From NCBI GenBank assembly GCA_017795025.1, contig CP051243.1, positions 3,248,897-3,312,896 of the forward strand: a stretch of 64,000 nucleotides of DNA, written 5' to 3'. A model generated the notes under the pieces. The model was not told the DNA's origin, did no database searches, and worked only from the letters and a program-made list of their open reading frames with translations. Made by a program: the position numbers and the translations under genes. Below, one piece after another: positions 1 through 64,000 of the stretch. This stretch comes from Flavobacteriales bacterium (GTDB lineage: Bacteria > Bacteroidota > Bacteroidia > Flavobacteriales > Schleiferiaceae). The stretch's first letter is position 1; each line of letters starts with the position of its first letter.

Positions 1-1
1 C

Positions 2-3000
2 TTTTTCCAAGGTCCTTTTGCCGATTATTTTAATGGTCTAGATGATGATCGTGATGGTTGTGTAGACGGTGTTTTGATTGACGGACAGTGTGTGGCTGAA
101 GATCCAACCGTAGGTATCAACGAGCGTATTATCATGTCGGGTTTCATGTACTACAATAACGCTTCAAACTTTAACGGTCCTTCCGGAACTACTGACCCTA
201 ACAACGCTCAGGAGTTCTATAACTTATTGAACAGTATTTGGAAAGACGGTCGTCCATTAGTTATTGAGAGACCAAGTGGAAAAGGTGACACCCGTAATGG
301 TGATGGATATTCCTTAGATCCAGCTCTAGTGCAAACTCGTTTTGCTTACCCAGGTTTATCAATCGATACTACTGGTGCCTACGAACCTTTCACTCCAACC
401 GATTGGTGGGAGTCTCCAAACAACCAGGCAGATAAGCGTGGTTTGCACTGTGCAGGTCCATTCTCTCTTGCTCCTGGGGCACTTAACTTCATTACTACCG
501 GTTCTGTATGGGCTCGTAACTTTGCTTCTCAAGACTTATTTGCATCTGTAAATGATGTAATTGTGGCTGATGATAAAGCCCAGCAGTTATTTGACAATTG
601 TTTCCAAGTATTGGATGGTCCGTTTACTCCAGACTTGGAGATTATCGAATTAGATCAGGAATTAGTAATTAATATTCTAAATCCGTTTAATACTAATACG
701 GTAGGTTATAGCCAGCGCGACCCTCGTATTCCACCAAATCCAAATTGGAATGCTACTCAATTAGACTCTGCTTTACGCGCAGGTTATTTTAACTACGTAT
801 TCGAAGGCTTCCAATTATTCCAAGTAGCTAATGCTGATGTTGGTGTGGATAACCTTTATGATGTGGCTCAGTCTCGTTTAATTGCTCAGTCAGATCTTAA
901 AAATGGCGTTGCGCAATTAGTGAACTATACCGAAAGCCCTGAACTATTGGGTAATCCATTAACTCCAATGGATATGACCTTAGAAGCAAATGATGAAGGT
1001 ATTATCCTTAGCTACCGCGTTCAGGAAGATGCTTTCGCTGAAGGGGACCGTCGTCTAATCAATAACAGCGATTATTACTTCTACTTAATCGCTTATGCTT
1101 ACAACGACTATAAGACTTTCTCTCCAGGAAATACAGGAGATAATGAAAATGCGCAAAAAACGCCATATCTAGCCGGTCGTCGTAATATTGGTGATGGTTC
1201 TAAGCCTTACCGCGGTACGCCTAGTAAAGTAGAGAACCGCAATGGTGGAACAACCTTGAATAGCCAATGGGGAGATTTAGTTCCTGTAACCCGAATTAGT
1301 GGTAACGGAAACGGAAGTAATTACCTACGCATTAGCGAAGAGTCTGAAGAGGCCATCGTTAATGGTACAGGTACTAACGAAGTGAAGTATCAAGGTGGCT
1401 TTAGCCCGGTTGAGGTGAAGATTGTAGATCCTTACCTAGTAGGAGCCATTTATGATGGTAAATATCAATTACGCTTTAACGACCTCACCAATGAACGTGA
1501 TTGGACTTTACTTGATGAGTCTGGAAATGTAATTGACTTTAGTCGCACGACTATTGACTTTACTACGGAGCAAATCGTAATCGACTCACTTACGGGGCAG
1601 TCCTTAGGATTCTCTATTAATGTTAAGGATGCAGTTGCACCTGGATTTGAGCGCGAGAATTCTACAAATAACGGTGTGATTGGTGGTTCCATCACTTATG
1701 CCGATCCAACTAAGCCTTGGTTATCAGGTGTTCCTGATACGGACGCTGAGAACCCTACTAACTGGTTATTAGCAGGTTCGAACCGAGTGTCGGATAATGA
1801 TAACCTTCCAACAGTTTATTATAATGACCACACTACTGGTGATAATAATGTGGACCCATTTGGTGAGTTTGAGCAAATCTTAGGTGGAACCTGGGGACCG
1901 GTAGCCTTGGCTAGCAATGTTCCTTTCGCTGGTATTCCTTCTGATGAGCCTGCATTCCGTCAAAGTCCTGGGTACCCACTTCGTGATGGTACCAACTTTA
2001 ACCGGATGTACCCAATTTCAGAATTGCCTAACATTGACATTGTACTTAGTCCAGATCCTGATAAGTGGTCTCGTGTACCGGTTATTGAAATGGGCAACTA
2101 TCCTGATGCAAATGAAGGCGGTGTGCAAACTTTCCGTCTACGTGCAGGAACCAGTTTAGTGAAAACTTCAAACGGTGAATTAGTTCCTGATCCTAATGGA
2201 ACTACTGGTTGGAGCTTCTTCCCCGGTTATGCCTACAATGTGGAAACTGGAAACCGTTTGAACTTAGTTGTAGCCGAAAACTCTTGGTTGAAGTCTGAAA
2301 ATGGAGACGATATGCTTTGGAACCCAACCGCGAACTTTACTCAGAAACTGGGTACGATTGCTCTGGGCGGTATGCACGTGGTTTATGTTTTAGCCGATTC
2401 TTCTTCTTTCCGCGGAACGGTTAAGGACCTAACTTATCAAGGTGATGCTATTGATGACTATCCAATGAAGGAGGAAATTGAGAATATGAATAGTTCGCTT
2501 ACTCGTACTGATGTTTGGGGCGCCATGACTTGGTGTAGCATTGGAATGTTGAGCAGCAATGAATATGTGTTCAGCGATTACCGCGACATCCCAACCGAAG
2601 CGAAAGTGGAAATTCGTGTTCAAAGTCCTTTTGGACAGACGGCCACCGCGGCAAATAATGGAAATCCTCTTTACGAGTTCGATTTAACAGATTTCAGTGT
2701 AGTAACTGGAGATCGTGCCGTGGCTACAAGTGCTTTGGATAACATCCGCGTTGTGCCTAACCCTTACTATGGTTCTTCTGGCTATGAGGATGGTCAGCTG
2801 GATAATATCGTTAAGATTACCAACTTACCTCGTCGTTGCGAAATCAACATCTTTATGCCTAATGGTACATTGGTGCGCAGCCTGTCGAAGGATAATAGCC
2901 TGACGTACATTGAATGGGACTTAAAGAACGATTTCAATGTGCCGATTGCAAGTGGTATCTACATGATTCACATCGATGCTGGTCCAATTGGGCAGAAAGT

Positions 3001-3049
3001 TGTGAAGTGGATGGGTAGTCTACGACCAATTGACCTGAATGCATTCTAA
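2..3049 (+). CDS. Large secreted protein, 5' end outside window (probable T9SS-associated surface protein)
   Basis: The reading frame is open from the first bases of the window, so the true start and signal peptide lie upstream; about 1015 residues are visible. The first visible residues contain an Asp-rich stretch (GLDDDRDGCVDG) resembling a calcium-binding loop. The body is rich in Asn, Gly, Pro, Tyr and Asp and has no membrane segments, as expected of an exported protein. The last 90 or so residues begin with VVPNPYYG and hold a small beta domain (NIFMPNGTLVRSL, then SGIYMIHI) like T9SS or FlgD-type C-terminal domains, although the end (RPIDLNAF) is not the usual basic strand of a type A sorting signal. 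A PorV/PorQ-family gene follows after 24 bases, probably in the same operon. The exact function is unknown; a role at the cell surface is inferred. Confidence 0.7.
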   Translation, partial: FFQGPFADYFNGLDDDRDGCVDGVLIDGQCVAEDPTVGINERIIMSGFMYYNNASNFNGPSGTTDPNNAQEFYNLLNSIWKDGRPLVIERPSGKGDTRNGDGYSLDPALVQTRFAYPGLSIDTTGAYEPFTPTDWWESPNNQADKRGLHCAGPFSLAPGALNFITTGSVWARNFASQDLFASVNDVIVADDKAQQLFDNCFQVLDGPFTPDLEIIELDQELVINILNPFNTNTVGYSQRDPRIPPNPNWNATQLDSALRAGYFNYVFEGFQLFQVANADVGVDNLYDVAQSRLIAQSDLKNGVAQLVNYTESPELLGNPLTPMDMTLEANDEGIILSYRVQEDAFAEGDRRLINNSDYYFYLIAYAYNDYKTFSPGNTGDNENAQKTPYLAGRRNIGDGSKPYRGTPSKVENRNGGTTLNSQWGDLVPVTRISGNGNGSNYLRISEESEEAIVNGTGTNEVKYQGGFSPVEVKIVDPYLVGAIYDGKYQLRFNDLTNERDWTLLDESGNVIDFSRTTIDFTTEQIVIDSLTGQSLGFSINVKDAVAPGFERENSTNNGVIGGSITYADPTKPWLSGVPDTDAENPTNWLLAGSNRVSDNDNLPTVYYNDHTTGDNNVDPFGEFEQILGGTWGPVALASNVPFAGIPSDEPAFRQSPGYPLRDGTNFNRMYPISELPNIDIVLSPDPDKWSRVPVIEMGNYPDANEGGVQTFRLRAGTSLVKTSNGELVPDPNGTTGWSFFPGYAYNVETGNRLNLVVAENSWLKSENGDDMLWNPTANFTQKLGTIALGGMHVVYVLADSSSFRGTVKDLTYQGDAIDDYPMKEEIENMNSSLTRTDVWGAMTWCSIGMLSSNEYVFSDYRDIPTEAKVEIRVQSPFGQTATAANNGNPLYEFDLTDFSVVTGDRAVATSALDNIRVVPNPYYGSSGYEDGQLDNIVKITNLPRRCEINIFMPNGTLVRSLSKDNSLTYIEWDLKNDFNVPIASGIYMIHIDAGPIGQKVVKWMGSLRPIDLNAF

Positions 3050-3073
3050 GAACGAATTAACGAGTATCGACCA

Positions 3074-4114
3074 ATGACTTATTTTCGAAAGATCGCAACC
3101 GCATTTTGTTTGCTAGGATTGGTGGGAAGCGCTTATGCCGGTAACCCACAACGTGCCGGACAGGCGGGAGCTCCAGAACTATTAATAAACCCGTGGGCTC
3201 GCTCTGCGGGATGGGGAGGAGTAAATATCGCCGGAGTATCCGGAGTACAATCCAGCTTCATCAATATTGCGGGTATTGCCAATACTCAGGGTACCGAGGT
3301 ATCCTTTGTAAATACCCAATGGCTCGTAGGAGCAGGTATTGGTATTAATGCTGCCGGCTTTAACCAATCTGTTGGTGATAATGGTGTGCTCAGTGCTAAC
3401 TTCGTTTCCTTCGACTATGGTTCTTGGGAAAGAACTACAGTGGAGAACCCAGAAGGTGGAGTTGGTGAGATTAGCCCATCTACCGCTATAATCGGTTTGG
3501 GTTATGCCCAGAAGTTTACCGAGTCTATTCGCGGTGGTGTAAACATCAAGCTCTATACGACTAGTATTGTGGACATGAATGTTACCTCAGCGAGCGTTGA
3601 CGCTGGCGTACAGTATGTAACTGGACAGCGAGATCAGATCAAATTTGGAATTACCCTCAAAAATATTGGCCCTGCGGCACAATATGAGGGAGAAGGGCAA
3701 TCCGTTACACTTCTTGTACCACAAGGTGGATACGCACAGGAGTTTAACGAACGTAGCCAGTCTTTCGAACTTCCAGCCACTCTATCTATTGGAGGTAGCT
3801 ATGATTTCGAATTTGACCAACAACGACTTACAATCGCCGGTGCATTCCAATCTAATTCCTTTGAGAAAGACATCTATACAGTAGGGGCGGAGTATTCATT
3901 TAAAGAAATTGTTTCGGTGCGTGCCGGCTACAATTTCTTCGACGATCGGACTTACGCTGAGAATACCACCGTTTTTAATGGTATCACAGCTGGCCTATCG
4001 GTAGATGTGCCCCTTTCAAAAGATAATGACAACTCTTTCCAATTAGACTATGCCTACCGCAGTACTAACTTCTTTAGTGGAGTACATAGCATTGGAGTTT
4101 CTATCTTACTATAA
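3074..4114 (+). CDS. PorV/PorQ family outer-membrane protein
   Basis: A 346-residue protein with a clear signal peptide (MTYFRKIATAFCLLGLVGSAYA) followed by a barrel-like sequence of alternating strands that ends in an aromatic/hydrophobic strand (GVHSIGVSILL). The stretch ELLINPWARSAGWGG is typical of the UPF0164-like PorV/PorQ family, whose best known members are outer-membrane shuttle or scaffold proteins of the type IX secretion system. It is shorter and differs at its N-terminus from canonical PorV, so it is more likely a paralogue than PorV itself. It follows the large secreted protein by 24 bases with no promoter between, which suggests a dedicated partner for that protein; this is an inference. 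Confidence 0.75.
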   Translation: MTYFRKIATAFCLLGLVGSAYAGNPQRAGQAGAPELLINPWARSAGWGGVNIAGVSGVQSSFINIAGIANTQGTEVSFVNTQWLVGAGIGINAAGFNQSVGDNGVLSANFVSFDYGSWERTTVENPEGGVGEISPSTAIIGLGYAQKFTESIRGGVNIKLYTTSIVDMNVTSASVDAGVQYVTGQRDQIKFGITLKNIGPAAQYEGEGQSVTLLVPQGGYAQEFNERSQSFELPATLSIGGSYDFEFDQQRLTIAGAFQSNSFEKDIYTVGAEYSFKEIVSVRAGYNFFDDRTYAENTTVFNGITAGLSVDVPLSKDNDNSFQLDYAYRSTNFFSGVHSIGVSILL

Positions 4115-4144
4115 GATTAGAATTAAAGGTAGAAGAATTTTAAA

Positions 4145-4152
4145 TATCTTTG
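4145..4152 (+). promoter_or_regulatory. Bacteroidota -7 element TATCTTTG, greA promoter
   Basis: Matches TAnnTTTG exactly, 53 bases before the greA start. The predicted transcription start is within a few bases of the terminator-like hairpin at 4161-4186. No convincing -33 TTG was seen. Confidence 0.5.
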
Positions 4153-4160
4153 CCAAGCAG

Positions 4161-4186
4161 AAAAGACCTCTCCGAGGTCTTTTTTG
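4161..4186 (+). terminator. Hairpin terminator upstream of greA
   Basis: AAAAGACCTC, a 3-base loop, then GAGGTC and a T run. It can end the PorV-family transcript, but it also lies just downstream of a -7 element, so it may sit in the greA leader. Confidence 0.75.
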
Positions 4187-4205
4187 CGTTTAAAATCAGA
4201 TACAA

Positions 4206-4679
4206 ATGGGAGTAAGTTATTATACAAAAGAAGGATTGGAGAAGCTCAAGAAAGAACTTGAGCAAATGAAGAGTGTGGAGCGCCCTCGAATTTCACAGCA
4301 AATTGCAGAAGCTCGCGATAAAGGTGATTTATCTGAGAATGCGGAATACGATGCGGCGAAAGAAGCACAAGGCTTATTGGAAATGAAAATCAGTAAGCTG
4401 GAAGAAACGCTTTCCAATGCCCGTTTAATGGATAGCTCCAAAATCGATACCAGTAAGGTTATGGTTTTGGCGACTGTTAAAATTAAGAATCTGAAAAATG
4501 GCGCTACCATGACCTATAAGTTGGTTAGCGAGAGTGAAGCTGATTTAAAAAGCGGTAAGATCTCTATTAGCAGTCCGATAGGTAAAGGACTATCCGGTAA
4601 AAAGGTAGGCGAAACCGCCGCTATTCAAACTCCAGCAGGTATGATGGAGTTCGAAATTATGGATATTACCTTCGATTAG
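4206..4679 (+). CDS. greA: Transcription elongation factor GreA
   Basis: A 157-residue protein of normal GreA length. The N-terminal antiparallel coiled coil (residues about 1-75) carries the signature ARDKGDLSENAEYDAAKE, whose acidic Asp and Glu residues enter the RNA polymerase secondary channel and stimulate cleavage of backtracked RNA. The C-terminal FKBP-like domain (about 80-157) has the usual ISISSPIGKGLSGKKVG motif. The ATG at 4206 gives the standard N-terminus. The HIT-family gene follows after one base, so the two are probably co-transcribed. A hairpin terminator and a -7 element lie in the 91 bases upstream. Confidence 0.97.
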   Translation: MGVSYYTKEGLEKLKKELEQMKSVERPRISQQIAEARDKGDLSENAEYDAAKEAQGLLEMKISKLEETLSNARLMDSSKIDTSKVMVLATVKIKNLKNGATMTYKLVSESEADLKSGKISISSPIGKGLSGKKVGETAAIQTPAGMMEFEIMDITFD

Positions 4680-4680
4680 T

Positions 4681-5076
4681 ATGGCCTCTATCTTCACTAA
4701 AATAATTGCGGGTGAAATTCCATCTTATAAAATTGGAGAGACGGAAGATGCCTACGCCTTTTTAGATATATCTCCCCTTCATTCAGGTCATACCCTCGTG
4801 GTTCCTAAAAAAGAAGTGGATTACCTCTTTGACCTTCCCGACAAAGACTATCAGGCCTTAATGGACTTCTCCAAGCAGGTGGCTCATGCCGTTGGGAAGG
4901 CCATCCCCTGCACCCGAGTGGGTGTTGCTGTTATTGGCCTTGAGGTTCCCCATGCTCATGTACACTTGATTCCCATCGATAGTGTTAGTGATATCGATTT
5001 TAGTCGACCGAAACTCCAGTTCCCAGAAGAGGAAATGGAAGCAATCGCGTCAAAAATTCGTTCCTATCTCGATTAA
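4681..5076 (+). CDS. HIT family nucleotide hydrolase
   Basis: A 131-residue cytoplasmic protein with the histidine-triad motif at residues 91-95 (HAHVH followed by LIPI). The middle histidine is the nucleophile attacking the alpha-phosphate of nucleotide conjugates in this family. The N-terminus (SIFTKIIAGEIPSYKI) and the segment SPLHSGHTLVVPK are typical of the Hint branch, which acts on purine nucleoside phosphoramidates. The start lies one base after the greA stop, so it depends on the greA promoter. Its stop overlaps the ruvC stop on the other strand by four bases (TTAA). Confidence 0.95.
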   Translation: MASIFTKIIAGEIPSYKIGETEDAYAFLDISPLHSGHTLVVPKKEVDYLFDLPDKDYQALMDFSKQVAHAVGKAIPCTRVGVAVIGLEVPHAHVHLIPIDSVSDIDFSRPKLQFPEEEMEAIASKIRSYLD

Positions 5077-5627
5077 GCCTTCCGATTAGGGTTGTTTCGT
5101 AAAAATTGATCCCAGGTCTTTGCTCCACCACCGGCAAGATTCGGTCGACTCGCCTGGTAATGATGGCAAAGGGCAACCGCCAAGGCATCGGAAGCATCCA
5201 AGTAGCGAGTTTCAATCTTTTGTTCAAAGCTGCGTTCCAGCATGGCATATACTTGTTCTTTGCTGGCTCCCCCCTTTCCAGTGATACTTTGCTTTACTTT
5301 ACGAGGTGAGTATTCTTCTACGGGAATGTTCTTTGAAAGGGCGGCTGCCATTATTACTCCTTGCGCTCTTCCTAACTTAAGCATACTCTGCACATTTTTA
5401 CCGAAGAAGGGCGCTTCTACCGCCATCTCATCAGGCAGGAACTTTTCGACCAGTCCAAGGGTGCTTTCAAATATTTGCTTTAATCGCAATACCGGTGCAT
5501 CAGCAGTTTTAAAGCGGACGCTACCAAGATCAATAAGCTCAAAGTTTTTTCCCTTTATTGCTATAATGCCGTAGCCCATAATTTGAGTACCGGGATCAAT
5601 CCCCATGATTATTTTATCCGCTGCCAT
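5073..5627 (-). CDS. ruvC: Crossover junction endodeoxyribonuclease RuvC
   Basis: A 184-residue Holliday-junction resolvase, which acts with RuvAB to cut four-way junctions in recombination repair. The RNase H-like fold shows its acidic residues: D11 in MGIDPGT, E71 in AVEAPFFGKN, and D144/D147 in LDASDALA. The length is normal with a short lysine-rich tail. The start codon (reverse complement at 5625-5627) is only about five bases from a -7 element at 5632-5639, so the message may be almost leaderless. It is transcribed divergently from the glycosyltransferase and its stop overlaps the HIT gene. Confidence 0.97.
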   Translation of the reverse strand: MAADKIIMGIDPGTQIMGYGIIAIKGKNFELIDLGSVRFKTADAPVLRLKQIFESTLGLVEKFLPDEMAVEAPFFGKNVQSMLKLGRAQGVIMAAALSKNIPVEEYSPRKVKQSITGKGGASKEQVYAMLERSFEQKIETRYLDASDALAVALCHHYQASRPNLAGGGAKTWDQFLRNNPNRKA

Positions 5628-5631
5628 CTGC

Positions 5632-5639
5632 CAAAATTA
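5632..5639 (-). promoter_or_regulatory. -7 element TAATTTTG, ruvC promoter
   Basis: CAAAATTA on the plus strand, an exact TAnnTTTG match on the minus strand, five bases upstream of the ruvC start. It predicts a leaderless or near-leaderless transcript. Confidence 0.5.
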
Positions 5640-5645
5640 ATGCTT

Positions 5646-5653
5646 TACCTTTG
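5646..5653 (+). promoter_or_regulatory. -7 element TACCTTTG, glycosyltransferase promoter
   Basis: Exact TAnnTTTG match, 17 bases before the GTG start of the glycosyltransferase and back to back with the ruvC -7 element, six bases apart. Confidence 0.5.
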
Positions 5654-5670
5654 AGGAAGACGAAAGCAGT

Positions 5671-6762
5671 GTGGGTCTCTTATTCGCATTTATAGTTGTT
5701 ATTCTATTGTATCAAGTGCAAACGGGTTTCCTGGCGCGTGGGCTATGGCATAAAATAGAATCAGGGAAACCAGTAGAGACCGTTTCGGATTCGGTAGCTA
5801 TATTAATTATACACCGCAATGATACCCATGCATTGCAATCCTCCTTAGAAAGTATTCAGAAGGCCTTACCAAGCAATTACCAATGGCCAATCTATGTATT
5901 AGATGACCATAGCTCAGTGGAGGAATTGGAGCGCTTAAAGGCGCTGTTAGATCGCTTTCCTTTTGAGCTTATAAACAGTGAGACCGAACCAGGAAAGAAG
6001 AAGGCCATGACATGGCTACTTCCGAAATTAAGTGAGGAGTACATCCTTCAGATAGATGCCGACTGCCAAGTGGAGACTGACTTTTTCGAAAGGGTGAATT
6101 CTAAATTGTCCAATGTATCAGCCGATTTATTGGTAGCGCGAGTAGAGATGCGACCAAGCAAGAATATTTGGTCTCGTTTGGCCGCTTTAGACCATCTTTC
6201 TTTGCAGCTGGTAACCTTTAGTGGTTTAGCACAGTCGCAAGCGGTAATGGCGGCTGGAGCCGCGATGTGTTTTCGGAGAGAGCGTTTTATAGAATTGAGT
6301 TCCTACGGTTCAAAATGGGCTGGGGGAGAAGATACCTTCTTTACGCAAGCCTTGGGAAAAGCCAAGGGCCAGATTGAAGCCATTCCCGAAGCGGTGGTTT
6401 ACACGGAGGCCCCATCAAATTTCAGTTCCTTTATAAGGCAAAGACTTCGATGGGGAGCTAAGAGTGTGGATTATATAAATAACTGGTCCAGGTTTCTCGC
6501 GATAAGCGTGGCCCTTTCCAATCTGTTTATTCTCCTCGGGTTGAGCTGTGCAGTCCTGGGATTAGAAGTTCAATTGGTTTGGCTTTTTTGGATGCTCAAA
6601 TTATTAGCCGACGGATTACTTCTTTACCGCTTTGCCGATCTATATGGCGGTGCAAAGCTTCTTAGGGGCTACCTGTTTTTGGCCCTGCTCTATCCCTTTT
6701 ACATTGCCTTGGTAGTGGCTTTGATTCCTTTTGCGAAAAAGGATCAATGGCTAGCCTCTTAA
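5671..6762 (+). CDS. Membrane glycosyltransferase family 2
   Basis: A 363-residue protein with an N-terminal membrane segment (LLFAFIVVILLYQ), a GT-A catalytic domain and two or three C-terminal membrane segments (residues about 265-355). The catalytic part shows ILIIHRND at the nucleotide-sugar site, DDHSS, the metal-binding DADCQ motif (about 128-132), GGEDT and QRLRWGAK, the QxxRW motif of processive family 2 enzymes. It probably transfers sugars from nucleotide donors at the inner membrane, for lipid or exopolysaccharide synthesis; the substrate cannot be read. I take the GTG at 5671, which places the membrane segment at the N-terminus and follows the -7 element closely. It overlaps the MscS gene end by 12 bases. 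Confidence 0.9.
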   Translation: MGLLFAFIVVILLYQVQTGFLARGLWHKIESGKPVETVSDSVAILIIHRNDTHALQSSLESIQKALPSNYQWPIYVLDDHSSVEELERLKALLDRFPFELINSETEPGKKKAMTWLLPKLSEEYILQIDADCQVETDFFERVNSKLSNVSADLLVARVEMRPSKNIWSRLAALDHLSLQLVTFSGLAQSQAVMAAGAAMCFRRERFIELSSYGSKWAGGEDTFFTQALGKAKGQIEAIPEAVVYTEAPSNFSSFIRQRLRWGAKSVDYINNWSRFLAISVALSNLFILLGLSCAVLGLEVQLVWLFWMLKLLADGLLLYRFADLYGGAKLLRGYLFLALLYPFYIALVVALIPFAKKDQWLAS

Positions 6763-8013
6763 GGCTCTAAAATCACCTCCGCTGGGGTTCTGATACAAAC
6801 GCAAGTCAAAGGTGCTCACCGCTGCTAATAAATGATCCATCAAATCGGATTGTATTTGCTCGTAGTTGAGCCAAGCGATATCATTACTAAAACAGTAAAT
6901 CTCTAGGGGTATACCTAATTCAGTAGGCTGCAGTTGGCGCACCATTAAGGTTTGATCTTTGGCCACCTTAGGATGTTCGGATAGATAGGCCTCCATATAA
7001 ACTCGAAATAAGCCAATATTGGTGAGGTGCCTTCCATTGATGAGTTCCGATTTATTTACCTTCTTTGTTTCGTTGGATTGCTCGATTTCCTTGTTTCGCT
7101 GTTGCAGATAATCAGTAATCCGTTCCACCTTTAACAATCTTCGATACAATTCCTCATCAACAAAACGAATGCTTTGGATATCAATTTTGATACTTCTTTT
7201 TATGCGTCGAACGCCCTGGGAGGTCATACCTCGCCAGTTCACAAAGCTATCGCTGATAAAGGCGTAAGTGGGCACGGTGCTAATGGTTTTATCCCAGTTC
7301 CGCACCTTAACGGTAGTCAGGTTAATTTCGGTAACATCTCCATCGGCACCGTACTTAGGCATGCTTACCCAGTCGCCAATCCGCACCATATCATTCCCCG
7401 AAATTTGAATACTTGCGACCAATCCTAAAATAGTATCCCTAAAGATTAAAAGTATGACCGCCGTAGCGGCTCCAAAAGTGGTGAGTATGGCTGTTGCGCT
7501 GGTATCCAGTAAATTAGAAATGATAAACACACCGCCGGAGATATACATCACAATCAGCACTACCTGAATATAGCTACTGATGGGTTTGCCCTCAAAGCGA
7601 GGAGAGTTTAAGCCGATGTATTCGAGAGCCTTTAGGAATTTATGGCCAACACTCATCACATTGACCAACATATAAATGACCACCAGCTTTTGTAGAATCG
7701 GTACCAGAGCATCCGATTTTTCAAAAAGGAAAGGAATGGCCAGGTAGATAACCAGAGCGGGTAAAAGATGGGCTAAACTTCGGAAAACCCTTTTCTCTAA
7801 AAGTACATCATCGTACTGGTTCTTCGACTTTCGAACGTAACGACTTACGACACGAAGTATAAACTTGCGCGCCACGAAATCAACTATCCAGCTGAGTACT
7901 AATACTATGAGAATATCAATTCCCATAGTAAGGTAATCGACCCATGGATTACTAAGTCCTAAGCCACTTAGCCAGTCGTGTGCCCAATGATTAAAAACGG
8001 CTTGGTCTTCCAT
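6751..8013 (-). CDS. Mechanosensitive ion channel, MscS family (YbdG/MscM-like)
   Basis: A 420-residue inner-membrane protein with about five membrane segments in the first 210 residues, then the MscS pore helix region (AILTTFGAATAVILLIFRDTILGLVASIQI) and the cytoplasmic beta domain. The stretch GDWVSMPKYGADGDVTEINLTTVKVRNWDKT closely matches the YbdG/YnaI branch, which opens at modest membrane tension. A charged insertion (KEIEQSNETKKVNKSELING) in the cytoplasmic part also fits YbdG-like channels. The role is release of solutes on osmotic downshift. A -7 element inside a small inverted repeat lies just upstream. Confidence 0.93.
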   Translation of the reverse strand: MEDQAVFNHWAHDWLSGLGLSNPWVDYLTMGIDILIVLVLSWIVDFVARKFILRVVSRYVRKSKNQYDDVLLEKRVFRSLAHLLPALVIYLAIPFLFEKSDALVPILQKLVVIYMLVNVMSVGHKFLKALEYIGLNSPRFEGKPISSYIQVVLIVMYISGGVFIISNLLDTSATAILTTFGAATAVILLIFRDTILGLVASIQISGNDMVRIGDWVSMPKYGADGDVTEINLTTVKVRNWDKTISTVPTYAFISDSFVNWRGMTSQGVRRIKRSIKIDIQSIRFVDEELYRRLLKVERITDYLQQRNKEIEQSNETKKVNKSELINGRHLTNIGLFRVYMEAYLSEHPKVAKDQTLMVRQLQPTELGIPLEIYCFSNDIAWLNYEQIQSDLMDHLLAAVSTFDLRLYQNPSGGDFRALRG

Positions 8014-8017
8014 AAAA

Positions 8018-8035
8018 TAGCTTTACACAAAGCTA
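8018..8035. repeat. Short inverted repeat overlapping the MscS-gene promoter
   Basis: TAGCTTT, ACAC, AAAGCTA: perfect 7-base arms. The right arm contains most of the minus-strand -7 element. It may be an operator or chance. Confidence 0.35.
8028..8035 (-). promoter_or_regulatory. -7 element TAGCTTTG, MscS-channel promoter
   Basis: CAAAGCTA on the plus strand, 15 bases from the start codon. The same octamer precedes the deoxynucleoside kinase gene at 51981-51988. Confidence 0.5.
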
Positions 8036-8040
8036 CAATA

Positions 8041-8922
8041 TTAGGGTTGATAGCGAATGCCATTCCGACTGCTTCCCACCACCCTAAAGTAGCCAAAGGC
8101 ATGAGCATCGGCATCATTTTCTTGGTACATATTTCCCAGTACTAAGGCTGGTGGAGCATCAAAGGGAGAACCCGTTTGTACTTGCGAGTTTAAAATTTGC
8201 ATATAGTCGAAAAAGGCGGGTGAAACCGATTGCAGAATAACCCCCAGGCTATCCGGCTGACTTCCGTTTTCGGGATCCTCAAATGGACCGTATATGTTAA
8301 TGGGAGGAATAAAGCCTTGCCCAAAATAAATACCGTCAAAACCTTCATCAGAAATGAAGTTGTTCTCCTGAGCAAACACCGAATCATTTAAACTTCTAAT
8401 CACACGATAAAAGTCTCCAGCACCTGGTAAATCACCAAAGAACATCACCGCATATTCCCCGTCCTGAAAAGCCTGCGGGGTGGTGTTTCGGTTTAATCGA
8501 CGTTGTTGTAAAGAATCGATATTGGGCACGGCCCTAAGGGTATCAGGGTCCGACCACCAAGTACCCACTATCTTATCAGGGCCATTATCGATCTCTATTT
8601 TTAGCTGATAAACCGAAAGAAAATCGCCTAAATAATTGCTTTCGTAGAAACCAGCTTGGTCGTTTGATTCGGTGTATACCAGCACCTCCTGTCCGTCTTT
8701 ATACAAACTCACTTTAGCGCCACTTATGGCGGTAAAATCAGCATTATCAAAGTAGGCTGCCGTTTGACTAAGCTTAACATAGCTAAAGCTATCATTGCTC
8801 AGAAATCCATCTACCACTAGCTCGGGCTCCGCGGCATCCACGTCTAATTCTACCACATCGGTACAAGCCTCAAACAAACCAAGTAGAGTGAAAAGGAGGA
8901 TATATAATTGAATGCGTTTCAT
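8041..8922 (-). CDS. DUF4249 family outer-membrane lipoprotein
   Basis: A 293-residue protein with a lipoprotein signal (LLGLFEAC, lipid-attachment Cys at residue 20). The domain starting VELDVDAAEPELVVDGFLSND, followed by GAKVSLYKDG, is typical of DUF4249, a Bacteroidota family almost always encoded beside a TonB-dependent receptor. The family is thought to work as the surface partner of that receptor, but its ligand is unknown. It starts two bases after the receptor gene ends, so it is the second gene of that operon. Confidence 0.88.
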   Translation of the reverse strand: MKRIQLYILLFTLLGLFEACTDVVELDVDAAEPELVVDGFLSNDSFSYVKLSQTAAYFDNADFTAISGAKVSLYKDGQEVLVYTESNDQAGFYESNYLGDFLSVYQLKIEIDNGPDKIVGTWWSDPDTLRAVPNIDSLQQRRLNRNTTPQAFQDGEYAVMFFGDLPGAGDFYRVIRSLNDSVFAQENNFISDEGFDGIYFGQGFIPPINIYGPFEDPENGSQPDSLGVILQSVSPAFFDYMQILNSQVQTGSPFDAPPALVLGNMYQENDADAHAFGYFRVVGSSRNGIRYQP

Positions 8923-8924
8923 GC

Positions 8925-11300
8925 TTAGAAATTGAAATTCCAGGTTACAGATGGGATGATGGTTCCAAATATGCTCAATTGCACCGCCTGAGTGTTTAGG
9001 TTGGTCGTTTGTGCCCCATTTAAATTATCCTGCTGCTCAAAATAGATGGAGTAGGCATTTCTACGGGCGTAAACGTTATAAATTCCTATAGACCAGGAGG
9101 AGTAAAATTTCTTGCCTTCCACCTTTGGGGGCGTGTAATTGGCCGAAAGGTCCAGTCGGTGGTAATCCGGAATACGATAGGAATTACGATCCCTATAAAT
9201 GGGCACCACCCAATCTTCCACCTGAAACTTGCCTTCGGGAGGCGTAATAGGGCGACCCGTTTGGTACGTGAAATTCATTCCAATATCCCATTTGGAACTG
9301 AGCTTGTAATTTAAAACCAGAGAGATGTCGTGGCGTTTGTCATAGTTGGCCGCATACCATTCCCCGGCATTAATGGCTAAGTCGGGCGTTGCCCCTTCCA
9401 CCTTAAGCTCTGTTTTAGATAAGGTGTAGCTCAGCCATCCCGTTATGCGCCCTTGCTGCTTTCGCAGATAAAATTCCAAACCATAAGAACGGCCTATACC
9501 CGGTAGAATTTCCGTTTCAATGGTTTCATTAAAAATGAGATCTGCTCCATTACGGTAATCCACGATGTTTTGAAAATCCTTGTAGTAAGATTCAACCGAC
9601 AGTTCATATTTGTTGTCCAGGAAATTTTGGAAATAACCGGCCGCCACCTGATTTACAGTAGCAGGCTTGATATGCATGCCTGCCGGACGGTATAAGTCTA
9701 CCGGCGTTGGAGCAGTAGTATTGCTGATTAGATAGATATATTGACGGGTGCGATTATAGCTAGCTTTAATACTTTTTTCGTCATCCAATCGATAATTAAG
9801 GGCCAAGCGTGGTTCCAAACCTTCCAAGCCATTGTAAGCTTTGATTATTTCCCCGCTCTCGTAGGTTCTGCTCTCAATTACTTGATCCTCCAAGGGTAAT
9901 TCCTGGTCTTGATAAATGTTTTTGGTTTGCGCCCCCAAATTGTAAAAGGAGGAATAGCGAAGGCCGTATTGTAGGGTTAAACGCGTGTTTAACCGATATT
10001 CATGACTAAAGTAGAGTGAAGGCTCTAAGGCATATTCCTCTTGCAATTGGAGTTCTACCGAACCTGTTATGGTGCCCGGTTTAAAGCGGTAATAAATCCC
10101 TTCAATTCCAAATTCAAATTCGCTCTTCGAATTGGCGTACCAGGTATATTGATTTTTAAAGTGGTAGTCTTGAATGGTGGACTGCAACCTAAAATTAAAA
10201 GCGTCGTCTTCGGGGGTTCCTAAGGCATAAGTGTAATCACTAAAAATTGCCGTGAAGTTGGAAAACAAATCATCGCTAAACAGGTGATTCCAGCGCAAGG
10301 AGGTGGTGGCGTTCCCCCATTCAAATCCAAATAAATCGTTTATTCCAAATACATCACGACCATAATAACCGCTCAAATAAAGACGGTCATTTTCGCCAAG
10401 GATGTAATTCAATTTGGCGTTAAAGTCATAAAAGTAAAGGGTGTTTTCGGAGATGTTTTCATCGGGGCTGAGAAATAAGAAAACATCGGCATAGGAACGA
10501 CGGCCAGCGAACATAAAGGCTGATTTCTCTTTAACGATGGGGCCTTCGAGGAGTAGTCGCGAGGAAAGAAGGCCAATGCCCCCTGTGCCGGAAAATTCGC
10601 GATTGTTTCCGTCTTTCTGACGAACGTCTACCACCGAGCTTAGACGTCCACCGTAACGCGATGGAATTCCACCCTTATACAGTTTTACATCTTTAACCGC
10701 ATCAGCATTAAAGATGGAGAAAAAGCCAAAAAGGTGGGAAGAGTTGTAAATCGGAGCTTCATCAAGCAAAATTAGATTCTGGTCGGTATTCCCTCCACGT
10801 ACATTAAAACCATTGGAAGCTTCACCAACAGTGCTGATTCCTGGAAGTAATGTTAAACTACGGATGATATCGACCTCACCCAAGAGCGCCGGCATTTTCT
10901 TTACATCTTTCACATCGAGTTGGGCAACACTCATTTCAACGCTGCTCACATTTCGATCCAGCTTTTCGGAGGTAACTACAACCTCCTGCAGTTCCGTACT
11001 GTTCTCTTTTAACTCCCAATTTAATTTAGTATCAGAATCCAGTACGATGCTCTTTTCCTGACTTTCATAGCCGATGTATTGCACGCTAAAATTGTACTCT
11101 CCCGGAGGCAAACTGATGGAGTAGTATCCGTAGCTATTGGTCGTGGTTCCAGCGCCCATACTGGGGATTACAATGTTTACCCCAATTAATTCTTCTCCTG
11201 TTGCAGCATCTCGAACATAGCCGCTAAGACTATATTGATCATTTTGAGCCCATAATGCGTTATAGGATAACAGAAGAACGAAGAGCAGTGCTCTTTTCAT
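8925..11300 (-). CDS. TonB-dependent receptor with carboxypeptidase-like N-terminal domain
   Basis: A 791-residue outer-membrane receptor. After the signal peptide (to about residue 19) comes a CarboxypepD_reg-like beta sandwich (SLSGYVRDAATGEELIGVNI), then the plug (SEKLDRNVSSVEMSVAQL, GFNVRGGNTDQNLILLDEAPIYNSSHLFG) and a 22-strand barrel rich in aromatic residues ending in WNFNF. Receptors of this type move large or scarce substrates into the periplasm using TonB energy. The substrate is not deducible; the DUF4249 partner downstream is the usual companion. It is read from a TACATTTG promoter divergent from prc. Confidence 0.93.
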   Translation of the reverse strand: MKRALLFVLLLSYNALWAQNDQYSLSGYVRDAATGEELIGVNIVIPSMGAGTTTNSYGYYSISLPPGEYNFSVQYIGYESQEKSIVLDSDTKLNWELKENSTELQEVVVTSEKLDRNVSSVEMSVAQLDVKDVKKMPALLGEVDIIRSLTLLPGISTVGEASNGFNVRGGNTDQNLILLDEAPIYNSSHLFGFFSIFNADAVKDVKLYKGGIPSRYGGRLSSVVDVRQKDGNNREFSGTGGIGLLSSRLLLEGPIVKEKSAFMFAGRRSYADVFLFLSPDENISENTLYFYDFNAKLNYILGENDRLYLSGYYGRDVFGINDLFGFEWGNATTSLRWNHLFSDDLFSNFTAIFSDYTYALGTPEDDAFNFRLQSTIQDYHFKNQYTWYANSKSEFEFGIEGIYYRFKPGTITGSVELQLQEEYALEPSLYFSHEYRLNTRLTLQYGLRYSSFYNLGAQTKNIYQDQELPLEDQVIESRTYESGEIIKAYNGLEGLEPRLALNYRLDDEKSIKASYNRTRQYIYLISNTTAPTPVDLYRPAGMHIKPATVNQVAAGYFQNFLDNKYELSVESYYKDFQNIVDYRNGADLIFNETIETEILPGIGRSYGLEFYLRKQQGRITGWLSYTLSKTELKVEGATPDLAINAGEWYAANYDKRHDISLVLNYKLSSKWDIGMNFTYQTGRPITPPEGKFQVEDWVVPIYRDRNSYRIPDYHRLDLSANYTPPKVEGKKFYSSWSIGIYNVYARRNAYSIYFEQQDNLNGAQTTNLNTQAVQLSIFGTIIPSVTWNFNF

Positions 11301-11380
11301 TTTAACTTTAGTTTAGTTGAACGGCCTTGATAAGCATTAAAAAAAGAACTTACTTTAGCCTCATATCGTTCATGAAGCGG

Positions 11381-11388
11381 CAAATGTA
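11381..11388 (-). promoter_or_regulatory. -7 element TACATTTG, TonB receptor promoter
   Basis: CAAATGTA on the plus strand, 80 bases from the receptor start. For the divergent prc only an imperfect CAATTTTG (11417-11424) is seen. Confidence 0.45.
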
Positions 11389-11452
11389 CTTCCCTTTTTT
11401 GGGCGCTTTTACCGAACAATTTTGATTTAACATAGAATTAAGCCAGCATTAT

Positions 11453-13570
11453 ATGTCAGTACTTAAGGGTCTGAATCGTTTCAGAATAGTAATCCTCCTT
11501 TTCGCAATTGGTTTAGGATTAGCTTTTTATCCTCCTTCTCCGAAGTCCGATGAAAAGGATAAGGTGATTATGAATATCATCTATCAAGTTTTAAAGGCCA
11601 ACCATTTTTCGCCCCAAACTTTGGATGATGACTTTTCGGAAAAGGTGTATGAAGGATTCCTTGAAAACCTAGATTACAATAAACGCTTCTTTATTAAGGA
11701 AGACATTGAGGCTCTTTCCGCTTTTGAGAAGGAAGTGGACGACCAAATTCGTCGTTCCGATTTAAGCTTCTTCAATCAAGCCTTGGAGCGCTATCAGGAA
11801 CGTTACAGCTATGTAAAGACCTTTTATCAAGAGCTCTTAGCGGAGCCGATGGACCTAGAGAAAGTAGAGTCTTATCAAACAAATGATGATAAAGTGGAAT
11901 ACGTAGAGAGTTTAGAAGAGCTGCAAAACCGCTGGCGGCAATATTTCAAGTATCGAATTCTTTTGCGTATAGATGATATGCTTCTTGACCAGGAAAACGA
12001 TTCCGCTGGAACCGAGGAAGTTTTGAGTCTGGCCGAAATGGAAGTAAAAGCCAGAGAAAAGGAGCTTGAGGTGCATGAAGACTGGTTCAAAACCCTCGAT
12101 GATTTAGAGCGACTAGATTGGGTAGCGGCCTATATGAATGCCATCACAGCCTTGTACGATCCGCATACTCAGTACTTCCCACCAGAGAAGAAAGAGGACT
12201 TTGAAATTAATATGACGGGGCAACTACAAGGGATAGGTGCTCAACTTCAACAAAAAGGCGATTACATCACCATTTCTAAGGTAATTGTAGGAAGTCCTTG
12301 CTGGAAACAAGGGGATTTAGAAGTAGGAGATAAAATCTTAAAAGTAACTCAAGAAGACGGGGAGGTTACCGATTTAGTGGGCATGAGTGTGCGCAAAGCC
12401 GTTAACTTCATTCGAGGTCCTAAGGGAACCAAGGTGACTTTAAGTGTGCGCAAAATTGATGGCACCAAGCAAGAGATTCCAATCATTAGAGATATCGTTG
12501 AACTCGAATCCACATTTGCAAAATCTACCGTTTTAGGAGAGGGCTCTGAGAAAGTTGGTTATATCCGTTTGCCCAAATTCTACGTAAACTTTTACGGAGA
12601 GAGTAATCATGATTGTGCTGAAGATGTGGCCAAAGAGCTAGAGAAGCTTAAAGCAGAAGGTGTTACAAGCGTTATCCTTGACTTACGTAATAATGGAGGC
12701 GGTAGCCTGCAAGGGGTTATTGATATTGTAGGCTTGTTTATTGACAAGGGACCGGTGGTGCAGGTTAAAGCTTCTGGTCGTAAGCCTAAAGTGCTTTCCG
12801 ATACTAAAGGAGGCGTAGTGTATGACGGGCCCTTGGTGGTAATGACCAATAAGTTTAGCGCTTCCGCTTCCGAGATTTTTGCAGCGGCCATACAGGACTA
12901 TAAGCGTGGGATTATTATCGGTAGCAATTCTACCTTTGGTAAGGGTACCGTGCAAAATGTAGTAGATATGGACCGTGCTGTAACCCTTGCTTATAGCGAC
13001 TTGAAACCCTTAGGAGCCCTAAAGCTTACTATTCAAAAATACTACCGCATTAACGGCGGTACTCCACAGTTAAAGGGAGTTCAGCCCGATATTATTACGC
13101 CAGACAATTATATGTATATCCCTTATGGAGAGAAGGAGCAGGACTATGCCCTACCATATGATGAAATTGATGCGGCGGATTATTCCGTTTGGAAATCGGG
13201 GGTTGCCGCTTATCCAGAGGTCATCAAGCGCAGTAAGGAGCGCATGGATACCAATGCGAAGTTTAGCTTGATTGAGCAATACGCGCGCTGGATTAAGGAG
13301 GAACAAGAGCAAACCTTGGTCCCATTAAGCTTAACTGAATTTAGAGCCTACCAAGAACAGTATCGTCAGGAAGCTAAGCAGTATAAAGGGATGCGTCAAA
13401 GTCAAGCCGAATTGGAGATTAATTCTAATACGGCCGACTTGGAAACTATCAATGCTTCCGAGGAAAACCTCGAGAAACGCGATAGCTGGCATAAGTCCTT
13501 GCGCAAGGATTTGTATTTAAGTGAAGCCTATTTGGTAGCTTTAGACCTTAGTGCCAACTACGAGCTTTGA
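11453..13570 (+). CDS. prc: Carboxy-terminal processing peptidase, Prc/Tsp type (S41)
   Basis: A 705-residue periplasmic protease, the long Prc type. The N-terminal membrane or signal segment (about 10-27) is followed by the helical TSP N-terminal domain (DDDFSEKVYEGFLENLDYNKRFF), a PDZ domain (about 235-330) and the S41 catalytic domain. The Ser/Lys dyad fits S471 in FSASASEIFAAA and K497 in TFGKGTVQ; the Ser-Lys spacing is one residue longer than in E. coli Prc. The C-terminal DUF3340-like helical region is present. It trims or degrades periplasmic and envelope proteins with non-polar C-termini. Its stop overlaps the TTG start of the permease gene (TTGA), implying translational coupling. 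Confidence 0.95.
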   Translation: MSVLKGLNRFRIVILLFAIGLGLAFYPPSPKSDEKDKVIMNIIYQVLKANHFSPQTLDDDFSEKVYEGFLENLDYNKRFFIKEDIEALSAFEKEVDDQIRRSDLSFFNQALERYQERYSYVKTFYQELLAEPMDLEKVESYQTNDDKVEYVESLEELQNRWRQYFKYRILLRIDDMLLDQENDSAGTEEVLSLAEMEVKAREKELEVHEDWFKTLDDLERLDWVAAYMNAITALYDPHTQYFPPEKKEDFEINMTGQLQGIGAQLQQKGDYITISKVIVGSPCWKQGDLEVGDKILKVTQEDGEVTDLVGMSVRKAVNFIRGPKGTKVTLSVRKIDGTKQEIPIIRDIVELESTFAKSTVLGEGSEKVGYIRLPKFYVNFYGESNHDCAEDVAKELEKLKAEGVTSVILDLRNNGGGSLQGVIDIVGLFIDKGPVVQVKASGRKPKVLSDTKGGVVYDGPLVVMTNKFSASASEIFAAAIQDYKRGIIIGSNSTFGKGTVQNVVDMDRAVTLAYSDLKPLGALKLTIQKYYRINGGTPQLKGVQPDIITPDNYMYIPYGEKEQDYALPYDEIDAADYSVWKSGVAAYPEVIKRSKERMDTNAKFSLIEQYARWIKEEQEQTLVPLSLTEFRAYQEQYRQEAKQYKGMRQSQAELEINSNTADLETINASEENLEKRDSWHKSLRKDLYLSEAYLVALDLSANYEL

Positions 13571-14640
13571 AAATAATTAAAGGTATATGGAAGGACCCTC
13601 TGGGAGCAGCGGGTATCCTTGTAATTAGCATGAGCGCCTTTTTGGCGCTCTTTGCTTATGCCTTTATTGAGGATAAAACGCCGAATGCTAATGAAATGCA
13701 CTTGGCCTTAGCTAATCAAGCCCCTGGTTTTGAGGTTACGATGCTAGCCTTACCGGCGGAGGTTGAGCCACAAAGCTGGTGGACTAGTTTTTGGCAAGGG
13801 AAACCATCTGCTTATTATCGAATACCGCTAGAGTCGCACCAGTTAAAGTGGGATACCCTGTATTACCGTGAATATGGGCAGGCAGAATCGGCTACCCAGA
13901 AAAAGCTAGCTTTATCGGATTATTACAGTTCCCAAAAAATTCGCGACAAGGTTTATCTTCAAAAGAAGCACTTTCTTTTTGGCTCCGACCGCTTTGGAAG
14001 AGACCTTTTTAGTCGATTAATCTTGGGGGCTAGGGTTTCTTTTTCCGTTGGATTTTTAGCGGTTCTTATATCCTTGCTCATTGGGATTCCCTTGGGTGCA
14101 ATGGCCGCTTACTACGGTTCCTGGGTGGATAAGCTCATTCTTTGGTTTATTAACGTGGTTTGGTCCATTCCTGGGCTGCTGCTGGTTATTGCCATCACCC
14201 TAGCGCTTGGCAAGGGACTATGGCAGGTTTACATAGCCATTGGCTTTACCATGTGGGTAGAAGTGGCTCGAGTCATTCGTGGACAAATTCTCAGTATCAA
14301 AGAGAAGGAGTATATCCAAGCGGCTCGAGTCCTGGCTTTCTCGGATTTCCGGATCATCTTTAGGCATATTCTACCCAATGCGATTGCGCCTTTAATTGTA
14401 ATATCTGCGGCCAATTTCGCCGCAGCCATTTTAATTGAGAGTGGTTTGAGCTTTTTAGGCTTAGGAGCACAACCACCCACTCCTACTTGGGGTACAATGA
14501 TTAAGGATCATTATGCCTATTTGATTGTAGATAAAGCTTATTTGGCCATTATTCCTGGCATGGCCATCATGTTCCTAGTTTTGGCATTTATGTTTGTAGG
14601 AAATGCCTTGCGGGATGTTTTGGATATTCGTTCGCACTAA
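13567..14640 (+). CDS. ABC transporter permease, DppC/OppC type
   Basis: A 357-residue inner-membrane permease. It has an N-terminal membrane segment (about 13-35), a long extracytoplasmic stretch to about residue 125, and the binding-protein-dependent transport domain with five membrane segments. The motifs FGSDRFGRDLFSRLILGARVS and the EAA loop (YIQAARVLAFSDFRIIFRHILPNAIAPL) are diagnostic of the oligopeptide/dipeptide family. The start is a TTG that overlaps the prc stop by four bases; no in-frame ATG gives the N-terminal segment. There is no partner permease, ATPase or binding protein nearby, so the rest of the transporter must be elsewhere. Its stop overlaps the next gene on the opposite strand by four bases (CTAA). 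Confidence 0.92.
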   Translation: MKIIKGIWKDPLGAAGILVISMSAFLALFAYAFIEDKTPNANEMHLALANQAPGFEVTMLALPAEVEPQSWWTSFWQGKPSAYYRIPLESHQLKWDTLYYREYGQAESATQKKLALSDYYSSQKIRDKVYLQKKHFLFGSDRFGRDLFSRLILGARVSFSVGFLAVLISLLIGIPLGAMAAYYGSWVDKLILWFINVVWSIPGLLLVIAITLALGKGLWQVYIAIGFTMWVEVARVIRGQILSIKEKEYIQAARVLAFSDFRIIFRHILPNAIAPLIVISAANFAAAILIESGLSFLGLGAQPPTPTWGTMIKDHYAYLIVDKAYLAIIPGMAIMFLVLAFMFVGNALRDVLDIRSH

Positions 14641-15233
14641 AAGTTAATTTGCAAGCCGACTTGCTGAGGGCCCAAACGAAGATTATCTAAAACAGGAAGC
14701 AGGTCCTGATTGAAGTGATGTTTGTGAACCCAATACATGATAATATCAAAAGTGAGGAGAAAAGCACCGTTAACCATCACGGCTCTACCAAAACCATCAA
14801 ATCGCCCGGGATTGTCTTGTCGCCTCGCGTATTCTTTGAGATATAAGCCACCAGCTACATAGGCTAAATCAAGCGCAGCATTTACCGCTAATATTTTTTC
14901 GATTGCATACTGTTCTTGCAAGCTTTCGCTGATGCTTAGCCATTCTAAGCCTTGGATGCTTTGATAGTAGCCAAAACCGGCTATGGCCAGGTTTACGGCA
15001 TTCCAACCAATATTCATTTGATGGTAGGATTGCTTGATGGAATTTGATTGCCCTAGCTGACTGGCACTCCATCCTATGTTGAGTAAAGCCCAGGCCCCTA
15101 AAATTTGCATTCCTTGCTTATTCAGATTAAGGCGAGCCGCATCGAAGTCGGCCAGAGTTTGACGGCTATCAATTTGAGCATTAAGGGCGAGGCCCATAAT
15201 TAAGCTAAGAAGAATGGTGAACTGTAAACGCAT
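14637..15233 (-). CDS. Hypothetical membrane-associated protein (possibly DUF6992-like)
   Basis: A 198-residue protein with an N-terminal signal-like segment (MRLQFTILLSLIMGLALNAQ) and about four hydrophobic stretches rich in small residues (ILGAWALLNIGWSASQLG, AVNLAIAGFGYYQSIQG, ALDLAYVAGGLYL, VNGAFLLTFDIIMYWVH). Similar small Bacteroidota proteins with alternating Gly/Ala helices are known, but I cannot give a function. It sits alone between convergent oppC-type and aat genes, 34 bases from aat, with no clear -7 element, so it may be read from the upstream operon. Confidence 0.65.
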   Translation of the reverse strand: MRLQFTILLSLIMGLALNAQIDSRQTLADFDAARLNLNKQGMQILGAWALLNIGWSASQLGQSNSIKQSYHQMNIGWNAVNLAIAGFGYYQSIQGLEWLSISESLQEQYAIEKILAVNAALDLAYVAGGLYLKEYARRQDNPGRFDGFGRAVMVNGAFLLTFDIIMYWVHKHHFNQDLLPVLDNLRLGPQQVGLQINF

Positions 15234-15267
15234 ACAGGCATAAGTGCTTAGGGCCCGAAATGTTCAA

Positions 15268-15954
15268 TTACTTAAAGATTTCCTCCCAATCAGGATGGTC
15301 GTTTAAGACATTCTTAAGCTCGCGCATGAAGCTCGCGCGTGAAACCCGATAGGCGCCTAAACTGGCTAGGTAGGAGTTATAAACTTGGCAGTCAATTAAG
15401 GGTATTCCCCAATACTCAAGTCGTTTACACAAATGGATAAAGCAAATTTTACCGGCATTACTAACTTTAGAAAACATGGACTCTCCCGAAAAACTAGCCC
15501 CGGTACTAAGGCCGTATAACCCACCGACCAATTCATTGTTTAGCCAAGCCTCTACACTAAAGGCATGGCCTTGCTCATGGAGCGTCTTAAAGCTACTTAC
15601 ATGATTTTCGGTAATCCAAGTGCCGTTTTGTCCTGGTCGATCGATTTTCTTGCAGGCCTCCAATACTTGGTCAAAGGCCTGGTTGAAGGTGATTTTAAAC
15701 TTCTTTTGATTTAATAGATTTCTACTGCTCTTAGAAATGTGTACATCTTCCGGCCTCAGGACCATTCGCTCTAAAGGGCTCCACCATAGGATTTCTGATT
15801 CAGGCTCATTCCAAGGGAAAATCCCTTTTTGATAAGCCGCTAATAGGGTTTTAGGATTAATGGAACCGCCAATAGCTACTATTCCTTCCTTCTCGTCCCA
15901 AAGCTCTGCATCGGGAAACCAAGTGCTATTTTCTTCAAGCTGAATAATGGGCAT
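15268..15954 (-). CDS. aat: Leucyl/phenylalanyl-tRNA--protein transferase
   Basis: A 228-residue enzyme that adds Leu or Phe from charged tRNA to proteins with N-terminal Arg or Lys, marking them for ClpAP-type degradation (N-degron pathway). The family signatures are clear: GIVAIGG near the N-terminus, YQKGIFPWNEPESEILWWSP, and GGLYGLSTGASFSGESMFS. I take the ATG at 15954 (MPIIQLEENSTWFPD), which gives the normal N-terminus; the frame stays open 39 codons further upstream but that extension is unlike the family. The start overlaps the stop of the atoE-like gene by one base (TAATG), so translation is coupled. Confidence 0.95.
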   Translation of the reverse strand: MPIIQLEENSTWFPDAELWDEKEGIVAIGGSINPKTLLAAYQKGIFPWNEPESEILWWSPLERMVLRPEDVHISKSSRNLLNQKKFKITFNQAFDQVLEACKKIDRPGQNGTWITENHVSSFKTLHEQGHAFSVEAWLNNELVGGLYGLSTGASFSGESMFSKVSNAGKICFIHLCKRLEYWGIPLIDCQVYNSYLASLGAYRVSRASFMRELKNVLNDHPDWEEIFK

Positions 15955-17309
15955 TAGTAGAAACTGAGGACCGAAATAAAAATAAGGCTTCCAAGCAACA
16001 TTAGCGCTATCGTATAGGGCACAATTCGGCGCGCTTTTAAACCGGTTATTCCTAATAATGGTAGTGCCCAAAATGGCTGAAGCATATTGGTGAGTTGGTC
16101 ACCATAGGCCATAGCCATTATTGCTTTTCCATAAGGGATGCCCAAATTTTGAGCAGTTTCGAGTAATACCGGACCTTGGATGGCCCACTGGCCGCCACCA
16201 CTTGGAATAAAAACGTTTATGATTCCAGCGCTGAGAAAGGTGTACAAAGGGAAGCTGAAACTAGTGCTATGACTGCTAAAGTAGGTGCTCAGGTCGGCAA
16301 TTAAACCGCCATCACGCATGAGACCCATAATGCCAAAGTAGAGGGGGAATTGCAGTAAAATCCCAGCCGCACCTTGGATAGCATCATCGAGGGCTTTTAG
16401 GAAGGATGAGAGGCTTCGGTGAAAGCTTAAACCTAAACCTAATAAACCAAGGTTGATGAAATTGGGAGTTAGGAACTCCAGTTTTTGACTTTCAAAAGCT
16501 GTTTTAAGGGCGATAAGCAAAATGGCCAATCCAATCGCCAATCCGAACGAGCGGCTATGGTCAATTTTTTCTGCTCCGCGATAGGCACCCTCCTGTTCTT
16601 TTGCTTTCTCGGCATGAACTTCCTCTAATTGACGCGGGGCTCTTTTGGAAAGAAAGTACATCAATAGGGGTAAAGTCAGTAAGAGGATCAAGGAAGCGGT
16701 CAGGTTCATTGGCGAGTAGATAGTTGCTTCCCAAGGAATGCGGTCTGGAAGGTTTGCTACCTGATTACCGGCTAAGCTTTGTAAATGGCCAGCCTCCGCA
16801 ACTTTCAGCGGTGCACTCCCACTTAAACCGCCATGCCATACCATTAGTCCGCTGTATCCAGCAGCCCCTAAAAGACCGTAATTAAAAGCCTGCTGTTTAC
16901 GGCTAAAAAACTCTGCTGCCTTTCGGGCGATTACTGCACCAAAAACTAGGGCTAATCCCCAATTGAGAAAGGCCATTATTAAGGTGAAGAAGGTGATTAA
17001 GGCAGCGGTGCTAGACGGATCCCGACGAAGACTAAGGATCCAATCAATGAATTGGCCTACCGGTTTGGCGAGGGCTAAGATGTGGCCGAGGACTAAAATC
17101 AGCATCATCTGAACCATAAAGATCAGCAAGGGTCCGTTCCACAGACCAGCTTGCCAATCTTTAAAAGAGGATGCCACGTTTTGACTTAAGCTACCATCGG
17201 CTAAAAACCAATAGAGGCCAAAACTTAAAAGGCTTAATAATATCGCAATCGCAAAGGGCGAGGGGAGTAAAAACCGAAAGGTGTTTTCAAAGCGCTTTGC
17301 GAAACTCAT
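15954..17309 (-). CDS. Short-chain fatty acid transporter, AtoE family
   Basis: A 451-residue inner-membrane protein with about 12 hydrophobic segments. The sequences MSFAKRFENTFRFLLPSPF, TLIMAFLNWGLALVFGAVIARK, and GGGQWAIQGPVLLETAQNLG with AYGDQLTNMLQPFWALP are characteristic of the AtoE/TIGR00366 family, proposed to carry butyrate-type short-chain fatty acids. It lies six bases after DUF3127 and one base overlapping aat, inside a four-gene operon with no obvious shared pathway. Substrate assignment rests on the family only. Confidence 0.9.
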   Translation of the reverse strand: MSFAKRFENTFRFLLPSPFAIAILLSLLSFGLYWFLADGSLSQNVASSFKDWQAGLWNGPLLIFMVQMMLILVLGHILALAKPVGQFIDWILSLRRDPSSTAALITFFTLIMAFLNWGLALVFGAVIARKAAEFFSRKQQAFNYGLLGAAGYSGLMVWHGGLSGSAPLKVAEAGHLQSLAGNQVANLPDRIPWEATIYSPMNLTASLILLLTLPLLMYFLSKRAPRQLEEVHAEKAKEQEGAYRGAEKIDHSRSFGLAIGLAILLIALKTAFESQKLEFLTPNFINLGLLGLGLSFHRSLSSFLKALDDAIQGAAGILLQFPLYFGIMGLMRDGGLIADLSTYFSSHSTSFSFPLYTFLSAGIINVFIPSGGGQWAIQGPVLLETAQNLGIPYGKAIMAMAYGDQLTNMLQPFWALPLLGITGLKARRIVPYTIALMLLGSLIFISVLSFY

Positions 17310-17315
17310 AGGCGA

Positions 17316-17705
17316 TTAAAATGGTAAATCGTCGTCGTCTTCCTCGTAAGGTGCCATTCCCGGAGGAGTGCCAAAATCATTGGATGCTTTGGGCGCCTCA
17401 GTGGCATTTGGATTATTGGCGGGAGGAGCAGGGTTACTTTTTTCGATTCGCCAGCCTTGAATAGTATTGAAATATTTTACTTCTCCTTGTGGTGAAGTCC
17501 ATTCGCGACCACGAAGATTAATTCCAATGCTCACCTTTTCGCCCTCTTGAACACTGTCTAATAAGTCTGTTTTATCCTGAACAAACTCAATGCTAAGATG
17601 CTGAGGGTACTGCTCTTCGGTAGTAACCACGATTTCTCTTTTCTTGAATTTGGCACTTACTTGTTGGGTGCCACCAACGCGTTTTACGATTCCGCTTACT
17701 TCCAT
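17316..17705 (-). CDS. DUF3127 domain protein (single-stranded-DNA-binding-like fold)
   Basis: A 129-residue cytoplasmic protein. Residues 1-88 (MEVSGIVKRVGGTQQVSAKFKKREIVVTT, then QEGEKVSIGINLRGREW) match DUF3127, a small Bacteroidota family with an OB-fold-like pattern. The tail is Pro/Asn-rich and ends in the acidic patch EEDDDDLPF, resembling the acidic C-terminal tip of SSB proteins that recruits partners. A role in nucleic-acid binding is therefore plausible but is an inference. It lies eight bases after the flavin reductase gene. Confidence 0.85.
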   Translation of the reverse strand: MEVSGIVKRVGGTQQVSAKFKKREIVVTTEEQYPQHLSIEFVQDKTDLLDSVQEGEKVSIGINLRGREWTSPQGEVKYFNTIQGWRIEKSNPAPPANNPNATEAPKASNDFGTPPGMAPYEEDDDDLPF

Positions 17706-17713
17706 AATGGATT

Positions 17714-18616
17714 TTATAGTCGATTTAATTTATCACAAAGCAAAGCTTTCCAAGCCTTTTCAACTTGGTTTTTGTCCAATAATTCCTTGGCATATTGATG
17801 CAGTAGTTCACGGGCTTCCATCCCATTATCCGATTCTTCGAAGATGCCGCGGATACGTGGCTTTTCGGCAAAAGCTTCGAGCTCTGCTGTATTTGGCATG
17901 CGCTCCACGTTTCCTAATTTCCCAAGATCATTACCATCTAAGAAAATACTTTTCCGAATCCGTTCTGGAATTTGATCTACGCCAATGCCTAATGTTGCCA
18001 GAGGCTTTTCAACCTCAAACATCGAATCAGCATTCGCGCGGCAGTACCAATTTCCACCCATTCTCGCCACCAAATCTAACTTAGTGCTATCGGTGATTCC
18101 AGCTTCATTACATACGCTCTCGTCTACGTGCATGCGTACCACCTCACAAATAATTAGGTTTCCGGCACCTCCTTGATCACCCAAGTAGACTATGTCCTTA
18201 ACATTGCATTCAAATTGCACCGGAGATTCCTTTACACGGAAAGGGGCCACCACTTCCGATTCGATAGCGGTTAACCCCGCCTTTTTAAATTCATTAACGC
18301 CAGTGGCATACTCTGTTGAGGCCAAAGACATCTGCTGAACCAAATCGTAGTTTACCACATTAATCACAACTTCCCGAGTTCGTTCGGCATTACTTAAGGT
18401 GTCCTTAGTGGTATTATTTCGCACCCGGCGCGCAGGAGAGAATATTAAAGTTGGAGGGTTGCTACTGAAAACATTGAAAAAGCTAAATGGGCTCAGGTTC
18501 GGGTTTCCTTCGTCATCAACAGTACTGGCAAATGCAATAGGACGGGGGCCTACCGCAGCCAGTAAATGCCCGTGGGCTTCCTTTCCAGGAAGCTGCTTAA
18601 GATCGATTGATTTCAT
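17714..18616 (-). CDS. Flavin reductase family protein
   Basis: A 300-residue protein with the FMN-binding split-barrel fold in residues 1-200 (HLLAAVGPRPIAFASTVDDEGNPNLSPFSFFNVFSSNPPTLIF is the FMN-binding start, and TREVVINVV and ATGVNEFKKAGLT follow). Members reduce or bind flavin and often act with oxygenases; the partner here is unknown. The C-terminal 90 residues are a helical extension common in the longer family members. I prefer the ATG at 18616 (MKSIDLKQLPG) over the one seven codons upstream, because the -7 element at 18635-18642 would leave the upstream ATG without a leader. It is the first gene of the four-gene minus-strand operon. Confidence 0.9.
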   Translation of the reverse strand: MKSIDLKQLPGKEAHGHLLAAVGPRPIAFASTVDDEGNPNLSPFSFFNVFSSNPPTLIFSPARRVRNNTTKDTLSNAERTREVVINVVNYDLVQQMSLASTEYATGVNEFKKAGLTAIESEVVAPFRVKESPVQFECNVKDIVYLGDQGGAGNLIICEVVRMHVDESVCNEAGITDSTKLDLVARMGGNWYCRANADSMFEVEKPLATLGIGVDQIPERIRKSIFLDGNDLGKLGNVERMPNTAELEAFAEKPRIRGIFEESDNGMEARELLHQYAKELLDKNQVEKAWKALLCDKLNRL

Positions 18617-18634
18617 AAAATATATATAGTTGGG

Positions 18635-18642
18635 CAAAAATA
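18635..18642 (-). promoter_or_regulatory. -7 element TATTTTTG, promoter of the flavin reductase-DUF3127-atoE-aat operon
   Basis: CAAAAATA on the plus strand, 19 bases upstream of the preferred start codon. Confidence 0.5.
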
Positions 18643-18730
18643 ATTAATTCAAAAGGGCCATAAGAAGATAAAGCGCACTAAGCGTTTCTTTTCCGTTTAA
18701 AAATATATGGTGGTGATTTCGAATTTTATT

Positions 18731-18738
18731 TATATTTG
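18731..18738 (+). promoter_or_regulatory. -7 element TATATTTG, tRNA-Leu promoter
   Basis: Exact TAnnTTTG match followed by GCCGCCCC, 22 bases before the mature tRNA 5' end. Confidence 0.55.
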
Positions 18739-18760
18739 CCGCCCCGTCAGAGACGGATAA

Positions 18761-18842
18761 GCGGGCGTGGTGGAATTGGTAGACACGCTAGACTTAGGAT
18801 CTAGTGCCGCGAGGTGTGAGAGTTCGAGTCTCTCCGCCCGCA
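18761..18842 (+). tRNA. tRNA-Leu (anticodon UAG)
   Basis: An 82-base class II tRNA. The acceptor arms GCGGGCG and CGCCCGC pair perfectly. The anticodon stem CTAGA/TCTAG (18788-18792, 18800-18804) encloses the loop CTTAGGA, giving anticodon UAG, which reads CUN leucine codons. There is a long variable arm as in all tRNA-Leu, and a TTCGAGT T-loop. The discriminator is A; the following bases are CCT, so the CCA end is not fully encoded and must be added after transcription. It is a single tRNA with its own promoter and terminator. Confidence 0.97.
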
Positions 18843-18851
18843 CCTCAAAAG

Positions 18852-18880
18852 AAAAGGCTGGTCTTTACCAGCCTTTTTTT
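18852..18880. terminator. Hairpin terminator after tRNA-Leu, usable on both strands
   Basis: AAGGCTGGT, loop CTTT, ACCAGCC and a run of seven T. On the minus strand the same stem is followed by TTTTCTTTT, ending the LamG gene. Confidence 0.8.
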
Positions 18881-18883
18881 ATG

Positions 18884-20236
18884 CTATAATTTTTGAACGA
18901 GTAGCTGTGCTTGCCCTTGCTCCTGAAGCAGTTGCAAGTGATAGATTCCTTGCGGCAGTTCGCCCAGCGATAATTCCATTTTCCCCTGGGGATCAATCTT
19001 TTCCCTAAGAAGCACGCGACCATCTGCATTAAGCACATTTAAAACGCCTGGTCCAGGAGGATAAATTAAATTTAGGTTTTGATGGGTGGGACTTGGGTAA
19101 ACTTCAAGCTCTTGAGCCCTAGTTTCAATTAATCCAACATTATTAATGACAATGCAAGCCGAGGTATCTACGCAGCCATTTAGGCTTACCTCCACAGCAT
19201 AGCTCCCATTTTGTACAAAAGTGAATTGCTTTCCAGTGGCGCCGCCAATAACTTGGAAATTACTTGCGCAGTTTAACCATTGGAAGCTCGCTGCGGTGTC
19301 GGCTTCATTAGCTTCTAAGGTATTGGCTGAGATACGCTGCGCGGAGGAGTCTACATTGATTACGGTAAGATTTAGATCAAGAATGGTGTCGCATCCATTA
19401 GGGTCTAGGATGGTGTCTTGATATTGCCCGCTTTGCGTATAAGTGATTCCGTTTACAGCGGTATAAGAGCCACAAGAAGTAATCGTTTCACTCAAATTTA
19501 AGCCTGCTCCAAGTACAGGTGAACTGATATAATTAGAGGCCGACCCATTTAAGCCAAAGTTATGCAGGGTGCCATTATTGGCATTGTTCGAGTGATCAAT
19601 GGCAGTGCTTATGGTTGAATTATTTGCCGAGGCCACACCTTCATTGTATTTATAATAGGCAATAAGGTTGCTGGGGCTGTTGCAGTATTCACTACTATCG
19701 CGCACACTTAATTGACTGCTATTTAGGGCGATGTCCCATACCCTTAATTCATCGATATCTCCTTCAAAATGATTTACGCCATCTACGCGTCGGCCAACCA
19801 TAAAACTACCAGAGGAAGTATTAACCCCACTAATATTTCCAGAAGTATCTAAAACACCATCTACAAACAATTGCACCAATCCCGATTTGTAGGTGGCGGC
19901 CACATGATGCCATTGGCCATCGTTTACGGCTATATTTCCACTTAGACCCGTTCCCCCAATCTCTATGCGGATGGCATTATTCCATAGCACACAAAAGGTA
20001 TAGCGCATTCCGAGGGTCATACTGCCCCAATTAGCAATTACTCTTTGCCCACCTTGCCCGGGAATGGCATTGGCGGTGGTGCGAATCCAGGCTTCAATGG
20101 TTCTCTCAGAAGCGCCACTTACGCCAGTGCTAGCGCTACTCATGTAGTCATCATTACCATCGAAATTTAATCCGGTTTGAGCGGAAGCGAAGAAAGAAAT
20201 AAGGAGCAGGTAAAGGCTTAACTTAATGGCATTCAT
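18884..20236 (-). CDS. LamG-domain secreted protein with T9SS C-terminal signal
   Basis: A 450-residue protein with a signal peptide (to about residue 20) and a LamG/concanavalin-like jelly-roll domain (about 22-195): GLNFDGNDDYM, TIEAWIRT, WHHVAATY, LFVDGVLD, and FEGDIDELRVWDIAL are typical. A linker (Ig-like, about 230-370) follows. The C-terminus, from VYPSPTHQNLNLIYP to YHLQLLQEQGQAQLLVQKL, is a type A T9SS sorting domain, so the protein is exported across the outer membrane and probably kept on the surface. It may bind carbohydrate. It begins 30 bases after the TonB gene and may share its transcript. Confidence 0.88.
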   Translation of the reverse strand: MNAIKLSLYLLLISFFASAQTGLNFDGNDDYMSSASTGVSGASERTIEAWIRTTANAIPGQGGQRVIANWGSMTLGMRYTFCVLWNNAIRIEIGGTGLSGNIAVNDGQWHHVAATYKSGLVQLFVDGVLDTSGNISGVNTSSGSFMVGRRVDGVNHFEGDIDELRVWDIALNSSQLSVRDSSEYCNSPSNLIAYYKYNEGVASANNSTISTAIDHSNNANNGTLHNFGLNGSASNYISSPVLGAGLNLSETITSCGSYTAVNGITYTQSGQYQDTILDPNGCDTILDLNLTVINVDSSAQRISANTLEANEADTAASFQWLNCASNFQVIGGATGKQFTFVQNGSYAVEVSLNGCVDTSACIVINNVGLIETRAQELEVYPSPTHQNLNLIYPPGPGVLNVLNADGRVLLREKIDPQGKMELSLGELPQGIYHLQLLQEQGQAQLLVQKL

Positions 20237-20266
20237 GGTTAATTGGATTGATTGCTTAAAGCTAAA

Positions 20267-21028
20267 TTATTCTTCTAGCTCTATCTTCAGCGGTACCACA
20301 AAGCTCATACGAACTGGTTTACCTCGCTGTTTGGCAGGCTGAATATTCGGTAGCGCACGTATAACTCTCAGGGCTTCCTCATCTAACCAAGGGTCTACAC
20401 TACGGAGTATTTCTATATTACTCACACTACCATCTTTTTCGACCACGAAACTCACAATCACCCGGCCCTGGATTTTAAGTTGACGGGCCGCTTCGGGATA
20501 TTCGAAGTTGCTGCTCACGAAATTGAGCAGTTGGATTTGGAAACAGTTTTTACGACTGGTATTATCAGATTCACTTTCACAACCGGGAAATATCGGTACA
20601 CTTTCCACCACGGCAAATGGAATAGGATCCTCAAGGGTTTCCAAGTCATCCTCTTCGGTTTCGATTACTTCTACTTCTCCTTCTACAAAACGCACATTGT
20701 CGTCACTTAGGAGGTATTCATCTTCATCAGTTTCAGTGGCGCTCATATCCAGTTCATTGTCGACCACCGTTTGGTCGTCAACCACATTCAGTTCTGATGG
20801 TAGTTCTTTTACCTGTTCTACCTTAACTTTTTTTGGTTGTTGGATGGTAATCGGAATTACGATTTCATCGCCATCAATCACAATTTCCTCTTTCGGCTTT
20901 TCCATTGGTTCGGAGAAATTGATACTAAAGATTTCGATGACCGCCCAAAGGGAAAGGGCCAATCCCGCCAAGAAAAAGTGGGTTCGATACCTTTCTAAAT
21001 CTATAAGGGGATTTTTCTTCTTTTTCAT
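20267..21028 (-). CDS. Energy transducer TonB
   Basis: A 253-residue inner-membrane protein. It has a short basic N-terminus, one membrane segment (FLAGLALSLWAVIEIFSI, about 14-32), an acidic periplasmic spacer rich in Glu/Asp, and a C-terminal TonB domain (about 165-253) with FEYPEAARQLKIQGRVIVSFVVEKDGS and RGKPVRMSFVVP. It passes proton-motive energy from ExbBD to outer-membrane receptors. The conserved VPIFPGCE segment before the domain is a Bacteroidota variant and recurs in the TonB-like protein at 38119-39444. ExbB/ExbD are not in the window. Confidence 0.93.
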   Translation of the reverse strand: MKKKKNPLIDLERYRTHFFLAGLALSLWAVIEIFSINFSEPMEKPKEEIVIDGDEIVIPITIQQPKKVKVEQVKELPSELNVVDDQTVVDNELDMSATETDEDEYLLSDDNVRFVEGEVEVIETEEDDLETLEDPIPFAVVESVPIFPGCESESDNTSRKNCFQIQLLNFVSSNFEYPEAARQLKIQGRVIVSFVVEKDGSVSNIEILRSVDPWLDEEALRVIRALPNIQPAKQRGKPVRMSFVVPLKIELEE

Positions 21029-21081
21029 CAGACTTTTAAGGCAATTTACGTTTTTAGGCGGGCAATTTCTGTAACCCTTAG

Positions 21082-21118
21082 GACTAAAAAAAACCGCCTC
21101 AATTTTGAAGCGGTTTCT
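21082..21118 (-). terminator. Hairpin terminator of the 1813-residue adhesin gene
   Basis: AAACCGC and GCGGTTT arms with an inner TCAA/TTGA pairing; on the minus strand it is followed by a run of eight T. It lies between the adhesin gene end and the tonB start. Confidence 0.75.
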
Positions 21119-21124
21119 TGTTGT

Positions 21125-24100
21125 CTATTTTTTAACCATGGTTTGCCGTATGCTCCCAAAGGACCCTTGAATCTCCAAATGATAGAAGCCTGGGCTTAAA
21201 TTGCTGAGGTTTATCCTGGCAGGATTTTCCTCTGGCCGCCATACTCTAACCAATTGCCCGCTGCTACTATAAATGAGCAGCTTTTCCACGGTTCCTGTGT
21301 TTTCGGGCCATTCCAGATAGAGGTAGTCCTCAATGGGATTCGGATAGAGCTTGGCGTCAAAGGTCTCCAGTTCCTCGATGCCTATTTGGTTAAGACGGAA
21401 GCTTCGTTGATCATTCCCGCAAATACCGTTAATAGTTAAGGTTACCTTATAAAATAAGCCTGGAGTATTGTAAATGTGGATGGGTGTAGGCCCTACTCCG
21501 GTATTTCCGTCGCCAAAGTCCCAACTGTAGGAACTCGCGCCCGTTGATAGGGTTCCGTCGAATTGTACTCTTAGTCCAGAGTTTACCGGTGGTAAAATGG
21601 TGTACGTCCAATCTGCTTTAGGGGGGTCACAAGCTTCTACTCTCCGCGTATTGCGAACGGTATCACCACAGGCGTTCCAAGCCACCAAGGTGACAAACTT
21701 GTCGAGGGTGTCACTATAGAAAGCAGAGGCCGTATTACCAGTCGCGCTAGTTCCATTTCCTAAATCCCATGAATAGCCCGTTGCATTATTCCCAGGGTTA
21801 GCTGTAAATCGGGTACTATCCGTTCCCTGACTCCAGGTAAAATTGGCCCTTAAGGTGTCGCAAACCTCTATTATCTGCACCAAAGTATCGCTATTACCAC
21901 AATCGTTGGCAGCGATAAGCACTACTGTATAAGTTCCGGCAGCCGGGTAGAAGTAGACCGGATTGGTGGCAGAGCTGCTATCCCCAGTACCAAAGTCCCA
22001 GATAAGGGTGTCTGAGTTGGTAGAGGTGGAGCTAAAGCTGCGGCGTAAGAACCAATCACTTACCGTAAAACCTGCCGTTACAGTGTCACAGATTAAGGTT
22101 TGTAAGGTGTCAATTAAACTATTTCCCACAATGGTTCCGCAACTATCAAAGAGTTCGACCACGTAGTTGGAACTCGCATTTAAATTGTTGAGGGTATAGG
22201 GGCTATTCACATTATTTACTACCGTTGCCGATCCTGGGCCCAAGGTAGCATCGTACCAACGTAAGGTGGTGGCCGATCCACCACTGATATTGCTGTTTTG
22301 CCAGGTGAAGCTTAGACTATTATAGGTAGTGGTTTGTACCTGCAGGTTGAATGGGCCGCCGCAGGAAGGTCCCGTGGCTCGTACACTTACTTCATCAACG
22401 GCAATATCACCTTGCCCTCCAGAGGACTGCCCCACAAAAATGACTTCGATGGTGTCGCCCACATAAGCGCTCAGGTCAATTGAATCTATTTTCCAAGCCG
22501 CGCCACTGCTGGTTTGCTGTTGACCAGTCCAGGTGCGCAGGTTGATATTGTTACCATTGTTACGGGTATTAATTCGAATTCTCAGTGAGTTGATATTATT
22601 TCCGAACATATGGTAACTATAGTACAGCTTTGGATTGGAAGTGTTTATCAAAGCAATTTCTGGGGTACGCATAGTGGCGTTGATAGTCGATGAGGTGAAA
22701 TCACTTTCAAAATAAATGTAATTGCCTCCGCCTAAAGCGTCTTCTAAGGGTCCGGTATTAAAGCTCGGTGTAGTGCCTTTTCCAACGCCCCATTTATCAT
22801 TATTTAAAGCTCTATTTCGTACCCAGCAAGGACTAATTGCGTCTCCTGTATTAAAGAAGCCGACTCCTTCTTGCCATGGCAAGGCATCAAAATTTTCATT
22901 AAAGGGCAGATTAGAAACCCCACAACCGGTATTCCCAAAAAGAGGGCCTTCCCACCAGCTTACATCTCCGGGTCCGCAACTGTCGCGCACATAAATCTCA
23001 TAAGAGGTATTCGAATTTAAACCGGTAATGGTAAATGGCTTGGAGCTTACATTAAGGAAGGTGAATGGAATCGTGGATCCAACCGCACGGTAACGTACTT
23101 GCCAATTGGTAGCTCCCCCGGTAGTCCAATTAAGAGTAATGGAGTTAGGACTATTGGCGGTTTGATTTAAATTAGTGGGGTTCGGACAAGTGGGTGTATT
23201 ATCAATACGAATATCATCTATAGCGATATTCACCCTAAATGCAAATCCAGTACTTCTAAACCCACGGAACCGGAGCTGGATGGTATCACCAAGGTAAGAG
23301 CTTAAACTAACGATTCGTTCTTGCCAAGCTGCAGTTGTGGTGGTTTGTTGCTGTCCGGTAATGGTGTTGAGCACGGACCAACCGCTTCCATCATTAATGG
23401 ATATGACCAGTTTATCGATGTCGGTTCCGAACATATGGTACCAAAACCTCAACTCAGGATTGCTTAAAGTATCTAAACTAATAAGTGGACTCACAAGGTC
23501 GCTGCTTAGGCCGTTTCCAAAGGCCCCTTCACGAACGGTGTATGCATAAAAGCCATTTCCGGTAGTATGGTCTCCGGAGGGACCAGATTGGAAACCATCG
23601 CTTGCACCTTGGTTTCCTCGCCAGAAGTAAGCTGCGGTATCACTCCTCGACCAGCAAGGATCTATATCACCAGGATCATTAAATACGCTAGGATCCGTCC
23701 AAGTTCCACTTTCAAAATTCTCAAAATAAGGAGCTACATTAATCACACAAGCGGTGCGCGCCGAAACTCCGGTTGACCAAAAGCTTACGTCGTTAAGACC
23801 ACAACTATCCCGAACGTAAATCTGATAAGGAGTGTTGGGGCTTAAACCGTTTAAAACGAAGGGATTAGAGCCAGCATTTACTATAGTTCCCGAACCCGCG
23901 CTAAAGCCGGGAGGGCCATATTCTATTTGCCAGTTGTTAGCACCCCCGCTAGTCCAGCTAAGGGTTAAGCTATTGGCTCCTACAGCGGTAACAGCTAAGT
24001 TGCTAGGCTGAGGGCAGCTAGGTTGTTCATCAATCCTAAGGTCATCAATACCGATTGGTGCCTGATTGCTAAAAGGAGAGTTTCGATAGGCAATAAACTT

Positions 24101-26566
24101 AAGGCCAATGGTGTCGCCCGTATAGTTAGCCAAAGAAACAATGGCTTCTTGCCAGGGATCGCTGCTCGCATTTTGTTGTTGACCAGAGATACTCCATAGA
24201 TATTGAAACCCGGAGCCATCATTGATGTGCACGGCAAGCGAGTCGATACCAACCCCAAACATGTGATACCAAAAACGGAGTTCAGGAGTGCTTAATGGGC
24301 TGAGGTCTACCAAAGGTGTAAAGCCATCAGTTTCGGTTACCTGACCAAGACCAAAAGTGAAAAGGGCTTGGGTAAACAGATATTGTCCTGAGCCGGTCGT
24401 GTGATCACTATTCGGTCCCGCATTAAAAGAAGTGGTTGGACCATCTTCAATAGACCATTGATAATTAACTCCAGTGTCTCTCGACCAACAGCTATTTAAG
24501 GTGCCGGCAACATTGAAGGCTCCCGGACTAAAATCGGTTCCATCAAAGTTTTCAAAGTAAGGTGCCGTGATAGGATTGCATGAAGTTTGGATGGTGATAG
24601 GGTTACTCCAAATAGATACATCCCCGGGACCGCAACTATCCCTTACGTAAATCACATAAGAGGTATTGGCGCTTAGGCCAGTAAGGTTAAATGGATTGGA
24701 GCCGGCGTTAACAATAGTACCCGCATTAGCGCTAGTTCCCGGAGGGCCGTAGGAGATATTCCAGTTTGAAGCGCCACCGCTAAGCCAAGTGAGGTTGGCA
24801 TTGGTGGTACCAACACTTAATGCATTTAAGTTTTGAGGTTTTGGACAACTGGGAGCTTCATCAATATTTACATCGTCAATGGCAATGTCGGCAGCAAAGC
24901 CATTACTGGATCTAAAGCCCACAAAGCGCAGTTGGATGGTGTCGTTTAGGTAAGGACTTAAGGATGCAATCACTTCTTTCCAAGCCTGACCCTTGCTCGA
25001 TTGTTGTTGGCCCACTTGTGTGCTGAGAAGTTGGAAGGCTCCCCCATTGGAAATATAAACCTTTAAGCGATCAATATTGGCCCCAAACATATGGGTGTAA
25101 AAAGTAAGTTGAGGTGCAGAAAGGCCCCCAAGGTCGATTAAAGGACTTTGAAGAATGGTGGAGTCGCTAGAGCCTCCAGCGATTACCTCCGTGTATAAAT
25201 ATTGTGCACTGCCAGTGGTGTGGTCTCCGTTAGGGCCTGTGTTAGTTGGGCTAAATAGGGGAGGGCCCGTTTTCCAGACGTAAATAGTAGTGGGGGTGCG
25301 GGTCCAACAAGAGTTTAAATTTCCGAGTCCGTTAAAAGTAGGGCTGGTCGTAAAGCCATTGGCGTCAAAATTTTCGGTGTAAGGAGTTGCTAAAGGATTA
25401 CAAGCGGTCCGAAAACTTAGAGGACCAATCCAATCCGAAACATCGTTGGCAGCACAACTATCCCGTACATAAACTTCATAATTGGTATTGGGACTTAAGC
25501 TACTAATGGTTCCAGGGTTTGAATTTGTATTTACAATGGTGCCATTGGCCACATTAAAGCCGGGTGTGCCGTACGAAAATTGCCAATTGCTTGCCCCTCC
25601 ACTTGTCCAACTGAAAGTGGCAGAATTAAACCCGGCGAAAACCAAGGCTAAGTTTTGAGGCTTCGGACAACTAGGCGCTTCGTCAATCTGAACATCATCT
25701 ATACAGATCGCATTTTGGAAACCCACGGTTTGTTCTTTGGCACGAAACAACAATCGTATAGTATCATTAGCGTATGCACTTAGGTTTAGAATGCTTTCTT
25801 TCCAGGCATCGCTATTCGAAGTTTGCTGCTGACCGCTAATGGTTTGAAGCAAGGTGTAGTTTAAACCGTAGTCGGTGGTTATATAAACCTTCAATTCTTC
25901 GATATCGGCACCAAACATATGGTACCAAAAGCTTAGCTGAGGAGCGTTAAGAACCGTTAAATCGAAAAGAGGAGAAAGGAAATCTGCGGAATCCGAGGGA
26001 TTTAAGGGAAAGCTGATTTGATCAATCATAACATACTTTCCGTTTCCAGATTTATCATTAGCTGCGCCGGTAAAGTTGCTTACAAAAGTTGGGGGACCAG
26101 TTTTCCAGATATATCCAGTAGTGGCATTTCGTTGCCAACATGCGTTAATTGTTCCCGCAGAGTTAAAGCCTCCTGTTGACCAGGCAGAACCATTAAAGCT
26201 TGCAGTGAATGGAGGATTAACCACGGCGCAACTGGTAGTTGCTGTTATAAAAGAGGGCCAAGGATTAGCACCAGCGGTACATTGTTCCCGAACTTGAAGA
26301 GCATAGTTGGTGCTTGCGTTTAAACCATTAATGGTAATAGGCTTTGCAGAGGTATTGTTAATGGTAGCGCTACCCAAAGTGCCACCTTGGACTACAAAGC
26401 GGTATTCAAAATTAGCGGCGGTGGTATTGTCCCAATCTACCGTAATAAAATCAGGACCATAAGCAACTACCCTCAGGTTTGTAGGGGTATTGCATTGTGC
26501 GAGCAGATTAGAATTCGGTAGAAAAAAGAGTAGGCTTCCGGCTACAAGGAATAGTAGTTTTTTCAT
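21125..26566 (-). CDS. Giant modular T9SS-secreted protein (Fn3, MAM-like and PKD repeats)
   Basis: An 1813-residue protein. After a signal peptide (to about 23) it alternates fibronectin type III units with MAM/jelly-roll-like units. Six Fn3 starts are visible (CNTPTNLRV, twice CPKPQNL, CPQPSNL, CPNPTNL, CGGPFNL), and five MAM-like units begin PF/PY..NFD and contain LRFWYHMFG and GDTIQLRF motifs. Three PKD domains follow (about 1480-1735; WDFGTGDSS, WDLGNGTSA, WDFGDGNTG). The last 75 residues, LYPNPIEDYLYLEW to SIRQTMVKK, are a T9SS type A sorting domain. It is probably a surface adhesin or binding protein; no catalytic motif was seen. The repeats make it prone to recombination and misassembly. 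Confidence 0.88.
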   Translation of the reverse strand: MKKLLFLVAGSLLFFLPNSNLLAQCNTPTNLRVVAYGPDFITVDWDNTTAANFEYRFVVQGGTLGSATINNTSAKPITINGLNASTNYALQVREQCTAGANPWPSFITATTSCAVVNPPFTASFNGSAWSTGGFNSAGTINACWQRNATTGYIWKTGPPTFVSNFTGAANDKSGNGKYVMIDQISFPLNPSDSADFLSPLFDLTVLNAPQLSFWYHMFGADIEELKVYITTDYGLNYTLLQTISGQQQTSNSDAWKESILNLSAYANDTIRLLFRAKEQTVGFQNAICIDDVQIDEAPSCPKPQNLALVFAGFNSATFSWTSGGASNWQFSYGTPGFNVANGTIVNTNSNPGTISSLSPNTNYEVYVRDSCAANDVSDWIGPLSFRTACNPLATPYTENFDANGFTTSPTFNGLGNLNSCWTRTPTTIYVWKTGPPLFSPTNTGPNGDHTTGSAQYLYTEVIAGGSSDSTILQSPLIDLGGLSAPQLTFYTHMFGANIDRLKVYISNGGAFQLLSTQVGQQQSSKGQAWKEVIASLSPYLNDTIQLRFVGFRSSNGFAADIAIDDVNIDEAPSCPKPQNLNALSVGTTNANLTWLSGGASNWNISYGPPGTSANAGTIVNAGSNPFNLTGLSANTSYVIYVRDSCGPGDVSIWSNPITIQTSCNPITAPYFENFDGTDFSPGAFNVAGTLNSCWSRDTGVNYQWSIEDGPTTSFNAGPNSDHTTGSGQYLFTQALFTFGLGQVTETDGFTPLVDLSPLSTPELRFWYHMFGVGIDSLAVHINDGSGFQYLWSISGQQQNASSDPWQEAIVSLANYTGDTIGLKFIAYRNSPFSNQAPIGIDDLRIDEQPSCPQPSNLAVTAVGANSLTLSWTSGGANNWQIEYGPPGFSAGSGTIVNAGSNPFVLNGLSPNTPYQIYVRDSCGLNDVSFWSTGVSARTACVINVAPYFENFESGTWTDPSVFNDPGDIDPCWSRSDTAAYFWRGNQGASDGFQSGPSGDHTTGNGFYAYTVREGAFGNGLSSDLVSPLISLDTLSNPELRFWYHMFGTDIDKLVISINDGSGWSVLNTITGQQQTTTTAAWQERIVSLSSYLGDTIQLRFRGFRSTGFAFRVNIAIDDIRIDNTPTCPNPTNLNQTANSPNSITLNWTTGGATNWQVRYRAVGSTIPFTFLNVSSKPFTITGLNSNTSYEIYVRDSCGPGDVSWWEGPLFGNTGCGVSNLPFNENFDALPWQEGVGFFNTGDAISPCWVRNRALNNDKWGVGKGTTPSFNTGPLEDALGGGNYIYFESDFTSSTINATMRTPEIALINTSNPKLYYSYHMFGNNINSLRIRINTRNNGNNINLRTWTGQQQTSSGAAWKIDSIDLSAYVGDTIEVIFVGQSSGGQGDIAVDEVSVRATGPSCGGPFNLQVQTTTYNSLSFTWQNSNISGGSATTLRWYDATLGPGSATVVNNVNSPYTLNNLNASSNYVVELFDSCGTIVGNSLIDTLQTLICDTVTAGFTVSDWFLRRSFSSTSTNSDTLIWDFGTGDSSSATNPVYFYPAAGTYTVVLIAANDCGNSDTLVQIIEVCDTLRANFTWSQGTDSTRFTANPGNNATGYSWDLGNGTSATGNTASAFYSDTLDKFVTLVAWNACGDTVRNTRRVEACDPPKADWTYTILPPVNSGLRVQFDGTLSTGASSYSWDFGDGNTGVGPTPIHIYNTPGLFYKVTLTINGICGNDQRSFRLNQIGIEELETFDAKLYPNPIEDYLYLEWPENTGTVEKLLIYSSSGQLVRVWRPEENPARINLSNLSPGFYHLEIQGSFGSIRQTMVKK

Positions 26567-26595
26567 CGATTCAATCTTCGGGGTTCTTCATTGTA

Positions 26596-26603
26596 CGAAA
26601 ATA
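26596..26603 (-). promoter_or_regulatory. Variant -7 element TATTTTCG upstream of the giant adhesin gene
   Basis: CGAAAATA on the plus strand, 30 bases from the start codon. The same octamer occurs at the promoters of glycogen synthase and etfB. Confidence 0.35.
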
Positions 26604-26712
26604 ACGCGCTAACATGGGAAAAGGTTGGCAGTATTTTGCTGATTGATTGAAAGTTGGGTTTCAATTAGTCTGCAGTTTCCAATTCCACTGAAATCTCCTT
26701 TTACAATCATTT

Positions 26713-26734
26713 TAAGCTAGTTCTTACTAGCTTA
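26713..26734. promoter_or_regulatory. 22-base palindrome upstream of the Crp/Fnr regulator gene
   Basis: TAAGCTAGT, spacer TCTT, ACTAGCTTA: 9-base perfect arms in the 276-base gene-free stretch 26567-26842. The 22-base length is like a Crp/Fnr-type operator, so autoregulation is possible. A second small repeat, CCTTA-N5-TAAGG, lies at 26806-26820. No clear -7 element was found in front of the regulator. Confidence 0.4.
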
Positions 26735-26842
26735 TACGTAATCCATTAAACGAAAGGGACACCCTCATTAATTAGTCTGATATTTCTAATTTAGCTAGGC
26801 CTAAACCTTAATTGCTAAGGCAGAGGATTAAGTCTGAATTGA

Positions 26843-27505
26843 ATGGAAGAAAATAGCGCATCAACCGGAAGTATAAAAGATATTTTAAAGCAGAACTTTC
26901 CTGTTTTTCATAATGATAGTGTCCTTGAGAAAATTGCCAAGGAAGCACGTGTTTTTCAAAATGATGAAGAAGGGGTGGTAGTAGATTTGGGTGATTTCCC
27001 AAAATGGATACCTCTAGTAACCAAAGGGGCCATTAAAATTAGCCGCATCGATAATGAAGGAGGTGAGATATTTTTATACTACCTCTATCCAGGGCAAACC
27101 TGTGCCATGACTCTTAACTGCTGTATGGTTGATAAGCCAAGTGAAGTTAGAGCCATAGCCGAAGCCGGTACAGAGTTTATCGGTTTGCCGAGAAGGTCCT
27201 TGCCTCAATGGATGATGGATTTTGAAGAATGGCGGCAGTTTACCTTGGAGGCCTACAATGAACGCTACGAAAACTTGCTGGCAACAATTGATGCCATTGC
27301 CTTCCAAAAGCTAGACGAGCGATTAATCGGATTATTAAGGGATAAGAGTATTGCTATGGGAACTACCGAAGTGGAAGTAACGCATAAGCGGCTCGCCGAA
27401 GAATTACATTCTTCTCGAGAAGTAATCTCCCGTTTGCTCAAACAACTCGAAAAATTAGGTAAGGTTAGTTTGAGGCGAAACAAAATTAAACTACTTGATT
27501 TCTAG
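26843..27505 (+). CDS. Crp/Fnr family transcriptional regulator
   Basis: A 220-residue regulator with an N-terminal cyclic-nucleotide-binding-type beta barrel (about 20-130; GAIKISRIDNEGGEIFLYYLYPGQTCAMTLNC) and a C-terminal winged helix (about 150-220; VTHKRLAEELHSSREVISRLLKQLEKLGKVSL, where SSREVISR is the recognition helix). Residues in the barrel include CCMV, with two adjacent cysteines at the pocket but no four-Cys iron-sulfur motif, so it is not a classical oxygen-sensing Fnr. The signal is unknown. The cysteine-dioxygenase-like and rhodanese genes downstream are candidate targets. Confidence 0.92.
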   Translation: MEENSASTGSIKDILKQNFPVFHNDSVLEKIAKEARVFQNDEEGVVVDLGDFPKWIPLVTKGAIKISRIDNEGGEIFLYYLYPGQTCAMTLNCCMVDKPSEVRAIAEAGTEFIGLPRRSLPQWMMDFEEWRQFTLEAYNERYENLLATIDAIAFQKLDERLIGLLRDKSIAMGTTEVEVTHKRLAEELHSSREVISRLLKQLEKLGKVSLRRNKIKLLDF

Positions 27506-27568
27506 CTGACTTTTATCATATTTTTTTTGACTTCCGATGCTTAATTTCCATAATCAATTACGGCTGCA

Positions 27569-28093
27569 ATGGAAACAATAAAATCGGTTGAAAGACTTCG
27601 CTATAACCTCAATTTAGGGCCAGGATATGGAGGGTATAGCGAGCTGCTAAAGGCGGTTGATCTCGACAAAAATGCCCTAGAAAACTTTGTACAGTTTAGT
27701 CAGGAATCTTACCGTCGACTAAGAATTTACGACACGGATGTTATAGAAGCGGTTCTCACTTGTTGGGAGCCTCATCAGAAGGGAATGATTCACGACTTTC
27801 ATAATTCCTTCGGCTGGTTTAAAGTACTGAAGGGCTCGATAGGGATAGAGCATTTTAGGTTAGAAAAAGACAAGCCTATCTTGCGTTTTAATTATGAATA
27901 CCCTTGCGATGGGCAAGGATTTTTAAATGATGATTTAGGCTTTCATCGCTTTCAGAATTTAAGTAGCGGGCGAACGATAGTTTTGCACCTTTATGCCGAT
28001 AAGATTAAGCATTGGGAGGTCTATAACGAGAATTTAAATTGCGTGGAGGATCGCAAGGCCGAGGTGCATGTGAATTTTGACCGGCCCGCTTAG
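27569..28093 (+). CDS. Cysteine-dioxygenase-like cupin protein
   Basis: A 174-residue cupin. The pattern fits cysteine dioxygenase: IHD..NS.GWFKVLKGS (residues 74-90), GFHRFQN (124-130) and LHLYADKI. In the family three histidines hold Fe(II) and cysteine is oxidised to its sulfinate. Here the usual H-x-H pair reads H75-D76-F77-H78: the second ligand position is Phe and the histidine has moved by one residue, while the third (H126) is present. The position of the Cys in the mammalian Cys-Tyr crosslink is Gly82, as in bacterial members. It may use another thiol, or be inactive. It starts 63 bases after the Crp/Fnr gene and precedes a rhodanese. Confidence 0.75.
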   Translation: METIKSVERLRYNLNLGPGYGGYSELLKAVDLDKNALENFVQFSQESYRRLRIYDTDVIEAVLTCWEPHQKGMIHDFHNSFGWFKVLKGSIGIEHFRLEKDKPILRFNYEYPCDGQGFLNDDLGFHRFQNLSSGRTIVLHLYADKIKHWEVYNENLNCVEDRKAEVHVNFDRPA

Positions 28094-28169
28094 CCCGAGT
28101 CGTGATAGCGGTCACCTTCGAAGTTCCATAATTGCGCGTGCTTTGCACCCATAAAACAAACAAAGCATT

Positions 28170-28475
28170 ATGGGATTATTTTCTTTTCTAAGTAAGAAAG
28201 GTGATAAAATACAGGACTTTAAAAGTCGCGGCGCAGTGGTGATTGATGTTCGTAGCAAAGAGGAGTTCAGAGGAGGGCATATTAAAGGCTCTAAGAATAT
28301 GCCTCTGCCGGTTATTTCTTCTAAGCTCGATGAAATAAAAAAGCTGGGAAAACCAGTTATTTTCTGTTGTGCTTCAGGAATGCGCAGTGGTCAGGCAACC
28401 GCAATAATGAAAAAGCAAGGAATCGAGTGCATGAACGGCGGAGGCTGGATGAGTTTGCAAAGACACTGGAAATAG
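28170..28475 (+). CDS. Single-domain rhodanese (sulfurtransferase)
   Basis: A 101-residue protein with one rhodanese domain: VIDVRSKEEFRGGHIKGSKNMPL, then the active-site loop CASGMRS with the catalytic Cys in FCCASGMRSGQA, and NGGGWMSL near the end. Such small proteins carry a persulfide sulfur in thiosulfate, polysulfide or thiol metabolism. There is no signal peptide, so it is cytoplasmic. It lies 76 bases after the cysteine-dioxygenase-like gene, and the neighbourhood suggests a thiol/sulfur function; that is an inference. Confidence 0.92.
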   Translation: MGLFSFLSKKGDKIQDFKSRGAVVIDVRSKEEFRGGHIKGSKNMPLPVISSKLDEIKKLGKPVIFCCASGMRSGQATAIMKKQGIECMNGGGWMSLQRHWK

Positions 28476-28498
28476 CCTATCGACTAAATTATAATTTG

Positions 28499-28530
28499 AG
28501 ACTCACCCGAAAAGGTGGGTCTTTTTTTTG
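28499..28530 (+). terminator. Hairpin terminator after the rhodanese gene
   Basis: GACTCACC, CGAAAA, GGTGGGTC (one G-T pair) followed by eight T. Confidence 0.75.
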
Positions 28531-28564
28531 TGCTCCTATGCCAAGGTTTGGCTAATTTTCGGGC

Positions 28565-29602
28565 ATGTTTGAAATGACCTTAAGTAGGCTCGAAAATTTA
28601 GCCGTTCATCTTGTTGGAAATAAAAGTAAGGAGGAGGACCTTCGACTTAGCGCTGCAGAAAGCGGGCTGGATCGTCCAACAATTAATATTATTTGGCATT
28701 ATCTACAAAGTGCGTTTAAAGACCCCGACTTTTATTATTTCCAGCATCCTAGCGGCTTAGAGTTTAACTCGGTTTATCAGGTATGTAAAAATCTATTTCA
28801 GGAGCCGGATCAATTTTTAAACGCCTCTCAAAAGTTCGCCCAACTTCTTTACGAGGTATCTGATCATCCTCAAGTACGCTCTGGGGAGTTGCTGGTTATT
28901 TACTTTTCAAATTTGCGATTTGGCCAATTAGAAGCACCCGCAATTGCCTTGTTTAAATCAGAGAAAAAGCAACCATTCCTCTTTACAGAGGAAGAGGAGC
29001 AAAATATCGAACTGTACAGCTATCAAGGGATCAATCCCTCAAAAGTAGATAAGGCAGCCCTGGTTTTTGCCTCTGATGAATCCGAGGGATACCAGGTTAT
29101 GGCAGTTGATAACATCAACAAAGGGGAAGAAGCGAAATTTTGGTTTGAGCAGTTCTTAAGGGTCCAAATTCGCTCTACCGACTTTGCTAAAACCAGTGAG
29201 ATGATTAAGGTGACCAAAAGTTTTTTGGATCAAGATCTTGGTGGCGAGGAACCATTAGATAAAAAACAAGGCATGGAGCTCCTAGGCCGATCAAAGGACT
29301 ACTTTTCGGTAGAGGAGGAGTTTGAGCCCGAAACTTACAGTAAGCAAGTTTTTGAGGATGATGCGGTAGCCGATCGCTTTCGGGAATTTGTTCGTAGTCG
29401 AGATTTACAGAATTTAGACTTGGATGAAGGTTTTGCTATTTCTGAGGAGGCCCTAAAGAAGAAAAGTCGGGTTTTCAAAAGTGTGATCAAGCTGGATAAA
29501 AATTTTCACATCTATGTACATGGAGATCGCTCCAAAATTGAAAAGGGGGAGGAGGAAGATGGACGAAAATTTTATAAAGTTTATTACGACGAAGAGCAGT
29601 AA
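28565..29602 (+). CDS. Nucleoid-associated protein, 37 kDa family (NdpA/YejK)
   Basis: A 345-residue cytoplasmic protein matching the nucleoid-associated NA37 family across its length. Visible landmarks are the N-terminal LSRLENLAVHLVGNK, the central GELLVIYFSNL.FG and ALVFASD segments, the helical region VTKSFLDQDLGG, and the C-terminal FKSVIKLDKNFHIYVHGD. Members bind the nucleoid or recombination DNA; the exact role in Bacteroidota is not established. Its start lies 46 bases after the rhodanese terminator, with an imperfect -7 element close by (AATTTTCG, ending at about 28561). Confidence 0.88.
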   Translation: MFEMTLSRLENLAVHLVGNKSKEEDLRLSAAESGLDRPTINIIWHYLQSAFKDPDFYYFQHPSGLEFNSVYQVCKNLFQEPDQFLNASQKFAQLLYEVSDHPQVRSGELLVIYFSNLRFGQLEAPAIALFKSEKKQPFLFTEEEEQNIELYSYQGINPSKVDKAALVFASDESEGYQVMAVDNINKGEEAKFWFEQFLRVQIRSTDFAKTSEMIKVTKSFLDQDLGGEEPLDKKQGMELLGRSKDYFSVEEEFEPETYSKQVFEDDAVADRFREFVRSRDLQNLDLDEGFAISEEALKKKSRVFKSVIKLDKNFHIYVHGDRSKIEKGEEEDGRKFYKVYYDEEQ

Positions 29603-29610
29603 ATCATTTT

Positions 29611-29649
29611 AAAAAAAGCCGTCTCGAACTGATTTCGAGACGGCTTTTT
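29611..29649. terminator. Strong bidirectional hairpin terminator
   Basis: GCCGTCTCGAA (29618-29628), loop CTGAT, TTCGAGACGGC (29634-29644), flanked by seven A and five T. It separates the convergent nucleoid-protein and TonB-receptor genes. Confidence 0.9.
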
Positions 29650-29652
29650 AGC

Positions 29653-31878
29653 TTAAAACTTAAAATAGAGGCCGGCATAAATGTTTCGACCGAAAATGGG
29701 ACCCCAAACGAAGTTACTATCAAAATATGGAGCATAAGGCTGCTCGCTATTTACGATGGGGTTCTCCTGACGAAAATCAAATAGATTGTCAACTCCAGTA
29801 AAAAATTCAAAGGATTTGTAAGTATAGTTTATTTGCGCATTCACCGTGAAATAATCTGGAGACTGTTCTGCCTGTCGAAATTCACTTGGGCTAAGCAAGC
29901 TCTTCGGAAGCCGCTTGCTTCCAAACCAATTAAGGGTAGCATCAATTTTCCAATTTTCGACCGGTGCATAGCTTGCATTAAAGAATGCACGATGCATAGG
30001 AACCTGATAGGCCAAATTCTTTTCTTCTAAAAACTGATCCTCACTTCTTAGGAATTTGTAGGCTAAACGCAAATCGAGTTTGTCCTTGAAGGTGTAATCC
30101 ATCTGACTTAAAACAGAGAAAGAATTAGAACCGCTGCGGTTTAAGATGTAAGCAACTTGAGGGTCGTAATCCAAATCCATAATTAGCTTAGATTCAAACC
30201 AGGTGTAAAAGGCATCGGTATTCCAGCGGATTAAGGTCTCACCAAAGATTAAGTTTTGATTCCAGCTAAAACCAGCATTCCACGCCACCTCAGGGAAGCG
30301 GTAATTATCCGCAAAAACCAGCTTTCGAGAAGAAGCTAAGGCACTGCTGCTTTCAGCCAGGCGATTGGGACTCCTCTGGCCACGACCACCACTAAGACGA
30401 AAGGTGCTGTTGCGGTTGAGCTGGTAGCGAACTTGCAATCGAGGACTTAAATATGCGGCCTTGAAAAAAGAATTGTAGTCGGCCCTAAGCCCAGCCACCA
30501 AACTGAAATCCTCTCCAGATTCGTAACTGTACTCAAAATAGGCGCCCGGGACAATTTCCTCACGCTTATGATTGTATAAGGTGCTATCTATTGGATTTTG
30601 AACCAAGCTCTCGCTGAGTAAATCAGCCTGAAAGGAAAGGCCAGTTTTAAACTGATGTTCAAGATTACCGATATAATCGTGTAGTATGGTGTTGAGGTAA
30701 AAGCTTGTTTCGTCAAAACTTGCCACGCGATTACCAAAGGTGGAATTTCGGCTGTGATAACTAGCTCTATAAATTATGCCTAAACTCCTCAATTGCTCTT
30801 CTGGAAAGATATATCCGTTTTTACCAAAGAGCTCCATGCGACGCTCCGAGGTGCTAAATCCCCAATTGATTCCTTCTGCACCGCTGAGGAAATCCATTTG
30901 CCCACCTTCTCGTAAATCGTCGATAAAAAGCAGTCCTAATTGCCCTTCCCAGTTTTCACCTAGGCGGTAATGAGTGCGGTTCAATAAGTTTAATTGCCTA
31001 CCAGTGGTTAAATCGGCAAAGCCGTCTTCATTGCGATCTTGCGCAAAGGGAATGCTGCTAAAATGAAGCATCGTTAAATTATGAGCTTCGTTTTCCGCTT
31101 TCCACGAATTACGAACCATCAGGTTTACCTCATTTCGACCTCCCGTATTACCGAAAACATTTAAAAGCAGTCGAGGGGCATTTTCGGGCTTGTAGTATTC
31201 TACATTGATTTGACCAGTTACACTTTCATATCCATTTAATACAGAGCTTAAGCCTTTGGTAACTTGGATGCTTTCGATAAATGGGCCCGGTACATATGAA
31301 AGTCCGTTACGAGCATTTAGGCCACGTGCAAAAGGGATGTTTTCGCGTTGAATAAGGGCGTACTTCCCAGCGAGGCCGAGCATTTCAATTTGCTTGGTGC
31401 CTGTAATTCCATCACTAAAGGAAACATCGATACTGGCATTAGTTTCGAAGCTTTCGGAAAGATTACAACAAGCAGCCTTGCGGAGTTCTTTGTTATTAAT
31501 TTCGAAATGCAGGCCTGCTGCTTGGGCGTTGATCCGCGTTGCCAAGGCTTCCGCACTTACGGTAACATCGTCGAGTTCGGTGTTTTCTGGAATTAAAACA
31601 AAATTGGTGCTACCCTTGCGGGAGATGATCACCTTAGACATAGGTTGAAAACCAGCGAACTGCGCGATGAGGGTTGTCTTCCCAGCTACCTTTTCTATTT
31701 CAAAGAAGCCGTCTTCATTCGTAGTGGTTCCAACCGTGGTTCCTTCCCAATAAACTTCGGCGAATGGAGCGGGATTTTGTTGGCCATCTTCGAAGAGGTA
31801 AACATAACCATTGATTTGTGACCATGCTGGAATAGCGCCCAACAACAGTAGGGCGCAAATTATAAATCGAGTATTCAT
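29653..31878 (-). CDS. TonB-dependent receptor, probable metal (copper) handling
   Basis: A 741-residue outer-membrane receptor. It has a signal peptide (to about 20), a carboxypeptidase-like domain (INGYVYLFEDGQQNPAPFAEVYWEGTTVGTTTNEDGFFEI), a plug (about 110-235) and a barrel ending in NIYAGLYFKF. In the plug the segment KAACCNLSESFETNASIDV carries two adjacent cysteines found in a subgroup of Bacteroidota receptors that neighbour HMA proteins. Five bases separate it from the HMA-domain gene upstream, so both are one operon. Transport of copper, or of a metal complex, is inferred from context; the ligand cannot be seen. Confidence 0.88.
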   Translation of the reverse strand: MNTRFIICALLLLGAIPAWSQINGYVYLFEDGQQNPAPFAEVYWEGTTVGTTTNEDGFFEIEKVAGKTTLIAQFAGFQPMSKVIISRKGSTNFVLIPENTELDDVTVSAEALATRINAQAAGLHFEINNKELRKAACCNLSESFETNASIDVSFSDGITGTKQIEMLGLAGKYALIQRENIPFARGLNARNGLSYVPGPFIESIQVTKGLSSVLNGYESVTGQINVEYYKPENAPRLLLNVFGNTGGRNEVNLMVRNSWKAENEAHNLTMLHFSSIPFAQDRNEDGFADLTTGRQLNLLNRTHYRLGENWEGQLGLLFIDDLREGGQMDFLSGAEGINWGFSTSERRMELFGKNGYIFPEEQLRSLGIIYRASYHSRNSTFGNRVASFDETSFYLNTILHDYIGNLEHQFKTGLSFQADLLSESLVQNPIDSTLYNHKREEIVPGAYFEYSYESGEDFSLVAGLRADYNSFFKAAYLSPRLQVRYQLNRNSTFRLSGGRGQRSPNRLAESSSALASSRKLVFADNYRFPEVAWNAGFSWNQNLIFGETLIRWNTDAFYTWFESKLIMDLDYDPQVAYILNRSGSNSFSVLSQMDYTFKDKLDLRLAYKFLRSEDQFLEEKNLAYQVPMHRAFFNASYAPVENWKIDATLNWFGSKRLPKSLLSPSEFRQAEQSPDYFTVNAQINYTYKSFEFFTGVDNLFDFRQENPIVNSEQPYAPYFDSNFVWGPIFGRNIYAGLYFKF

Positions 31879-31883
31879 AACAA

Positions 31884-32231
31884 CTACTTGTGTTTATGAA
31901 CGTTGTTGGGGTCTCGATAGTAACAACAGGGGTCTAAGCTGTAGTAGCTTGAGTCGGAGGCTGTTTGAAATTCCGTGTCGTAACCAGACTTAGTGATGGA
32001 TTTGCTTATTGCCGCCAGGTTGGTGACTTGAGGGTCAAACTTCAGTTTTAGAACCAGAGTTTCTTTACTCCATTCGGCAAAGCTAACCCCTTCAATTTGG
32101 GCAGCCTTTTCGATAGTAGATTTACACATTCCACAAACGCCATTAACAACCATACTGGTATCTGTAATGGATTGTGCTTGACTGATAAGTCCGAAGAAAG
32201 TGAAAACGAATATTAGATTAAATTTTTTCAT
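31884..32231 (-). CDS. Periplasmic heavy-metal-associated (HMA) domain protein
   Basis: A 115-residue exported protein with a signal peptide (MKKFNLIFVFTFFGLISQAQ) and one HMA domain (about 25-90). The metal-binding loop is VNGVCGMCKSTIEKA, a CxxC pair for Cu(I) or similar soft metals. After the domain comes a Cys/His-rich tail, DPCCYYRDPNNVHKHK, that could form a second site. It sits five bases upstream of the TonB receptor and 56 bases after the HYC_CC_PP gene. It probably works as a periplasmic metal chaperone for the system. Confidence 0.92.
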   Translation of the reverse strand: MKKFNLIFVFTFFGLISQAQSITDTSMVVNGVCGMCKSTIEKAAQIEGVSFAEWSKETLVLKLKFDPQVTNLAAISKSITKSGYDTEFQTASDSSYYSLDPCCYYRDPNNVHKHK

Positions 32232-32287
32232 TGCAATTTGATTTTAAAAAGATGTTCTTGATTTACTAGCTTTAAGTAAAATCATCT

Positions 32288-32734
32288 CTAAATCAAATAG
32301 CATTGAACGGTGGCAAGGAACTCAGGCGTTGATAGATAACGGTTTGGTTCTGGAGGAGAACTATTGGAGGCTTCTTCCTCTACTTCCGAATATCCCACAA
32401 AAATCAATTGATTAGACTGCGGGTAGAGTTGAGGACTTATTATTTTAGGAGATTGAGATTTTGACTCTTGATTTACGGTATCGATATTATCAATCTGAAT
32501 CCATTCGTTGCGACAGCAATCTTCCTTGTTTAATTGACCTTCTTCGTGGGAATTATGGGAGCCGTGGCAAGAGTCCTTATCAAAAAGGATCTCCATACCG
32601 CAGCTATTTTCAGAATGATAAAGATGTTCTGAGATGAGCTCGTCGGAACAGTAATGGCGACTTAATAGAAATCCCATACCCGCCCAGAGTAGAGCAGGTA
32701 TTAATAGCATGCTAGTGATTTTTCGCCAAATCAT
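32288..32734 (-). CDS. HYC_CC_PP family protein (metal-responsive operon leader gene)
   Basis: A 148-residue protein with an N-terminal hydrophobic segment (MLLIPALLWAGMGFLL) and the three landmarks that name the family: RHYCSDEL (about 26-32), a CC pair in KEDCCRNEW, and PP in NSSPPEPN. The segment between also has CHGSHNSHEE, a His/Cys-rich stretch that could bind metal. It is the first gene of the HMA-TonB receptor operon. Function is unknown; family members usually neighbour copper or other metal genes. The -7 element at 32739-32746 is only five bases from the ATG, so the message is predicted to be nearly leaderless. Confidence 0.8.
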   Translation of the reverse strand: MIWRKITSMLLIPALLWAGMGFLLSRHYCSDELISEHLYHSENSCGMEILFDKDSCHGSHNSHEEGQLNKEDCCRNEWIQIDNIDTVNQESKSQSPKIISPQLYPQSNQLIFVGYSEVEEEASNSSPPEPNRYLSTPEFLATVQCYLI

Positions 32735-32738
32735 TTTT

Positions 32739-32746
32739 CAAAAGTA
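32739..32746 (-). promoter_or_regulatory. -7 element TACTTTTG, promoter of the metal operon
   Basis: CAAAAGTA on the plus strand, five bases before the HYC_CC_PP start codon, which predicts a leaderless or near-leaderless transcript. Confidence 0.55.
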
Positions 32747-32764
32747 GATAGTTTAGGGCAAACG

Positions 32765-32793
32765 AAAAAGGTCCCAAAAAATTGGGACCTTTT
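32765..32793 (-). terminator. Hairpin terminator of the SPOR-barrel gene
   Basis: AAAAGGTCCCAA, loop AAAA, TTGGGACCTTTT: 12-base perfect arms, lying between the SPOR-barrel gene end and the metal operon promoter. Confidence 0.85.
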
Positions 32794-32814
32794 AGAATGG
32801 AGTACATCTATATT

Positions 32815-33981
32815 TTAAAACTTAACAATCCAAGCGTCAGTATAATATTTTCGCGCTTCAGCTCGAGCAGCTTTGGCATCATCAATATTGCTACTTGATT
32901 TGTAAACAACGCGGTAAGTATCTAACCTTTCGATATAAGCAATTTTCATTTCACTTTTATCAAGCTTACTACGCTCAATGAAGCGCTGGGCACCCGCTTG
33001 GGTTGGTGAGGAAACAACTACAACGCGATATTGTACAGGACCTAAATCTGCGCTGCTCGCATCTCCTCCTGAGGAAACAGGAACACTAGCGGCCGGAGTA
33101 CCGGCAGAACTGCCACTGCTGCTTGGTTTGGATACTTCTTTAGTAACCACGACTGGGTTTGCTTTAAGGCTATCAACCTCGGAGCGAAGCATGGCCAATT
33201 GCATATCCTTTTCTTGGTTACTCATTTCTAACCGAGCCACTTTTTCGTTGCTGCGACTTGCCTGGGCGGCGAAGGCATCACTACTATCGGCTTTCATTTT
33301 TAAGGCGTCGAATTTTTTGGGGTCCACTTCTATTTTAGACTTATCGCGGTCAGACTTTAAAAAGAAAGTAAGTCCAGCCGTGAAGTAACCATAGGTATCA
33401 AAAGAATTCGGGTCATAAGCATCTACCCAAGGTTGGAACCAAAGAATTCGATGGGCGTAGCCAATGTTGATATCAATTTTATCTGAAACAGGAATCCCAG
33501 CATTGGCCCCAGCCAAAACAAAGGTTTGCAATGAATAAGAGTTTCCTGTATTTACGTTTGGTACCTCGCGAATTCTAGTTCTGGTAGTAAGGTCGTAAAG
33601 GTTAGAATTCATTACTCCGGCACCAACACCAATTCGACCGTTTAACTTAAAGTTGCTGCTAACCGGGCCGAATAAATGCAAAATATTGTATTCGTAAGAC
33701 AAGCTTCCTTCGTAGGATTGAGATTGGAAATAGTAAGTGCTATTATTGCCATTAAACTGTCCGGCAACAACATCTCCACGCAGTCTGGAGGCCTTGTCGA
33801 ATTGATATCCAATTCCGCCACTAATCCCTAGATTAGGTTTGTAGCCTGTAAAGCTGTTATTATTTAATTCAACGAAGGGGACACCGAGACCAAACTCAAG
33901 GTTAATTGAAATTTTTTCTTGGGCCATTAATCCTGTACTTAGCAACAAGCCGAAGATGGATAGAAAAGTAACTTTTTTCAT
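32815..33981 (-). CDS. Outer-membrane beta-barrel protein with C-terminal SPOR domain
   Basis: A 388-residue protein. The ATG at 33981 (MKKVTFLSIFGLLLSTGLMAQ) gives a clean signal peptide; an in-frame upstream extension has none. Residues about 22-245 form a barrel-like region with many Gly/Tyr strands (LEFGLGVPFVEL, GYFTAGLTFFLK). A helical coiled-coil segment (about 250-310; ARLEMSNQEKDMQLAMLRSEVDSL) and a Ser/Pro/Gly linker follow. The last 75 residues (VQYRVVVVSSPTQAGAQRFIERSK to YYTDAWIVKF) are a SPOR domain, which binds denuded glycan strands of peptidoglycan. It probably ties the outer membrane to the cell wall, as OmpA does by another fold. Confidence 0.85.
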   Translation of the reverse strand: MKKVTFLSIFGLLLSTGLMAQEKISINLEFGLGVPFVELNNNSFTGYKPNLGISGGIGYQFDKASRLRGDVVAGQFNGNNSTYYFQSQSYEGSLSYEYNILHLFGPVSSNFKLNGRIGVGAGVMNSNLYDLTTRTRIREVPNVNTGNSYSLQTFVLAGANAGIPVSDKIDINIGYAHRILWFQPWVDAYDPNSFDTYGYFTAGLTFFLKSDRDKSKIEVDPKKFDALKMKADSSDAFAAQASRSNEKVARLEMSNQEKDMQLAMLRSEVDSLKANPVVVTKEVSKPSSSGSSAGTPAASVPVSSGGDASSADLGPVQYRVVVVSSPTQAGAQRFIERSKLDKSEMKIAYIERLDTYRVVYKSSSNIDDAKAARAEARKYYTDAWIVKF

Positions 33982-34019
33982 AAGGGTTGGGGTTATTACG
34001 TAATTCCTTATTACCAATA

Positions 34020-34032
34020 TCTCGTAAAAATA
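34020..34032 (-). repeat. 13-base motif TCTCGTAAAAATA upstream of the SPOR-barrel gene
   Basis: The identical 13-mer lies at 40368-40380 upstream of thyA, also before a minus-strand start. It may be a variant promoter element (TATTTTTACGAGA on the coding strand). Confidence 0.35.
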
Positions 34033-34138
34033 GAACAATAAATCTTTTGACTTGTAGCCTGTTAACATTTTTACTAAGAAGAAATTGATGGAAAAAAGAT
34101 TAAGTACCACTTGCATTTCTCAACTGAGGAATAATGTC

Positions 34139-34146
34139 TACTTTTG
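34139..34146 (+). promoter_or_regulatory. -7 element TACTTTTG, trigger factor promoter
   Basis: Exact match followed by CGCTCCC, 38 bases before the tig ATG. Confidence 0.6.
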
Positions 34147-34184
34147 CGCTCCCTTTTTAAGAACACACTGAATAGAAGGAATTT

Positions 34185-35522
34185 ATGAAGGTTAATGTCC
34201 AAAAGAAAGACGACCTAAATGCTGTACTTACAGTATCTATAGAGGAGTCAGATTACCGTGAAAAAGTTGATAAAACTTTAAAGGACTATCGCAAAAAGGC
34301 TAATATCCCTGGATTTCGTCCTGGACATGTGCCTGCGGGTCTTATTAAAAAGCAGTTTGGTAAATCGGTTTTAATTGAAGAAGTGAATCATATCCTGCAA
34401 CATGCAGTTTACGATCATATTCAAGAGGAAAAACTGGATATCCTAGGAAATCCATTGCCCGTTGAGCAAACTGATATTGACTGGGACAACCAAAAGGATT
34501 TCAACTTTGATTACGAATTGGGCATGGCGCCAGAATTTGAATTAAAGGTGAACGGCCGCATCAAAGTTCCATTTATGAAAGTAGTGGCGGATGATGAAAT
34601 GGTAGATCGTTACATTAATGATTACGCCCGTCGTTTTGGCACTATGTCATACCCCGAAGCAGTGGAAGAAAATGCTATTCTAAAGGGGACCTTCACGGAG
34701 GTGGATAAGAAGGATCAAGCAGTGGAAGGTGGAGTAGAGGTGGAAACCACTTTTGCTTTGGATGCCTTAAAAGACAAGGCGGCTAAAACAGTAGCCGGAA
34801 GAAAGGTAGGCGATAGCTTCACTCTAGATACCAAGTCATTTAAAGATGATTTTAATTTAGGTGGAATCCTTAAGTTGGACGAAGATCAGCTGAAGGCTAG
34901 TACCGGTCGTTTTACAGTGGAGTTGAAAGAGCTGAGTAAATTAGATCCAGCCCCCTTAAATCAAGAATTGTTTGATAAGGTATTTGGCGAAGGAACGGTT
35001 AGTAGCGAAGAAGACTTTAGAGCACGCATTAAAGCTGATGCAGAGCGGGTTTTTGTTGGCGATTCTGATCGTAAATTTTACCAGGATGTACGCGACAAAC
35101 TCCTTGAAAAGATGAAGTTTGATCTTCCCGAAGCCTTCTTGAAAAGATGGATGAAAACGGCCACCGAAGAGCCTATGTCAGAAGAGGAAATTGAATCGAA
35201 ATTTCCAGAGATGAAGGATGATATGCGCTGGCAAATCATTGAGAACCGGGTTATTCGTGAAAACGATATTAAAGTAGAGCACGAAGAGCTGGTAGAATTC
35301 ACTAAGCAGATGGTTCTTCAGCAAATGGCTCAATATGGTCAGTTCCCAGAAGGCTTGGATCTGGACCAGATTGCTAACAACGTATTGGGGAATCGCGAGG
35401 AAGCACAACGCATCAATGATCAATTGTTCCAGCAGAAGTTGATGAAGTTCTTTAAAGACACCCTAAAACTTGATGAAAAAGAAGTGACCTACGAAGAGTT
35501 CGTGAAGTCTTTTTCGAAATAG
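34185..35522 (+). CDS. tig: Trigger factor
   Basis: A 445-residue ribosome-associated chaperone and prolyl isomerase that receives nascent chains at the exit tunnel. The N-terminal ribosome-binding domain (about 1-115) has the signature GFRPGHVP. A degenerate PPIase domain (about 150-245) and a long helical C-terminal arm (about 250-445) with LDPAPLNQELFDKVFGEG follow. The insertions seen are typical of Bacteroidota trigger factors, whose PPIase part is poorly conserved. It leads tig-clpP-clpX, an order widely conserved in bacteria, but here terminators and separate promoters stand between the genes. Confidence 0.95.
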   Translation: MKVNVQKKDDLNAVLTVSIEESDYREKVDKTLKDYRKKANIPGFRPGHVPAGLIKKQFGKSVLIEEVNHILQHAVYDHIQEEKLDILGNPLPVEQTDIDWDNQKDFNFDYELGMAPEFELKVNGRIKVPFMKVVADDEMVDRYINDYARRFGTMSYPEAVEENAILKGTFTEVDKKDQAVEGGVEVETTFALDALKDKAAKTVAGRKVGDSFTLDTKSFKDDFNLGGILKLDEDQLKASTGRFTVELKELSKLDPAPLNQELFDKVFGEGTVSSEEDFRARIKADAERVFVGDSDRKFYQDVRDKLLEKMKFDLPEAFLKRWMKTATEEPMSEEEIESKFPEMKDDMRWQIIENRVIRENDIKVEHEELVEFTKQMVLQQMAQYGQFPEGLDLDQIANNVLGNREEAQRINDQLFQQKLMKFFKDTLKLDEKEVTYEEFVKSFSK

Positions 35523-35548
35523 TTAACTGCAATACTGTCATAAAAGCA

Positions 35549-35580
35549 AAAAAGGTCTGATCATTGTCGGACCTTTTTTT
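35549..35580 (+). terminator. Hairpin terminator after tig
   Basis: AAAAGGTCTGA, TCATTG, TCGGACC (one wobble) then seven T, 29 bases before the clpP start. Confidence 0.75.
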
Positions 35581-35609
35581 GTTAATATTACTTCACTAAA
35601 AGATTTCAG

Positions 35610-36284
35610 ATGGATTTCGGAAAAGAATTTATGCAATATGCGGTGAAGGACCGCGGACTCAACTCGATGCATGTTGGGGACTACCTTCAATCATCCTTAA
35701 CTCCTTATATTATTGAGGAACGCCAAATGAACGTGGCTCAAATGGATGTTTTCTCTCGCCTGATGATGGATCGCATCATCTTTTTAGGGACGGGTATCAA
35801 TGATCAGGTGGCCAATATCGTTCAAGCGCAATTATTGTTTTTAGAGTCTTCAGATTCCTCAAAGGATATTCAAATATATCTTAACAGCCCTGGTGGTTCT
35901 GTTTATGCGGGTCTTGGAATTTATGATACCATGCAACTCGTTAAGCCCGATGTAGCGACTATTTGCACAGGGATGGCAGCTTCGATGGGCGCAGTTTTAC
36001 TATGTGCTGGAGCCGATGGGAAGCGCTCTGCTCTTAAGCACAGCCGAGTGATGATCCACCAGCCAATGAGTGGTGCTCAAGGGCAAGCCTCGGATATGGA
36101 AATTGCGGTAAAGGAAGTGCTTAAGATGAAAGAAGAGCTCTACCGTATCATCGCCAACCATAGTCGTCAGGAATTCGAAAAAGTAGAAAAAGATTCGGAC
36201 CGTGACTATTGGATGAACGCTACGGAAGCGAAAGATTACGGTATGATTGATGAGGTATTAGATACCAAACGAAATCCTGTCTAA
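35610..36284 (+). CDS. clpP: ATP-dependent Clp protease proteolytic subunit ClpP
   Basis: A 224-residue serine peptidase forming the barrel chamber of ClpXP. The catalytic triad is S125 in GMAASMGA, H150 in MIHQP, and D199 in DSDRDYWM. The N-terminal 20 or so residues are a likely propeptide. It lies between a terminator and the clpX promoter; its own -7 element is not obvious (AATATTAC region, 35584-35595). Confidence 0.97.
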   Translation: MDFGKEFMQYAVKDRGLNSMHVGDYLQSSLTPYIIEERQMNVAQMDVFSRLMMDRIIFLGTGINDQVANIVQAQLLFLESSDSSKDIQIYLNSPGGSVYAGLGIYDTMQLVKPDVATICTGMAASMGAVLLCAGADGKRSALKHSRVMIHQPMSGAQGQASDMEIAVKEVLKMKEELYRIIANHSRQEFEKVEKDSDRDYWMNATEAKDYGMIDEVLDTKRNPV

Positions 36285-36317
36285 ATACGTTTATTAGACT
36301 AAGAGTTACCTTATTAG

Positions 36318-36358
36318 GAATCCGTTTCGGTGTGCTCTGAAACGGATTCTGTATTTTT
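36318..36358 (+). terminator. clpP terminator overlapping the clpX promoter
   Basis: GAATCCGTTTC (36318-36328), a 10-base loop, GAAACGGATTC (36339-36349): perfect 11-base arms. The following T run (36354-36358) is also part of the -7 element TATTTTTG of clpX. Confidence 0.75.
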
Positions 36359-36359
36359 G
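36352..36359 (+). promoter_or_regulatory. -7 element TATTTTTG, clpX promoter
   Basis: Exact TAnnTTTG match, 14 bases before the clpX ATG, embedded in the U-tract region of the clpP terminator. Confidence 0.55.
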
Positions 36360-36373
36360 CAACAGATATTGAT

Positions 36374-37630
36374 ATGAGTTCCAGTAATAAAGAAAGTTTG
36401 AGCTGCTCATTTTGCGGCCGTGAGAAGAAGGATACCAATGTCCTTATTGCGGGTATTAATGGGCATATCTGTGATCACTGCATACGCCAAGCCTATGGTA
36501 TTGTAGTTGAGGAAATGGATATGAAAGAACGCAAGGAGCTAAGTCGCTCCATGCGAATTGTAAAACCCAAGGAGATTAAAAAGTTTCTTGATCAGTATGT
36601 TATTGGTCAAGATGAAGCTAAGCGCATTTTATCTGTTGCCGTTTACAACCATTACAAAAGATTAAGTTCTGATAAGAAGGACCTAGCTGAAGATGCCATC
36701 GAAATTGAGAAATCGAATATTATGATGGTAGGGGAAACCGGAACTGGTAAAACCCTTTTAGCGCGGACCATCGCCAAGATGCTCAATGTTCCCTTCACGA
36801 TTGTAGATGCTACCGTTTTAACGGAGGCCGGATATGTGGGTGAGGATGTAGAAAGTATCCTAACTCGATTATTACAAGCGGCTAATTACGATCAAAAAGC
36901 GGCAGAGCGAGGAATCATTTTCATTGATGAAATTGATAAAATTGCTCGTAAGAGCGATAATCCTTCCATTACACGCGATGTTAGTGGTGAAGGCGTTCAA
37001 CAGGCGCTTCTTAAACTTTTGGAAGGCACCAAGGTGAATGTGCCACCCCAAGGTGGAAGAAAGCACCCTGATCAGAAGTTTATTGAAGTAGATACCCGCA
37101 ATATTTTATTTGTTGCTGGGGGGGCGTTTGACGGAATCAAACGAAATATTGGCAACCGATTAAACACCCAATCAGTTGGTTTTCATTCTTCCCAAGATCG
37201 GGAAGCACTCGACAAGGATAACATGCTACAATATGTAGCCCCTCAAGATTTAAAGAGCTTTGGATTAATTCCAGAACTCATCGGTCGTATTCCGGTTCTT
37301 ACCCATCTCAATCCATTAGATGGAGAGGCTTTAAAGCGAATCCTTACCGAACCTAAGAACGCCATTATTAAACAATATACGCACCTCTTAAAGATGGATG
37401 AGATTGAACTCGACTTCCAAGAAGAGGCGATTGACTATGTGGTCGAAAAGGCCATGGAGTTTAAGCTTGGTGCCCGTGGTTTACGCTCGATTATCGAGAC
37501 CATCCTTACCGATGCGATGTTCGAATTACCCGGTGAAGTGGAAAGTGATCATAAGCTGGTCGTGGATCAGGCCTATGCTGCCAAGCGCATTGATAAGATG
37601 TCGATGAATGCCCTTAAAGCAGTGAGCTAG
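36374..37630 (+). CDS. clpX: ATP-dependent Clp protease ATP-binding subunit ClpX
   Basis: A 418-residue AAA+ unfoldase. The N-terminal zinc-binding domain is seen as CSFCGREKK and HICDHC (four Cys). The Walker A is GETGTGKT and the Walker [20 protein letters not shown] (pore-1 loop), the sensor 2 region [10 protein letters not shown] and the ClpP-docking IGF-like loop ([10 protein letters not shown] is the RIPV stretch) are all in order. It recognises tagged and N-degron proteins and feeds ClpP. The stop overlaps the folA stop by four bases (CTAG), and no terminator lies between. Confidence 0.97.
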
Positions 37631-38118
37631 AGGCTAATCTTTTTATAAGTAAGATACTCAAAGGGGTGGGCGTGTTTATCGTCCGCCTCTTTTTTTTCGC
37701 CTCTTGCTAGCTTCCAAACAGAAGTATCAAACTCTGGAAAGTAAGTATCACCTTCGTAATCTGCTTTAATGAGCGTAAGTTCGATAGTGTTAGCTTTCTC
37801 TAAGGCCAATTTATAAATCTCGGCACCACCAACTATAAAAGGTTGCTCATCATTTTCAACCAGGGCCAAGGCAGCATCTAAACTGTCGGCTACAAGGCAA
37901 CCCTCGGCATGATAATCTTTTTGTCGGGTAATGATAATATTGGTCCGATTGGGAAGAGGCCTTCCCACACTTTCAAAAGTTTTCCGACCCATTATGATGT
38001 GATGACCAGAAGTCAGTTTCTTAAAGTGCTTGAGGTCATCCGGAAAGTGCCAAATGAGGCTATTGTCCTTTCCAATTACTCGATTTTGGGCCATCGCCGC
38101 TATCAGGGTTACATTCAT
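37627..38118 (-). CDS. folA: Dihydrofolate reductase
   Basis: A 163-residue enzyme reducing dihydrofolate to tetrahydrofolate with NADPH. Visible motifs: [29 protein letters not shown] (substrate-binding, with the acidic D at the pterin site), [18 protein letters not shown] (NADPH site), and [14 protein letters not shown]. It is the last gene of the thyA-TonB-like-folA operon: it starts directly after the TAG stop of the preceding gene without a gap. The functional link is clear, since thymidylate synthase makes dihydrofolate. Confidence 0.97.
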
Positions 38119-39444
38119 CTATCGAAGTTTGGCGTTAATGGGTAAGGTGAAAGATATTCGAACGGGCTTTCCCCTTTGGATTGCCGGCTGAATTTCCGGC
38201 AAAAGGGAAACTACCCGAATGGACTCTATATCCAATAATGGATGAGCGCCTCGTACAACCTCAATTCCTTGGATGGAACCATCCTTTTCCACTATGAAAT
38301 TAATATACACCCGTCCCTGAATCCCTTTCTTTATAGCTTCTTTTGGGAATTTAAATTCGCCTGCTACATGTTTGAGGATATTGATTTGAAAGCAGCGTTT
38401 TAAATCTTCGTTCTCCTCTAAATCTTCGCAGCCGGTAAATATTGGTACCCTTTCAACTACCGAAAAACTATTAACCTCTCCCTCCTCTTGTTTTTCAGAT
38501 GCAGCAATTTCGGCTAAGGTATGCTTATCAAAAGTCCACATACGGCGAGGAATTCTTCCCTCGGCTAATTGCTGCTCTAAGTAGAGGTACATTGCTTTAT
38601 CATAACCGGTTAGGGCCCCTCGATTAACGGTATCAATCTCTGGAATAACATGATAGGGGTCAATGGCCCTCTTTAATTGATTCCAAAGTTGATTGTCAAT
38701 GTACAAGCCTAATTGTGCTTCGAAGTGCTGATTAGCCTGATCGTAATTCCTTAAACCAGATTGATTAAATGATAGGAAATAGGCTTCAGATTGGGCCAGA
38801 CTTTTTTTATCAAAATGAGAGGAGTACCACTCTATGTATTTTTTAAAGGCCGCAATGGTTTTTTTATTTCCCATGGGCGCTCGGCTTACTTTAAGCCCAA
38901 GGGGCATACCTTTCTCAAAGTGAATTTCAGCTCTAAAATCAGCTTCAATCTTAAAGCTATCCAGTGCCGCATATAACTCTTGTTTGCCGAAATACTTGGC
39001 ACATGCCAATTGTCCCTTCTCATTAAAATCCTCACATTCTTTGGCACGAGGAAACTTGTGTTGAAGATCGAGTTCGGAATTAGAATCCCAAGCCTTATTT
39101 AGCTTCTGCTTCCAGTGGACTTGATATATGATACCAGTGTCAAGGCTTAATTCCTTGCTGCTGCCTTTGAGTACTGCGAAATAATAGTCGATAGCATCTT
39201 CATTGAGCCAGGCATAGCTCGAAACAAGCTTAAGGGAGTCATTACGGTACTCAAATGCAAAGGCAATACTGTCATTATAGGAAAACCCATAATACTCAAA
39301 TATGGCAGCTTGTGTGCTCTTAAAAAGCTGGGCTAAGTTTTCTTGGTGACAGTCATTGCTAGCACAATCTTTAAAAGTGATGCTTTGGGAAAAAACTCCC
39401 AAACTGAGGAACATCAAAAAGAGGCTAAGCGTTTGTTTTTTCAT
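38119..39444 (-). CDS. Exported protein with C-terminal TonB-like domain, between thyA and folA
   Basis: A 441-residue protein. I take the ATG at 39444 (MKKQTLSLFLMFLSLGVFSQ), which gives a signal peptide; the nine-codon upstream extension is not signal-like. The large middle part (about 20-320) has no motif I recognise. The last 110 residues are a TonB C-terminal domain (FKFPKEAIKKGIQGRVYINFIVEKDGS, then RGKPVRISFTLP), with the VPIFTGCE lead-in shared with the TonB at 20267-21028. There is no inner-membrane anchor beyond the signal sequence, so it cannot be a classical energy transducer. The role is unknown. It lies seven bases after thyA. Confidence 0.8.
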   Translation of the reverse strand: MKKQTLSLFLMFLSLGVFSQSITFKDCASNDCHQENLAQLFKSTQAAIFEYYGFSYNDSIAFAFEYRNDSLKLVSSYAWLNEDAIDYYFAVLKGSSKELSLDTGIIYQVHWKQKLNKAWDSNSELDLQHKFPRAKECEDFNEKGQLACAKYFGKQELYAALDSFKIEADFRAEIHFEKGMPLGLKVSRAPMGNKKTIAAFKKYIEWYSSHFDKKSLAQSEAYFLSFNQSGLRNYDQANQHFEAQLGLYIDNQLWNQLKRAIDPYHVIPEIDTVNRGALTGYDKAMYLYLEQQLAEGRIPRRMWTFDKHTLAEIAASEKQEEGEVNSFSVVERVPIFTGCEDLEENEDLKRCFQINILKHVAGEFKFPKEAIKKGIQGRVYINFIVEKDGSIQGIEVVRGAHPLLDIESIRVVSLLPEIQPAIQRGKPVRISFTLPINAKLR

Positions 39445-39451
39445 AAGATTT

Positions 39452-40357
39452 TTAAACTGCAACCTGGGCACGAATGGCCGGATGTGGGTCGTAATTTTCT
39501 AGTTGAAAATCCTCGTACTTAAAGGCAAAAAGGTCTTTCACATTAGGGTTTATCTTCATCTGCGGAAGCGCACGATAATCCCGGCTTAATTGCTCCTTAG
39601 TTTGGTCGAGATGGTTTTCATAAAGATGGGCGTCACCGAAGGTGTGAACAAAATCGCCCAATTCTAAATCGCAAACTTGGGCCACCATCATGGTGAGTAA
39701 GGCGTAAGAGGCGATGTTAAAAGGAACGCCTAAAAAAACATCTGCCGAGCGCTGATAGAGCTGGCAGCTTAGTTTATTGTCGGCTACATAAAACTGAAAC
39801 AAGGTGTGGCAAGGGGGTAAGCCCGACTTCGCCATCACCGGAATATCCTTGGGGTTCCAAGCGGAGATGATATGCCTGCGGCTATTGGGGTTTTTCTTTA
39901 AATCCTCCACTAATTGACGCATTTGATCCACACCTTCAAAATTGCGCCACTGTCGGCCGTAAACTGGACCTAACTCCCCCCATTTTTTGGCGAAATCTTC
40001 TTGTTCAATAATCTGCGTCTTAAATGCAGCAAGCTCCTCTTTCCAGGCTTCACTGTACTTGGGGAGTTTATCGGCTAGTCCGTTTTCCTGGAGGTAATTT
40101 TGGAAAGGCCATTCATTCCAAATATTCACTCCATTTTGCACCAAATAGCGGATATTGGTGTCGCCGTCTAAAAACCAAAGTAGCTCGTGAATGATCGACT
40201 TAAGGTGCACTTTTTTGGTGGTCACAAGGGGAAAGCCTTCTTGAAGATCAAATCGCATTTGATAACCGAAAACCGAGATGGTATTAATACCGGTGCGGTT
40301 TTCCTTCAAGGTTCCCTGGTCTAAAATATGTTGCATTAGTGCGTGATACTGCTGCAT
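39452..40357 (-). CDS. thyA: Thymidylate synthase
   Basis: A 301-residue enzyme making dTMP from dUMP with methylene-tetrahydrofolate. The catalytic Cys is in [13 protein letters not shown], and [30 protein letters not shown] and [13 protein letters not shown] are standard. It is longer than the 264-residue E. coli enzyme by an insertion around residues 95-125 ([20 protein letters not shown]), typical of Bacteroidota and similar ThyA. It heads the thyA-TonB-like-folA operon. The motif TCTCGTAAAAATA lies 11 bases upstream. Confidence 0.97.
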
Positions 40358-40367
40358 AATCTATATT

Positions 40368-40380
40368 TCTCGTAAAAATA
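40368..40380 (-). repeat. 13-base motif TCTCGTAAAAATA upstream of thyA
   Basis: Same 13-mer as at 34020-34032, 11 bases before the thyA start. On the coding strand it reads TATTTTTACGAGA, a possible variant -7 region. Confidence 0.35.
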
Positions 40381-40464
40381 AGCCTCCCTTTGAGCCTGTG
40401 GCAAAAAGCGGGAAAAAACCCTTAACAATGTTAATTTCTTTTTCATTTACCCTCTTTTAAGCTG

Positions 40465-40472
40465 TATTTTCG
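40465..40472 (+). promoter_or_regulatory. Variant -7 element TATTTTCG, glycogen synthase promoter
   Basis: One base off TAnnTTTG, 28 bases before the ATG. The same octamer precedes the giant adhesin gene and etfB. Confidence 0.4.
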
Positions 40473-40499
40473 ACGGGCAAGAAGTTTAAAAACAGAATC

Positions 40500-42287
40500 A
40501 TGCACGGCACACCAATTATCGAATGTTCTTGGGAAGTATGTAATCAGATCGGCGGGATTTACACGGTACTTAGATCTAAAGTGCCAGCGATGATAGATCG
40601 ATTTGGGGATGATTATACGCTCTTAGGGCCTCTTGAAGCTAAAGGTATTGATGCGGAGCTGGAAGAAATAAATCAGTTAGATGACCCCTTGGGGCAGGCA
40701 GTTGAGGAGTTTCGACGCGAGGGTATTCAAATTCGCTATGCCAGATGGTTGGTTACCGGAAGGCCCAAAGTAGTTTTAATTGATCCTAACTATGGAGCCT
40801 CTAAGCTTTCGCAGTATCAAGAACATTATGCTAAAACTTACGGCCTAGAAAAGGATCCCAACAACGAGCTCTTAAATCGCATGATTGTATGGTCTAAGCT
40901 CAATTATCGTTTCTTAAGTTTAGTTCAAGAAAAGCGAGGTCAGGGAAATAAAATTGTAGCCCATTTCCACGAGTGGATGGCTTCCCTACCCATCCTAGAT
41001 TTACATAAGCATAATCCGGAGGTGTGCACCGTTTTTACCACACACGCTACTTTATTAGGTCGCTATTTAGCATCGAGCTACAGCGGCTTTTACAGAAATT
41101 TGGCTAATTATAAATGGGAGCAAGAGGCCCGTCATTTTGGGATTTTCCCGATGGCACAAATTGAACGACTTTCAGCACGGTATAGCAATAGCTTTACTAC
41201 GGTGAGTGAAATAACCGCTAAGGAGTGCGTGCATTTATTAGGTAAAACGCCCGATGTGATTACGCCCAATGGTCTCAACATAAAACGATATGTGGCGATG
41301 CATGAAGTGCAATTAAAGCATCAGGAATTTAAAGAAGTATTGCACGATTTTACCATTGGCCACTTCTTTCCAAGCTATCACTTTGATCTTGATAAAACCC
41401 TTTATTTCTTCACGGCAGGTCGCTATGAATTTGGGAATAAAGGTTATGATGTTACTATTCGTGCCTTGGACTTGCTAAACAAACGCATGAAACGCGATGG
41501 CATAGATACAACGGTAGTGATGTTCTTTGTGACCAATAAAGAGTCTTGGTCGATAAACCCTAAAGTCTTGCAATCCAACGGGGTTCTCCGAGAAATCCAA
41601 AAATGTGTAGAGGCCATTGAGAAACAGGTGGGGAAAAGACTTTATCAATCGGCGGTGAGCTCAGAACTTGACCACCGGCTTCCCGATACTTCGGCCATGG
41701 TAGATGATTATTGGAAACTGCGTTATCGACGCACCATCCAATCCTGGAAGAGTGACGAATGGCCCTATATTACCACCCATAATTTAAAGGACGATGATAA
41801 TGATGACATCCTAAACGAGTTACGTCGTCTTAAGATGTTTAATAGTCCAAAAGATCGGGTTAAAGTGGTTTATCATCCAGAGTTTATTAATAGCACGAAT
41901 CCCCTTTTTGGGATAGATTACGGAGACTTTGTGCGTGGTTGTCACCTAGGGATTTTCCCAAGTTATTATGAACCTTGGGGATATACACCCCTGGAATGTA
42001 TTGCGCGGGGTGTGGCCACAGTTACTTCGGATTTATCAGGCTTCGGAAACTATGTTAGTGGCCAGGAAACCGGTGGAGTAGACCATGGGGTGCAAGTTTT
42101 ACGACGCGATAGCAGGAGCGAAGAACAGGTGATTGAGGATTTAGCCAACCACCTGCTAGAATTTGTAAAATTGAGTCGTCGTTATAGAATCATTCAGCGT
42201 AATAGGGCAGAGGATTTTTCGGAACGATTCGATTGGAAACAACTCTTGCCAGAGTATGAAAAGGCCTATGTTAAGGCTTTAAGTTAA
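40500..42287 (+). CDS. Glycogen synthase, GT3 (eukaryote-like) family
   Basis: A 595-residue glycosyltransferase with the GT-B fold. The start CSWEVCNQIGGIYTVLRSKV is the sugar-nucleotide-binding signature of family GT3, the glycogen synthases of fungi and animals also found in many Bacteroidota. Further features are AHFHEWMAS, TVFTTHATLLGRYLASS, TAGRYEFGNKGYDVTIRAL, and the C-terminal catalytic segment YYEPWGYTPLECIARGVATVTSDLSGFG. It lengthens glycogen from a nucleotide sugar. No other glycogen gene is nearby. Its stop overlaps the next gene on the other strand by four bases (TTAA). Confidence 0.93.
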   Translation: MHGTPIIECSWEVCNQIGGIYTVLRSKVPAMIDRFGDDYTLLGPLEAKGIDAELEEINQLDDPLGQAVEEFRREGIQIRYARWLVTGRPKVVLIDPNYGASKLSQYQEHYAKTYGLEKDPNNELLNRMIVWSKLNYRFLSLVQEKRGQGNKIVAHFHEWMASLPILDLHKHNPEVCTVFTTHATLLGRYLASSYSGFYRNLANYKWEQEARHFGIFPMAQIERLSARYSNSFTTVSEITAKECVHLLGKTPDVITPNGLNIKRYVAMHEVQLKHQEFKEVLHDFTIGHFFPSYHFDLDKTLYFFTAGRYEFGNKGYDVTIRALDLLNKRMKRDGIDTTVVMFFVTNKESWSINPKVLQSNGVLREIQKCVEAIEKQVGKRLYQSAVSSELDHRLPDTSAMVDDYWKLRYRRTIQSWKSDEWPYITTHNLKDDDNDDILNELRRLKMFNSPKDRVKVVYHPEFINSTNPLFGIDYGDFVRGCHLGIFPSYYEPWGYTPLECIARGVATVTSDLSGFGNYVSGQETGGVDHGVQVLRRDSRSEEQVIEDLANHLLEFVKLSRRYRIIQRNRAEDFSERFDWKQLLPEYEKAYVKALS

Positions 42288-43123
42288 CTGCGCTTACTCT
42301 TAAAATAAAGTTCCTTGGGTTGGGGGTCGTCGGGGTACATCTGAGGGTCGTATTCCAAACATTTCATTGCCCAAGTGTTTCGGTTTATCCAAATTACTTC
42401 AAGAGGGAAATAGTCTAGAAGTGATAACTGTCCGGTTTTTTTTAACTGCACTGAATCCTCTTCTCTTTTCAAATCGACCGTGATCAGGCTAAAGCCTTTT
42501 CCATCATAGGTAGCTCGCGACCAAAGGAGGAATTGATCATCTCCCATGGCGGGCACTAGGGCTTGCCAGCCAGCATCGTAATTGGAATTTAATACGTACT
42601 GCTTGCCACTAAGGCTATCTATTATTAGGCCCTGACCAACAATGCGACTGCGTCCGGCAAAGTGAAGCTTTAGCTTTTTAGCGTATCCAAAATAGATATA
42701 ATCCCAGTCATCACTGGCCCAGTTAGGGTTTTTTTCCCGGCGGTCAAAGGCAACAAAGTATTCCTGAGTAGGCAGGTAAAAATCGGCTTGACTTCGATTC
42801 TGATTTTCGGGCCCTTCAAATAGTTGATAGTCTAAATACAAGTCGCGGTGATGCTTGTATTCCTGAGCCTCCATCGCACTTAAGCTCCAGGTCATGGCAC
42901 TGTCGATATTGGCAAATAAAAAAGCGGGTACCTCGCTCGGAATCTCCCAATGCCACAAGGTATCGGTGGGTAGGCTAGGGGTATTTTCCTTTGGCCTTTC
43001 GGCAGATGGTATCCTCTCTTCGGAGTTTATACTTGACTCGGACGGGCTTGCTTTTTTGGCCGAGGGGGTGCAGGAAAGCAGCACTTGGGAAAAGACAATT
43101 AAAACGAAAAAGATGGACCGCAT
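42284..43123 (-). CDS. Hypothetical lipoprotein
   Basis: A 279-residue protein. The ATG at 43123 gives MRSIFFVLIVFSQVLLSC, a lipoprotein signal with lipid-attachment Cys at residue 18; the longer upstream frame does not. A Ser/Lys/Glu-rich spacer (about 20-60) precedes a domain rich in Trp, Tyr and Phe (NWASDDWDYIYFGYAKK, LWHWEIPSE) with no motif I recognise. It is the last gene of the etfB-etfA-DUF151-CNT operon, 31 bases after the transporter gene. The function is unknown; envelope location is inferred. Confidence 0.7.
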   Translation of the reverse strand: MRSIFFVLIVFSQVLLSCTPSAKKASPSESSINSEERIPSAERPKENTPSLPTDTLWHWEIPSEVPAFLFANIDSAMTWSLSAMEAQEYKHHRDLYLDYQLFEGPENQNRSQADFYLPTQEYFVAFDRREKNPNWASDDWDYIYFGYAKKLKLHFAGRSRIVGQGLIIDSLSGKQYVLNSNYDAGWQALVPAMGDDQFLLWSRATYDGKGFSLITVDLKREEDSVQLKKTGQLSLLDYFPLEVIWINRNTWAMKCLEYDPQMYPDDPQPKELYFKSKRS

Positions 43124-43154
43124 ATTAAGACTTAGGGTCCTTAAAAATAGCTTT

Positions 43155-44900
43155 TTAAATAAGCATTCCGACAATCACAGCCGTGAACAAACTGGCCATA
43201 GTTCCCGCGATTAGGGCTTTAAACCCGAGTTTTGAAAGGTCTCCTCTGCGCGAGGGGGCTAAAGCGCCAATTCCTCCAATTTGAATCCCGATACTGGCAA
43301 AGTTGGAAAAGCCGCATAGGATATAGGTGGAAATGATTATGGACTTTTCGGAAGCAAATTTCTCGCTATCCATTAAATCACCCAGGGACACATAGGCCAC
43401 GAATTCGTTTAAGATGGTTTTTTCTCCTAATAATTGTCCAACTAAATAGATATCTTCTGTAGCCACGCCCATTAACCAGGTTATGGGCGCGAGGGTATAG
43501 CCTAAAATAAATTCTAAGGAGAAGCCGGTATACTGTCCGTTTGAAATGTCCGAGGCCCAAGCGTTAAGACCAGTTATATCGCCAATAAAATCAGTTAAAA
43601 TAGTATTGGCCATGGCTACCAATGCGATAAAGACCAATAGCATGGCCCCAACATTTACAGCAAGCTTTAAACCTTCGGTGGTACCCGTGGTAATTGCTTC
43701 CAATGCGTTTCCGCCAATTTTGGCCTTTTCAATATGCATTTCCTCGTTTACCTCTTTGGTTTCGGGAAGAAGCATTTTTGCAGCAATTACTGCGGCAGGG
43801 GCACTCATTACTGAAGCCGCTAAAAGGTGTTTGGCAAAAAAGGTTTGCTGTACCACGTCGCTTCCCCCTAGAAAGCCAATATAGGCGGCCAAAACACCTC
43901 CGGCGATAGTTGCCATGCCTCCACTCATTACGCATAGGAGTTCACTACGCGTCATTTTATTTAGATAGGGCTTCACCAATAAGGGGGATTCCGTTTGACC
44001 CAAAAAGATGTTTCCTGCGGCACTTAGACTTTCTGCACCGCTAAGACGCAAAGTGTGCTTCATAATCCAAGCGAAGGCAAATACAATTTTTTGCATTACC
44101 CCGTAATAAAAAAGGAGGGATGTTAAGGCCGAAAAGAAAATAACGGTGGGTAATACTTTAAAGGCAAAAATGTAACCCAATGATGAGGTTTCATTAATGA
44201 GCTCCCCAAAAAGGAATTTGGCGCCCACGTCGGTGAAGCTTAAAAGGATGACGAATTTTTCGCTTACCCAATCAAAGCCCACCCGAATCGCCGGAACCTT
44301 TAAAATTGCCAGAGCAAAGATGAACTGAATGGCCAGTCCCATCATTATTTGCTTCCAGTTTATAGACTTTCGTTTGGACGACATTAGGTAGCTCAAGGCC
44401 AATAGGACCAGTAAACCTAAAAAGCCTCGCCCCAATGCTTTGAGGTCGAATCCAGTTTTAGAAAAATCGTAGTTTAAAGGGAGGCCGCTGCTGGCGGGTA
44501 GTTTATCATCCATGCTTACGCTGCTCCCACTTATACCAGGGCGTGTAAAGCGATAATGAATACCATTTTCCTCTATATCGAGCAAGCTGTCGTTTACCTG
44601 AAAAATGGCATAAGATCTTACCGTATCCGCGGGTGCCGTGTAGGTAAATTCCAAGGTGTCTTGCAAAAGGCGGTAACTGCCCCGGGCTTCTAGATTTTTA
44701 GCAGCGAGGCGATAGTAGAAGCTATCATTCGGGTAAATGAAGAAAGAATCCTGCTTACTTATGGTAAAGATGGATTGGCCTTCGGGGGATAAAATTTCTT
44801 GGAAGGCCCAAGCTCCTTGGCTTGGATTTTCTTGGGCTTTAGCGGAACCAATGAGCAGAAGCGCTAGAAATAAACTGGACCAATACTTTGCTATTCTCAT
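43155..44900 (-). CDS. CNT-family nucleoside transporter with N-terminal exported domain
   Basis: A 581-residue inner-membrane protein. The first about 22 residues are a signal-like segment, then residues 23-145 form a lipocalin-like extracytoplasmic domain (GAWAFQEILSPEGQSIFTI, SFYYRLAAKNLEARGSYRLL). From about 165 on it is a concentrative nucleoside transporter: GLAIQFIFALAILKVPAIRVGFDWVSEKF, LGQTESPLLVKPYLNKMTRSEL, and IGFLGGSDVVQ match the family. It imports nucleosides with sodium or protons. The extra N-terminal domain is absent from E. coli NupC. It is preceded by the bifunctional nuclease gene (26 bases). Confidence 0.9.
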   Translation of the reverse strand: MRIAKYWSSLFLALLLIGSAKAQENPSQGAWAFQEILSPEGQSIFTISKQDSFFIYPNDSFYYRLAAKNLEARGSYRLLQDTLEFTYTAPADTVRSYAIFQVNDSLLDIEENGIHYRFTRPGISGSSVSMDDKLPASSGLPLNYDFSKTGFDLKALGRGFLGLLVLLALSYLMSSKRKSINWKQIMMGLAIQFIFALAILKVPAIRVGFDWVSEKFVILLSFTDVGAKFLFGELINETSSLGYIFAFKVLPTVIFFSALTSLLFYYGVMQKIVFAFAWIMKHTLRLSGAESLSAAGNIFLGQTESPLLVKPYLNKMTRSELLCVMSGGMATIAGGVLAAYIGFLGGSDVVQQTFFAKHLLAASVMSAPAAVIAAKMLLPETKEVNEEMHIEKAKIGGNALEAITTGTTEGLKLAVNVGAMLLVFIALVAMANTILTDFIGDITGLNAWASDISNGQYTGFSLEFILGYTLAPITWLMGVATEDIYLVGQLLGEKTILNEFVAYVSLGDLMDSEKFASEKSIIISTYILCGFSNFASIGIQIGGIGALAPSRRGDLSKLGFKALIAGTMASLFTAVIVGMLI

Positions 44901-44926
44901 ACTTGCCGCAATGATTTTTGAAGGGC

Positions 44927-45541
44927 CTAATCTTGTTGACCTTCTCTTTTTTCGATTTCATCACGCAAGCGGGCTGCCTTTTCATAATCCTCATTGCGCA
45001 CGGCTTCGTCCATTTGTTTTTTTAAGCTTTCCAAACTTTGAGTGGATAGCAAACCGGAAGAAGTAGATTCTTTAGACTTGGGTTCACGAGGTTTTACGGC
45101 CCCTTTTTTAGTTTCCGGGTTTTGCCCTTCCCCTAAAATAACACCCGCTTTTTCCAAAATTTCCTCGTAGGTATAGATGGGTGTTTTAAAGCGAATAGCG
45201 AGTGCCACCGCATCGGAAGTTCGAGCATCGAGGCTATGCGTTTCGCCGTTGCGTTCACAAACTAAGATGGAGTAAAATACTCCATCTTGTAATTTGTGAA
45301 TCAATACTTCTTTGAGACCAATTCCAAATTGATCGGCAAAGTTTTTAAAAAGGTCATGCGTTAAAGGCCGCGGCGGGTTCATATCTTTCTCCAAGGCGAT
45401 TGCAATGCTTTGGGCTTCAAATCCACCTATAATAATGGGTAAGCGGCGCTCCCCATTTTCCTCTCCTAAAACCAATGCATATGCACCGCTTTGCGTTTGG
45501 CTGTAAGAGAGACCCTTAACGAATAACCTTATTTGTTGCAT
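44927..45541 (-). CDS. Bifunctional nuclease family protein (DUF151) with UVR motif
   Basis: A 204-residue protein. Residues 1-135 (LPIIIGGFEAQSIAIALE and LDARTSDAVALAIRFKTPIYT) match the DUF151/bifunctional nuclease domain, reported to have DNase and RNase activity in plants. After a Lys/Pro/Ser linker, residues about 168-200 (LESLKKQMDEAVRNEDYEKAARLRDEIEKRE) are a UvrB/UvrC-type motif. The fusion is common in Bacteroidota. Its start overlaps the etfA stop by one base (TAATG). Confidence 0.9.
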   Translation of the reverse strand: MQQIRLFVKGLSYSQTQSGAYALVLGEENGERRLPIIIGGFEAQSIAIALEKDMNPPRPLTHDLFKNFADQFGIGLKEVLIHKLQDGVFYSILVCERNGETHSLDARTSDAVALAIRFKTPIYTYEEILEKAGVILGEGQNPETKKGAVKPREPKSKESTSSGLLSTQSLESLKKQMDEAVRNEDYEKAARLRDEIEKREGQQD

Positions 45542-46509
45542 TAATTGTTAGCCTTGAATTCTTTAAGAGCGGCCGTTAACTTCGGCACAACCTCAAAAGC
45601 ATCGCCCACGATTCCATAGTCGGCAGCTTTAAAGAAAGGCGCTTCTGCATCCTTATTAATTACCACAATGGTATTTGAGGCACTCACGCCGGCAAGGTGC
45701 TGAATCGCTCCCGAAATACCAACTGCAACGTATAAATTTGGTTTAATCGCAATTCCAGTTTGACCTACGTGCTCGCTATGCGGACGCCAGTCCATATCGG
45801 AAACAGGCTTGGAACAGGCTGTGCCCGCATCCAAAACTTCGGCAAGTTCTTCAATCATGCCCCAATTTTCGGGACCTTTTAAACCGCGGCCGCCACTTAC
45901 TACGCGCTCTGCTTCAGGTAAAGGGATTTTACCTTTCACACGGTCTACTTCTGTAACCTCCACGGCTTTGGTGTCGCCGGCTCCAGCGTTAACACTTTCT
46001 ACAGCAGCGCTGCCCTCACCAGCTTCAAGGGCGAGTGAGTTGGGTACAAATACCACCACGCGTTTAGAAGCATCGGAGCTGAGGATATTAAATCCTTTAC
46101 TAGAGTATACACCGCGTTTTACACTAAAGGGGCTGCTGCTTTCGGGAAGAGCTACCACATTGGTAAGTAGGGCGGCATCGGCATTGATGCTTAGGGCAGG
46201 AGCAAGTGCTTTACCGTTAAATGTTCCGCTTAAGATAATGGTATCGGCTCCTTGGCTAGCGGCCACTTCGGCAATCGCTGCACCATAGTTATTGGCATCA
46301 AAACTGTTAAATGCAGCATCCTCAAGATGTAAAACTTTAGAGATACCGTACTGACCGGCCACAGAAGGATCTTCATTTAAATTCCCTATGCAAAGTCCAA
46401 TGGCTTCGGTGCCAAGCATTTCGGCTGTTTTGGCAGCGTAAAAGGCGCTTTCCCAGGTATTTTTCTTGAAATTTCCCTCCCAAGATTCGAGATATACTAA
46501 TACTGACAT
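45541..46509 (-). CDS. etfA: Electron transfer flavoprotein, alpha subunit
   Basis: A 322-residue FAD-binding subunit. The C-terminal FAD site GQTGIAIKPNLYVAVGISGAIQHLAG is clear, as is SGGRGLKGPENWGMIEELAE. The alpha subunit accepts electrons from acyl-CoA dehydrogenases and other flavoproteins and passes them to the quinone pool through ETF-QO. It lies 17 bases after etfB and overlaps the bifunctional nuclease gene by one base. Confidence 0.96.
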   Translation of the reverse strand: MSVLVYLESWEGNFKKNTWESAFYAAKTAEMLGTEAIGLCIGNLNEDPSVAGQYGISKVLHLEDAAFNSFDANNYGAAIAEVAASQGADTIILSGTFNGKALAPALSINADAALLTNVVALPESSSPFSVKRGVYSSKGFNILSSDASKRVVVFVPNSLALEAGEGSAAVESVNAGAGDTKAVEVTEVDRVKGKIPLPEAERVVSGGRGLKGPENWGMIEELAEVLDAGTACSKPVSDMDWRPHSEHVGQTGIAIKPNLYVAVGISGAIQHLAGVSASNTIVVINKDAEAPFFKAADYGIVGDAFEVVPKLTAALKEFKANN

Positions 46510-46526
46510 TCTTTCAATTTTTTGGA

Positions 46527-47273
46527 TTAAATCACTTTGGCTTCCTCGTGCAATAGGCGAACAAGCTCAGCCATATTTTCGGCATCTACCATTTTAACAG
46601 CACTCTTTGGAGCGGGTTTACTGTAAACGCCAGTCTGGGTTTTGGCTTCTGTGTCTACCGGAGACTTAACCTCTAAGGGCTTTGAGCGCGCTTGCATGAT
46701 GCCACGCATATTGGGGATGCGGAGGTCTTTTTCCTCTACAAGTCCTTTTTGACCCGCTACTACAAATGGTAAACTGGCTTGCAGTTTTTCCTTACCACCA
46801 TCGATTTCGCGCACAAGGTTGTAGGTCTCGCCTTCGCCTTCCATGCTAACGCAAGCATTGATAAAAGGCCACTTTAAAAGTGCAGCGAGCATTCCAGGAA
46901 CTTGTCCACCGTTGTAATCGATTGATTCACGACCCGCAATAACGAGGTCGTAATCCCCTTCCTTTACCACTGCTGCAATTTGATTGGCAACAAAGAAAGC
47001 GTCCTTTGCTTCGGCATCAACGCGAATGGCATTGTCTGCTCCAATGGCCAGGGCCTTCCGTAAAGTGGGCTCTGTTTCAGCTGTTCCAACATTTAGCACG
47101 GTGATAGAAGCACCCTGCTTTTCCTTTAACCATACCGCACGGGTAAGCCCGAATTCATCGTAAGGGTTAATAACGAATTGAACACCGTTTTTATCAAAAG
47201 CACTGTTATCGGCAGTGAAGTTGATTTTAGCGGTTGTATCGGGCACGTGACTAATACATACTAGTACCTTCAT
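46527..47273 (-). CDS. etfB: Electron transfer flavoprotein, beta subunit
   Basis: A 248-residue subunit. I use the ATG at 47273 (MKVLVCISHVPDTTAKINF), the usual N-terminus; the frame stays open 41 codons upstream but that stretch is unlike the family and passes through the promoter. It has the adenine-nucleotide-binding fold and the segment VREIDGGKEKLQASLPFVVAGQKGLVEEKDLRIPNMRGIMQARSKPLE, including the recognition loop. It forms a heterodimer with EtfA in the electron-transfer chain of beta-oxidation. It heads a five-gene minus-strand operon. Confidence 0.96.
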   Translation of the reverse strand: MKVLVCISHVPDTTAKINFTADNSAFDKNGVQFVINPYDEFGLTRAVWLKEKQGASITVLNVGTAETEPTLRKALAIGADNAIRVDAEAKDAFFVANQIAAVVKEGDYDLVIAGRESIDYNGGQVPGMLAALLKWPFINACVSMEGEGETYNLVREIDGGKEKLQASLPFVVAGQKGLVEEKDLRIPNMRGIMQARSKPLEVKSPVDTEAKTQTGVYSKPAPKSAVKMVDAENMAELVRLLHEEAKVI

Positions 47274-47309
47274 AAATAAGTATTCTGAGAAGTGATATTG
47301 TCTATGCCG

Positions 47310-47317
47310 CGAAAATA
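47310..47317 (-). promoter_or_regulatory. Variant -7 element TATTTTCG, etfB operon promoter
   Basis: CGAAAATA on the plus strand, 37 bases from the etfB start. Third occurrence of this octamer at a gene start in the window. Confidence 0.4.
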
Positions 47318-47344
47318 GCCTAAAAAAAGCCGAGGTCAAAATGT

Positions 47345-47356
47345 TATGCATGCATA
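47345..47356. promoter_or_regulatory. 12-base perfect palindrome between etfB and pdhB
   Basis: TATGCATGCATA lies between the two divergent promoters, so it could be a shared operator; chance cannot be excluded. Confidence 0.3.
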
Positions 47357-47411
47357 CTAAAGCCTTTTTTGATGTCTTGTCCTTAAGGGCGGTCATTTTA
47401 GGAGCAATTAG

Positions 47412-47419
47412 TACTTTTG
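47412..47419 (+). promoter_or_regulatory. -7 element TACTTTTG, pdhB promoter
   Basis: Exact match followed by GCCC, 19 bases before the pdhB ATG at 47439. Confidence 0.55.
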
Positions 47420-47438
47420 GCCCTGCAAAATCTTATTG

Positions 47439-48422
47439 ATGGGCAGAATTATACAATTCCGTGAAGCCGTAGCGGAAGCTATGAGTGAAGAAATGCGCCG
47501 CGATGAGCGTGTTTATTTGATGGGTGAAGAAGTAGCACAGTACAATGGTGCTTACAAAGCTTCCAAAGGTATGTTGGACGAATTTGGTCCGGATCGCGTA
47601 TTAGATACGCCCATTGCCGAGCTTGGATTTGCCGGTATAGGTGTGGGTTCGGCCATGAATGGCTTGCGACCCATTGTGGAGTTTATGACTTTCAATTTCT
47701 CGCTGGTTGCCATTGATCAAATTATCAATAACGCAGCTAAAATGTACCAAATGAGTGGTGGGCAATTTAATGTGCCTATCGTTTTTCGTGGTCCAACCGC
47801 TTCGGCAGGCCAATTAGCGGCTACGCACAGTCAGGCTTTTGAGAGTTGGTATGCCAATACCCCAGGATTAAAAGTGGTGGTGCCTAGTAATCCTTATGAT
47901 GCTAAAGGTCTTTTGAAGACTGCCATTCGCGATGATGATCCGGTGATCTTCATGGAGAGTGAGCAGATGTACGGCGATAAAGGAGAGGTGCCCGAGGAAG
48001 AATATTTAATCGAAATTGGAAAGGCTACTACTCGTCGCGAAGGGAGCGATGTAACCATTGTTTCTTTTGGTAAGATTATTAAGGAGGCAGACAAAGCCGC
48101 GGAGGAATTAGCCAAGGATGGCATCGAGTGTGAGATTATTGACCTTCGCACCGTACGTCCTATTGACTATGAAGCGGTGGTCTCTTCGCTAAAGAAAACC
48201 AACCGTATGGTTATCGTAGAAGAGGCCTGGCCACTTGGAAATATTTCTACCGAGCTTATCGCTCACTGTCAGCAAAATGCATTTGACTATCTCGATGCTC
48301 CTATTTTAAGAGTGAATACAGCCGATACCCCTATGGCTTATGCTCCTACTTTAGTGGAGGAGTTTTTACCAAATGCTGCTCGAATTATTACGGCAGTTAA
48401 AAAAGTGATGTACAAGGATTAA
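47439..48422 (+). CDS. pdhB: Pyruvate dehydrogenase E1 component, beta subunit
   Basis: A 327-residue subunit of the thiamine-diphosphate E1 heterotetramer. Family motifs include GEEVAQYNGAYKASKGM, DTPIAELGFAGIGVGSAMNGLRPIVEFM, PIVFRGPTASAGQLAATHSQAFESWYANTPGL and the C-terminal transketolase part with EEAWPLGNISTELIA. The ATG at 47439 is preferred; a TTG three bases upstream is in frame but unnecessary. The E1 alpha and E2 genes are not adjacent, as is common in Flavobacteria. It shares a divergent intergenic region with the etf operon. Confidence 0.95.
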   Translation: MGRIIQFREAVAEAMSEEMRRDERVYLMGEEVAQYNGAYKASKGMLDEFGPDRVLDTPIAELGFAGIGVGSAMNGLRPIVEFMTFNFSLVAIDQIINNAAKMYQMSGGQFNVPIVFRGPTASAGQLAATHSQAFESWYANTPGLKVVVPSNPYDAKGLLKTAIRDDDPVIFMESEQMYGDKGEVPEEEYLIEIGKATTRREGSDVTIVSFGKIIKEADKAAEELAKDGIECEIIDLRTVRPIDYEAVVSSLKKTNRMVIVEEAWPLGNISTELIAHCQQNAFDYLDAPILRVNTADTPMAYAPTLVEEFLPNAARIITAVKKVMYKD

Positions 48423-48446
48423 GTACAGATACGATAGGAAAAATTT

Positions 48447-48475
48447 AAATCCCGGCTATTCCGGGATTTTTTTTT
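48447..48475 (+). terminator. Hairpin terminator after pdhB
   Basis: AAATCCCGG, CTATT, CCGGGATTT followed by six more T. Confidence 0.85.
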
Positions 48476-48541
48476 GGTCCAAAATACACTTAGAAGGTTT
48501 ATAAACCGGAGCTAGGCATTTGCCTGCTAGGCATTTTAGCT

Positions 48542-48549
48542 TACTTTTG
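48542..48549 (+). promoter_or_regulatory. -7 element TACTTTTG, hppA promoter
   Basis: Exact match followed by CGCCCC, 34 bases before the hppA ATG. Confidence 0.6.
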
Positions 48550-48583
48550 CGCCCCTTATAAAGAATAATCAATCAATACAATT

Positions 48584-51127
48584 ATGAATAACGACTGGTT
48601 AATGTATGTTGTTCCTGCCTTAGGTTTGATCGGTATTTTGATCATGTTGGCAAAGTCCTCTTGGGTTGGAAAGCAAAGTTCAGGAGATCAAAAAATGTCT
48701 GAACTGGCCGGGCATATTGCCGACGGCGCAATGTCCTTTTTGAAGGCGGAATGGAAAATCATGAGCTACTTTGTGATTATCGCTGGTATCCTTTTGGCTT
48801 ACTCCGGTACCTTAGTAGAGCATTCTTCTCCCATTATTGCTATTGCTTTTGTTATCGGTGCCGTATTCTCAGCCTTAGCAGGTTATGTTGGAATGCGCAT
48901 TGCTACTAAAGCAAACGTTCGTACTACCGAGGCCGCTAAAACAAGCTTAGTAAAAGCCTTAAAAGTTTCTTTTACCGGTGGATCAGTAATGGGTCTTGGT
49001 GTTGCTGGCTTGGCAGTGCTTGGTTTAGGCAGTTTATTCATTGTATTTTACAATATGTTCGTTCCTGCCGGTGCAGCAATTACCGGCGATGAAATGAAAA
49101 CCGCGATTGAAGTTTTAGCTGGTTTCTCATTAGGTGCGGAGTCTATCGCGCTATTTGCCCGTGTGGGTGGAGGTATTTACACCAAGGCAGCGGATGTAGG
49201 TGCCGACTTGGTGGGTAAAGTAGAAGCGGGAATTCCTGAGGACGATCCCCGTAACCCTGCCACTATTGCCGATAACGTAGGTGATAACGTAGGTGATGTT
49301 GCCGGTATGGGTGCCGACTTATTCGGTTCTTATGTGGCTACCATCTTAGCTACTATGGTTCTTGGTCAGGAGATTGCCTCAGCCGATAATTTTGGTGGCA
49401 TGGCCCCCATCTTATTACCAATGGTAATTGCGGGATTGGGTCTAATCTTCTCTATTATCGCAATGGCTTTTGTACGGATTAGCAATGAAAATAGCTCGGT
49501 GCAAAATGCTTTGAATATTGGAAACTGGGGATCTATCATCTTAGTGGTGATTGCGTCTTATCCCCTAAGTATTTGGATGCTACCCGAAAGCATGGTTTTG
49601 CGTGGGTATGAGTTTAGCGCTACCGATGTATTCTTGGCCATTTTAGTGGGTTCCGTTGTAGGAGCTTTGATGAGCTGGATTACAGAATTTTATACCGCTA
49701 TGGGTAAAAAACCTGTAAACTCTATCGTACAGCAGTCTTCGACAGGTCATGCGACTAATATTATTGGTGGTTTGGCGATGGGTATGCAGTCTACGGTTGT
49801 GCCTATAATCATTTTAGCGGCTGGTATCGTATTATCTTACAATTTTGCCGGACTTTACGGTGTGGCTATCGCTGCAGCTGGAATGATGGCTACTACAGCA
49901 ATGCAATTGGCTATCGACGCTTTTGGTCCGATTGCCGATAACGCTGGTGGTATTGCCGAAATGAGTGGTTTACCTGAAGAAGTACGTGGGCGTACTGATA
50001 ACTTAGACGCCGTAGGTAACACTACTGCAGCTACTGGTAAAGGTTTTGCCATTGCCTCTGCAGCGCTTACTGCCTTGGCTTTATTTGCCGCTTTTGTGGG
50101 CATTGCCGGAATTGATGCGATTGATATTTACAAGGCGCCCGTATTGGCGATGTTGTTTATTGGTGGTATGATTCCTTTCATTTTCTCTTCATTGGCTATT
50201 TCTGCAGTTGGACGTGCAGCCATGGCCATGGTTCATGAGGTTCGTCGCCAGTTCAAAGAGATTCCAGGAATTATGGAGTACAAGGCGGAGCCTGAATATG
50301 AGAAGTGTGTTGAAATTTCGACCAATGCTTCCATTAAGGAAATGATGCTTCCAGGAGCTATTGCCTTAATTACTCCGGTGCTTGTTGGCTTTGGATTTAA
50401 CGGTGTATTTGAAGGAACTTCATCTGCCGAGATGTTAGGTGGACTTTTAGCCGGGGTTACGGTTAGTGGTGTACTTATGGGAATCTTCCAAAACAATGCC
50501 GGTGGCGCTTGGGATAATGCTAAAAAGTCTTTTGAAGCAGGGGTAGAGATTGACGGTAAGATGGAATACAAAGGTTCTGATGCTCATAAAGCTTCTGTAA
50601 CTGGAGATACCGTTGGTGATCCTTTTAAAGATACTTCTGGTCCTTCTATGAATATCTTAATTAAGTTAATGTCTATTGTATCCTTGGTTATTGCTCCTCA
50701 TATCCATGTTGGAGGTGGCCATTCTGCAGCGGCAAGTCATGCGAGCATTGATCGCGATGCTTTAACAGCGATGACTGGTGAGGTAGTTATGGCTAAAGGC
50801 GAGCAGGCTGGTACGGTTGACTTTATGGGTCCTGAGACCATTGGAGGAACTTTAAGTGCTTTGGCTTTCCAATTTGACTTTCCAACCGAAGAAAATTTAG
50901 TTGGTTTTAAAATGGTACTAAATGGAGAGGAGCTTGGCGAAATCTTAGGTAATACCGTTCAGGTTGCTGAGGTTATGGTAGAAGAGATGCAAGTGAATTC
51001 AGATGGTCGCTACAGCGGCGTTGGGCATTTGCTTTTAGATGGAAATGACATTCCTGCTCAAGTGCGTCTTTCGATTTTAGGAAATGATAAGATTAGTGCT
51101 TCTGTAGCGATGCTGCCCATGCACTAA
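48584..51127 (+). CDS. hppA: Membrane-bound pyrophosphatase (K+-type ion pump) with extra C-terminal domain
   Basis: An 847-residue integral-membrane pump that hydrolyses pyrophosphate and moves H+ and/or Na+. The pyrophosphate site [42 protein letters not shown] and the second set near residue 675 ([15 protein letters not shown]) are intact. [10 protein letters not shown], with Ala where K+-independent enzymes have Lys, marks the K+-dependent type. The usual protein ends near SLVIAPHI at about residue 706. Here a His/Gly linker ([11 protein letters not shown]) and a soluble domain of about 140 residues follow, on the periplasmic side by family topology. Part of it ([18 protein letters not shown]) resembles the end of YceI-like beta barrels. 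Confidence 0.95.
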
Positions 51128-51146
51128 GCAATTAGAATAATACATT

Positions 51147-51187
51147 TAAAAGCCCGGCTGATCCTTTGATTGGTCGGGTTTTTTTCT
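51147..51187 (+). terminator. Hairpin terminator after hppA
   Basis: AGCCCGGCTGATC, CTTT, GATTGGTCGGG with wobble pairs, then a run of seven T. Confidence 0.65.
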
Positions 51188-51335
51188 GCCCGCGACTGGA
51201 GGGGAAAGCCCGGAGCGAAAACGGTGTTAAGGCTTTTTAGGCCAAGGCGACCAGAGGAAGCCCTTGGGCTAAATGTAGCCGTAGCCGTTTGTAGGGAGGA
51301 CTTGCAACAAAAGGCGCGCAAAGGCAGCCCTAAAA
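51186..51335. other. GC-rich, structured-looking intergenic element (unassigned)
   Basis: About 150 bases between hppA and the deoxynucleoside kinase with no convincing gene. It is GC-richer than other spacers here and holds blocks such as AAAGCCCGGAGCGAAAA (51214-51230) and the pairing GCCAAGG / CCTTGGGC (51241-51247, 51262-51269). Similar GCCCGGAGCG blocks occur between genes in other Bacteroidota as far as I recall, but I could not check. It could be a structured RNA (minus-strand reading follows the kinase gene) or a dispersed repeat. An ORF across it on the plus strand is rejected. Confidence 0.4.
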
Positions 51336-51344
51336 AAAAGCACT

Positions 51345-51959
51345 TTAAAAGAGGCCGTTAAGTTCGGCGTCGATATTATTGATGATGGTGCCAAGGTCTT
51401 CGGGATTATTGGCAAACTTGTTTTCATCAACATTAATGATGAGTAGTTTTCCTTTGTCGTAACCCGAAATCCAAGCTTCGTAGCGCTCGTTTAGCCGGTT
51501 TAAATAGTCGATGCGAATGTTGTTTTCGTAATCGCGGCCGCGCTTTTGAATTTGATCCACCAAAGTAGGAATGGAGGCCCGTAAATAGATCAGTAAATCG
51601 GGCGGTGCCACAAAAGAATCCATCAGCTCGAATAGCGAGAGGTAGTTCTCAAAATCGCGACTCGGCATGAGGCCCATGGCATGTAAGTTGGGGGCAAAGA
51701 TGTGGGCATCTTCGTAGATTGTGCGATCCTGAATAATGTCTTTCCCACTATCTCTGATCTCCTTAACCTGACGAAATCGGCTGTTGAGGAAATAGATTTG
51801 CAGGTTAAAAGACCAGCGTTGCATTTCACGGTAAAAATCGTCGAGGTAAGGGTTGTCCTCCACATCTTCAAAATGGGGTGTCCATTTATAATGCTTCGCA
51901 AGCAAACGGGTGAGTGTGGTTTTACCTGAACCAATGTTTCCGGAAATGGCAATGTGCAT
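51345..51959 (-). CDS. Deoxynucleoside kinase
   Basis: A 204-residue kinase phosphorylating deoxynucleosides in salvage. The P-loop is GNIGSGKTT, DRTIYEDAHIF has the DRS-type motif, and RASIPTLVDQIQKRGRDYENNI contains the LID-region arginines. The ATG at 51959 (MHIAISGN) is chosen because it puts the P-loop near the N-terminus and lies behind a -7 element. A second member is encoded at 59117-59722; the two differ in sequence and are not a recent duplication. Base specificity cannot be read. Confidence 0.92.
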   Translation of the reverse strand: MHIAISGNIGSGKTTLTRLLAKHYKWTPHFEDVEDNPYLDDFYREMQRWSFNLQIYFLNSRFRQVKEIRDSGKDIIQDRTIYEDAHIFAPNLHAMGLMPSRDFENYLSLFELMDSFVAPPDLLIYLRASIPTLVDQIQKRGRDYENNIRIDYLNRLNERYEAWISGYDKGKLLIINVDENKFANNPEDLGTIINNIDAELNGLF

Positions 51960-51980
51960 AATTGCTGTTTTTAAGGCCCA

Positions 51981-51988
51981 CAAAGCTA
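51981..51988 (-). promoter_or_regulatory. -7 element TAGCTTTG, deoxynucleoside kinase promoter
   Basis: CAAAGCTA on the plus strand, 22 bases from the start codon and identical to the MscS-channel element. Confidence 0.5.
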
Positions 51989-52014
51989 TGATTTTTTGGT
52001 GGGTTTTTAGGGCC

Positions 52015-52839
52015 TTATGGCAGGCTTAGCCTGTATTCGAAAAGCTGATTATCGGTTTGAAGATAGAGGCGTGGATGGAAATAAAATATTTGTTTTGTTT
52101 GAGCTTGCGGACTGAGGAGGCTAAGTCGCTGAAAACTGCCTAAATCGATGAGCTCGAGCAATTGATTTTCGTAAAGCAGTAGCAGTCTTTGATTGAAATG
52201 CGAGATCGCAAGGGGAAGGTCCTTTAGCTTCAATTTTCTTTGCAAAGCTCCTTGAGCATCGAACACGAGAAGAAAGTAACTGCCTTTGCTTTTAAGTTGT
52301 ACCAAAACCCGATCGTAGCTGCTGCTTAGCTGGAGAACCTCTGATTCGGGGTCATTGAGAGCCTGACTAAAAATGGGACTGCTATTGATCACTCTACTTT
52401 CGAGTAGAGAATAGCGCTGAATTTGATCGGTATTTTGATTGTAAATCCAGATGCTACCTTCGGCTGCAGCAGTAATAAAGGCTGGGTCTTGGAAATTAAG
52501 GGATAGGTTGTATTCGCGTAGATTATTGAGGCGGTTATCAAGCACGCGCAATAAATTGGAAGAGCGGTAATAGATGAGGGGGTTAAGGGGGTTGAGTAGG
52601 TCGAGACTGGTTATATTGCCTTGAATGGGGTCGCTATAGCTCGCCACAAAGCTGCCTTTAGTATCGAGCTTCCGCAATTCATTATTCAGAATGATAAATC
52701 GATTACCAAACTGATCGAGGTGCAGCTCCTTTTCATTGACTTTTAGGGGGTGGCTTTTAACCAGCGTCAACTCCTGCGCCAGGCTAAAAAAGCTTAAGGC
52801 ACAAAGGAAGAAGCTTAAAAATGGCCGCCATCCTTTCAT
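52015..52839 (-). CDS. Hypothetical exported beta-propeller-like protein
   Basis: A 274-residue protein with a signal peptide (to about residue 21: FLSFFLCALSFFSLAQ) and repeated beta-strand blocks rich in Leu, Asn and Ser (FGNRFIILNNELRKLD, GSIWIYNQNTDQIQRYS, YFLLVFDAQGALQRKL, RLLLLYENQLLELIDL), the pattern of a propeller. No catalytic motif is seen. It overlaps the start of its upstream GH3-family gene by four bases (ATGA-type), so the two are translationally coupled. Function unknown. Confidence 0.7.
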   Translation of the reverse strand: MKGWRPFLSFFLCALSFFSLAQELTLVKSHPLKVNEKELHLDQFGNRFIILNNELRKLDTKGSFVASYSDPIQGNITSLDLLNPLNPLIYYRSSNLLRVLDNRLNNLREYNLSLNFQDPAFITAAAEGSIWIYNQNTDQIQRYSLLESRVINSSPIFSQALNDPESEVLQLSSSYDRVLVQLKSKGSYFLLVFDAQGALQRKLKLKDLPLAISHFNQRLLLLYENQLLELIDLGSFQRLSLLSPQAQTKQIFYFHPRLYLQTDNQLFEYRLSLP

Positions 52840-54347
52840 TGCAATTTTAATAGATCATCCATGTATTCTCGACTGTTGCTGAGTCGAGGAACTTTATTTT
52901 GTCCACCGAGCTTTCCTTTTTGCTTTAACCAATCGTAAAACAATCCTTTACGTGCCTCGATAATTTCTAAAGGCCCTAAGGCCATTCCCTTATGTCGTTT
53001 GGCTTCGTAATCGCTATTGAGTTCGCAAAGCCTTTGGTCTAGGGCTTCTCCGAATTGCTTAAGATCATCAGGCGCTCGATCAAATTCAATAAGCCATTGG
53101 TGAGCACCACTCTCTTTACGCTTCATAAAAATGGGTGCCACGGTATATTCGTGGATGCGCGTGCCATCGCGCTTACAAACATCACTGAGGGCTTTTTCGG
53201 CATTTTCGATGATGAGCTCTTCACCAAAAACATTTATAAAATGCTTGGTTCTTCCCGTAATATGAAAACGATAGGGCTTGATGGAGGTGAAACGTATGGT
53301 ATCACCAATTAGGTATCGCCATAATCCCGCATTGGTAGAAATCACTACCGCATAATTGGTATTCAGCTCTACATCTTCCAAGCCGATGGTTTTAGACTGG
53401 GTGCCATCGTATTGGTTCATAGGAATAAACTCATAGTAGATGCCATAATCGAGCATGAGCAACATTTCCCCTTCCTTTTTTAGGTCTTGAATTCCAAAGA
53501 ATCCTTCGGAGGCATTATAAGTCTCGAGGTAGTTTATTTCCTTACCAATAAGTTCCTCAAATTGGGCGCGGTAGGGTTCAAAGCTAACGCCACCGTGCAT
53601 ATACAATTCGAGATTTGGCCAAACATCTATAATGTGTTTTTTACCACTGATGGCCAGTACGCGCTCGAGCAATACCATCATCCAGGAGGGAACGCCGGCC
53701 AAAGAGGTAACATCCTCGCGCATGGAGGTGGTTGACATGGCCTCGATTTTCGCTTCCCATTCCGACATTAAGGAAATCTTATTGCTAGGGGTGCTGCGCA
53801 TTTCTACCCAAAAAGGTAAATTCTCGATAATGATTGCGGACACATCACCATAGTAGGAGTTAATGTCTTCATTGTCTTTAAAAGTGCTGCCCCCTAAACG
53901 CAAATTCATACCACTAAAGATGGTGGTTTCGGGGTAGAGGCTGCAATAGATACTTAGGAGATCTTTTCCGCCTTTAAAGTGGCAATCTTCAATATGTTCC
54001 TCGCTAACCGGTAAGAATTTACTTTTCGAATTAGTGGTGCCACTCGATTTGGCGAACCAGCGAATTTCGCCCGGCCACATAATATTCGATTTTCCTTCTC
54101 TTATACGGTCTACCTCTTTTTCAATATCCTCATATTGGTGAAGCGGTAAGCGATTTCGAAATTCTTCATCACTGCTAATGGAGGCAAAGTCATAACGCTT
54201 TCCCCATTCCGTGTTGGCTGCGGTGCTTAATAGATTTTGCAAAACTTCGGCCTGCACCTCGATGGGGTATTTCATGAATAACTCGAGCTGGTGATAGCGT
54301 TTTTTCATGCGCCAACTTAAAAATGAGTTTACCAAATCGAGCTTCAT
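52836..54347 (-). CDS. GH3-family acyl-adenylating enzyme
   Basis: A 503-residue protein of the GH3 auxin-responsive promoter family, whose plant members adenylate a carboxylic acid and join it to an amino acid. The P-loop SSGTTNSKSKFLPVS, LAGVPSWMMVLLER, LELYMHGGVSFEPYR, and the YNASEGFFG motif identify it. Bacterial members exist but their substrates are not known. It lies in a two-gene operon with a beta-propeller-like exported protein and is divergent from DUF2797, 32 bases away. Confidence 0.9.
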   Translation of the reverse strand: MKLDLVNSFLSWRMKKRYHQLELFMKYPIEVQAEVLQNLLSTAANTEWGKRYDFASISSDEEFRNRLPLHQYEDIEKEVDRIREGKSNIMWPGEIRWFAKSSGTTNSKSKFLPVSEEHIEDCHFKGGKDLLSIYCSLYPETTIFSGMNLRLGGSTFKDNEDINSYYGDVSAIIIENLPFWVEMRSTPSNKISLMSEWEAKIEAMSTTSMREDVTSLAGVPSWMMVLLERVLAISGKKHIIDVWPNLELYMHGGVSFEPYRAQFEELIGKEINYLETYNASEGFFGIQDLKKEGEMLLMLDYGIYYEFIPMNQYDGTQSKTIGLEDVELNTNYAVVISTNAGLWRYLIGDTIRFTSIKPYRFHITGRTKHFINVFGEELIIENAEKALSDVCKRDGTRIHEYTVAPIFMKRKESGAHQWLIEFDRAPDDLKQFGEALDQRLCELNSDYEAKRHKGMALGPLEIIEARKGLFYDWLKQKGKLGGQNKVPRLSNSREYMDDLLKLQ

Positions 54348-54356
54348 AAGAAGGTG

Positions 54357-54364
54357 TAGTTTTG
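54357..54364 (+). promoter_or_regulatory. -7 element TAGTTTTG, DUF2797 gene promoter
   Basis: Exact match followed by CCG, 15 bases before the ATG, so the leader is about 10 bases at most. Confidence 0.5.
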
Positions 54365-54379
54365 CCGTAGATTTATGCC

Positions 54380-55186
54380 ATGGAATATACGCTAACCCTC
54401 GAAAAAATGCCGGCTTGGCTCAATGACCAAGCTCAAGCACAATATCTGCTCAAGGCAGATCAGGATTTTATTCAAGTGCAACGTTTACTTGGTCGGCAAA
54501 TTACGATAGAATTCCTGAATGAGAAGTATTGCTCTAACTGCGGAAACCGCTTTGAGCAATTATATCGCATGGGTTTTTGTCAAAACTGTTTTTTCACCGC
54601 TCCGCAAGCGGGTGAGAGCATTATTCGGCCCGAGTTGAGTAGGGCGCATGAGGGGATTGAAGATCGCGATTTGGAATTTGAAAAGTCGTACCAATTACAG
54701 CCGCATTTAGTTTACTTAGCGAATAGCGGAGACCTTAAGGTTGGAGTTACCCGCGAAGCACAAAGGCCAACCCGTTGGATTGACCAGGGTGCTAGTGAAG
54801 CTCTAGTATTTGCTCAAACGGAGAATCGCTTTCAGGCTGGTCAAATAGAAGTAGCTTTAAAAGAATACATTGGCGATAAAACGCCCTGGCAGCGCATGCT
54901 GAAGAATGAAATTCCAGAGATTGACTTAAGGAAGGAAAAGGAGAACTTGAAGTCTAAATTAGAAGGCGATTTAAAGCAGTTTTATGTTGAGGATGATGAA
55001 GTTCAAAGCATTGAATACCCCGTGCAAGAATGGCCGAGCAAAGTAAAGTCCCTAAATCTCGATAAGGAACCTGGCTTGGAAGCCGTGTTAAAAGGAATTA
55101 GGGGTCAGTATTTGATTTTTGAAGGCGGGCGAGTCTTTAATGTGCGCGCCTATACCGGTTATCGTATTAAGCTTTCCTTCGCTTAA
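54380..55186 (+). CDS. DUF2797 family protein with zinc-ribbon-like motif
   Basis: A 268-residue cytoplasmic protein. The first part has a likely zinc site CSNCGNRF ... GFCQNCFF (residues about 51-73). The centre (VYLANSGDLKVGVTR and PTRWIDQGASEAL) is the DUF2797 hallmark, related to the GIY-YIG fold, with TPWQRMLKNE after it. The function is unknown. It stands alone from a -7 promoter and its end overlaps the next gene on the other strand by 20 bases. Confidence 0.85.
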   Translation: MEYTLTLEKMPAWLNDQAQAQYLLKADQDFIQVQRLLGRQITIEFLNEKYCSNCGNRFEQLYRMGFCQNCFFTAPQAGESIIRPELSRAHEGIEDRDLEFEKSYQLQPHLVYLANSGDLKVGVTREAQRPTRWIDQGASEALVFAQTENRFQAGQIEVALKEYIGDKTPWQRMLKNEIPEIDLRKEKENLKSKLEGDLKQFYVEDDEVQSIEYPVQEWPSKVKSLNLDKEPGLEAVLKGIRGQYLIFEGGRVFNVRAYTGYRIKLSFA

Positions 55187-56111
55187 GTCTTTTAAGTTCT
55201 TCGGGTTTTAGGATACTGAGCCCAGTTATAGCGGGCATGGCCCAATTAAAAAGCCAAACGGCGGTACTTGCTAGCGTAAAGCTGAGCGCATCCGTTTCAA
55301 AGAGTTCGAAAAAGTACAAGGCCAAAGTGCCTTTGATAAGGAAGTCGAGCCCCGTATAGCTAGGGACTAAAGCCGAAAGAAAGTAAAATAGCGGTATGCT
55401 CCAATAAAGATTCAGGCTTAGGATTTCAGGTTTAAAGGCTAGGAGGATTGCGGCCAGCTGAGTGGAGAAAATAAGAAAGCGCAGCCCATTGAGACTGAGA
55501 ATTTGCAGTTTTTGGGCGATGGTGGGTTTTCCCTTTATCAGGTAGTTTTTTAAGGGCCGTTTTAGAAATTTCTTTTCGTGCAATAGACTTAAGAGTTTTT
55601 CCAAGCGGAGGTAAATGAAGATACTCGCTAAAAAAATCAGGAAAGCGCTTAGGGGAAAATAGTAGGCAAGATTTTCCTTAAGAAAGATGTAAATGAGAAT
55701 GGGCAGGCTCACCAGAGCTTTAGAGAATAGCTTTGGGGCATGGGTCCAAAAGGTTAGGAACAAGGCTTTCTTGCGGTCGTTAGGGCGTTCCTGAATAATA
55801 TACCGCCCGGCTATTTCACCACTATTAAGGGGGGAGATAAAGGCCAGGCCATAGCATTTCAAATTATGGTTTAGTGCTTTTTTAAAGCTAATAGGGTGTA
55901 CCGTGGATTGCACTATTTGCCAAGCTCGCGCGTCTAAACTTAAATTGAGCATCCAAAGACCCAAAAAGAGGAGCAGATAAAGAGCAGAGGTTTGCTGCCA
56001 AGTCCATTGAATGGAATAGAAGTCGAGGATAATTAATTTGCGGTAAAGGAAGTAAATGGCCACGGCCACCAATCCCAGTTTGAGCAACCAAAAAAGGTAC
56101 TTCCTCACCAT
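55167..56111 (-). CDS. Multi-spanning membrane protein, flippase-like (UPF0104/LPG-synthase-TM type)
   Basis: A 314-residue inner-membrane protein with about eight hydrophobic segments. The pattern GLAFISPLNSGEIAGRYII and the C-terminal LVPSYTGLDFLIKGTLALYFFELF match in outline the transmembrane domain of lysylphosphatidylglycerol synthases and related UPF0104 proteins. The catalytic soluble domain of MprF is absent. The role may be lipid or polymer transfer across the membrane, but this is inference. Its start overlaps the queuosine-transporter gene by seven bases. Confidence 0.65.
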   Translation of the reverse strand: MVRKYLFWLLKLGLVAVAIYFLYRKLIILDFYSIQWTWQQTSALYLLLFLGLWMLNLSLDARAWQIVQSTVHPISFKKALNHNLKCYGLAFISPLNSGEIAGRYIIQERPNDRKKALFLTFWTHAPKLFSKALVSLPILIYIFLKENLAYYFPLSAFLIFLASIFIYLRLEKLLSLLHEKKFLKRPLKNYLIKGKPTIAQKLQILSLNGLRFLIFSTQLAAILLAFKPEILSLNLYWSIPLFYFLSALVPSYTGLDFLIKGTLALYFFELFETDALSFTLASTAVWLFNWAMPAITGLSILKPEELKRLKRRKA

Positions 56112-56800
56112 AGCTTAATTTCTTCACCTGCCTTGAGGTTAAAGTAGGAGCGCAGGCTGTATACAACAGGGTAAATAAGAAGGGTGTCGGTTGCGGCAAA
56201 GAGCGTTTTAAAGAGCCAGCCATCACCAATTAGGGGGAGCATTTCGGACAGGCTTAATTCACCTACAAATATAACCCCAACTACCAGGGTAGTATCTAAG
56301 AACTGCGAGAATATGGTGGAGAAGTTGTTACGAAGCCAAAGGTGTTTGCCCTTGGTTTTTCCTTTAATGAAATGGAAAATTCGCACATCCACAAACTGGG
56401 CGCTCAGGTAGGCCAACATGCTCGAAAAAATAACCTTTTTGGAGTTTTGGAAAACGATATCAAAGTTTTCGTTGCTTACTGGAGAGTTGTCTATCGCCGG
56501 GAAAATATGCCCGAGATATAGGATTAGTAAAACAAAAAGGGAAGCGAAAAACCCTGAGAATACTACAATATTGGTGTTTTTGCGCCCATAAATTTCACTC
56601 AGGATATCGGTGATTAAAAAGGTTAAAGGGTAAGGGATTACCCCAGCGGAGATAATGAAGGTTTTAAAGCCAAGATCGACAGAAACAAACTTGTTGGCCA
56701 CCAAATTACAGGTAATTAAGGCGGCAATAAATAAAGCCGCCAGAACCACAAAGGTGATTCCGGCGCGCTTCTGTTTTTTAGGATCTTGTAGGCTTATCAT
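56105..56800 (-). CDS. Queuosine precursor transporter (VUT/YhhQ family)
   Basis: A 231-residue membrane protein with about six segments. The signature IPYPLTFLITDILSEIYGRK, plus SAQFVDVRIFHFIK and the C-terminal NNFSTIFSQFLDTT, identify the VUT/YhhQ family, which imports queuosine precursors such as preQ0 or preQ1. The start overlaps the stop of sppA by one base. Queuosine biosynthesis genes are not in the window. Confidence 0.93.
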   Translation of the reverse strand: MISLQDPKKQKRAGITFVVLAALFIAALITCNLVANKFVSVDLGFKTFIISAGVIPYPLTFLITDILSEIYGRKNTNIVVFSGFFASLFVLLILYLGHIFPAIDNSPVSNENFDIVFQNSKKVIFSSMLAYLSAQFVDVRIFHFIKGKTKGKHLWLRNNFSTIFSQFLDTTLVVGVIFVGELSLSEMLPLIGDGWLFKTLFAATDTLLIYPVVYSLRSYFNLKAGEEIKLW

Positions 56801-58572
56801 TAGTCGATTTGCATATCATACTCTAGGCGCATTTGCAGGCCTTGACGTTTTTCGGCATTTTGAATAAGCTCCAGGTAGTAGGCGTACTCACCTAGTTCTT
56901 CTTTAATGCTCGCGCTTCCAAACCCTTTGTTTAATTCTTTAAGGAAAGCCTCAATTGGGTCTTCTTTTTCTGGATAGGAAACTACGCTGTAGTCTTCGCT
57001 AATACCTGCTTTTTCAGCGGCTAAGTTTACGGCTTCATCCAAACCCCCGATGATGTCTACCAGGCCTAAGTTTTTTGCGGCTAAACCGGTATACACTCGA
57101 CCCTGACCGATACTGTCTACATAGGCTACGTCTAGGTTACGACCTTCGGCTACCCTTTGCTTAAAGGTTCCATAAATTTTATCTACTTGGGCAATTAAGA
57201 TGCGACGTTCGGAGGGACTTAATTTCCGATCAATTCGACCTAAGTCCGAATGTTTGTTGGTATTTACAGATTCCACATTAATGCCTAGGGTTTCATGCAT
57301 TAGCTCTTCGGCGGTAAAGAATAATCCGAAGGCACCAATCGAGCCCGTTATGGTGTTTTCCTGCGCTAAAATGGTATCTGCAAAACAAGAAATATAGTAG
57401 CCACCGCTAGCCGCCAAGTCACCCATGGAGGCAATTACTGGCTTTTCCTGACGGGCTAAATCCATTTCTCGCCAAATAATCTCGGAAGCTAAAGCACTAC
57501 CACCAGGACTGTTTACGCGTAGTACTATGGCTTTTACCTTGTCATTTGTTCGCGCTTCACGGATGGCTCGGGCAATTCGTTCGGAGCCAATGGTGTATTC
57601 ATCGCCTTCTCCAGATTGGATTTCGCCCTGCGCCACGATTACGGCAACGCGATTTTCGTTGTAGCCGTAATTACCATTAAGATCTTTATTTCTGGCATAT
57701 CTCTTGGGGCTTAAAAAACGAATGGATTCCACATCGTCTACTGCCACGGCACGACTGAGCATAGAGTTTACCTGATCTTGGTAGGCAAGGCCATCAATTA
57801 GTCTTTTCTCGGCAGCCAATTTTGGATCGGTTAAAACTTCATCTGCCAAGCTGTTTAAATCGGCTACACTCAGACCACTTTTGGCCGAAAAGGCGTTTAG
57901 GTACTCCTTCCAAATAGAGCTAATAAGTTCGGTGAGTTGCATGCGGTTTGCGTCACTCATGCTATCTGAAAGAAAGGGCTCAACGGCACTTTTAAATTTG
58001 TTGCCCGTTGCTCGCAGTACCACGGGTTCCAATCCAATTTTTTCCAGTGCGGTACGGTAATAACTCACCGAGGCGCTCATTCCCGAAAATTCGATAAGGC
58101 CCTCTGGGTTGAGTAAAAAGCTATCAGCTACCGTAGCTAGGAAAAGACCCTTTTGCGTTAGAATCTCACTGTAACCATAAATAAATTTGCCTTCCGACTT
58201 AAAATCAAGGAGGGCTTCACGAATTTCTTCTAAACTGGCATGACCTGCCATGGGAATTCCCCCTTCGAGATAAACCCCTTCGATATTGGGGTCGTCTTTA
58301 GCCGCCTTGAGGGCGGAAATGATTTGGTCGATACCTACTGCCGACTCCATTTGCCCTGCTAGTGGATCGAAACTTTCGAAAGGATTGTTTTGCGACCGCT
58401 CTACAAACCGCGAATTGAGGTCGATTTTAAGAACAGAGTTTTCGGTAACCTCGAGATCCTTTTCTTCCATGGAAGCCACAGAGGCGATGGATGCGAAGAT
58501 GATGAAGATTAGAAAAATTAAAATACCGCCACCAATTATGGAAGCAAGTAACATTTTTAAGAATGATTTCAT
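56800..58572 (-). CDS. sppA: Signal peptide peptidase SppA, long (67K) type
   Basis: A 590-residue inner-membrane serine protease that degrades cleaved signal peptides. It has an N-terminal membrane segment (about 7-32) and two tandem S49 domains. The nucleophile is the Ser in GDLAASGGYYISC (second half) and the Lys partner is probably K141 in SEILTQKGLFLATVAD (first half). VNSPGGSALASE and GSIGAFG are typical. It heads a small operon with the queuosine-precursor transporter and the flippase-like protein. It is divergent from folK. Confidence 0.94.
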   Translation of the reverse strand: MKSFLKMLLASIIGGGILIFLIFIIFASIASVASMEEKDLEVTENSVLKIDLNSRFVERSQNNPFESFDPLAGQMESAVGIDQIISALKAAKDDPNIEGVYLEGGIPMAGHASLEEIREALLDFKSEGKFIYGYSEILTQKGLFLATVADSFLLNPEGLIEFSGMSASVSYYRTALEKIGLEPVVLRATGNKFKSAVEPFLSDSMSDANRMQLTELISSIWKEYLNAFSAKSGLSVADLNSLADEVLTDPKLAAEKRLIDGLAYQDQVNSMLSRAVAVDDVESIRFLSPKRYARNKDLNGNYGYNENRVAVIVAQGEIQSGEGDEYTIGSERIARAIREARTNDKVKAIVLRVNSPGGSALASEIIWREMDLARQEKPVIASMGDLAASGGYYISCFADTILAQENTITGSIGAFGLFFTAEELMHETLGINVESVNTNKHSDLGRIDRKLSPSERRILIAQVDKIYGTFKQRVAEGRNLDVAYVDSIGQGRVYTGLAAKNLGLVDIIGGLDEAVNLAAEKAGISEDYSVVSYPEKEDPIEAFLKELNKGFGSASIKEELGEYAYYLELIQNAEKRQGLQMRLEYDMQID

Positions 58573-58582
58573 TTTTGAAAAT

Positions 58583-58590
58583 TAGTTTTG
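58583..58590 (+). promoter_or_regulatory. -7 element TAGTTTTG, folK promoter
   Basis: Exact match followed by CG, 33 bases before the folK TTG start. A weaker minus-strand element for sppA (TAATTTTC) shares the TA step. Confidence 0.5.
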
Positions 58591-58623
58591 CGTTGCCTAA
58601 GCAATATTAAGTAATACTGAAGT

Positions 58624-59124
58624 TTGTCAAAAGTTGTTCATGGCATTTACCTCTTAGCAGGAGGGAATCTTGGTAATCCACCGGAAACCTTCCGTCATGC
58701 GAGGGAAATGTTAAACCCTTTGGTAAGGGTTAGTAGCGTTTCGTCCTTATATATTACACCGCCTTGGAAAATGGACAGTAAAAATATGTTCTATAATCAG
58801 GTATGGCAGGTGGAGACGGGCTTGAGTCCTCGGCAGCTTTTGGAATTAATTTTAAAAGTGGAAGAGGAATTAGGTCGAATAAGAGGGAAGAGTTCGGTTT
58901 ATGAGGACCGGACATTGGACATTGACATTCTATTGTTTGGGGATCAATGTATTGCGGAGAATGACTTGCTGGTGCCTCATAAACATTTGCATCAGCGGGC
59001 CTTTGCTTTGCTGCCTTTATTGGAATTGAATCCTTATCTGGAAAGTCCTGTAAGTCTTAGACCTTATAAGGAGTACTTAAACGATTTAGGTGAGGAATCG
59101 AAAATGATTAAGAAACGTGAGTAA
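58624..59124 (+). CDS. folK: 2-amino-4-hydroxy-6-hydroxymethyldihydropteridine pyrophosphokinase
   Basis: A 166-residue enzyme that transfers pyrophosphate from ATP to the pterin in folate synthesis. Signatures: YLLAGGNLGNPPETF at the N-terminus and YEDRTLDIDILLFGDQ with the metal-binding acids. An in-frame TGA three bases before the TTG at 58624, and the absence of an in-frame ATG before the conserved part, make TTG the start. It overlaps the second deoxynucleoside kinase by eight bases. Confidence 0.95.
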   Translation: MSKVVHGIYLLAGGNLGNPPETFRHAREMLNPLVRVSSVSSLYITPPWKMDSKNMFYNQVWQVETGLSPRQLLELILKVEEELGRIRGKSSVYEDRTLDIDILLFGDQCIAENDLLVPHKHLHQRAFALLPLLELNPYLESPVSLRPYKEYLNDLGEESKMIKKRE

Positions 59125-59722
59125 TTTAAAATACATCGCTATTGAGGGTAATATAGGTGCAGGGAAAACCACCTTAGCCAAAATATTATCGAAACGCTTA
59201 AAGGCACGATTGGTCTTAGAGGAGTTTGCGGATAACCCCTTTTTAGCTAAGTTTTACGAAGAGCCGGAACGCTATGCTTTCTCGGTAGAGATGGCTTTTT
59301 TAGCCGATCGGTATCATCAGCTATCCGAATTACCCAGTAGTGGAGATTTGTTTCAGTCCTATGTGATAGCTGATTATGCTCCCTTTAAAAGCTTGATTTT
59401 CGCTCAGAACAATTTAAGTGAGGCGGAATTTAGATTGTACCGACAATTTTGGCAAATGGCCTTTCAAAATGTACCTAAACCCGACCTCCTCATTTACCTT
59501 CAAAGGACCAATACCAGTTTGCTGAGTAATATCCATTCTCGAGGTCGAGATTTCGAACAAAATTTGAAGGAGCCTTATTTAATGAAGTTAACCGAACGTT
59601 ATAGCTTTTATTTAAATCATTTTTGGGAGGGTAGAGTTTTAAGAATTGATGCCGACGCAAAGGATTTTTTACACTCCGAAACCGACGTCCAGTGGCTGAT
59701 TGATGAGATTGAGGTGCTTTAG
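59117..59722 (+). CDS. Deoxynucleoside kinase (second copy)
   Basis: A 201-residue kinase with P-loop EGNIGAGKTT, ADRYHQLSEL, ADYAPFKSLIFA (the Asp replacing the DRS-type motif site), and RGRDFEQNLKEPYL. The start is a GTG inside the folK end, with an eight-base overlap, so translation is coupled. The close linkage of folate and deoxynucleotide genes is consistent with nucleotide supply. It is clearly different in sequence from the one at 51345-51959. Confidence 0.9.
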   Translation: MSNLKYIAIEGNIGAGKTTLAKILSKRLKARLVLEEFADNPFLAKFYEEPERYAFSVEMAFLADRYHQLSELPSSGDLFQSYVIADYAPFKSLIFAQNNLSEAEFRLYRQFWQMAFQNVPKPDLLIYLQRTNTSLLSNIHSRGRDFEQNLKEPYLMKLTERYSFYLNHFWEGRVLRIDADAKDFLHSETDVQWLIDEIEVL

Positions 59723-59800
59723 TGATAATTTACATTGAAAATGAGAGATATTAATTTTTCAGTGAGCATTCATTTTTATTTGTTGTTACTCGCTTTTTAG

Positions 59801-59808
59801 TACTTTTG
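59801..59808 (+). promoter_or_regulatory. -7 element TACTTTTG, OmpA-family gene promoter
   Basis: Exact match. A TTTG at 59779-59782 stands 18 bases upstream as a candidate -33 element. Confidence 0.6.
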
Positions 59809-59855
59809 TCCTCGTAATTGTATGAACGCAACTACTTAACCTTTTATAATTTCAT

Positions 59856-61256
59856 ATGAAAAGATTAGGATTACTTTTCGGATGTTTCTTAGTAATGGGT
59901 AGCCTAAATGCACAGGACGATGTACGTTTATCTGAGGCTCACCCAAGTAACTTTAAAAACTGGTCATTAGGACTTAATGTTGGTGCTACTGCTTCTTTAG
60001 GCGATGCTGCCAGTTATTTCTTTGGAGAAGATGTTAATGCTCCTTCTGGTGTGGGTGGTTTTGAAATCGGTCTACGCGGAAATCTAAATTATTGGTTCAG
60101 CCCAATGATTGGTTTAGCAGGTTCTGCTGGTTATCACTCGACTTCTGGTACTGATAATAACTATTACTTTACAGGAGACTATATCGATGCTGACTTAAGC
60201 TTGAATTTTAACTTAAGCAATATGTTCCTTTATGGAAAGGATTACATGCGGAAGCATGCACTATTATTTAGCATTGGATTAGGTGCTACCTCAATTGACG
60301 CCGAGGGTTTTGATGAGCAAGGTAATTTAGTAAATACCTTGGGTAAAGGAGGTCGATCTTTTACTACCGTTATGCCATTGCAGCTTACTTACAAGTATCA
60401 ATTGAATAATACTTGGGATTTGGATATCCTTTATAAGCATACTTTGGCAAATTATGATGTTGCTGATGCACGCAGCATTGGGGTAACCGCTGATTTCTTT
60501 GGTTACTTTGGTGTTGGTGCTGCTTACAATTTTGGAAGCGACGAAAAGACTTCTATCGTTTATTACAGTCCTTTCGAAGGTGTCTTTGCCGACATGACTG
60601 AAATTAAGAATAACTACGACAAGCTAGTTGGTGATGACGATGGTGACGGGGTAAGCAACTTCTTTGATCAGGATAACAGTACTCCAGCCGACGTAAACGT
60701 TGGTCCAAATGGTGCTCCTCTTGATGTTGATGGTGATGGAATTCCAGATTACCTTGATGCCGATCCATTTACCGCTAAGGGTGCTAAAGTAGACGACCAA
60801 GGTCGTATGGTAGATTCTGATGGTGATGGTGTAGGTGATTATATGGATAAAGAGCCTAATACACCTGCTGGATCATTAGTTAACTTCCAAGGAGTATCTG
60901 TTTCTAAAGCCGGAAGCGGTGGCGGAGGCGTAGGTGCTTACCTTCCTTCAGTATTCTTTAGCTTTAATAGTGTTACGGTAACTGACGCTAACTACTTCCG
61001 TTTAGCTGCTGTTGCCAACACTTTGAAATCTAATCCTGATGTAAATGTGGTATTAACGGGTTACACCGATGCTTCAGGTCCTGAAGATTACAATAAGACT
61101 TTAGGTCAGCGTCGTGCTGATGAGGTTAAGCAGGAGCTAGTGCAGGTATTCGGAATAGATGCCTCTCGTATTGAGACTACTTCTTCTGGTGAAAGCAACC
61201 CTTTGGCCAATGGCCGCAACAATATCAACCGTCGTGTTGATGTAAGTGTGAAGTAA
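59856..61256 (+). CDS. OmpA-family outer-membrane protein with type 3 thrombospondin repeats
   Basis: A 466-residue protein with a signal peptide (to about 19), an N-terminal barrel (about 30-230; NVGATASLGDAASYFFG, GYFGVGAAYNFGS), a calcium-binding thrombospondin type 3 region (about 265-345) with repeats such as DDDGDGVSNFFDQD, DVDGDGIPDYLDAD and DSDGDGVGDYMDKE, and a C-terminal OmpA domain (about 365-466). The peptidoglycan-binding residues are in VVLTGYTDASGPEDYNKTLGQRRADEVKQEL. It anchors the outer membrane to the wall. It is strongly expressed in relatives. Confidence 0.95.
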   Translation: MKRLGLLFGCFLVMGSLNAQDDVRLSEAHPSNFKNWSLGLNVGATASLGDAASYFFGEDVNAPSGVGGFEIGLRGNLNYWFSPMIGLAGSAGYHSTSGTDNNYYFTGDYIDADLSLNFNLSNMFLYGKDYMRKHALLFSIGLGATSIDAEGFDEQGNLVNTLGKGGRSFTTVMPLQLTYKYQLNNTWDLDILYKHTLANYDVADARSIGVTADFFGYFGVGAAYNFGSDEKTSIVYYSPFEGVFADMTEIKNNYDKLVGDDDGDGVSNFFDQDNSTPADVNVGPNGAPLDVDGDGIPDYLDADPFTAKGAKVDDQGRMVDSDGDGVGDYMDKEPNTPAGSLVNFQGVSVSKAGSGGGGVGAYLPSVFFSFNSVTVTDANYFRLAAVANTLKSNPDVNVVLTGYTDASGPEDYNKTLGQRRADEVKQELVQVFGIDASRIETTSSGESNPLANGRNNINRRVDVSVK

Positions 61257-61273
61257 ATCCTACTTAGTATATA

Positions 61274-61307
61274 AGAAAAAGGCCACCTATTTAGGTGGCT
61301 TTTTTTA
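61274..61307. terminator. Bidirectional hairpin terminator between OmpA-family and TrmH genes
   Basis: AAAAAGGCCACCT, ATTT, AGGTGGCTTTTTTT; ends the plus-strand gene and, on the reverse, the minus-strand methyltransferase. Confidence 0.85.
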
Positions 61308-61832
61308 TTACAACAGTTTCTTGCTGTAATCCCAAAGTACGATACCCGCGCTTACAGCGATGTTTAAAGAGTGCTTCGTTCCGAATTGGGGTATTTCTAT
61401 AGCGCCATCACAAAAGGCCAAGACCTCGTCACTTACGCCGCTTACCTCATTGCCGAAAATGAATAGCTGCTTTAGGTTCAGGTTTGGTTCCCATTTTTGC
61501 AGTTCCACAGAACCCTCACATTGTTCAATAGCCCAAATTTGGTAGCCTTCATCTTTGAGTTTAGCTAAATTGGAAAGTCCGTTGGGAAGAGCTTCCCATT
61601 CCACAGAATCGGTAGCGCCCAAGGCAGTTTTCCGCATTTCCTTGCTTGGCTCTGGACTAAGGCCACCTAAGTATATCTTTTGACAACGAAAGGCATCAGC
61701 CGTCCGGAAAATGGACCCCACATTTAACAAACTACGGACCTCATCTAGCGCTATTTCAAAAGGGAATTTCTTTTCAGATTTAAACTCTTCTACACTTAAG
61801 CGATTAAGCTCGCTCATACGCAGCTTTCTCAT
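61308..61832 (-). CDS. TrmH-type (SpoU) RNA ribose methyltransferase
   Basis: A 174-residue protein with the SPOUT knot fold. DEVRSLLNVGSIFRTADAF is motif 1, LFIFGNEVSGVSDEVL motif 2, and IPQFGTKHSLNIAVSAGIVLWDY motif 3 (AdoMet pocket and dimer). It methylates the 2'-OH of a ribose in tRNA or rRNA; the position is unknown. The ATG at 61832 (MRKLRMSELNRLSVEEFK) is preferred; two in-frame ATGs at 61838 and 61817 remain possible. It is divergent from mutS. Confidence 0.9.
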   Translation of the reverse strand: MRKLRMSELNRLSVEEFKSEKKFPFEIALDEVRSLLNVGSIFRTADAFRCQKIYLGGLSPEPSKEMRKTALGATDSVEWEALPNGLSNLAKLKDEGYQIWAIEQCEGSVELQKWEPNLNLKQLFIFGNEVSGVSDEVLAFCDGAIEIPQFGTKHSLNIAVSAGIVLWDYSKKLL

Positions 61833-61871
61833 TGTCATTCGTATTTTAGCTTGACCGCAAATTAATTCAAA

Positions 61872-64000
61872 TTGGCCGCTAAAAAGAAGACCCAAACCCC
61901 TTTAATGCAACAGTATAACGAGATTAAGCAAAAGCATCCAGATGCTATATTGCTTTTTCGAGTGGGTGATTTTTATGAAACCTTTGGAGAGGACGCCATT
62001 GCGGCCAGCAGGATCCTAGATATTGTGCTAACAAAGCGTTCTAACGGGGCGGCGGCAGATATTGAGCTGGCTGGATTTCCCCATCACGCCTTAGACACTT
62101 ACCTCCCTAAACTGGTTCGGGCCGGTAAAAGGGTGGCCATTTGTGATCAACTAGAAGATCCTAAGCAGACTAAAAAAATTGTAAAACGTGGCATCACGGA
62201 GCTGGTTACGCCAGGTTTAACTACCCACGATCAAGTCTTAAATAGTCGATCCAATAATTTTTTGTGTGCCCTGCATTTAAGTAGTACAATTCAAGGTGCG
62301 GCATTTTGCGATATCTCCACCGGTGAGATTTTCGTAGCACAAGGGAATCATGAGCAAATAGACAAGCTCATTCAAAGCTTGCGGCCTGCAGAGATTATTT
62401 ATTCCAAGGCCAAGCGACGTTTGTTCGAAGAAGTATTCGATAGTAAAACGTATTCCTTTGCTTTGGATGAATGGATTTTTCAGTATGATTTCGGGGCGCA
62501 GCATATTTTAGATCATTTTAAGGTGAACTCCTTAAAGGGTTTTGGGATAGACGCGATGGAAGAGGCGGTAATAGCCTGTGGGGCGATTTTTCATTACTTA
62601 AAGGAAACCCATCATCACCGAATTGATCATCTGCAATCTATTCACCGAATTGAGAATAGAGATTATGTGTGGATGGATCGCTTTACGGTGCGTAATTTAG
62701 AGTTATTCGACTCCAATGCCCCAGGAGGAACTAGCTTATTGGAGGTAATTAATAAAACTTGCTCCCCAATGGGTTCGCGTATGTTGCAACGCTGGTTGGC
62801 CATGCCCTTGATAGATTTGGAAGCCCTTAATTTACGGCAACAAAGAGTGGAGGATTTTTATCAGGCTCCGGACTTGCTCGAGAAAGTGAGGGAGGCCCTT
62901 TCCGCCATTTTTGACTTGGAACGTTTGGCAGTTAAGGTAAGTACTGCTAAGGCACTTCCTAAGGAATTAATACAATTAAAACGCGCGCTGCAGCTTACCA
63001 ATGAGCTTGCCGCCTATTGCGCTGAAAGTGATTCTTCCTTAGTTCAATTAGCAGCGTCCATTGACCCCTTAAAGAATAGCATTGCAAGAATTGCAGGTAC
63101 TTTAAAAGAAGAGCCTCAAAACAATCTGGCCAAGGGAGAGTACATTTTAGAAGGTGTGTCAGAGGAGCTAGACGAGTACCGTGAACTAATGTATCACGGA
63201 AAGGATCGCTTGCTCGAAATACAGAAAAGGGAGGCAGAGGCAACCGGGATTGCAAATTTGAAAGTGGCCTTTAATAATGTTTTTGGTTACTATCTAGAAG
63301 TGCGTAATTCCCACAAGGATAAAGTTCCGGAGACTTGGGTGCGAAAGCAAACACTGGTGAATGCCGAACGCTATATTACGCAGGAGTTAAAAGAGTATGA
63401 GCAAAAGATTTTAGAGGCAGAGGAGAAAACGGTGGTGCTCGAACAGGCTATCTATTCCGATTTGCTAAAAGATTTAATGCAAGTCCTAGATCGTATTCAA
63501 CAAAACGCAAAAATTTTAGCGGAGATTGACTGTCTTGCCGGTTTCGCCTTTTTAGCGCAAAAGAATAATTACAAGCGCCCTGAAATAAACTCCGGATCAG
63601 TCCTACACATTGTTGGCGGTAGGCATCCTGTAATTGAAAGAAGTTTAGCGGCAGATCAAGAATACATTAGCAATGATTTGATTTTGGATCAAGAGAGTCA
63701 ACAATTGTTAATGATTACCGGGCCGAATATGAGTGGTAAATCGGCCTTGCTCCGTCAAACGGCCTTAATATGTTTGATGGCTCAAATTGGAAGCTTTGTT
63801 CCAGCAGAGGAAGCAAAACTCGCTTACTTGGATAAAATATTTGTAAGGGTAGGGGCTTCCGATAATATCTCACAAGGGGAATCTACCTTCATGGTGGAGA
63901 TGAATGAAACCGCCTCGATTTTAAATAATCTTTCCGAGCGAAGTTTGATACTCCTTGATGAAATTGGCCGCGGAACAAGTACCTATGATGGTATAAGCAT
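61872..64000 (+). CDS. mutS: DNA mismatch repair protein MutS, C-terminus outside window
   Basis: 709 codons are visible before the window ends. The N-terminus starts with TTG at 61872 (AAKKKTQTPLMQQYNEIK); an in-frame TAA at 61863-61865 excludes an earlier start, and the ATG at 61905 would lose conserved residues. The mismatch-binding motif VGDFYETFGEDA is FYE (Phe wedge, Glu). The Walker A ITGPNMSGKS and Walker B LLDEIGRGTSTYDGIS are intact. It recognises mismatches and recruits MutL. The rest of the ATPase domain and C-terminus are missing here. Confidence 0.97.
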   Translation, partial: MAAKKKTQTPLMQQYNEIKQKHPDAILLFRVGDFYETFGEDAIAASRILDIVLTKRSNGAAADIELAGFPHHALDTYLPKLVRAGKRVAICDQLEDPKQTKKIVKRGITELVTPGLTTHDQVLNSRSNNFLCALHLSSTIQGAAFCDISTGEIFVAQGNHEQIDKLIQSLRPAEIIYSKAKRRLFEEVFDSKTYSFALDEWIFQYDFGAQHILDHFKVNSLKGFGIDAMEEAVIACGAIFHYLKETHHHRIDHLQSIHRIENRDYVWMDRFTVRNLELFDSNAPGGTSLLEVINKTCSPMGSRMLQRWLAMPLIDLEALNLRQQRVEDFYQAPDLLEKVREALSAIFDLERLAVKVSTAKALPKELIQLKRALQLTNELAAYCAESDSSLVQLAASIDPLKNSIARIAGTLKEEPQNNLAKGEYILEGVSEELDEYRELMYHGKDRLLEIQKREAEATGIANLKVAFNNVFGYYLEVRNSHKDKVPETWVRKQTLVNAERYITQELKEYEQKILEAEEKTVVLEQAIYSDLLKDLMQVLDRIQQNAKILAEIDCLAGFAFLAQKNNYKRPEINSGSVLHIVGGRHPVIERSLAADQEYISNDLILDQESQQLLMITGPNMSGKSALLRQTALICLMAQIGSFVPAEEAKLAYLDKIFVRVGASDNISQGESTFMVEMNETASILNNLSERSLILLDEIGRGTSTYDGIS

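Follow-up and report, generated by a model that had tools for sequence, protein, structure and literature searches.

The HYC gene, which opens a three-gene operon with an HMA protein and a TonB-dependent receptor (TBDR), probably serves as a leader open reading frame (ORF), sensing copper or a comparable soft metal during its own export-coupled translation and setting the expression of the two genes behind it. Three features of the sequence point to this reading: HYC comes first in receptor operons and in CusA-type operons alike, its CC and PP motifs are separated by a fixed spacing, and a predicted RNA stem runs from its stop codon to the next start. The same three features speak against the first-pass annotation, which had placed HYC within a surface-to-periplasm route for the metal; by sequence, HYC is probably not a metal carrier.

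Organization of the locus

The window, a stretch of 64,000 nucleotides, held three minus-strand ORFs where HYC, HMA and TBDR genes had been annotated, and profile searches agreed with them, for HMA at a score just below the gathering one (Table 1). The motifs named earlier were also present, namely HYC, CHGSH and CC in the HYC protein, CGMC and a DPCC...VHKHK tail in the HMA protein, and ACC in the receptor plug. The single promoter proposed for them was recovered as TACTTTTG, and genome evidence indicated that the three genes are likely one transcription unit between two terminator-like hairpins. Hairpins recurred in same-genus relatives at the place of the upstream one; an automated scan of the window listed neither (32765-32793, 29611-29649). 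A sigma-70 promoter scan was set aside as unsuited to Bacteroidota. TAnnTTTG occurred within 60 nt upstream of 109/187 HYC genes vs 247/1633 other genes of the same loci. Its rarer form, with TTG 19-23 nt before, preceded 16/187 and 27/1633, respectively; no TTG partner was seen 19-23 nt before TACTTTTG in the window.

HMA lay on the same strand 56 nt behind HYC. The gap after HYC had a median of 87 nt, compared with 12 nt at 112 HMA/TBDR junctions. With an Rfam limit of E 1, three matches came up; each scored far below its gathering score, and none fell in the HYC-HMA gap. The predicted RNA element is without a good Rfam match in the window.

Table 1. Positions of genes, motifs and predicted elements in the window
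Feature	Position	Strand	Remarks
HYC gene, HYC_CC_PP family	32288..32734	minus	148 aa; proposed copper-sensing leader ORF
HMA gene, exported copper-chaperone-like protein	31884..32231	minus	115 aa
TBDR gene, TonB-dependent receptor with CarboxypepD_reg-like N-terminal domain	29653..31878	minus	741 aa
TACTTTTG, -7 box like	32739..32746	minus	enriched 5' of HYC genes
Hairpin with T-run, between upstream gene and operon	32765..32793	minus	by eye; GC hairpin
Hairpin with T-run, 3' of receptor gene	29611..29649		by eye
HYC motif, residues 27-29, after N-terminal hydrophobic helix	32648..32656	minus	Cys at this column in 102/102 set-1 HYCs
CC motif of HYC, residues 73-74	32513..32518	minus	CC at these columns in 101/102 set-1 HYCs
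PP motif of HYC, residues 127-128	32351..32356	minus	54 residues past CC; 20 codons (60 nt) before stop
C-terminal Tyr-Leu-Ile codons and TAG stop of HYC	32288..32299	minus	window HYC
Predicted RNA stem	32227..32307	minus	pairing of the HYC end with its stop (32283-32307) and the HMA landing site with its start (32227-32254)
CGMC metal-binding loop of HMA domain	32124..32135	minus	CxxC in 74/75 HMA ORFs <200 aa at these loci, some without adjoining receptor
CC of HMA tail, DPCCYYRDPNNVHKHK	31923..31928	minus	CC within last 50 residues in 56/75 HMA ORFs <200 aa
Plug CC of receptor, residues 137-138, in KAACCNLSESFETN	31465..31470	minus	ACC = plug residues 136-138

HYC loci in other genomes

Set 1 comprised 100 regions carrying 102 of the 127 HYC matches other than the window's own; omitted were the 24 weakest, some of them above the cut-off, together with another match in G130, and two regions (L079 and L123) yielded no HYC ORF. 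Set 2 was taken from at least 591 receptor loci, of which the best 80 were kept; the plug motif ACC[NS]L[SA]ESF was one of two patterns in that search. ORFs were called from the most upstream start, in controls likewise. Among the HYCs behind the arm-swap, codon, stop-codon, TAnnTTTG and near -10 shielding counts are a rhodanese wrongly taken for a HYC (L168_3) and two loci shared by both sets (L184 and L208). The recounts dropped L168_3 and removed duplicates, by exact match for spacing and C-terminal end and by a redundancy filter for the 127 junctions, with the same result. Rows of alignments A2 and A7 were hand-picked.

The HYC-led arrangement recurs across many Bacteroidota. In set 2 (80 loci, the best of at least 591), HYC lay upstream of the receptor in 64, and an HMA with a Cys-Cys tail was fused or at most four genes away in 65. 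Linkage of the three genes, whose absence the first-pass annotation had named as refuting its proposal, held in 43 of the 59 of these loci with enough flank; 7 had HMA only, 7 HYC only and 2 neither. Behind HYC (102 HYC ORFs in 99 loci) stood RND efflux genes in 44 cases, TBDR with HMA in 32, other HMA in 13, TBDR in 5, a multicopper oxidase in 3 and none of these classes in 5. In 43 of 46 long RND proteins at HYC loci, Met stood at each of the three positions that align with the methionines of CusA; an RND protein behind one HYC (L119_3) lacked them. HYC heads receptor/HMA operons as well as CusA-type efflux operons.

The HYC protein

The window HYC scored 50.9 bits against NF047658.1 (HYC_CC_PP, curated cut-off 28) and was the sole match to this profile in the whole genome up to E 1. 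It had no Pfam match at E 0.1, and DUF2946, the Pfam family of CutF and CruR, was absent among the matches of 19 HYCs up to E 1. The distance from CC to the last PP was 56.3 residues in set 1 (sd 1.87, range 52-61, n=92) and 56.8 in the second set without duplicates (sd 2.14, n=48), across a linker that was not conserved (equal-length linkers averaged 16.6% identity). Spacing was more variable from HYC to CC (34.0, sd 5.40, n=101) and looser from CC to the first PP (sd 7.97). In set 1, 10-13 residues followed PP in 22/102 and 14-20 in 71/102, and PP was absent in 9/102. Counted by the PP nearest the expected distance, rather than by the last PP as in the recounted spacing figures, PP was absent from 9/101 set-1 HYCs having CC and 12/62 in the second set, which speaks against the leader reading.

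A working periplasmic metal-binding chaperone or buffer, first in the operon by chance and sharing a transport route with HMA and TBDR, would be consistent with the conserved Cys and His ligands and with the linkage to copper genes. The AlphaFold model is partly in keeping with such a protein, as strands 22-29, 32-40 and 74-81 hold HYC and CC; pairing of the strands was not visible. The model opened with a helix (residues 2-19, hydrophobic by eye), and block pLDDT was 85-95 for residues 1-40, 79 for residues 71-80 and 52-65 elsewhere. The low confidence over residues 81-148 speaks against a working periplasmic protein, which would also leave unexplained the constant CC-PP distance over an unconserved linker, the long median gap after HYC relative to HMA/TBDR junctions, and the coevolving stem described below. 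We consider this explanation improbable.

The stop-to-start RNA stem

The window stem had an MFE of -21 kcal/mol with a modest z of -2.32, and ranked 0.024 in the arm-swap test. Stems of at least 8 bp were found at 87/127 non-redundant HYC junctions vs 19/127 gap-matched controls (Fisher p 1.6e-18; kinship among the genomes makes them non-independent, so the p-values overstate significance). MAFFT junction alignments were too gappy for pair counting, and arms were therefore swapped between loci instead. Swapping weakened HYC stems from a median of -12.7 to -8.1 kcal/mol (n=98) and from -13.2 to -7.7 kcal/mol (n=50). No such weakening was seen at control junctions (-7.3 to -7.7 and -8.7 to -7.8 kcal/mol). 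The two arms of the stem have changed together. Less in line with the leader reading, pairing of the next start codon scarcely exceeded that of controls (0.66 vs 0.61), and the portion of the next gene's landing site shielded by the stem lay near -10.

A switch acting on transcription, either through Rho, in the manner of CruR, or with the stem as an intrinsic terminator, is an unlikely form of the leader. Rho-dependent termination is used by CruR (PMC9426467), and 10/106 stems were followed by at least 5 T in 8 bases. The other 96 stems had no such T-run, for which reason an intrinsic terminator was dropped for them, and the stems were AU-rich, with GC making up 0.20 and 0.19 of all pairs.

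Another form of the leader would pause near its stop codon through the C-terminal [FY][LR]I end, with PP as an auxiliary; the pause, which we take to be like a TnaC-type stop-codon pause, would hold the stem open, leaving the operon on. Several observations fit it. The median start of the stems lay 6 and 11 nt ahead of the stop codon's end. Leu codons at the HYC end were the same as in the remainder of the gene, which points to conservation of the peptide as such. L167 and L169, both HYCs from the same genus as the window, kept the end in the absence of PP; their lack of PP, together with junctions that folded about as well as shuffled sequences or only slightly better (z -0.9 and -0.2), weighs against the main leader reading. 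Stem mass of at least 8 bp was found at 13/20 PP-less junctions, one of the 20 being the false HYC L168_3. TGA stops were used by 95/187 HYC genes vs 220/1577 comparison genes. There was, however, no TGA excess in the window's family (TGA 2/20, TAG 15/20, the window among the TAG users), and the end was not universal, occurring in 60/102 set-1, 15/19 window-family and 27/65 set-2 HYCs (102/186 in total). The end could instead act as a degradation signal, a role suggested for the nonpolar end of CruR (PMC9426467), or be partly an RNA constraint (its Ile codon was ATT in 76% vs 46%), and the PP distance is constant in most members. A pause near the stop as the main event is thus rather unlikely.

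A further-reaching version of the leader proposal is that HYC_CC_PP proteins are Bacteroidota-wide export-coupled copper sensors whose own last codons and stop supply an arm of the stem that shields the next start. A ribosome paused at the end would then directly open the next gene, the sensors serving uptake (TBDR-HMA) and efflux (CusA) with opposite logic. We hold it to be doubtful; this version, like the pause at the stop, was marked down because of the incomplete occurrence of the [FY][LR]I end and the lack of TGA excess in the window's family.

The HMA protein and the receptor

The HMA protein matched PF00403 with E 8.3e-5 and 23.3 bits, just below the gathering score of 24.8, and carried CGMC; its nearest solved sequences were HMA domains of copper ATPases, and CopZ matched too. 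The receptor exceeded the cut-offs of PF00593 (73.3 bits, cut-off 27), PF07715 (30.2, cut-off 23.9) and PF13715. Its model (pLDDT 90.4) was recognized by Foldseek as a generic TBDT, with OprC among the matches. Plug CC occurred in 51/57 receptor-profile matches at HYC loci, a figure not selected by motif, and in 1/25 plug genes of the window's genome; in alignments A1 and A6, whose rows were chosen by plug CC, its invariance is by construction. Of the six receptors lacking it, five were off HYC's strand or before HYC, and one (L178_12) lay beyond an opposite-strand gene.

HMA-TBDR gene fusions were found, 19 of them among the 80 loci of set 2 (the best of at least 591). Judged by gene content, the receptor and HMA belong together, and this part of the proposed metal route, with its copper-type setting, was supported; the inclusion of HYC was not. 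The two are likely an outer-membrane copper uptake pair in Bacteroidota; no experimentally shown pair of this kind was found in the literature searched.

Proposed mechanism

With PP at the peptidyl-transferase center, about 30 residues would lie in the ribosomal tunnel and about 17 across the membrane, which would place CC just inside the periplasm. Metal bound there may alter how strongly the nascent chain is pulled, and hence ribosome pausing. A ribosome paused at PP would stand short of the stem and leave it closed, and one at the last HYC codons would melt it and open the next start. The receptor would import the metal complex with participation of the plug CC, and the HMA protein, with its CxxC and CC tail and sometimes fused to the receptor, would accept the ion in the periplasm; together they would form a metal uptake pair. 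Because the leader stands before operons presumed to serve import and others presumed to serve export, a single sign of regulation cannot fit both, which counts against the proposal. If the proposal is true, a named family without a function gains a testable job.

Comparison with known systems

The name HYC_CC_PP was not found in the literature searched. Bizionia copper genes include a predicted OprC-like receptor (PMC11213822), and data on an HYC-HMA-TBDR operon were not found in the available parts of that study or of a Bacteroidetes iron stimulon study (PMC10434189). The window receptor shares the TBDT fold with OprC and CrtA. Unlike OprC, it had no TIGR01778 (OprC-type) match at E 0.1 and no CxxxM at the plug Cys, Ser and Glu lying four residues after C137 and C138. 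CrtA is a copper receptor that also stands behind a copper leader; its logo, in the part of the report available, has no conserved Cys, whereas the window receptor has the plug CC (PMC12914433).

By analogy, the best reading is that the system represents the copper-sensing leader type of CutF and CruR in a form particular to Bacteroidota, placed before a TonB receptor and a periplasmic HMA acceptor. CruR is the copper leader of bp2923-bfrG-bp2921 in Bordetella pertussis (PMC9426467), and its arrest was reported in vitro (PMC12992588). Both systems combine a leader, a TonB-dependent transporter and a partner gene, with constant motif spacing and Pro-Pro. CruR has CXXC and RAPP, neither of which was in the window HYC sequence (its PP context is SSPP); CruR has a 162-nt gap and Rho, where the window has 56 nt and a predicted stem; and the partner gene is PepSY_TM there and HMA here (PMC9426467).

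CutF of Rhodobacter capsulatus and CutF-like proteins are copper-responsive leaders, and the CutF-like survey already includes Bacteroidota members with TonB and RND neighbors (PMC9973294). The window HYC passes two of its filters, fewer than 150 residues (148 aa) and a same-strand next gene within 1000 nt (56 nt), and the HYC family likely overlaps the Bacteroidota part of its list. Compared with CutF as described there, HYC lacks a DUF2946 match, has HYC and CC instead of CxxxC, carries 10-20 residues past PP (20 in the window), and has its own last codons within a stem that is AU-rich (PMC9973294). Both are small Cys proteins, exported in the case of CutF and probably so for HYC, and are encoded by the first gene of a copper operon, with a Pro motif near the C-terminus, a short gap and a stem (here predicted) shielding the next start. 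The sensor-to-Pro distance is 45 in CutF and about 56 in HYC, and either distance would bring the metal site out on the far side of SecY (PMC9973294).

The three-gene block and its surroundings

The first-pass annotation had described three adjacent genes on the minus strand, and all three were recovered at the positions it gave: a gene of the HYC_CC_PP family (NF047658; HYC), a copper-chaperone-like gene (HMA) and a TonB-dependent receptor gene (TBDR). Gaps of 56 nt (HYC-HMA) and 5 nt (HMA-TBDR) separated them, and hairpins with T-runs, identified by eye, flanked the block on either side. The block and its neighbors were kept in the six same-genus relatives fetched. HYC was interrupted by an in-frame TAG in the same-genus relative L165, with the HMA and TBDR ORFs intact, and the receptor was split over two ORFs in L166, also of this genus. 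The window HYC was the sole HYC match in its own genome, a single 3.44-Mb contig with Bacteroidota as its nearest named relatives. Elsewhere in the window, a Crp/Fnr-type regulator, a cysteine-dioxygenase-like protein and a rhodanese were encoded consecutively, perhaps as a sulfur module; a secreted 1813-aa protein was internally repetitive, and its tail was judged by eye to be type IX secretion-like.

Coordinates of the features discussed
Feature	Locus	Positions	Strand
HYC	window	32288-32734	minus
HMA	window	31884-32231	minus
TBDR	window	29653-31878	minus
Predicted stem	window	32227-32307	
Regulator, dioxygenase-like, rhodanese	window	26843-28475	plus
Secreted 1813-aa protein	window	21125-26566	
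Interrupted HYC	L165	6998-7303	
HMA-TBDR fusion	L125	4109-6808	
Best CusA/CzcA match	L292 (own genome, near 371658)	5001-9323	

Copper-type setting of HYC genes

Across 296 genomes surveyed from the phylum, 95 carried HYC matches, 84 of them above the curated cut-off. When up to six same-strand genes with gaps of at most 350 nt were surveyed downstream of 102 HYC ORFs (99 loci), RND efflux genes were found behind 44, a TBDR with HMA behind 32, a TBDR alone or fused behind 5, another HMA behind 13, a multicopper oxidase behind 3 and none of these classes behind 5. In 43 of 46 long RND proteins in HYC loci, the residues that align with all three CusA methionines (Met573, 623 and 672; PMC11213822) were also methionine; one of the other three proteins (L119_3) sat behind a HYC. 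The best CusA/CzcA match of the window's own genome had no HYC ahead of it; it was a pump joined to its outer-membrane factor within one 1440-aa ORF and was CzcA-like by eye.

CusA-like pumps were encoded as two adjacent ORFs (~430 and ~640 aa) in 13 HYC loci (L080, L082, L084, L085, L087, L088, L094, L097, L100, L109, L115, L117 and L128). In L082 and L087, the two that were read, the ...MVENAYRH segment preceded the break, and the second ORF of L087 began at the stop of its first. Head-to-head HYC pairs were observed in L053, facing an AraC-type gene and a CusA-type pump, and in L194, facing a 710-aa ORF and an HMA-TBDR pair.

HYC as a putative leader

HYC looks like a leader, judging from its position, the spacing of its Cys-Cys (CC) and Pro-Pro (PP) motifs, an RNA stem, its C-terminal end and its structure model. 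A TAnnTTTG box lay within 60 nt upstream of 109 of 187 HYC genes, compared with 247 of 1633 other genes. The distance from CC to the last PP was 56.3 residues (sd 1.87, range 52-61, n = 92), and 56.8 residues (sd 2.14, n = 48) in a second set with duplicates removed; identity of equal-length linkers was 16.6%. The stretch from the HYC motif to CC was shorter, yet its sd was 5.40 (n = 101). The same type of spacing constraint is described for the copper-responsive leader ORF CruR, in which five added residues strongly cut the copper effect (PMC9426467). The C-terminal end [FY][LR]I was present in 60 of 102 HYCs from across Bacteroidota, 15 of 19 from the window's family and 27 of 65 from related receptor loci, with leucine codons at this end the same as background. 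TGA stops were more frequent in HYC genes of all sets (95/187) than in other or neighbor genes (220/1577), an excess absent in the window's own family (TAG 15/20, TGA 2/20). Confidence in the structure model was confined to residues 1-40 and 71-80. For CutF, another such leader, the tunnel is estimated to take up 30 residues and the membrane 17 (PMC9973294); counting these from PP (127-128), residue 80 of HYC would be placed just outside if PP were at the ribosome's centre.

Several results spoke against a leader role. PP was missing in several HYC members, including two of the window's genus, and the junctions of the two same-genus PP-less HYCs folded little or no better than shuffles (z -0.9 and -0.2). 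A profile search of 19 HYCs gave no match to DUF2946, and functional data for a HYC protein did not turn up in the literature searched.

Predicted stop-to-start RNA stem

Pairing was predicted between the HYC stop region and the landing site of the gene that follows. Stems of at least 8 bp were predicted at 106 of 139 HYC junctions (median 18-20 bp) and 101 of 467 controls; with non-redundant, gap-matched junctions the counts were 87/127 and 19/127. By expected base pairs, the stem was found at 39 of 47 TBDR/HMA junctions, 18 of 29 RND junctions and 8 of 16 of the rest. Swapping arms between loci cost a median of 4.6 and 5.5 kcal/mol in two sets, compared with -0.4 and +0.9 in controls, so the two arms have changed in concert. 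Stems began, at the median, 6 and 11 nt ahead of the stop-codon end. Pairing at position -10 was 0.69 and 0.62 at HYC junctions vs 0.44 and 0.44 in controls; at the next start codon it barely exceeded the control level (0.66 vs 0.61), a further result against a leader role.

Probable partnership of receptor and HMA

Among the best 80 of at least 591 related receptor loci, 65 had a same-strand HMA with a C-terminal CC tail that either lay no more than four genes away or formed part of the receptor, and HYC preceded the receptor in 64. The 59 well-flanked loci comprised 43 with both HYC and HMA, 7 with HMA only, 7 with HYC only and 2 with neither. In 19 of these 80 loci the receptor carried the HMA domain at its own N-terminus, and two more fusions were found in the phylum set. 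At HYC loci, 51 of 57 receptor-profile matches had the plug motif KAACCNL[SA]ESFE, scored by its CC; in the window's genome, plug CC occurred in one of the 25 genes with a plug. The linkage, the fusions and the plug CC are good evidence that receptor and HMA act together, and we infer that their cargo is copper. H272 was kept in at least 90% of rows of receptor-family alignments (rows picked by plug motif). In the L125 fusion, a long His-rich linker separated the CC tail from the receptor.

Proposed mechanism and known copper-sensing leaders

With the ribosome at PP, the nascent HYC sensor would emerge in the periplasm, and metal bound by it would change the force that pulls on the chain. A ribosome stalled at PP would not get to the stem, which begins only near the stop codon, and so would leave it closed; one arriving at the HYC end would, given the footprint of a ribosome, open it. 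For CutF, copper is proposed to hold the ribosome (PMC9973294), and for CruR to release it (PMC9426467); both signs, ribosome held or released, may occur among HYC leaders since HYC heads receptor operons as well as efflux operons.

Copper-sensing leader ORFs are already represented by CutF and CruR, and many Bacteroidota are covered by the CutF survey (PMC9973294). A further point against the leader reading is that the place of PP in the window HYC falls outside the published CutF-like filter. As far as the literature was searched, the tie of NF047658 to this kind of leader is new, as are the constant CC-PP distance in HYC, the predicted stop-to-start stem, whose arms coevolve, and the fusions of HMA to a TBDR that has a plug CC.
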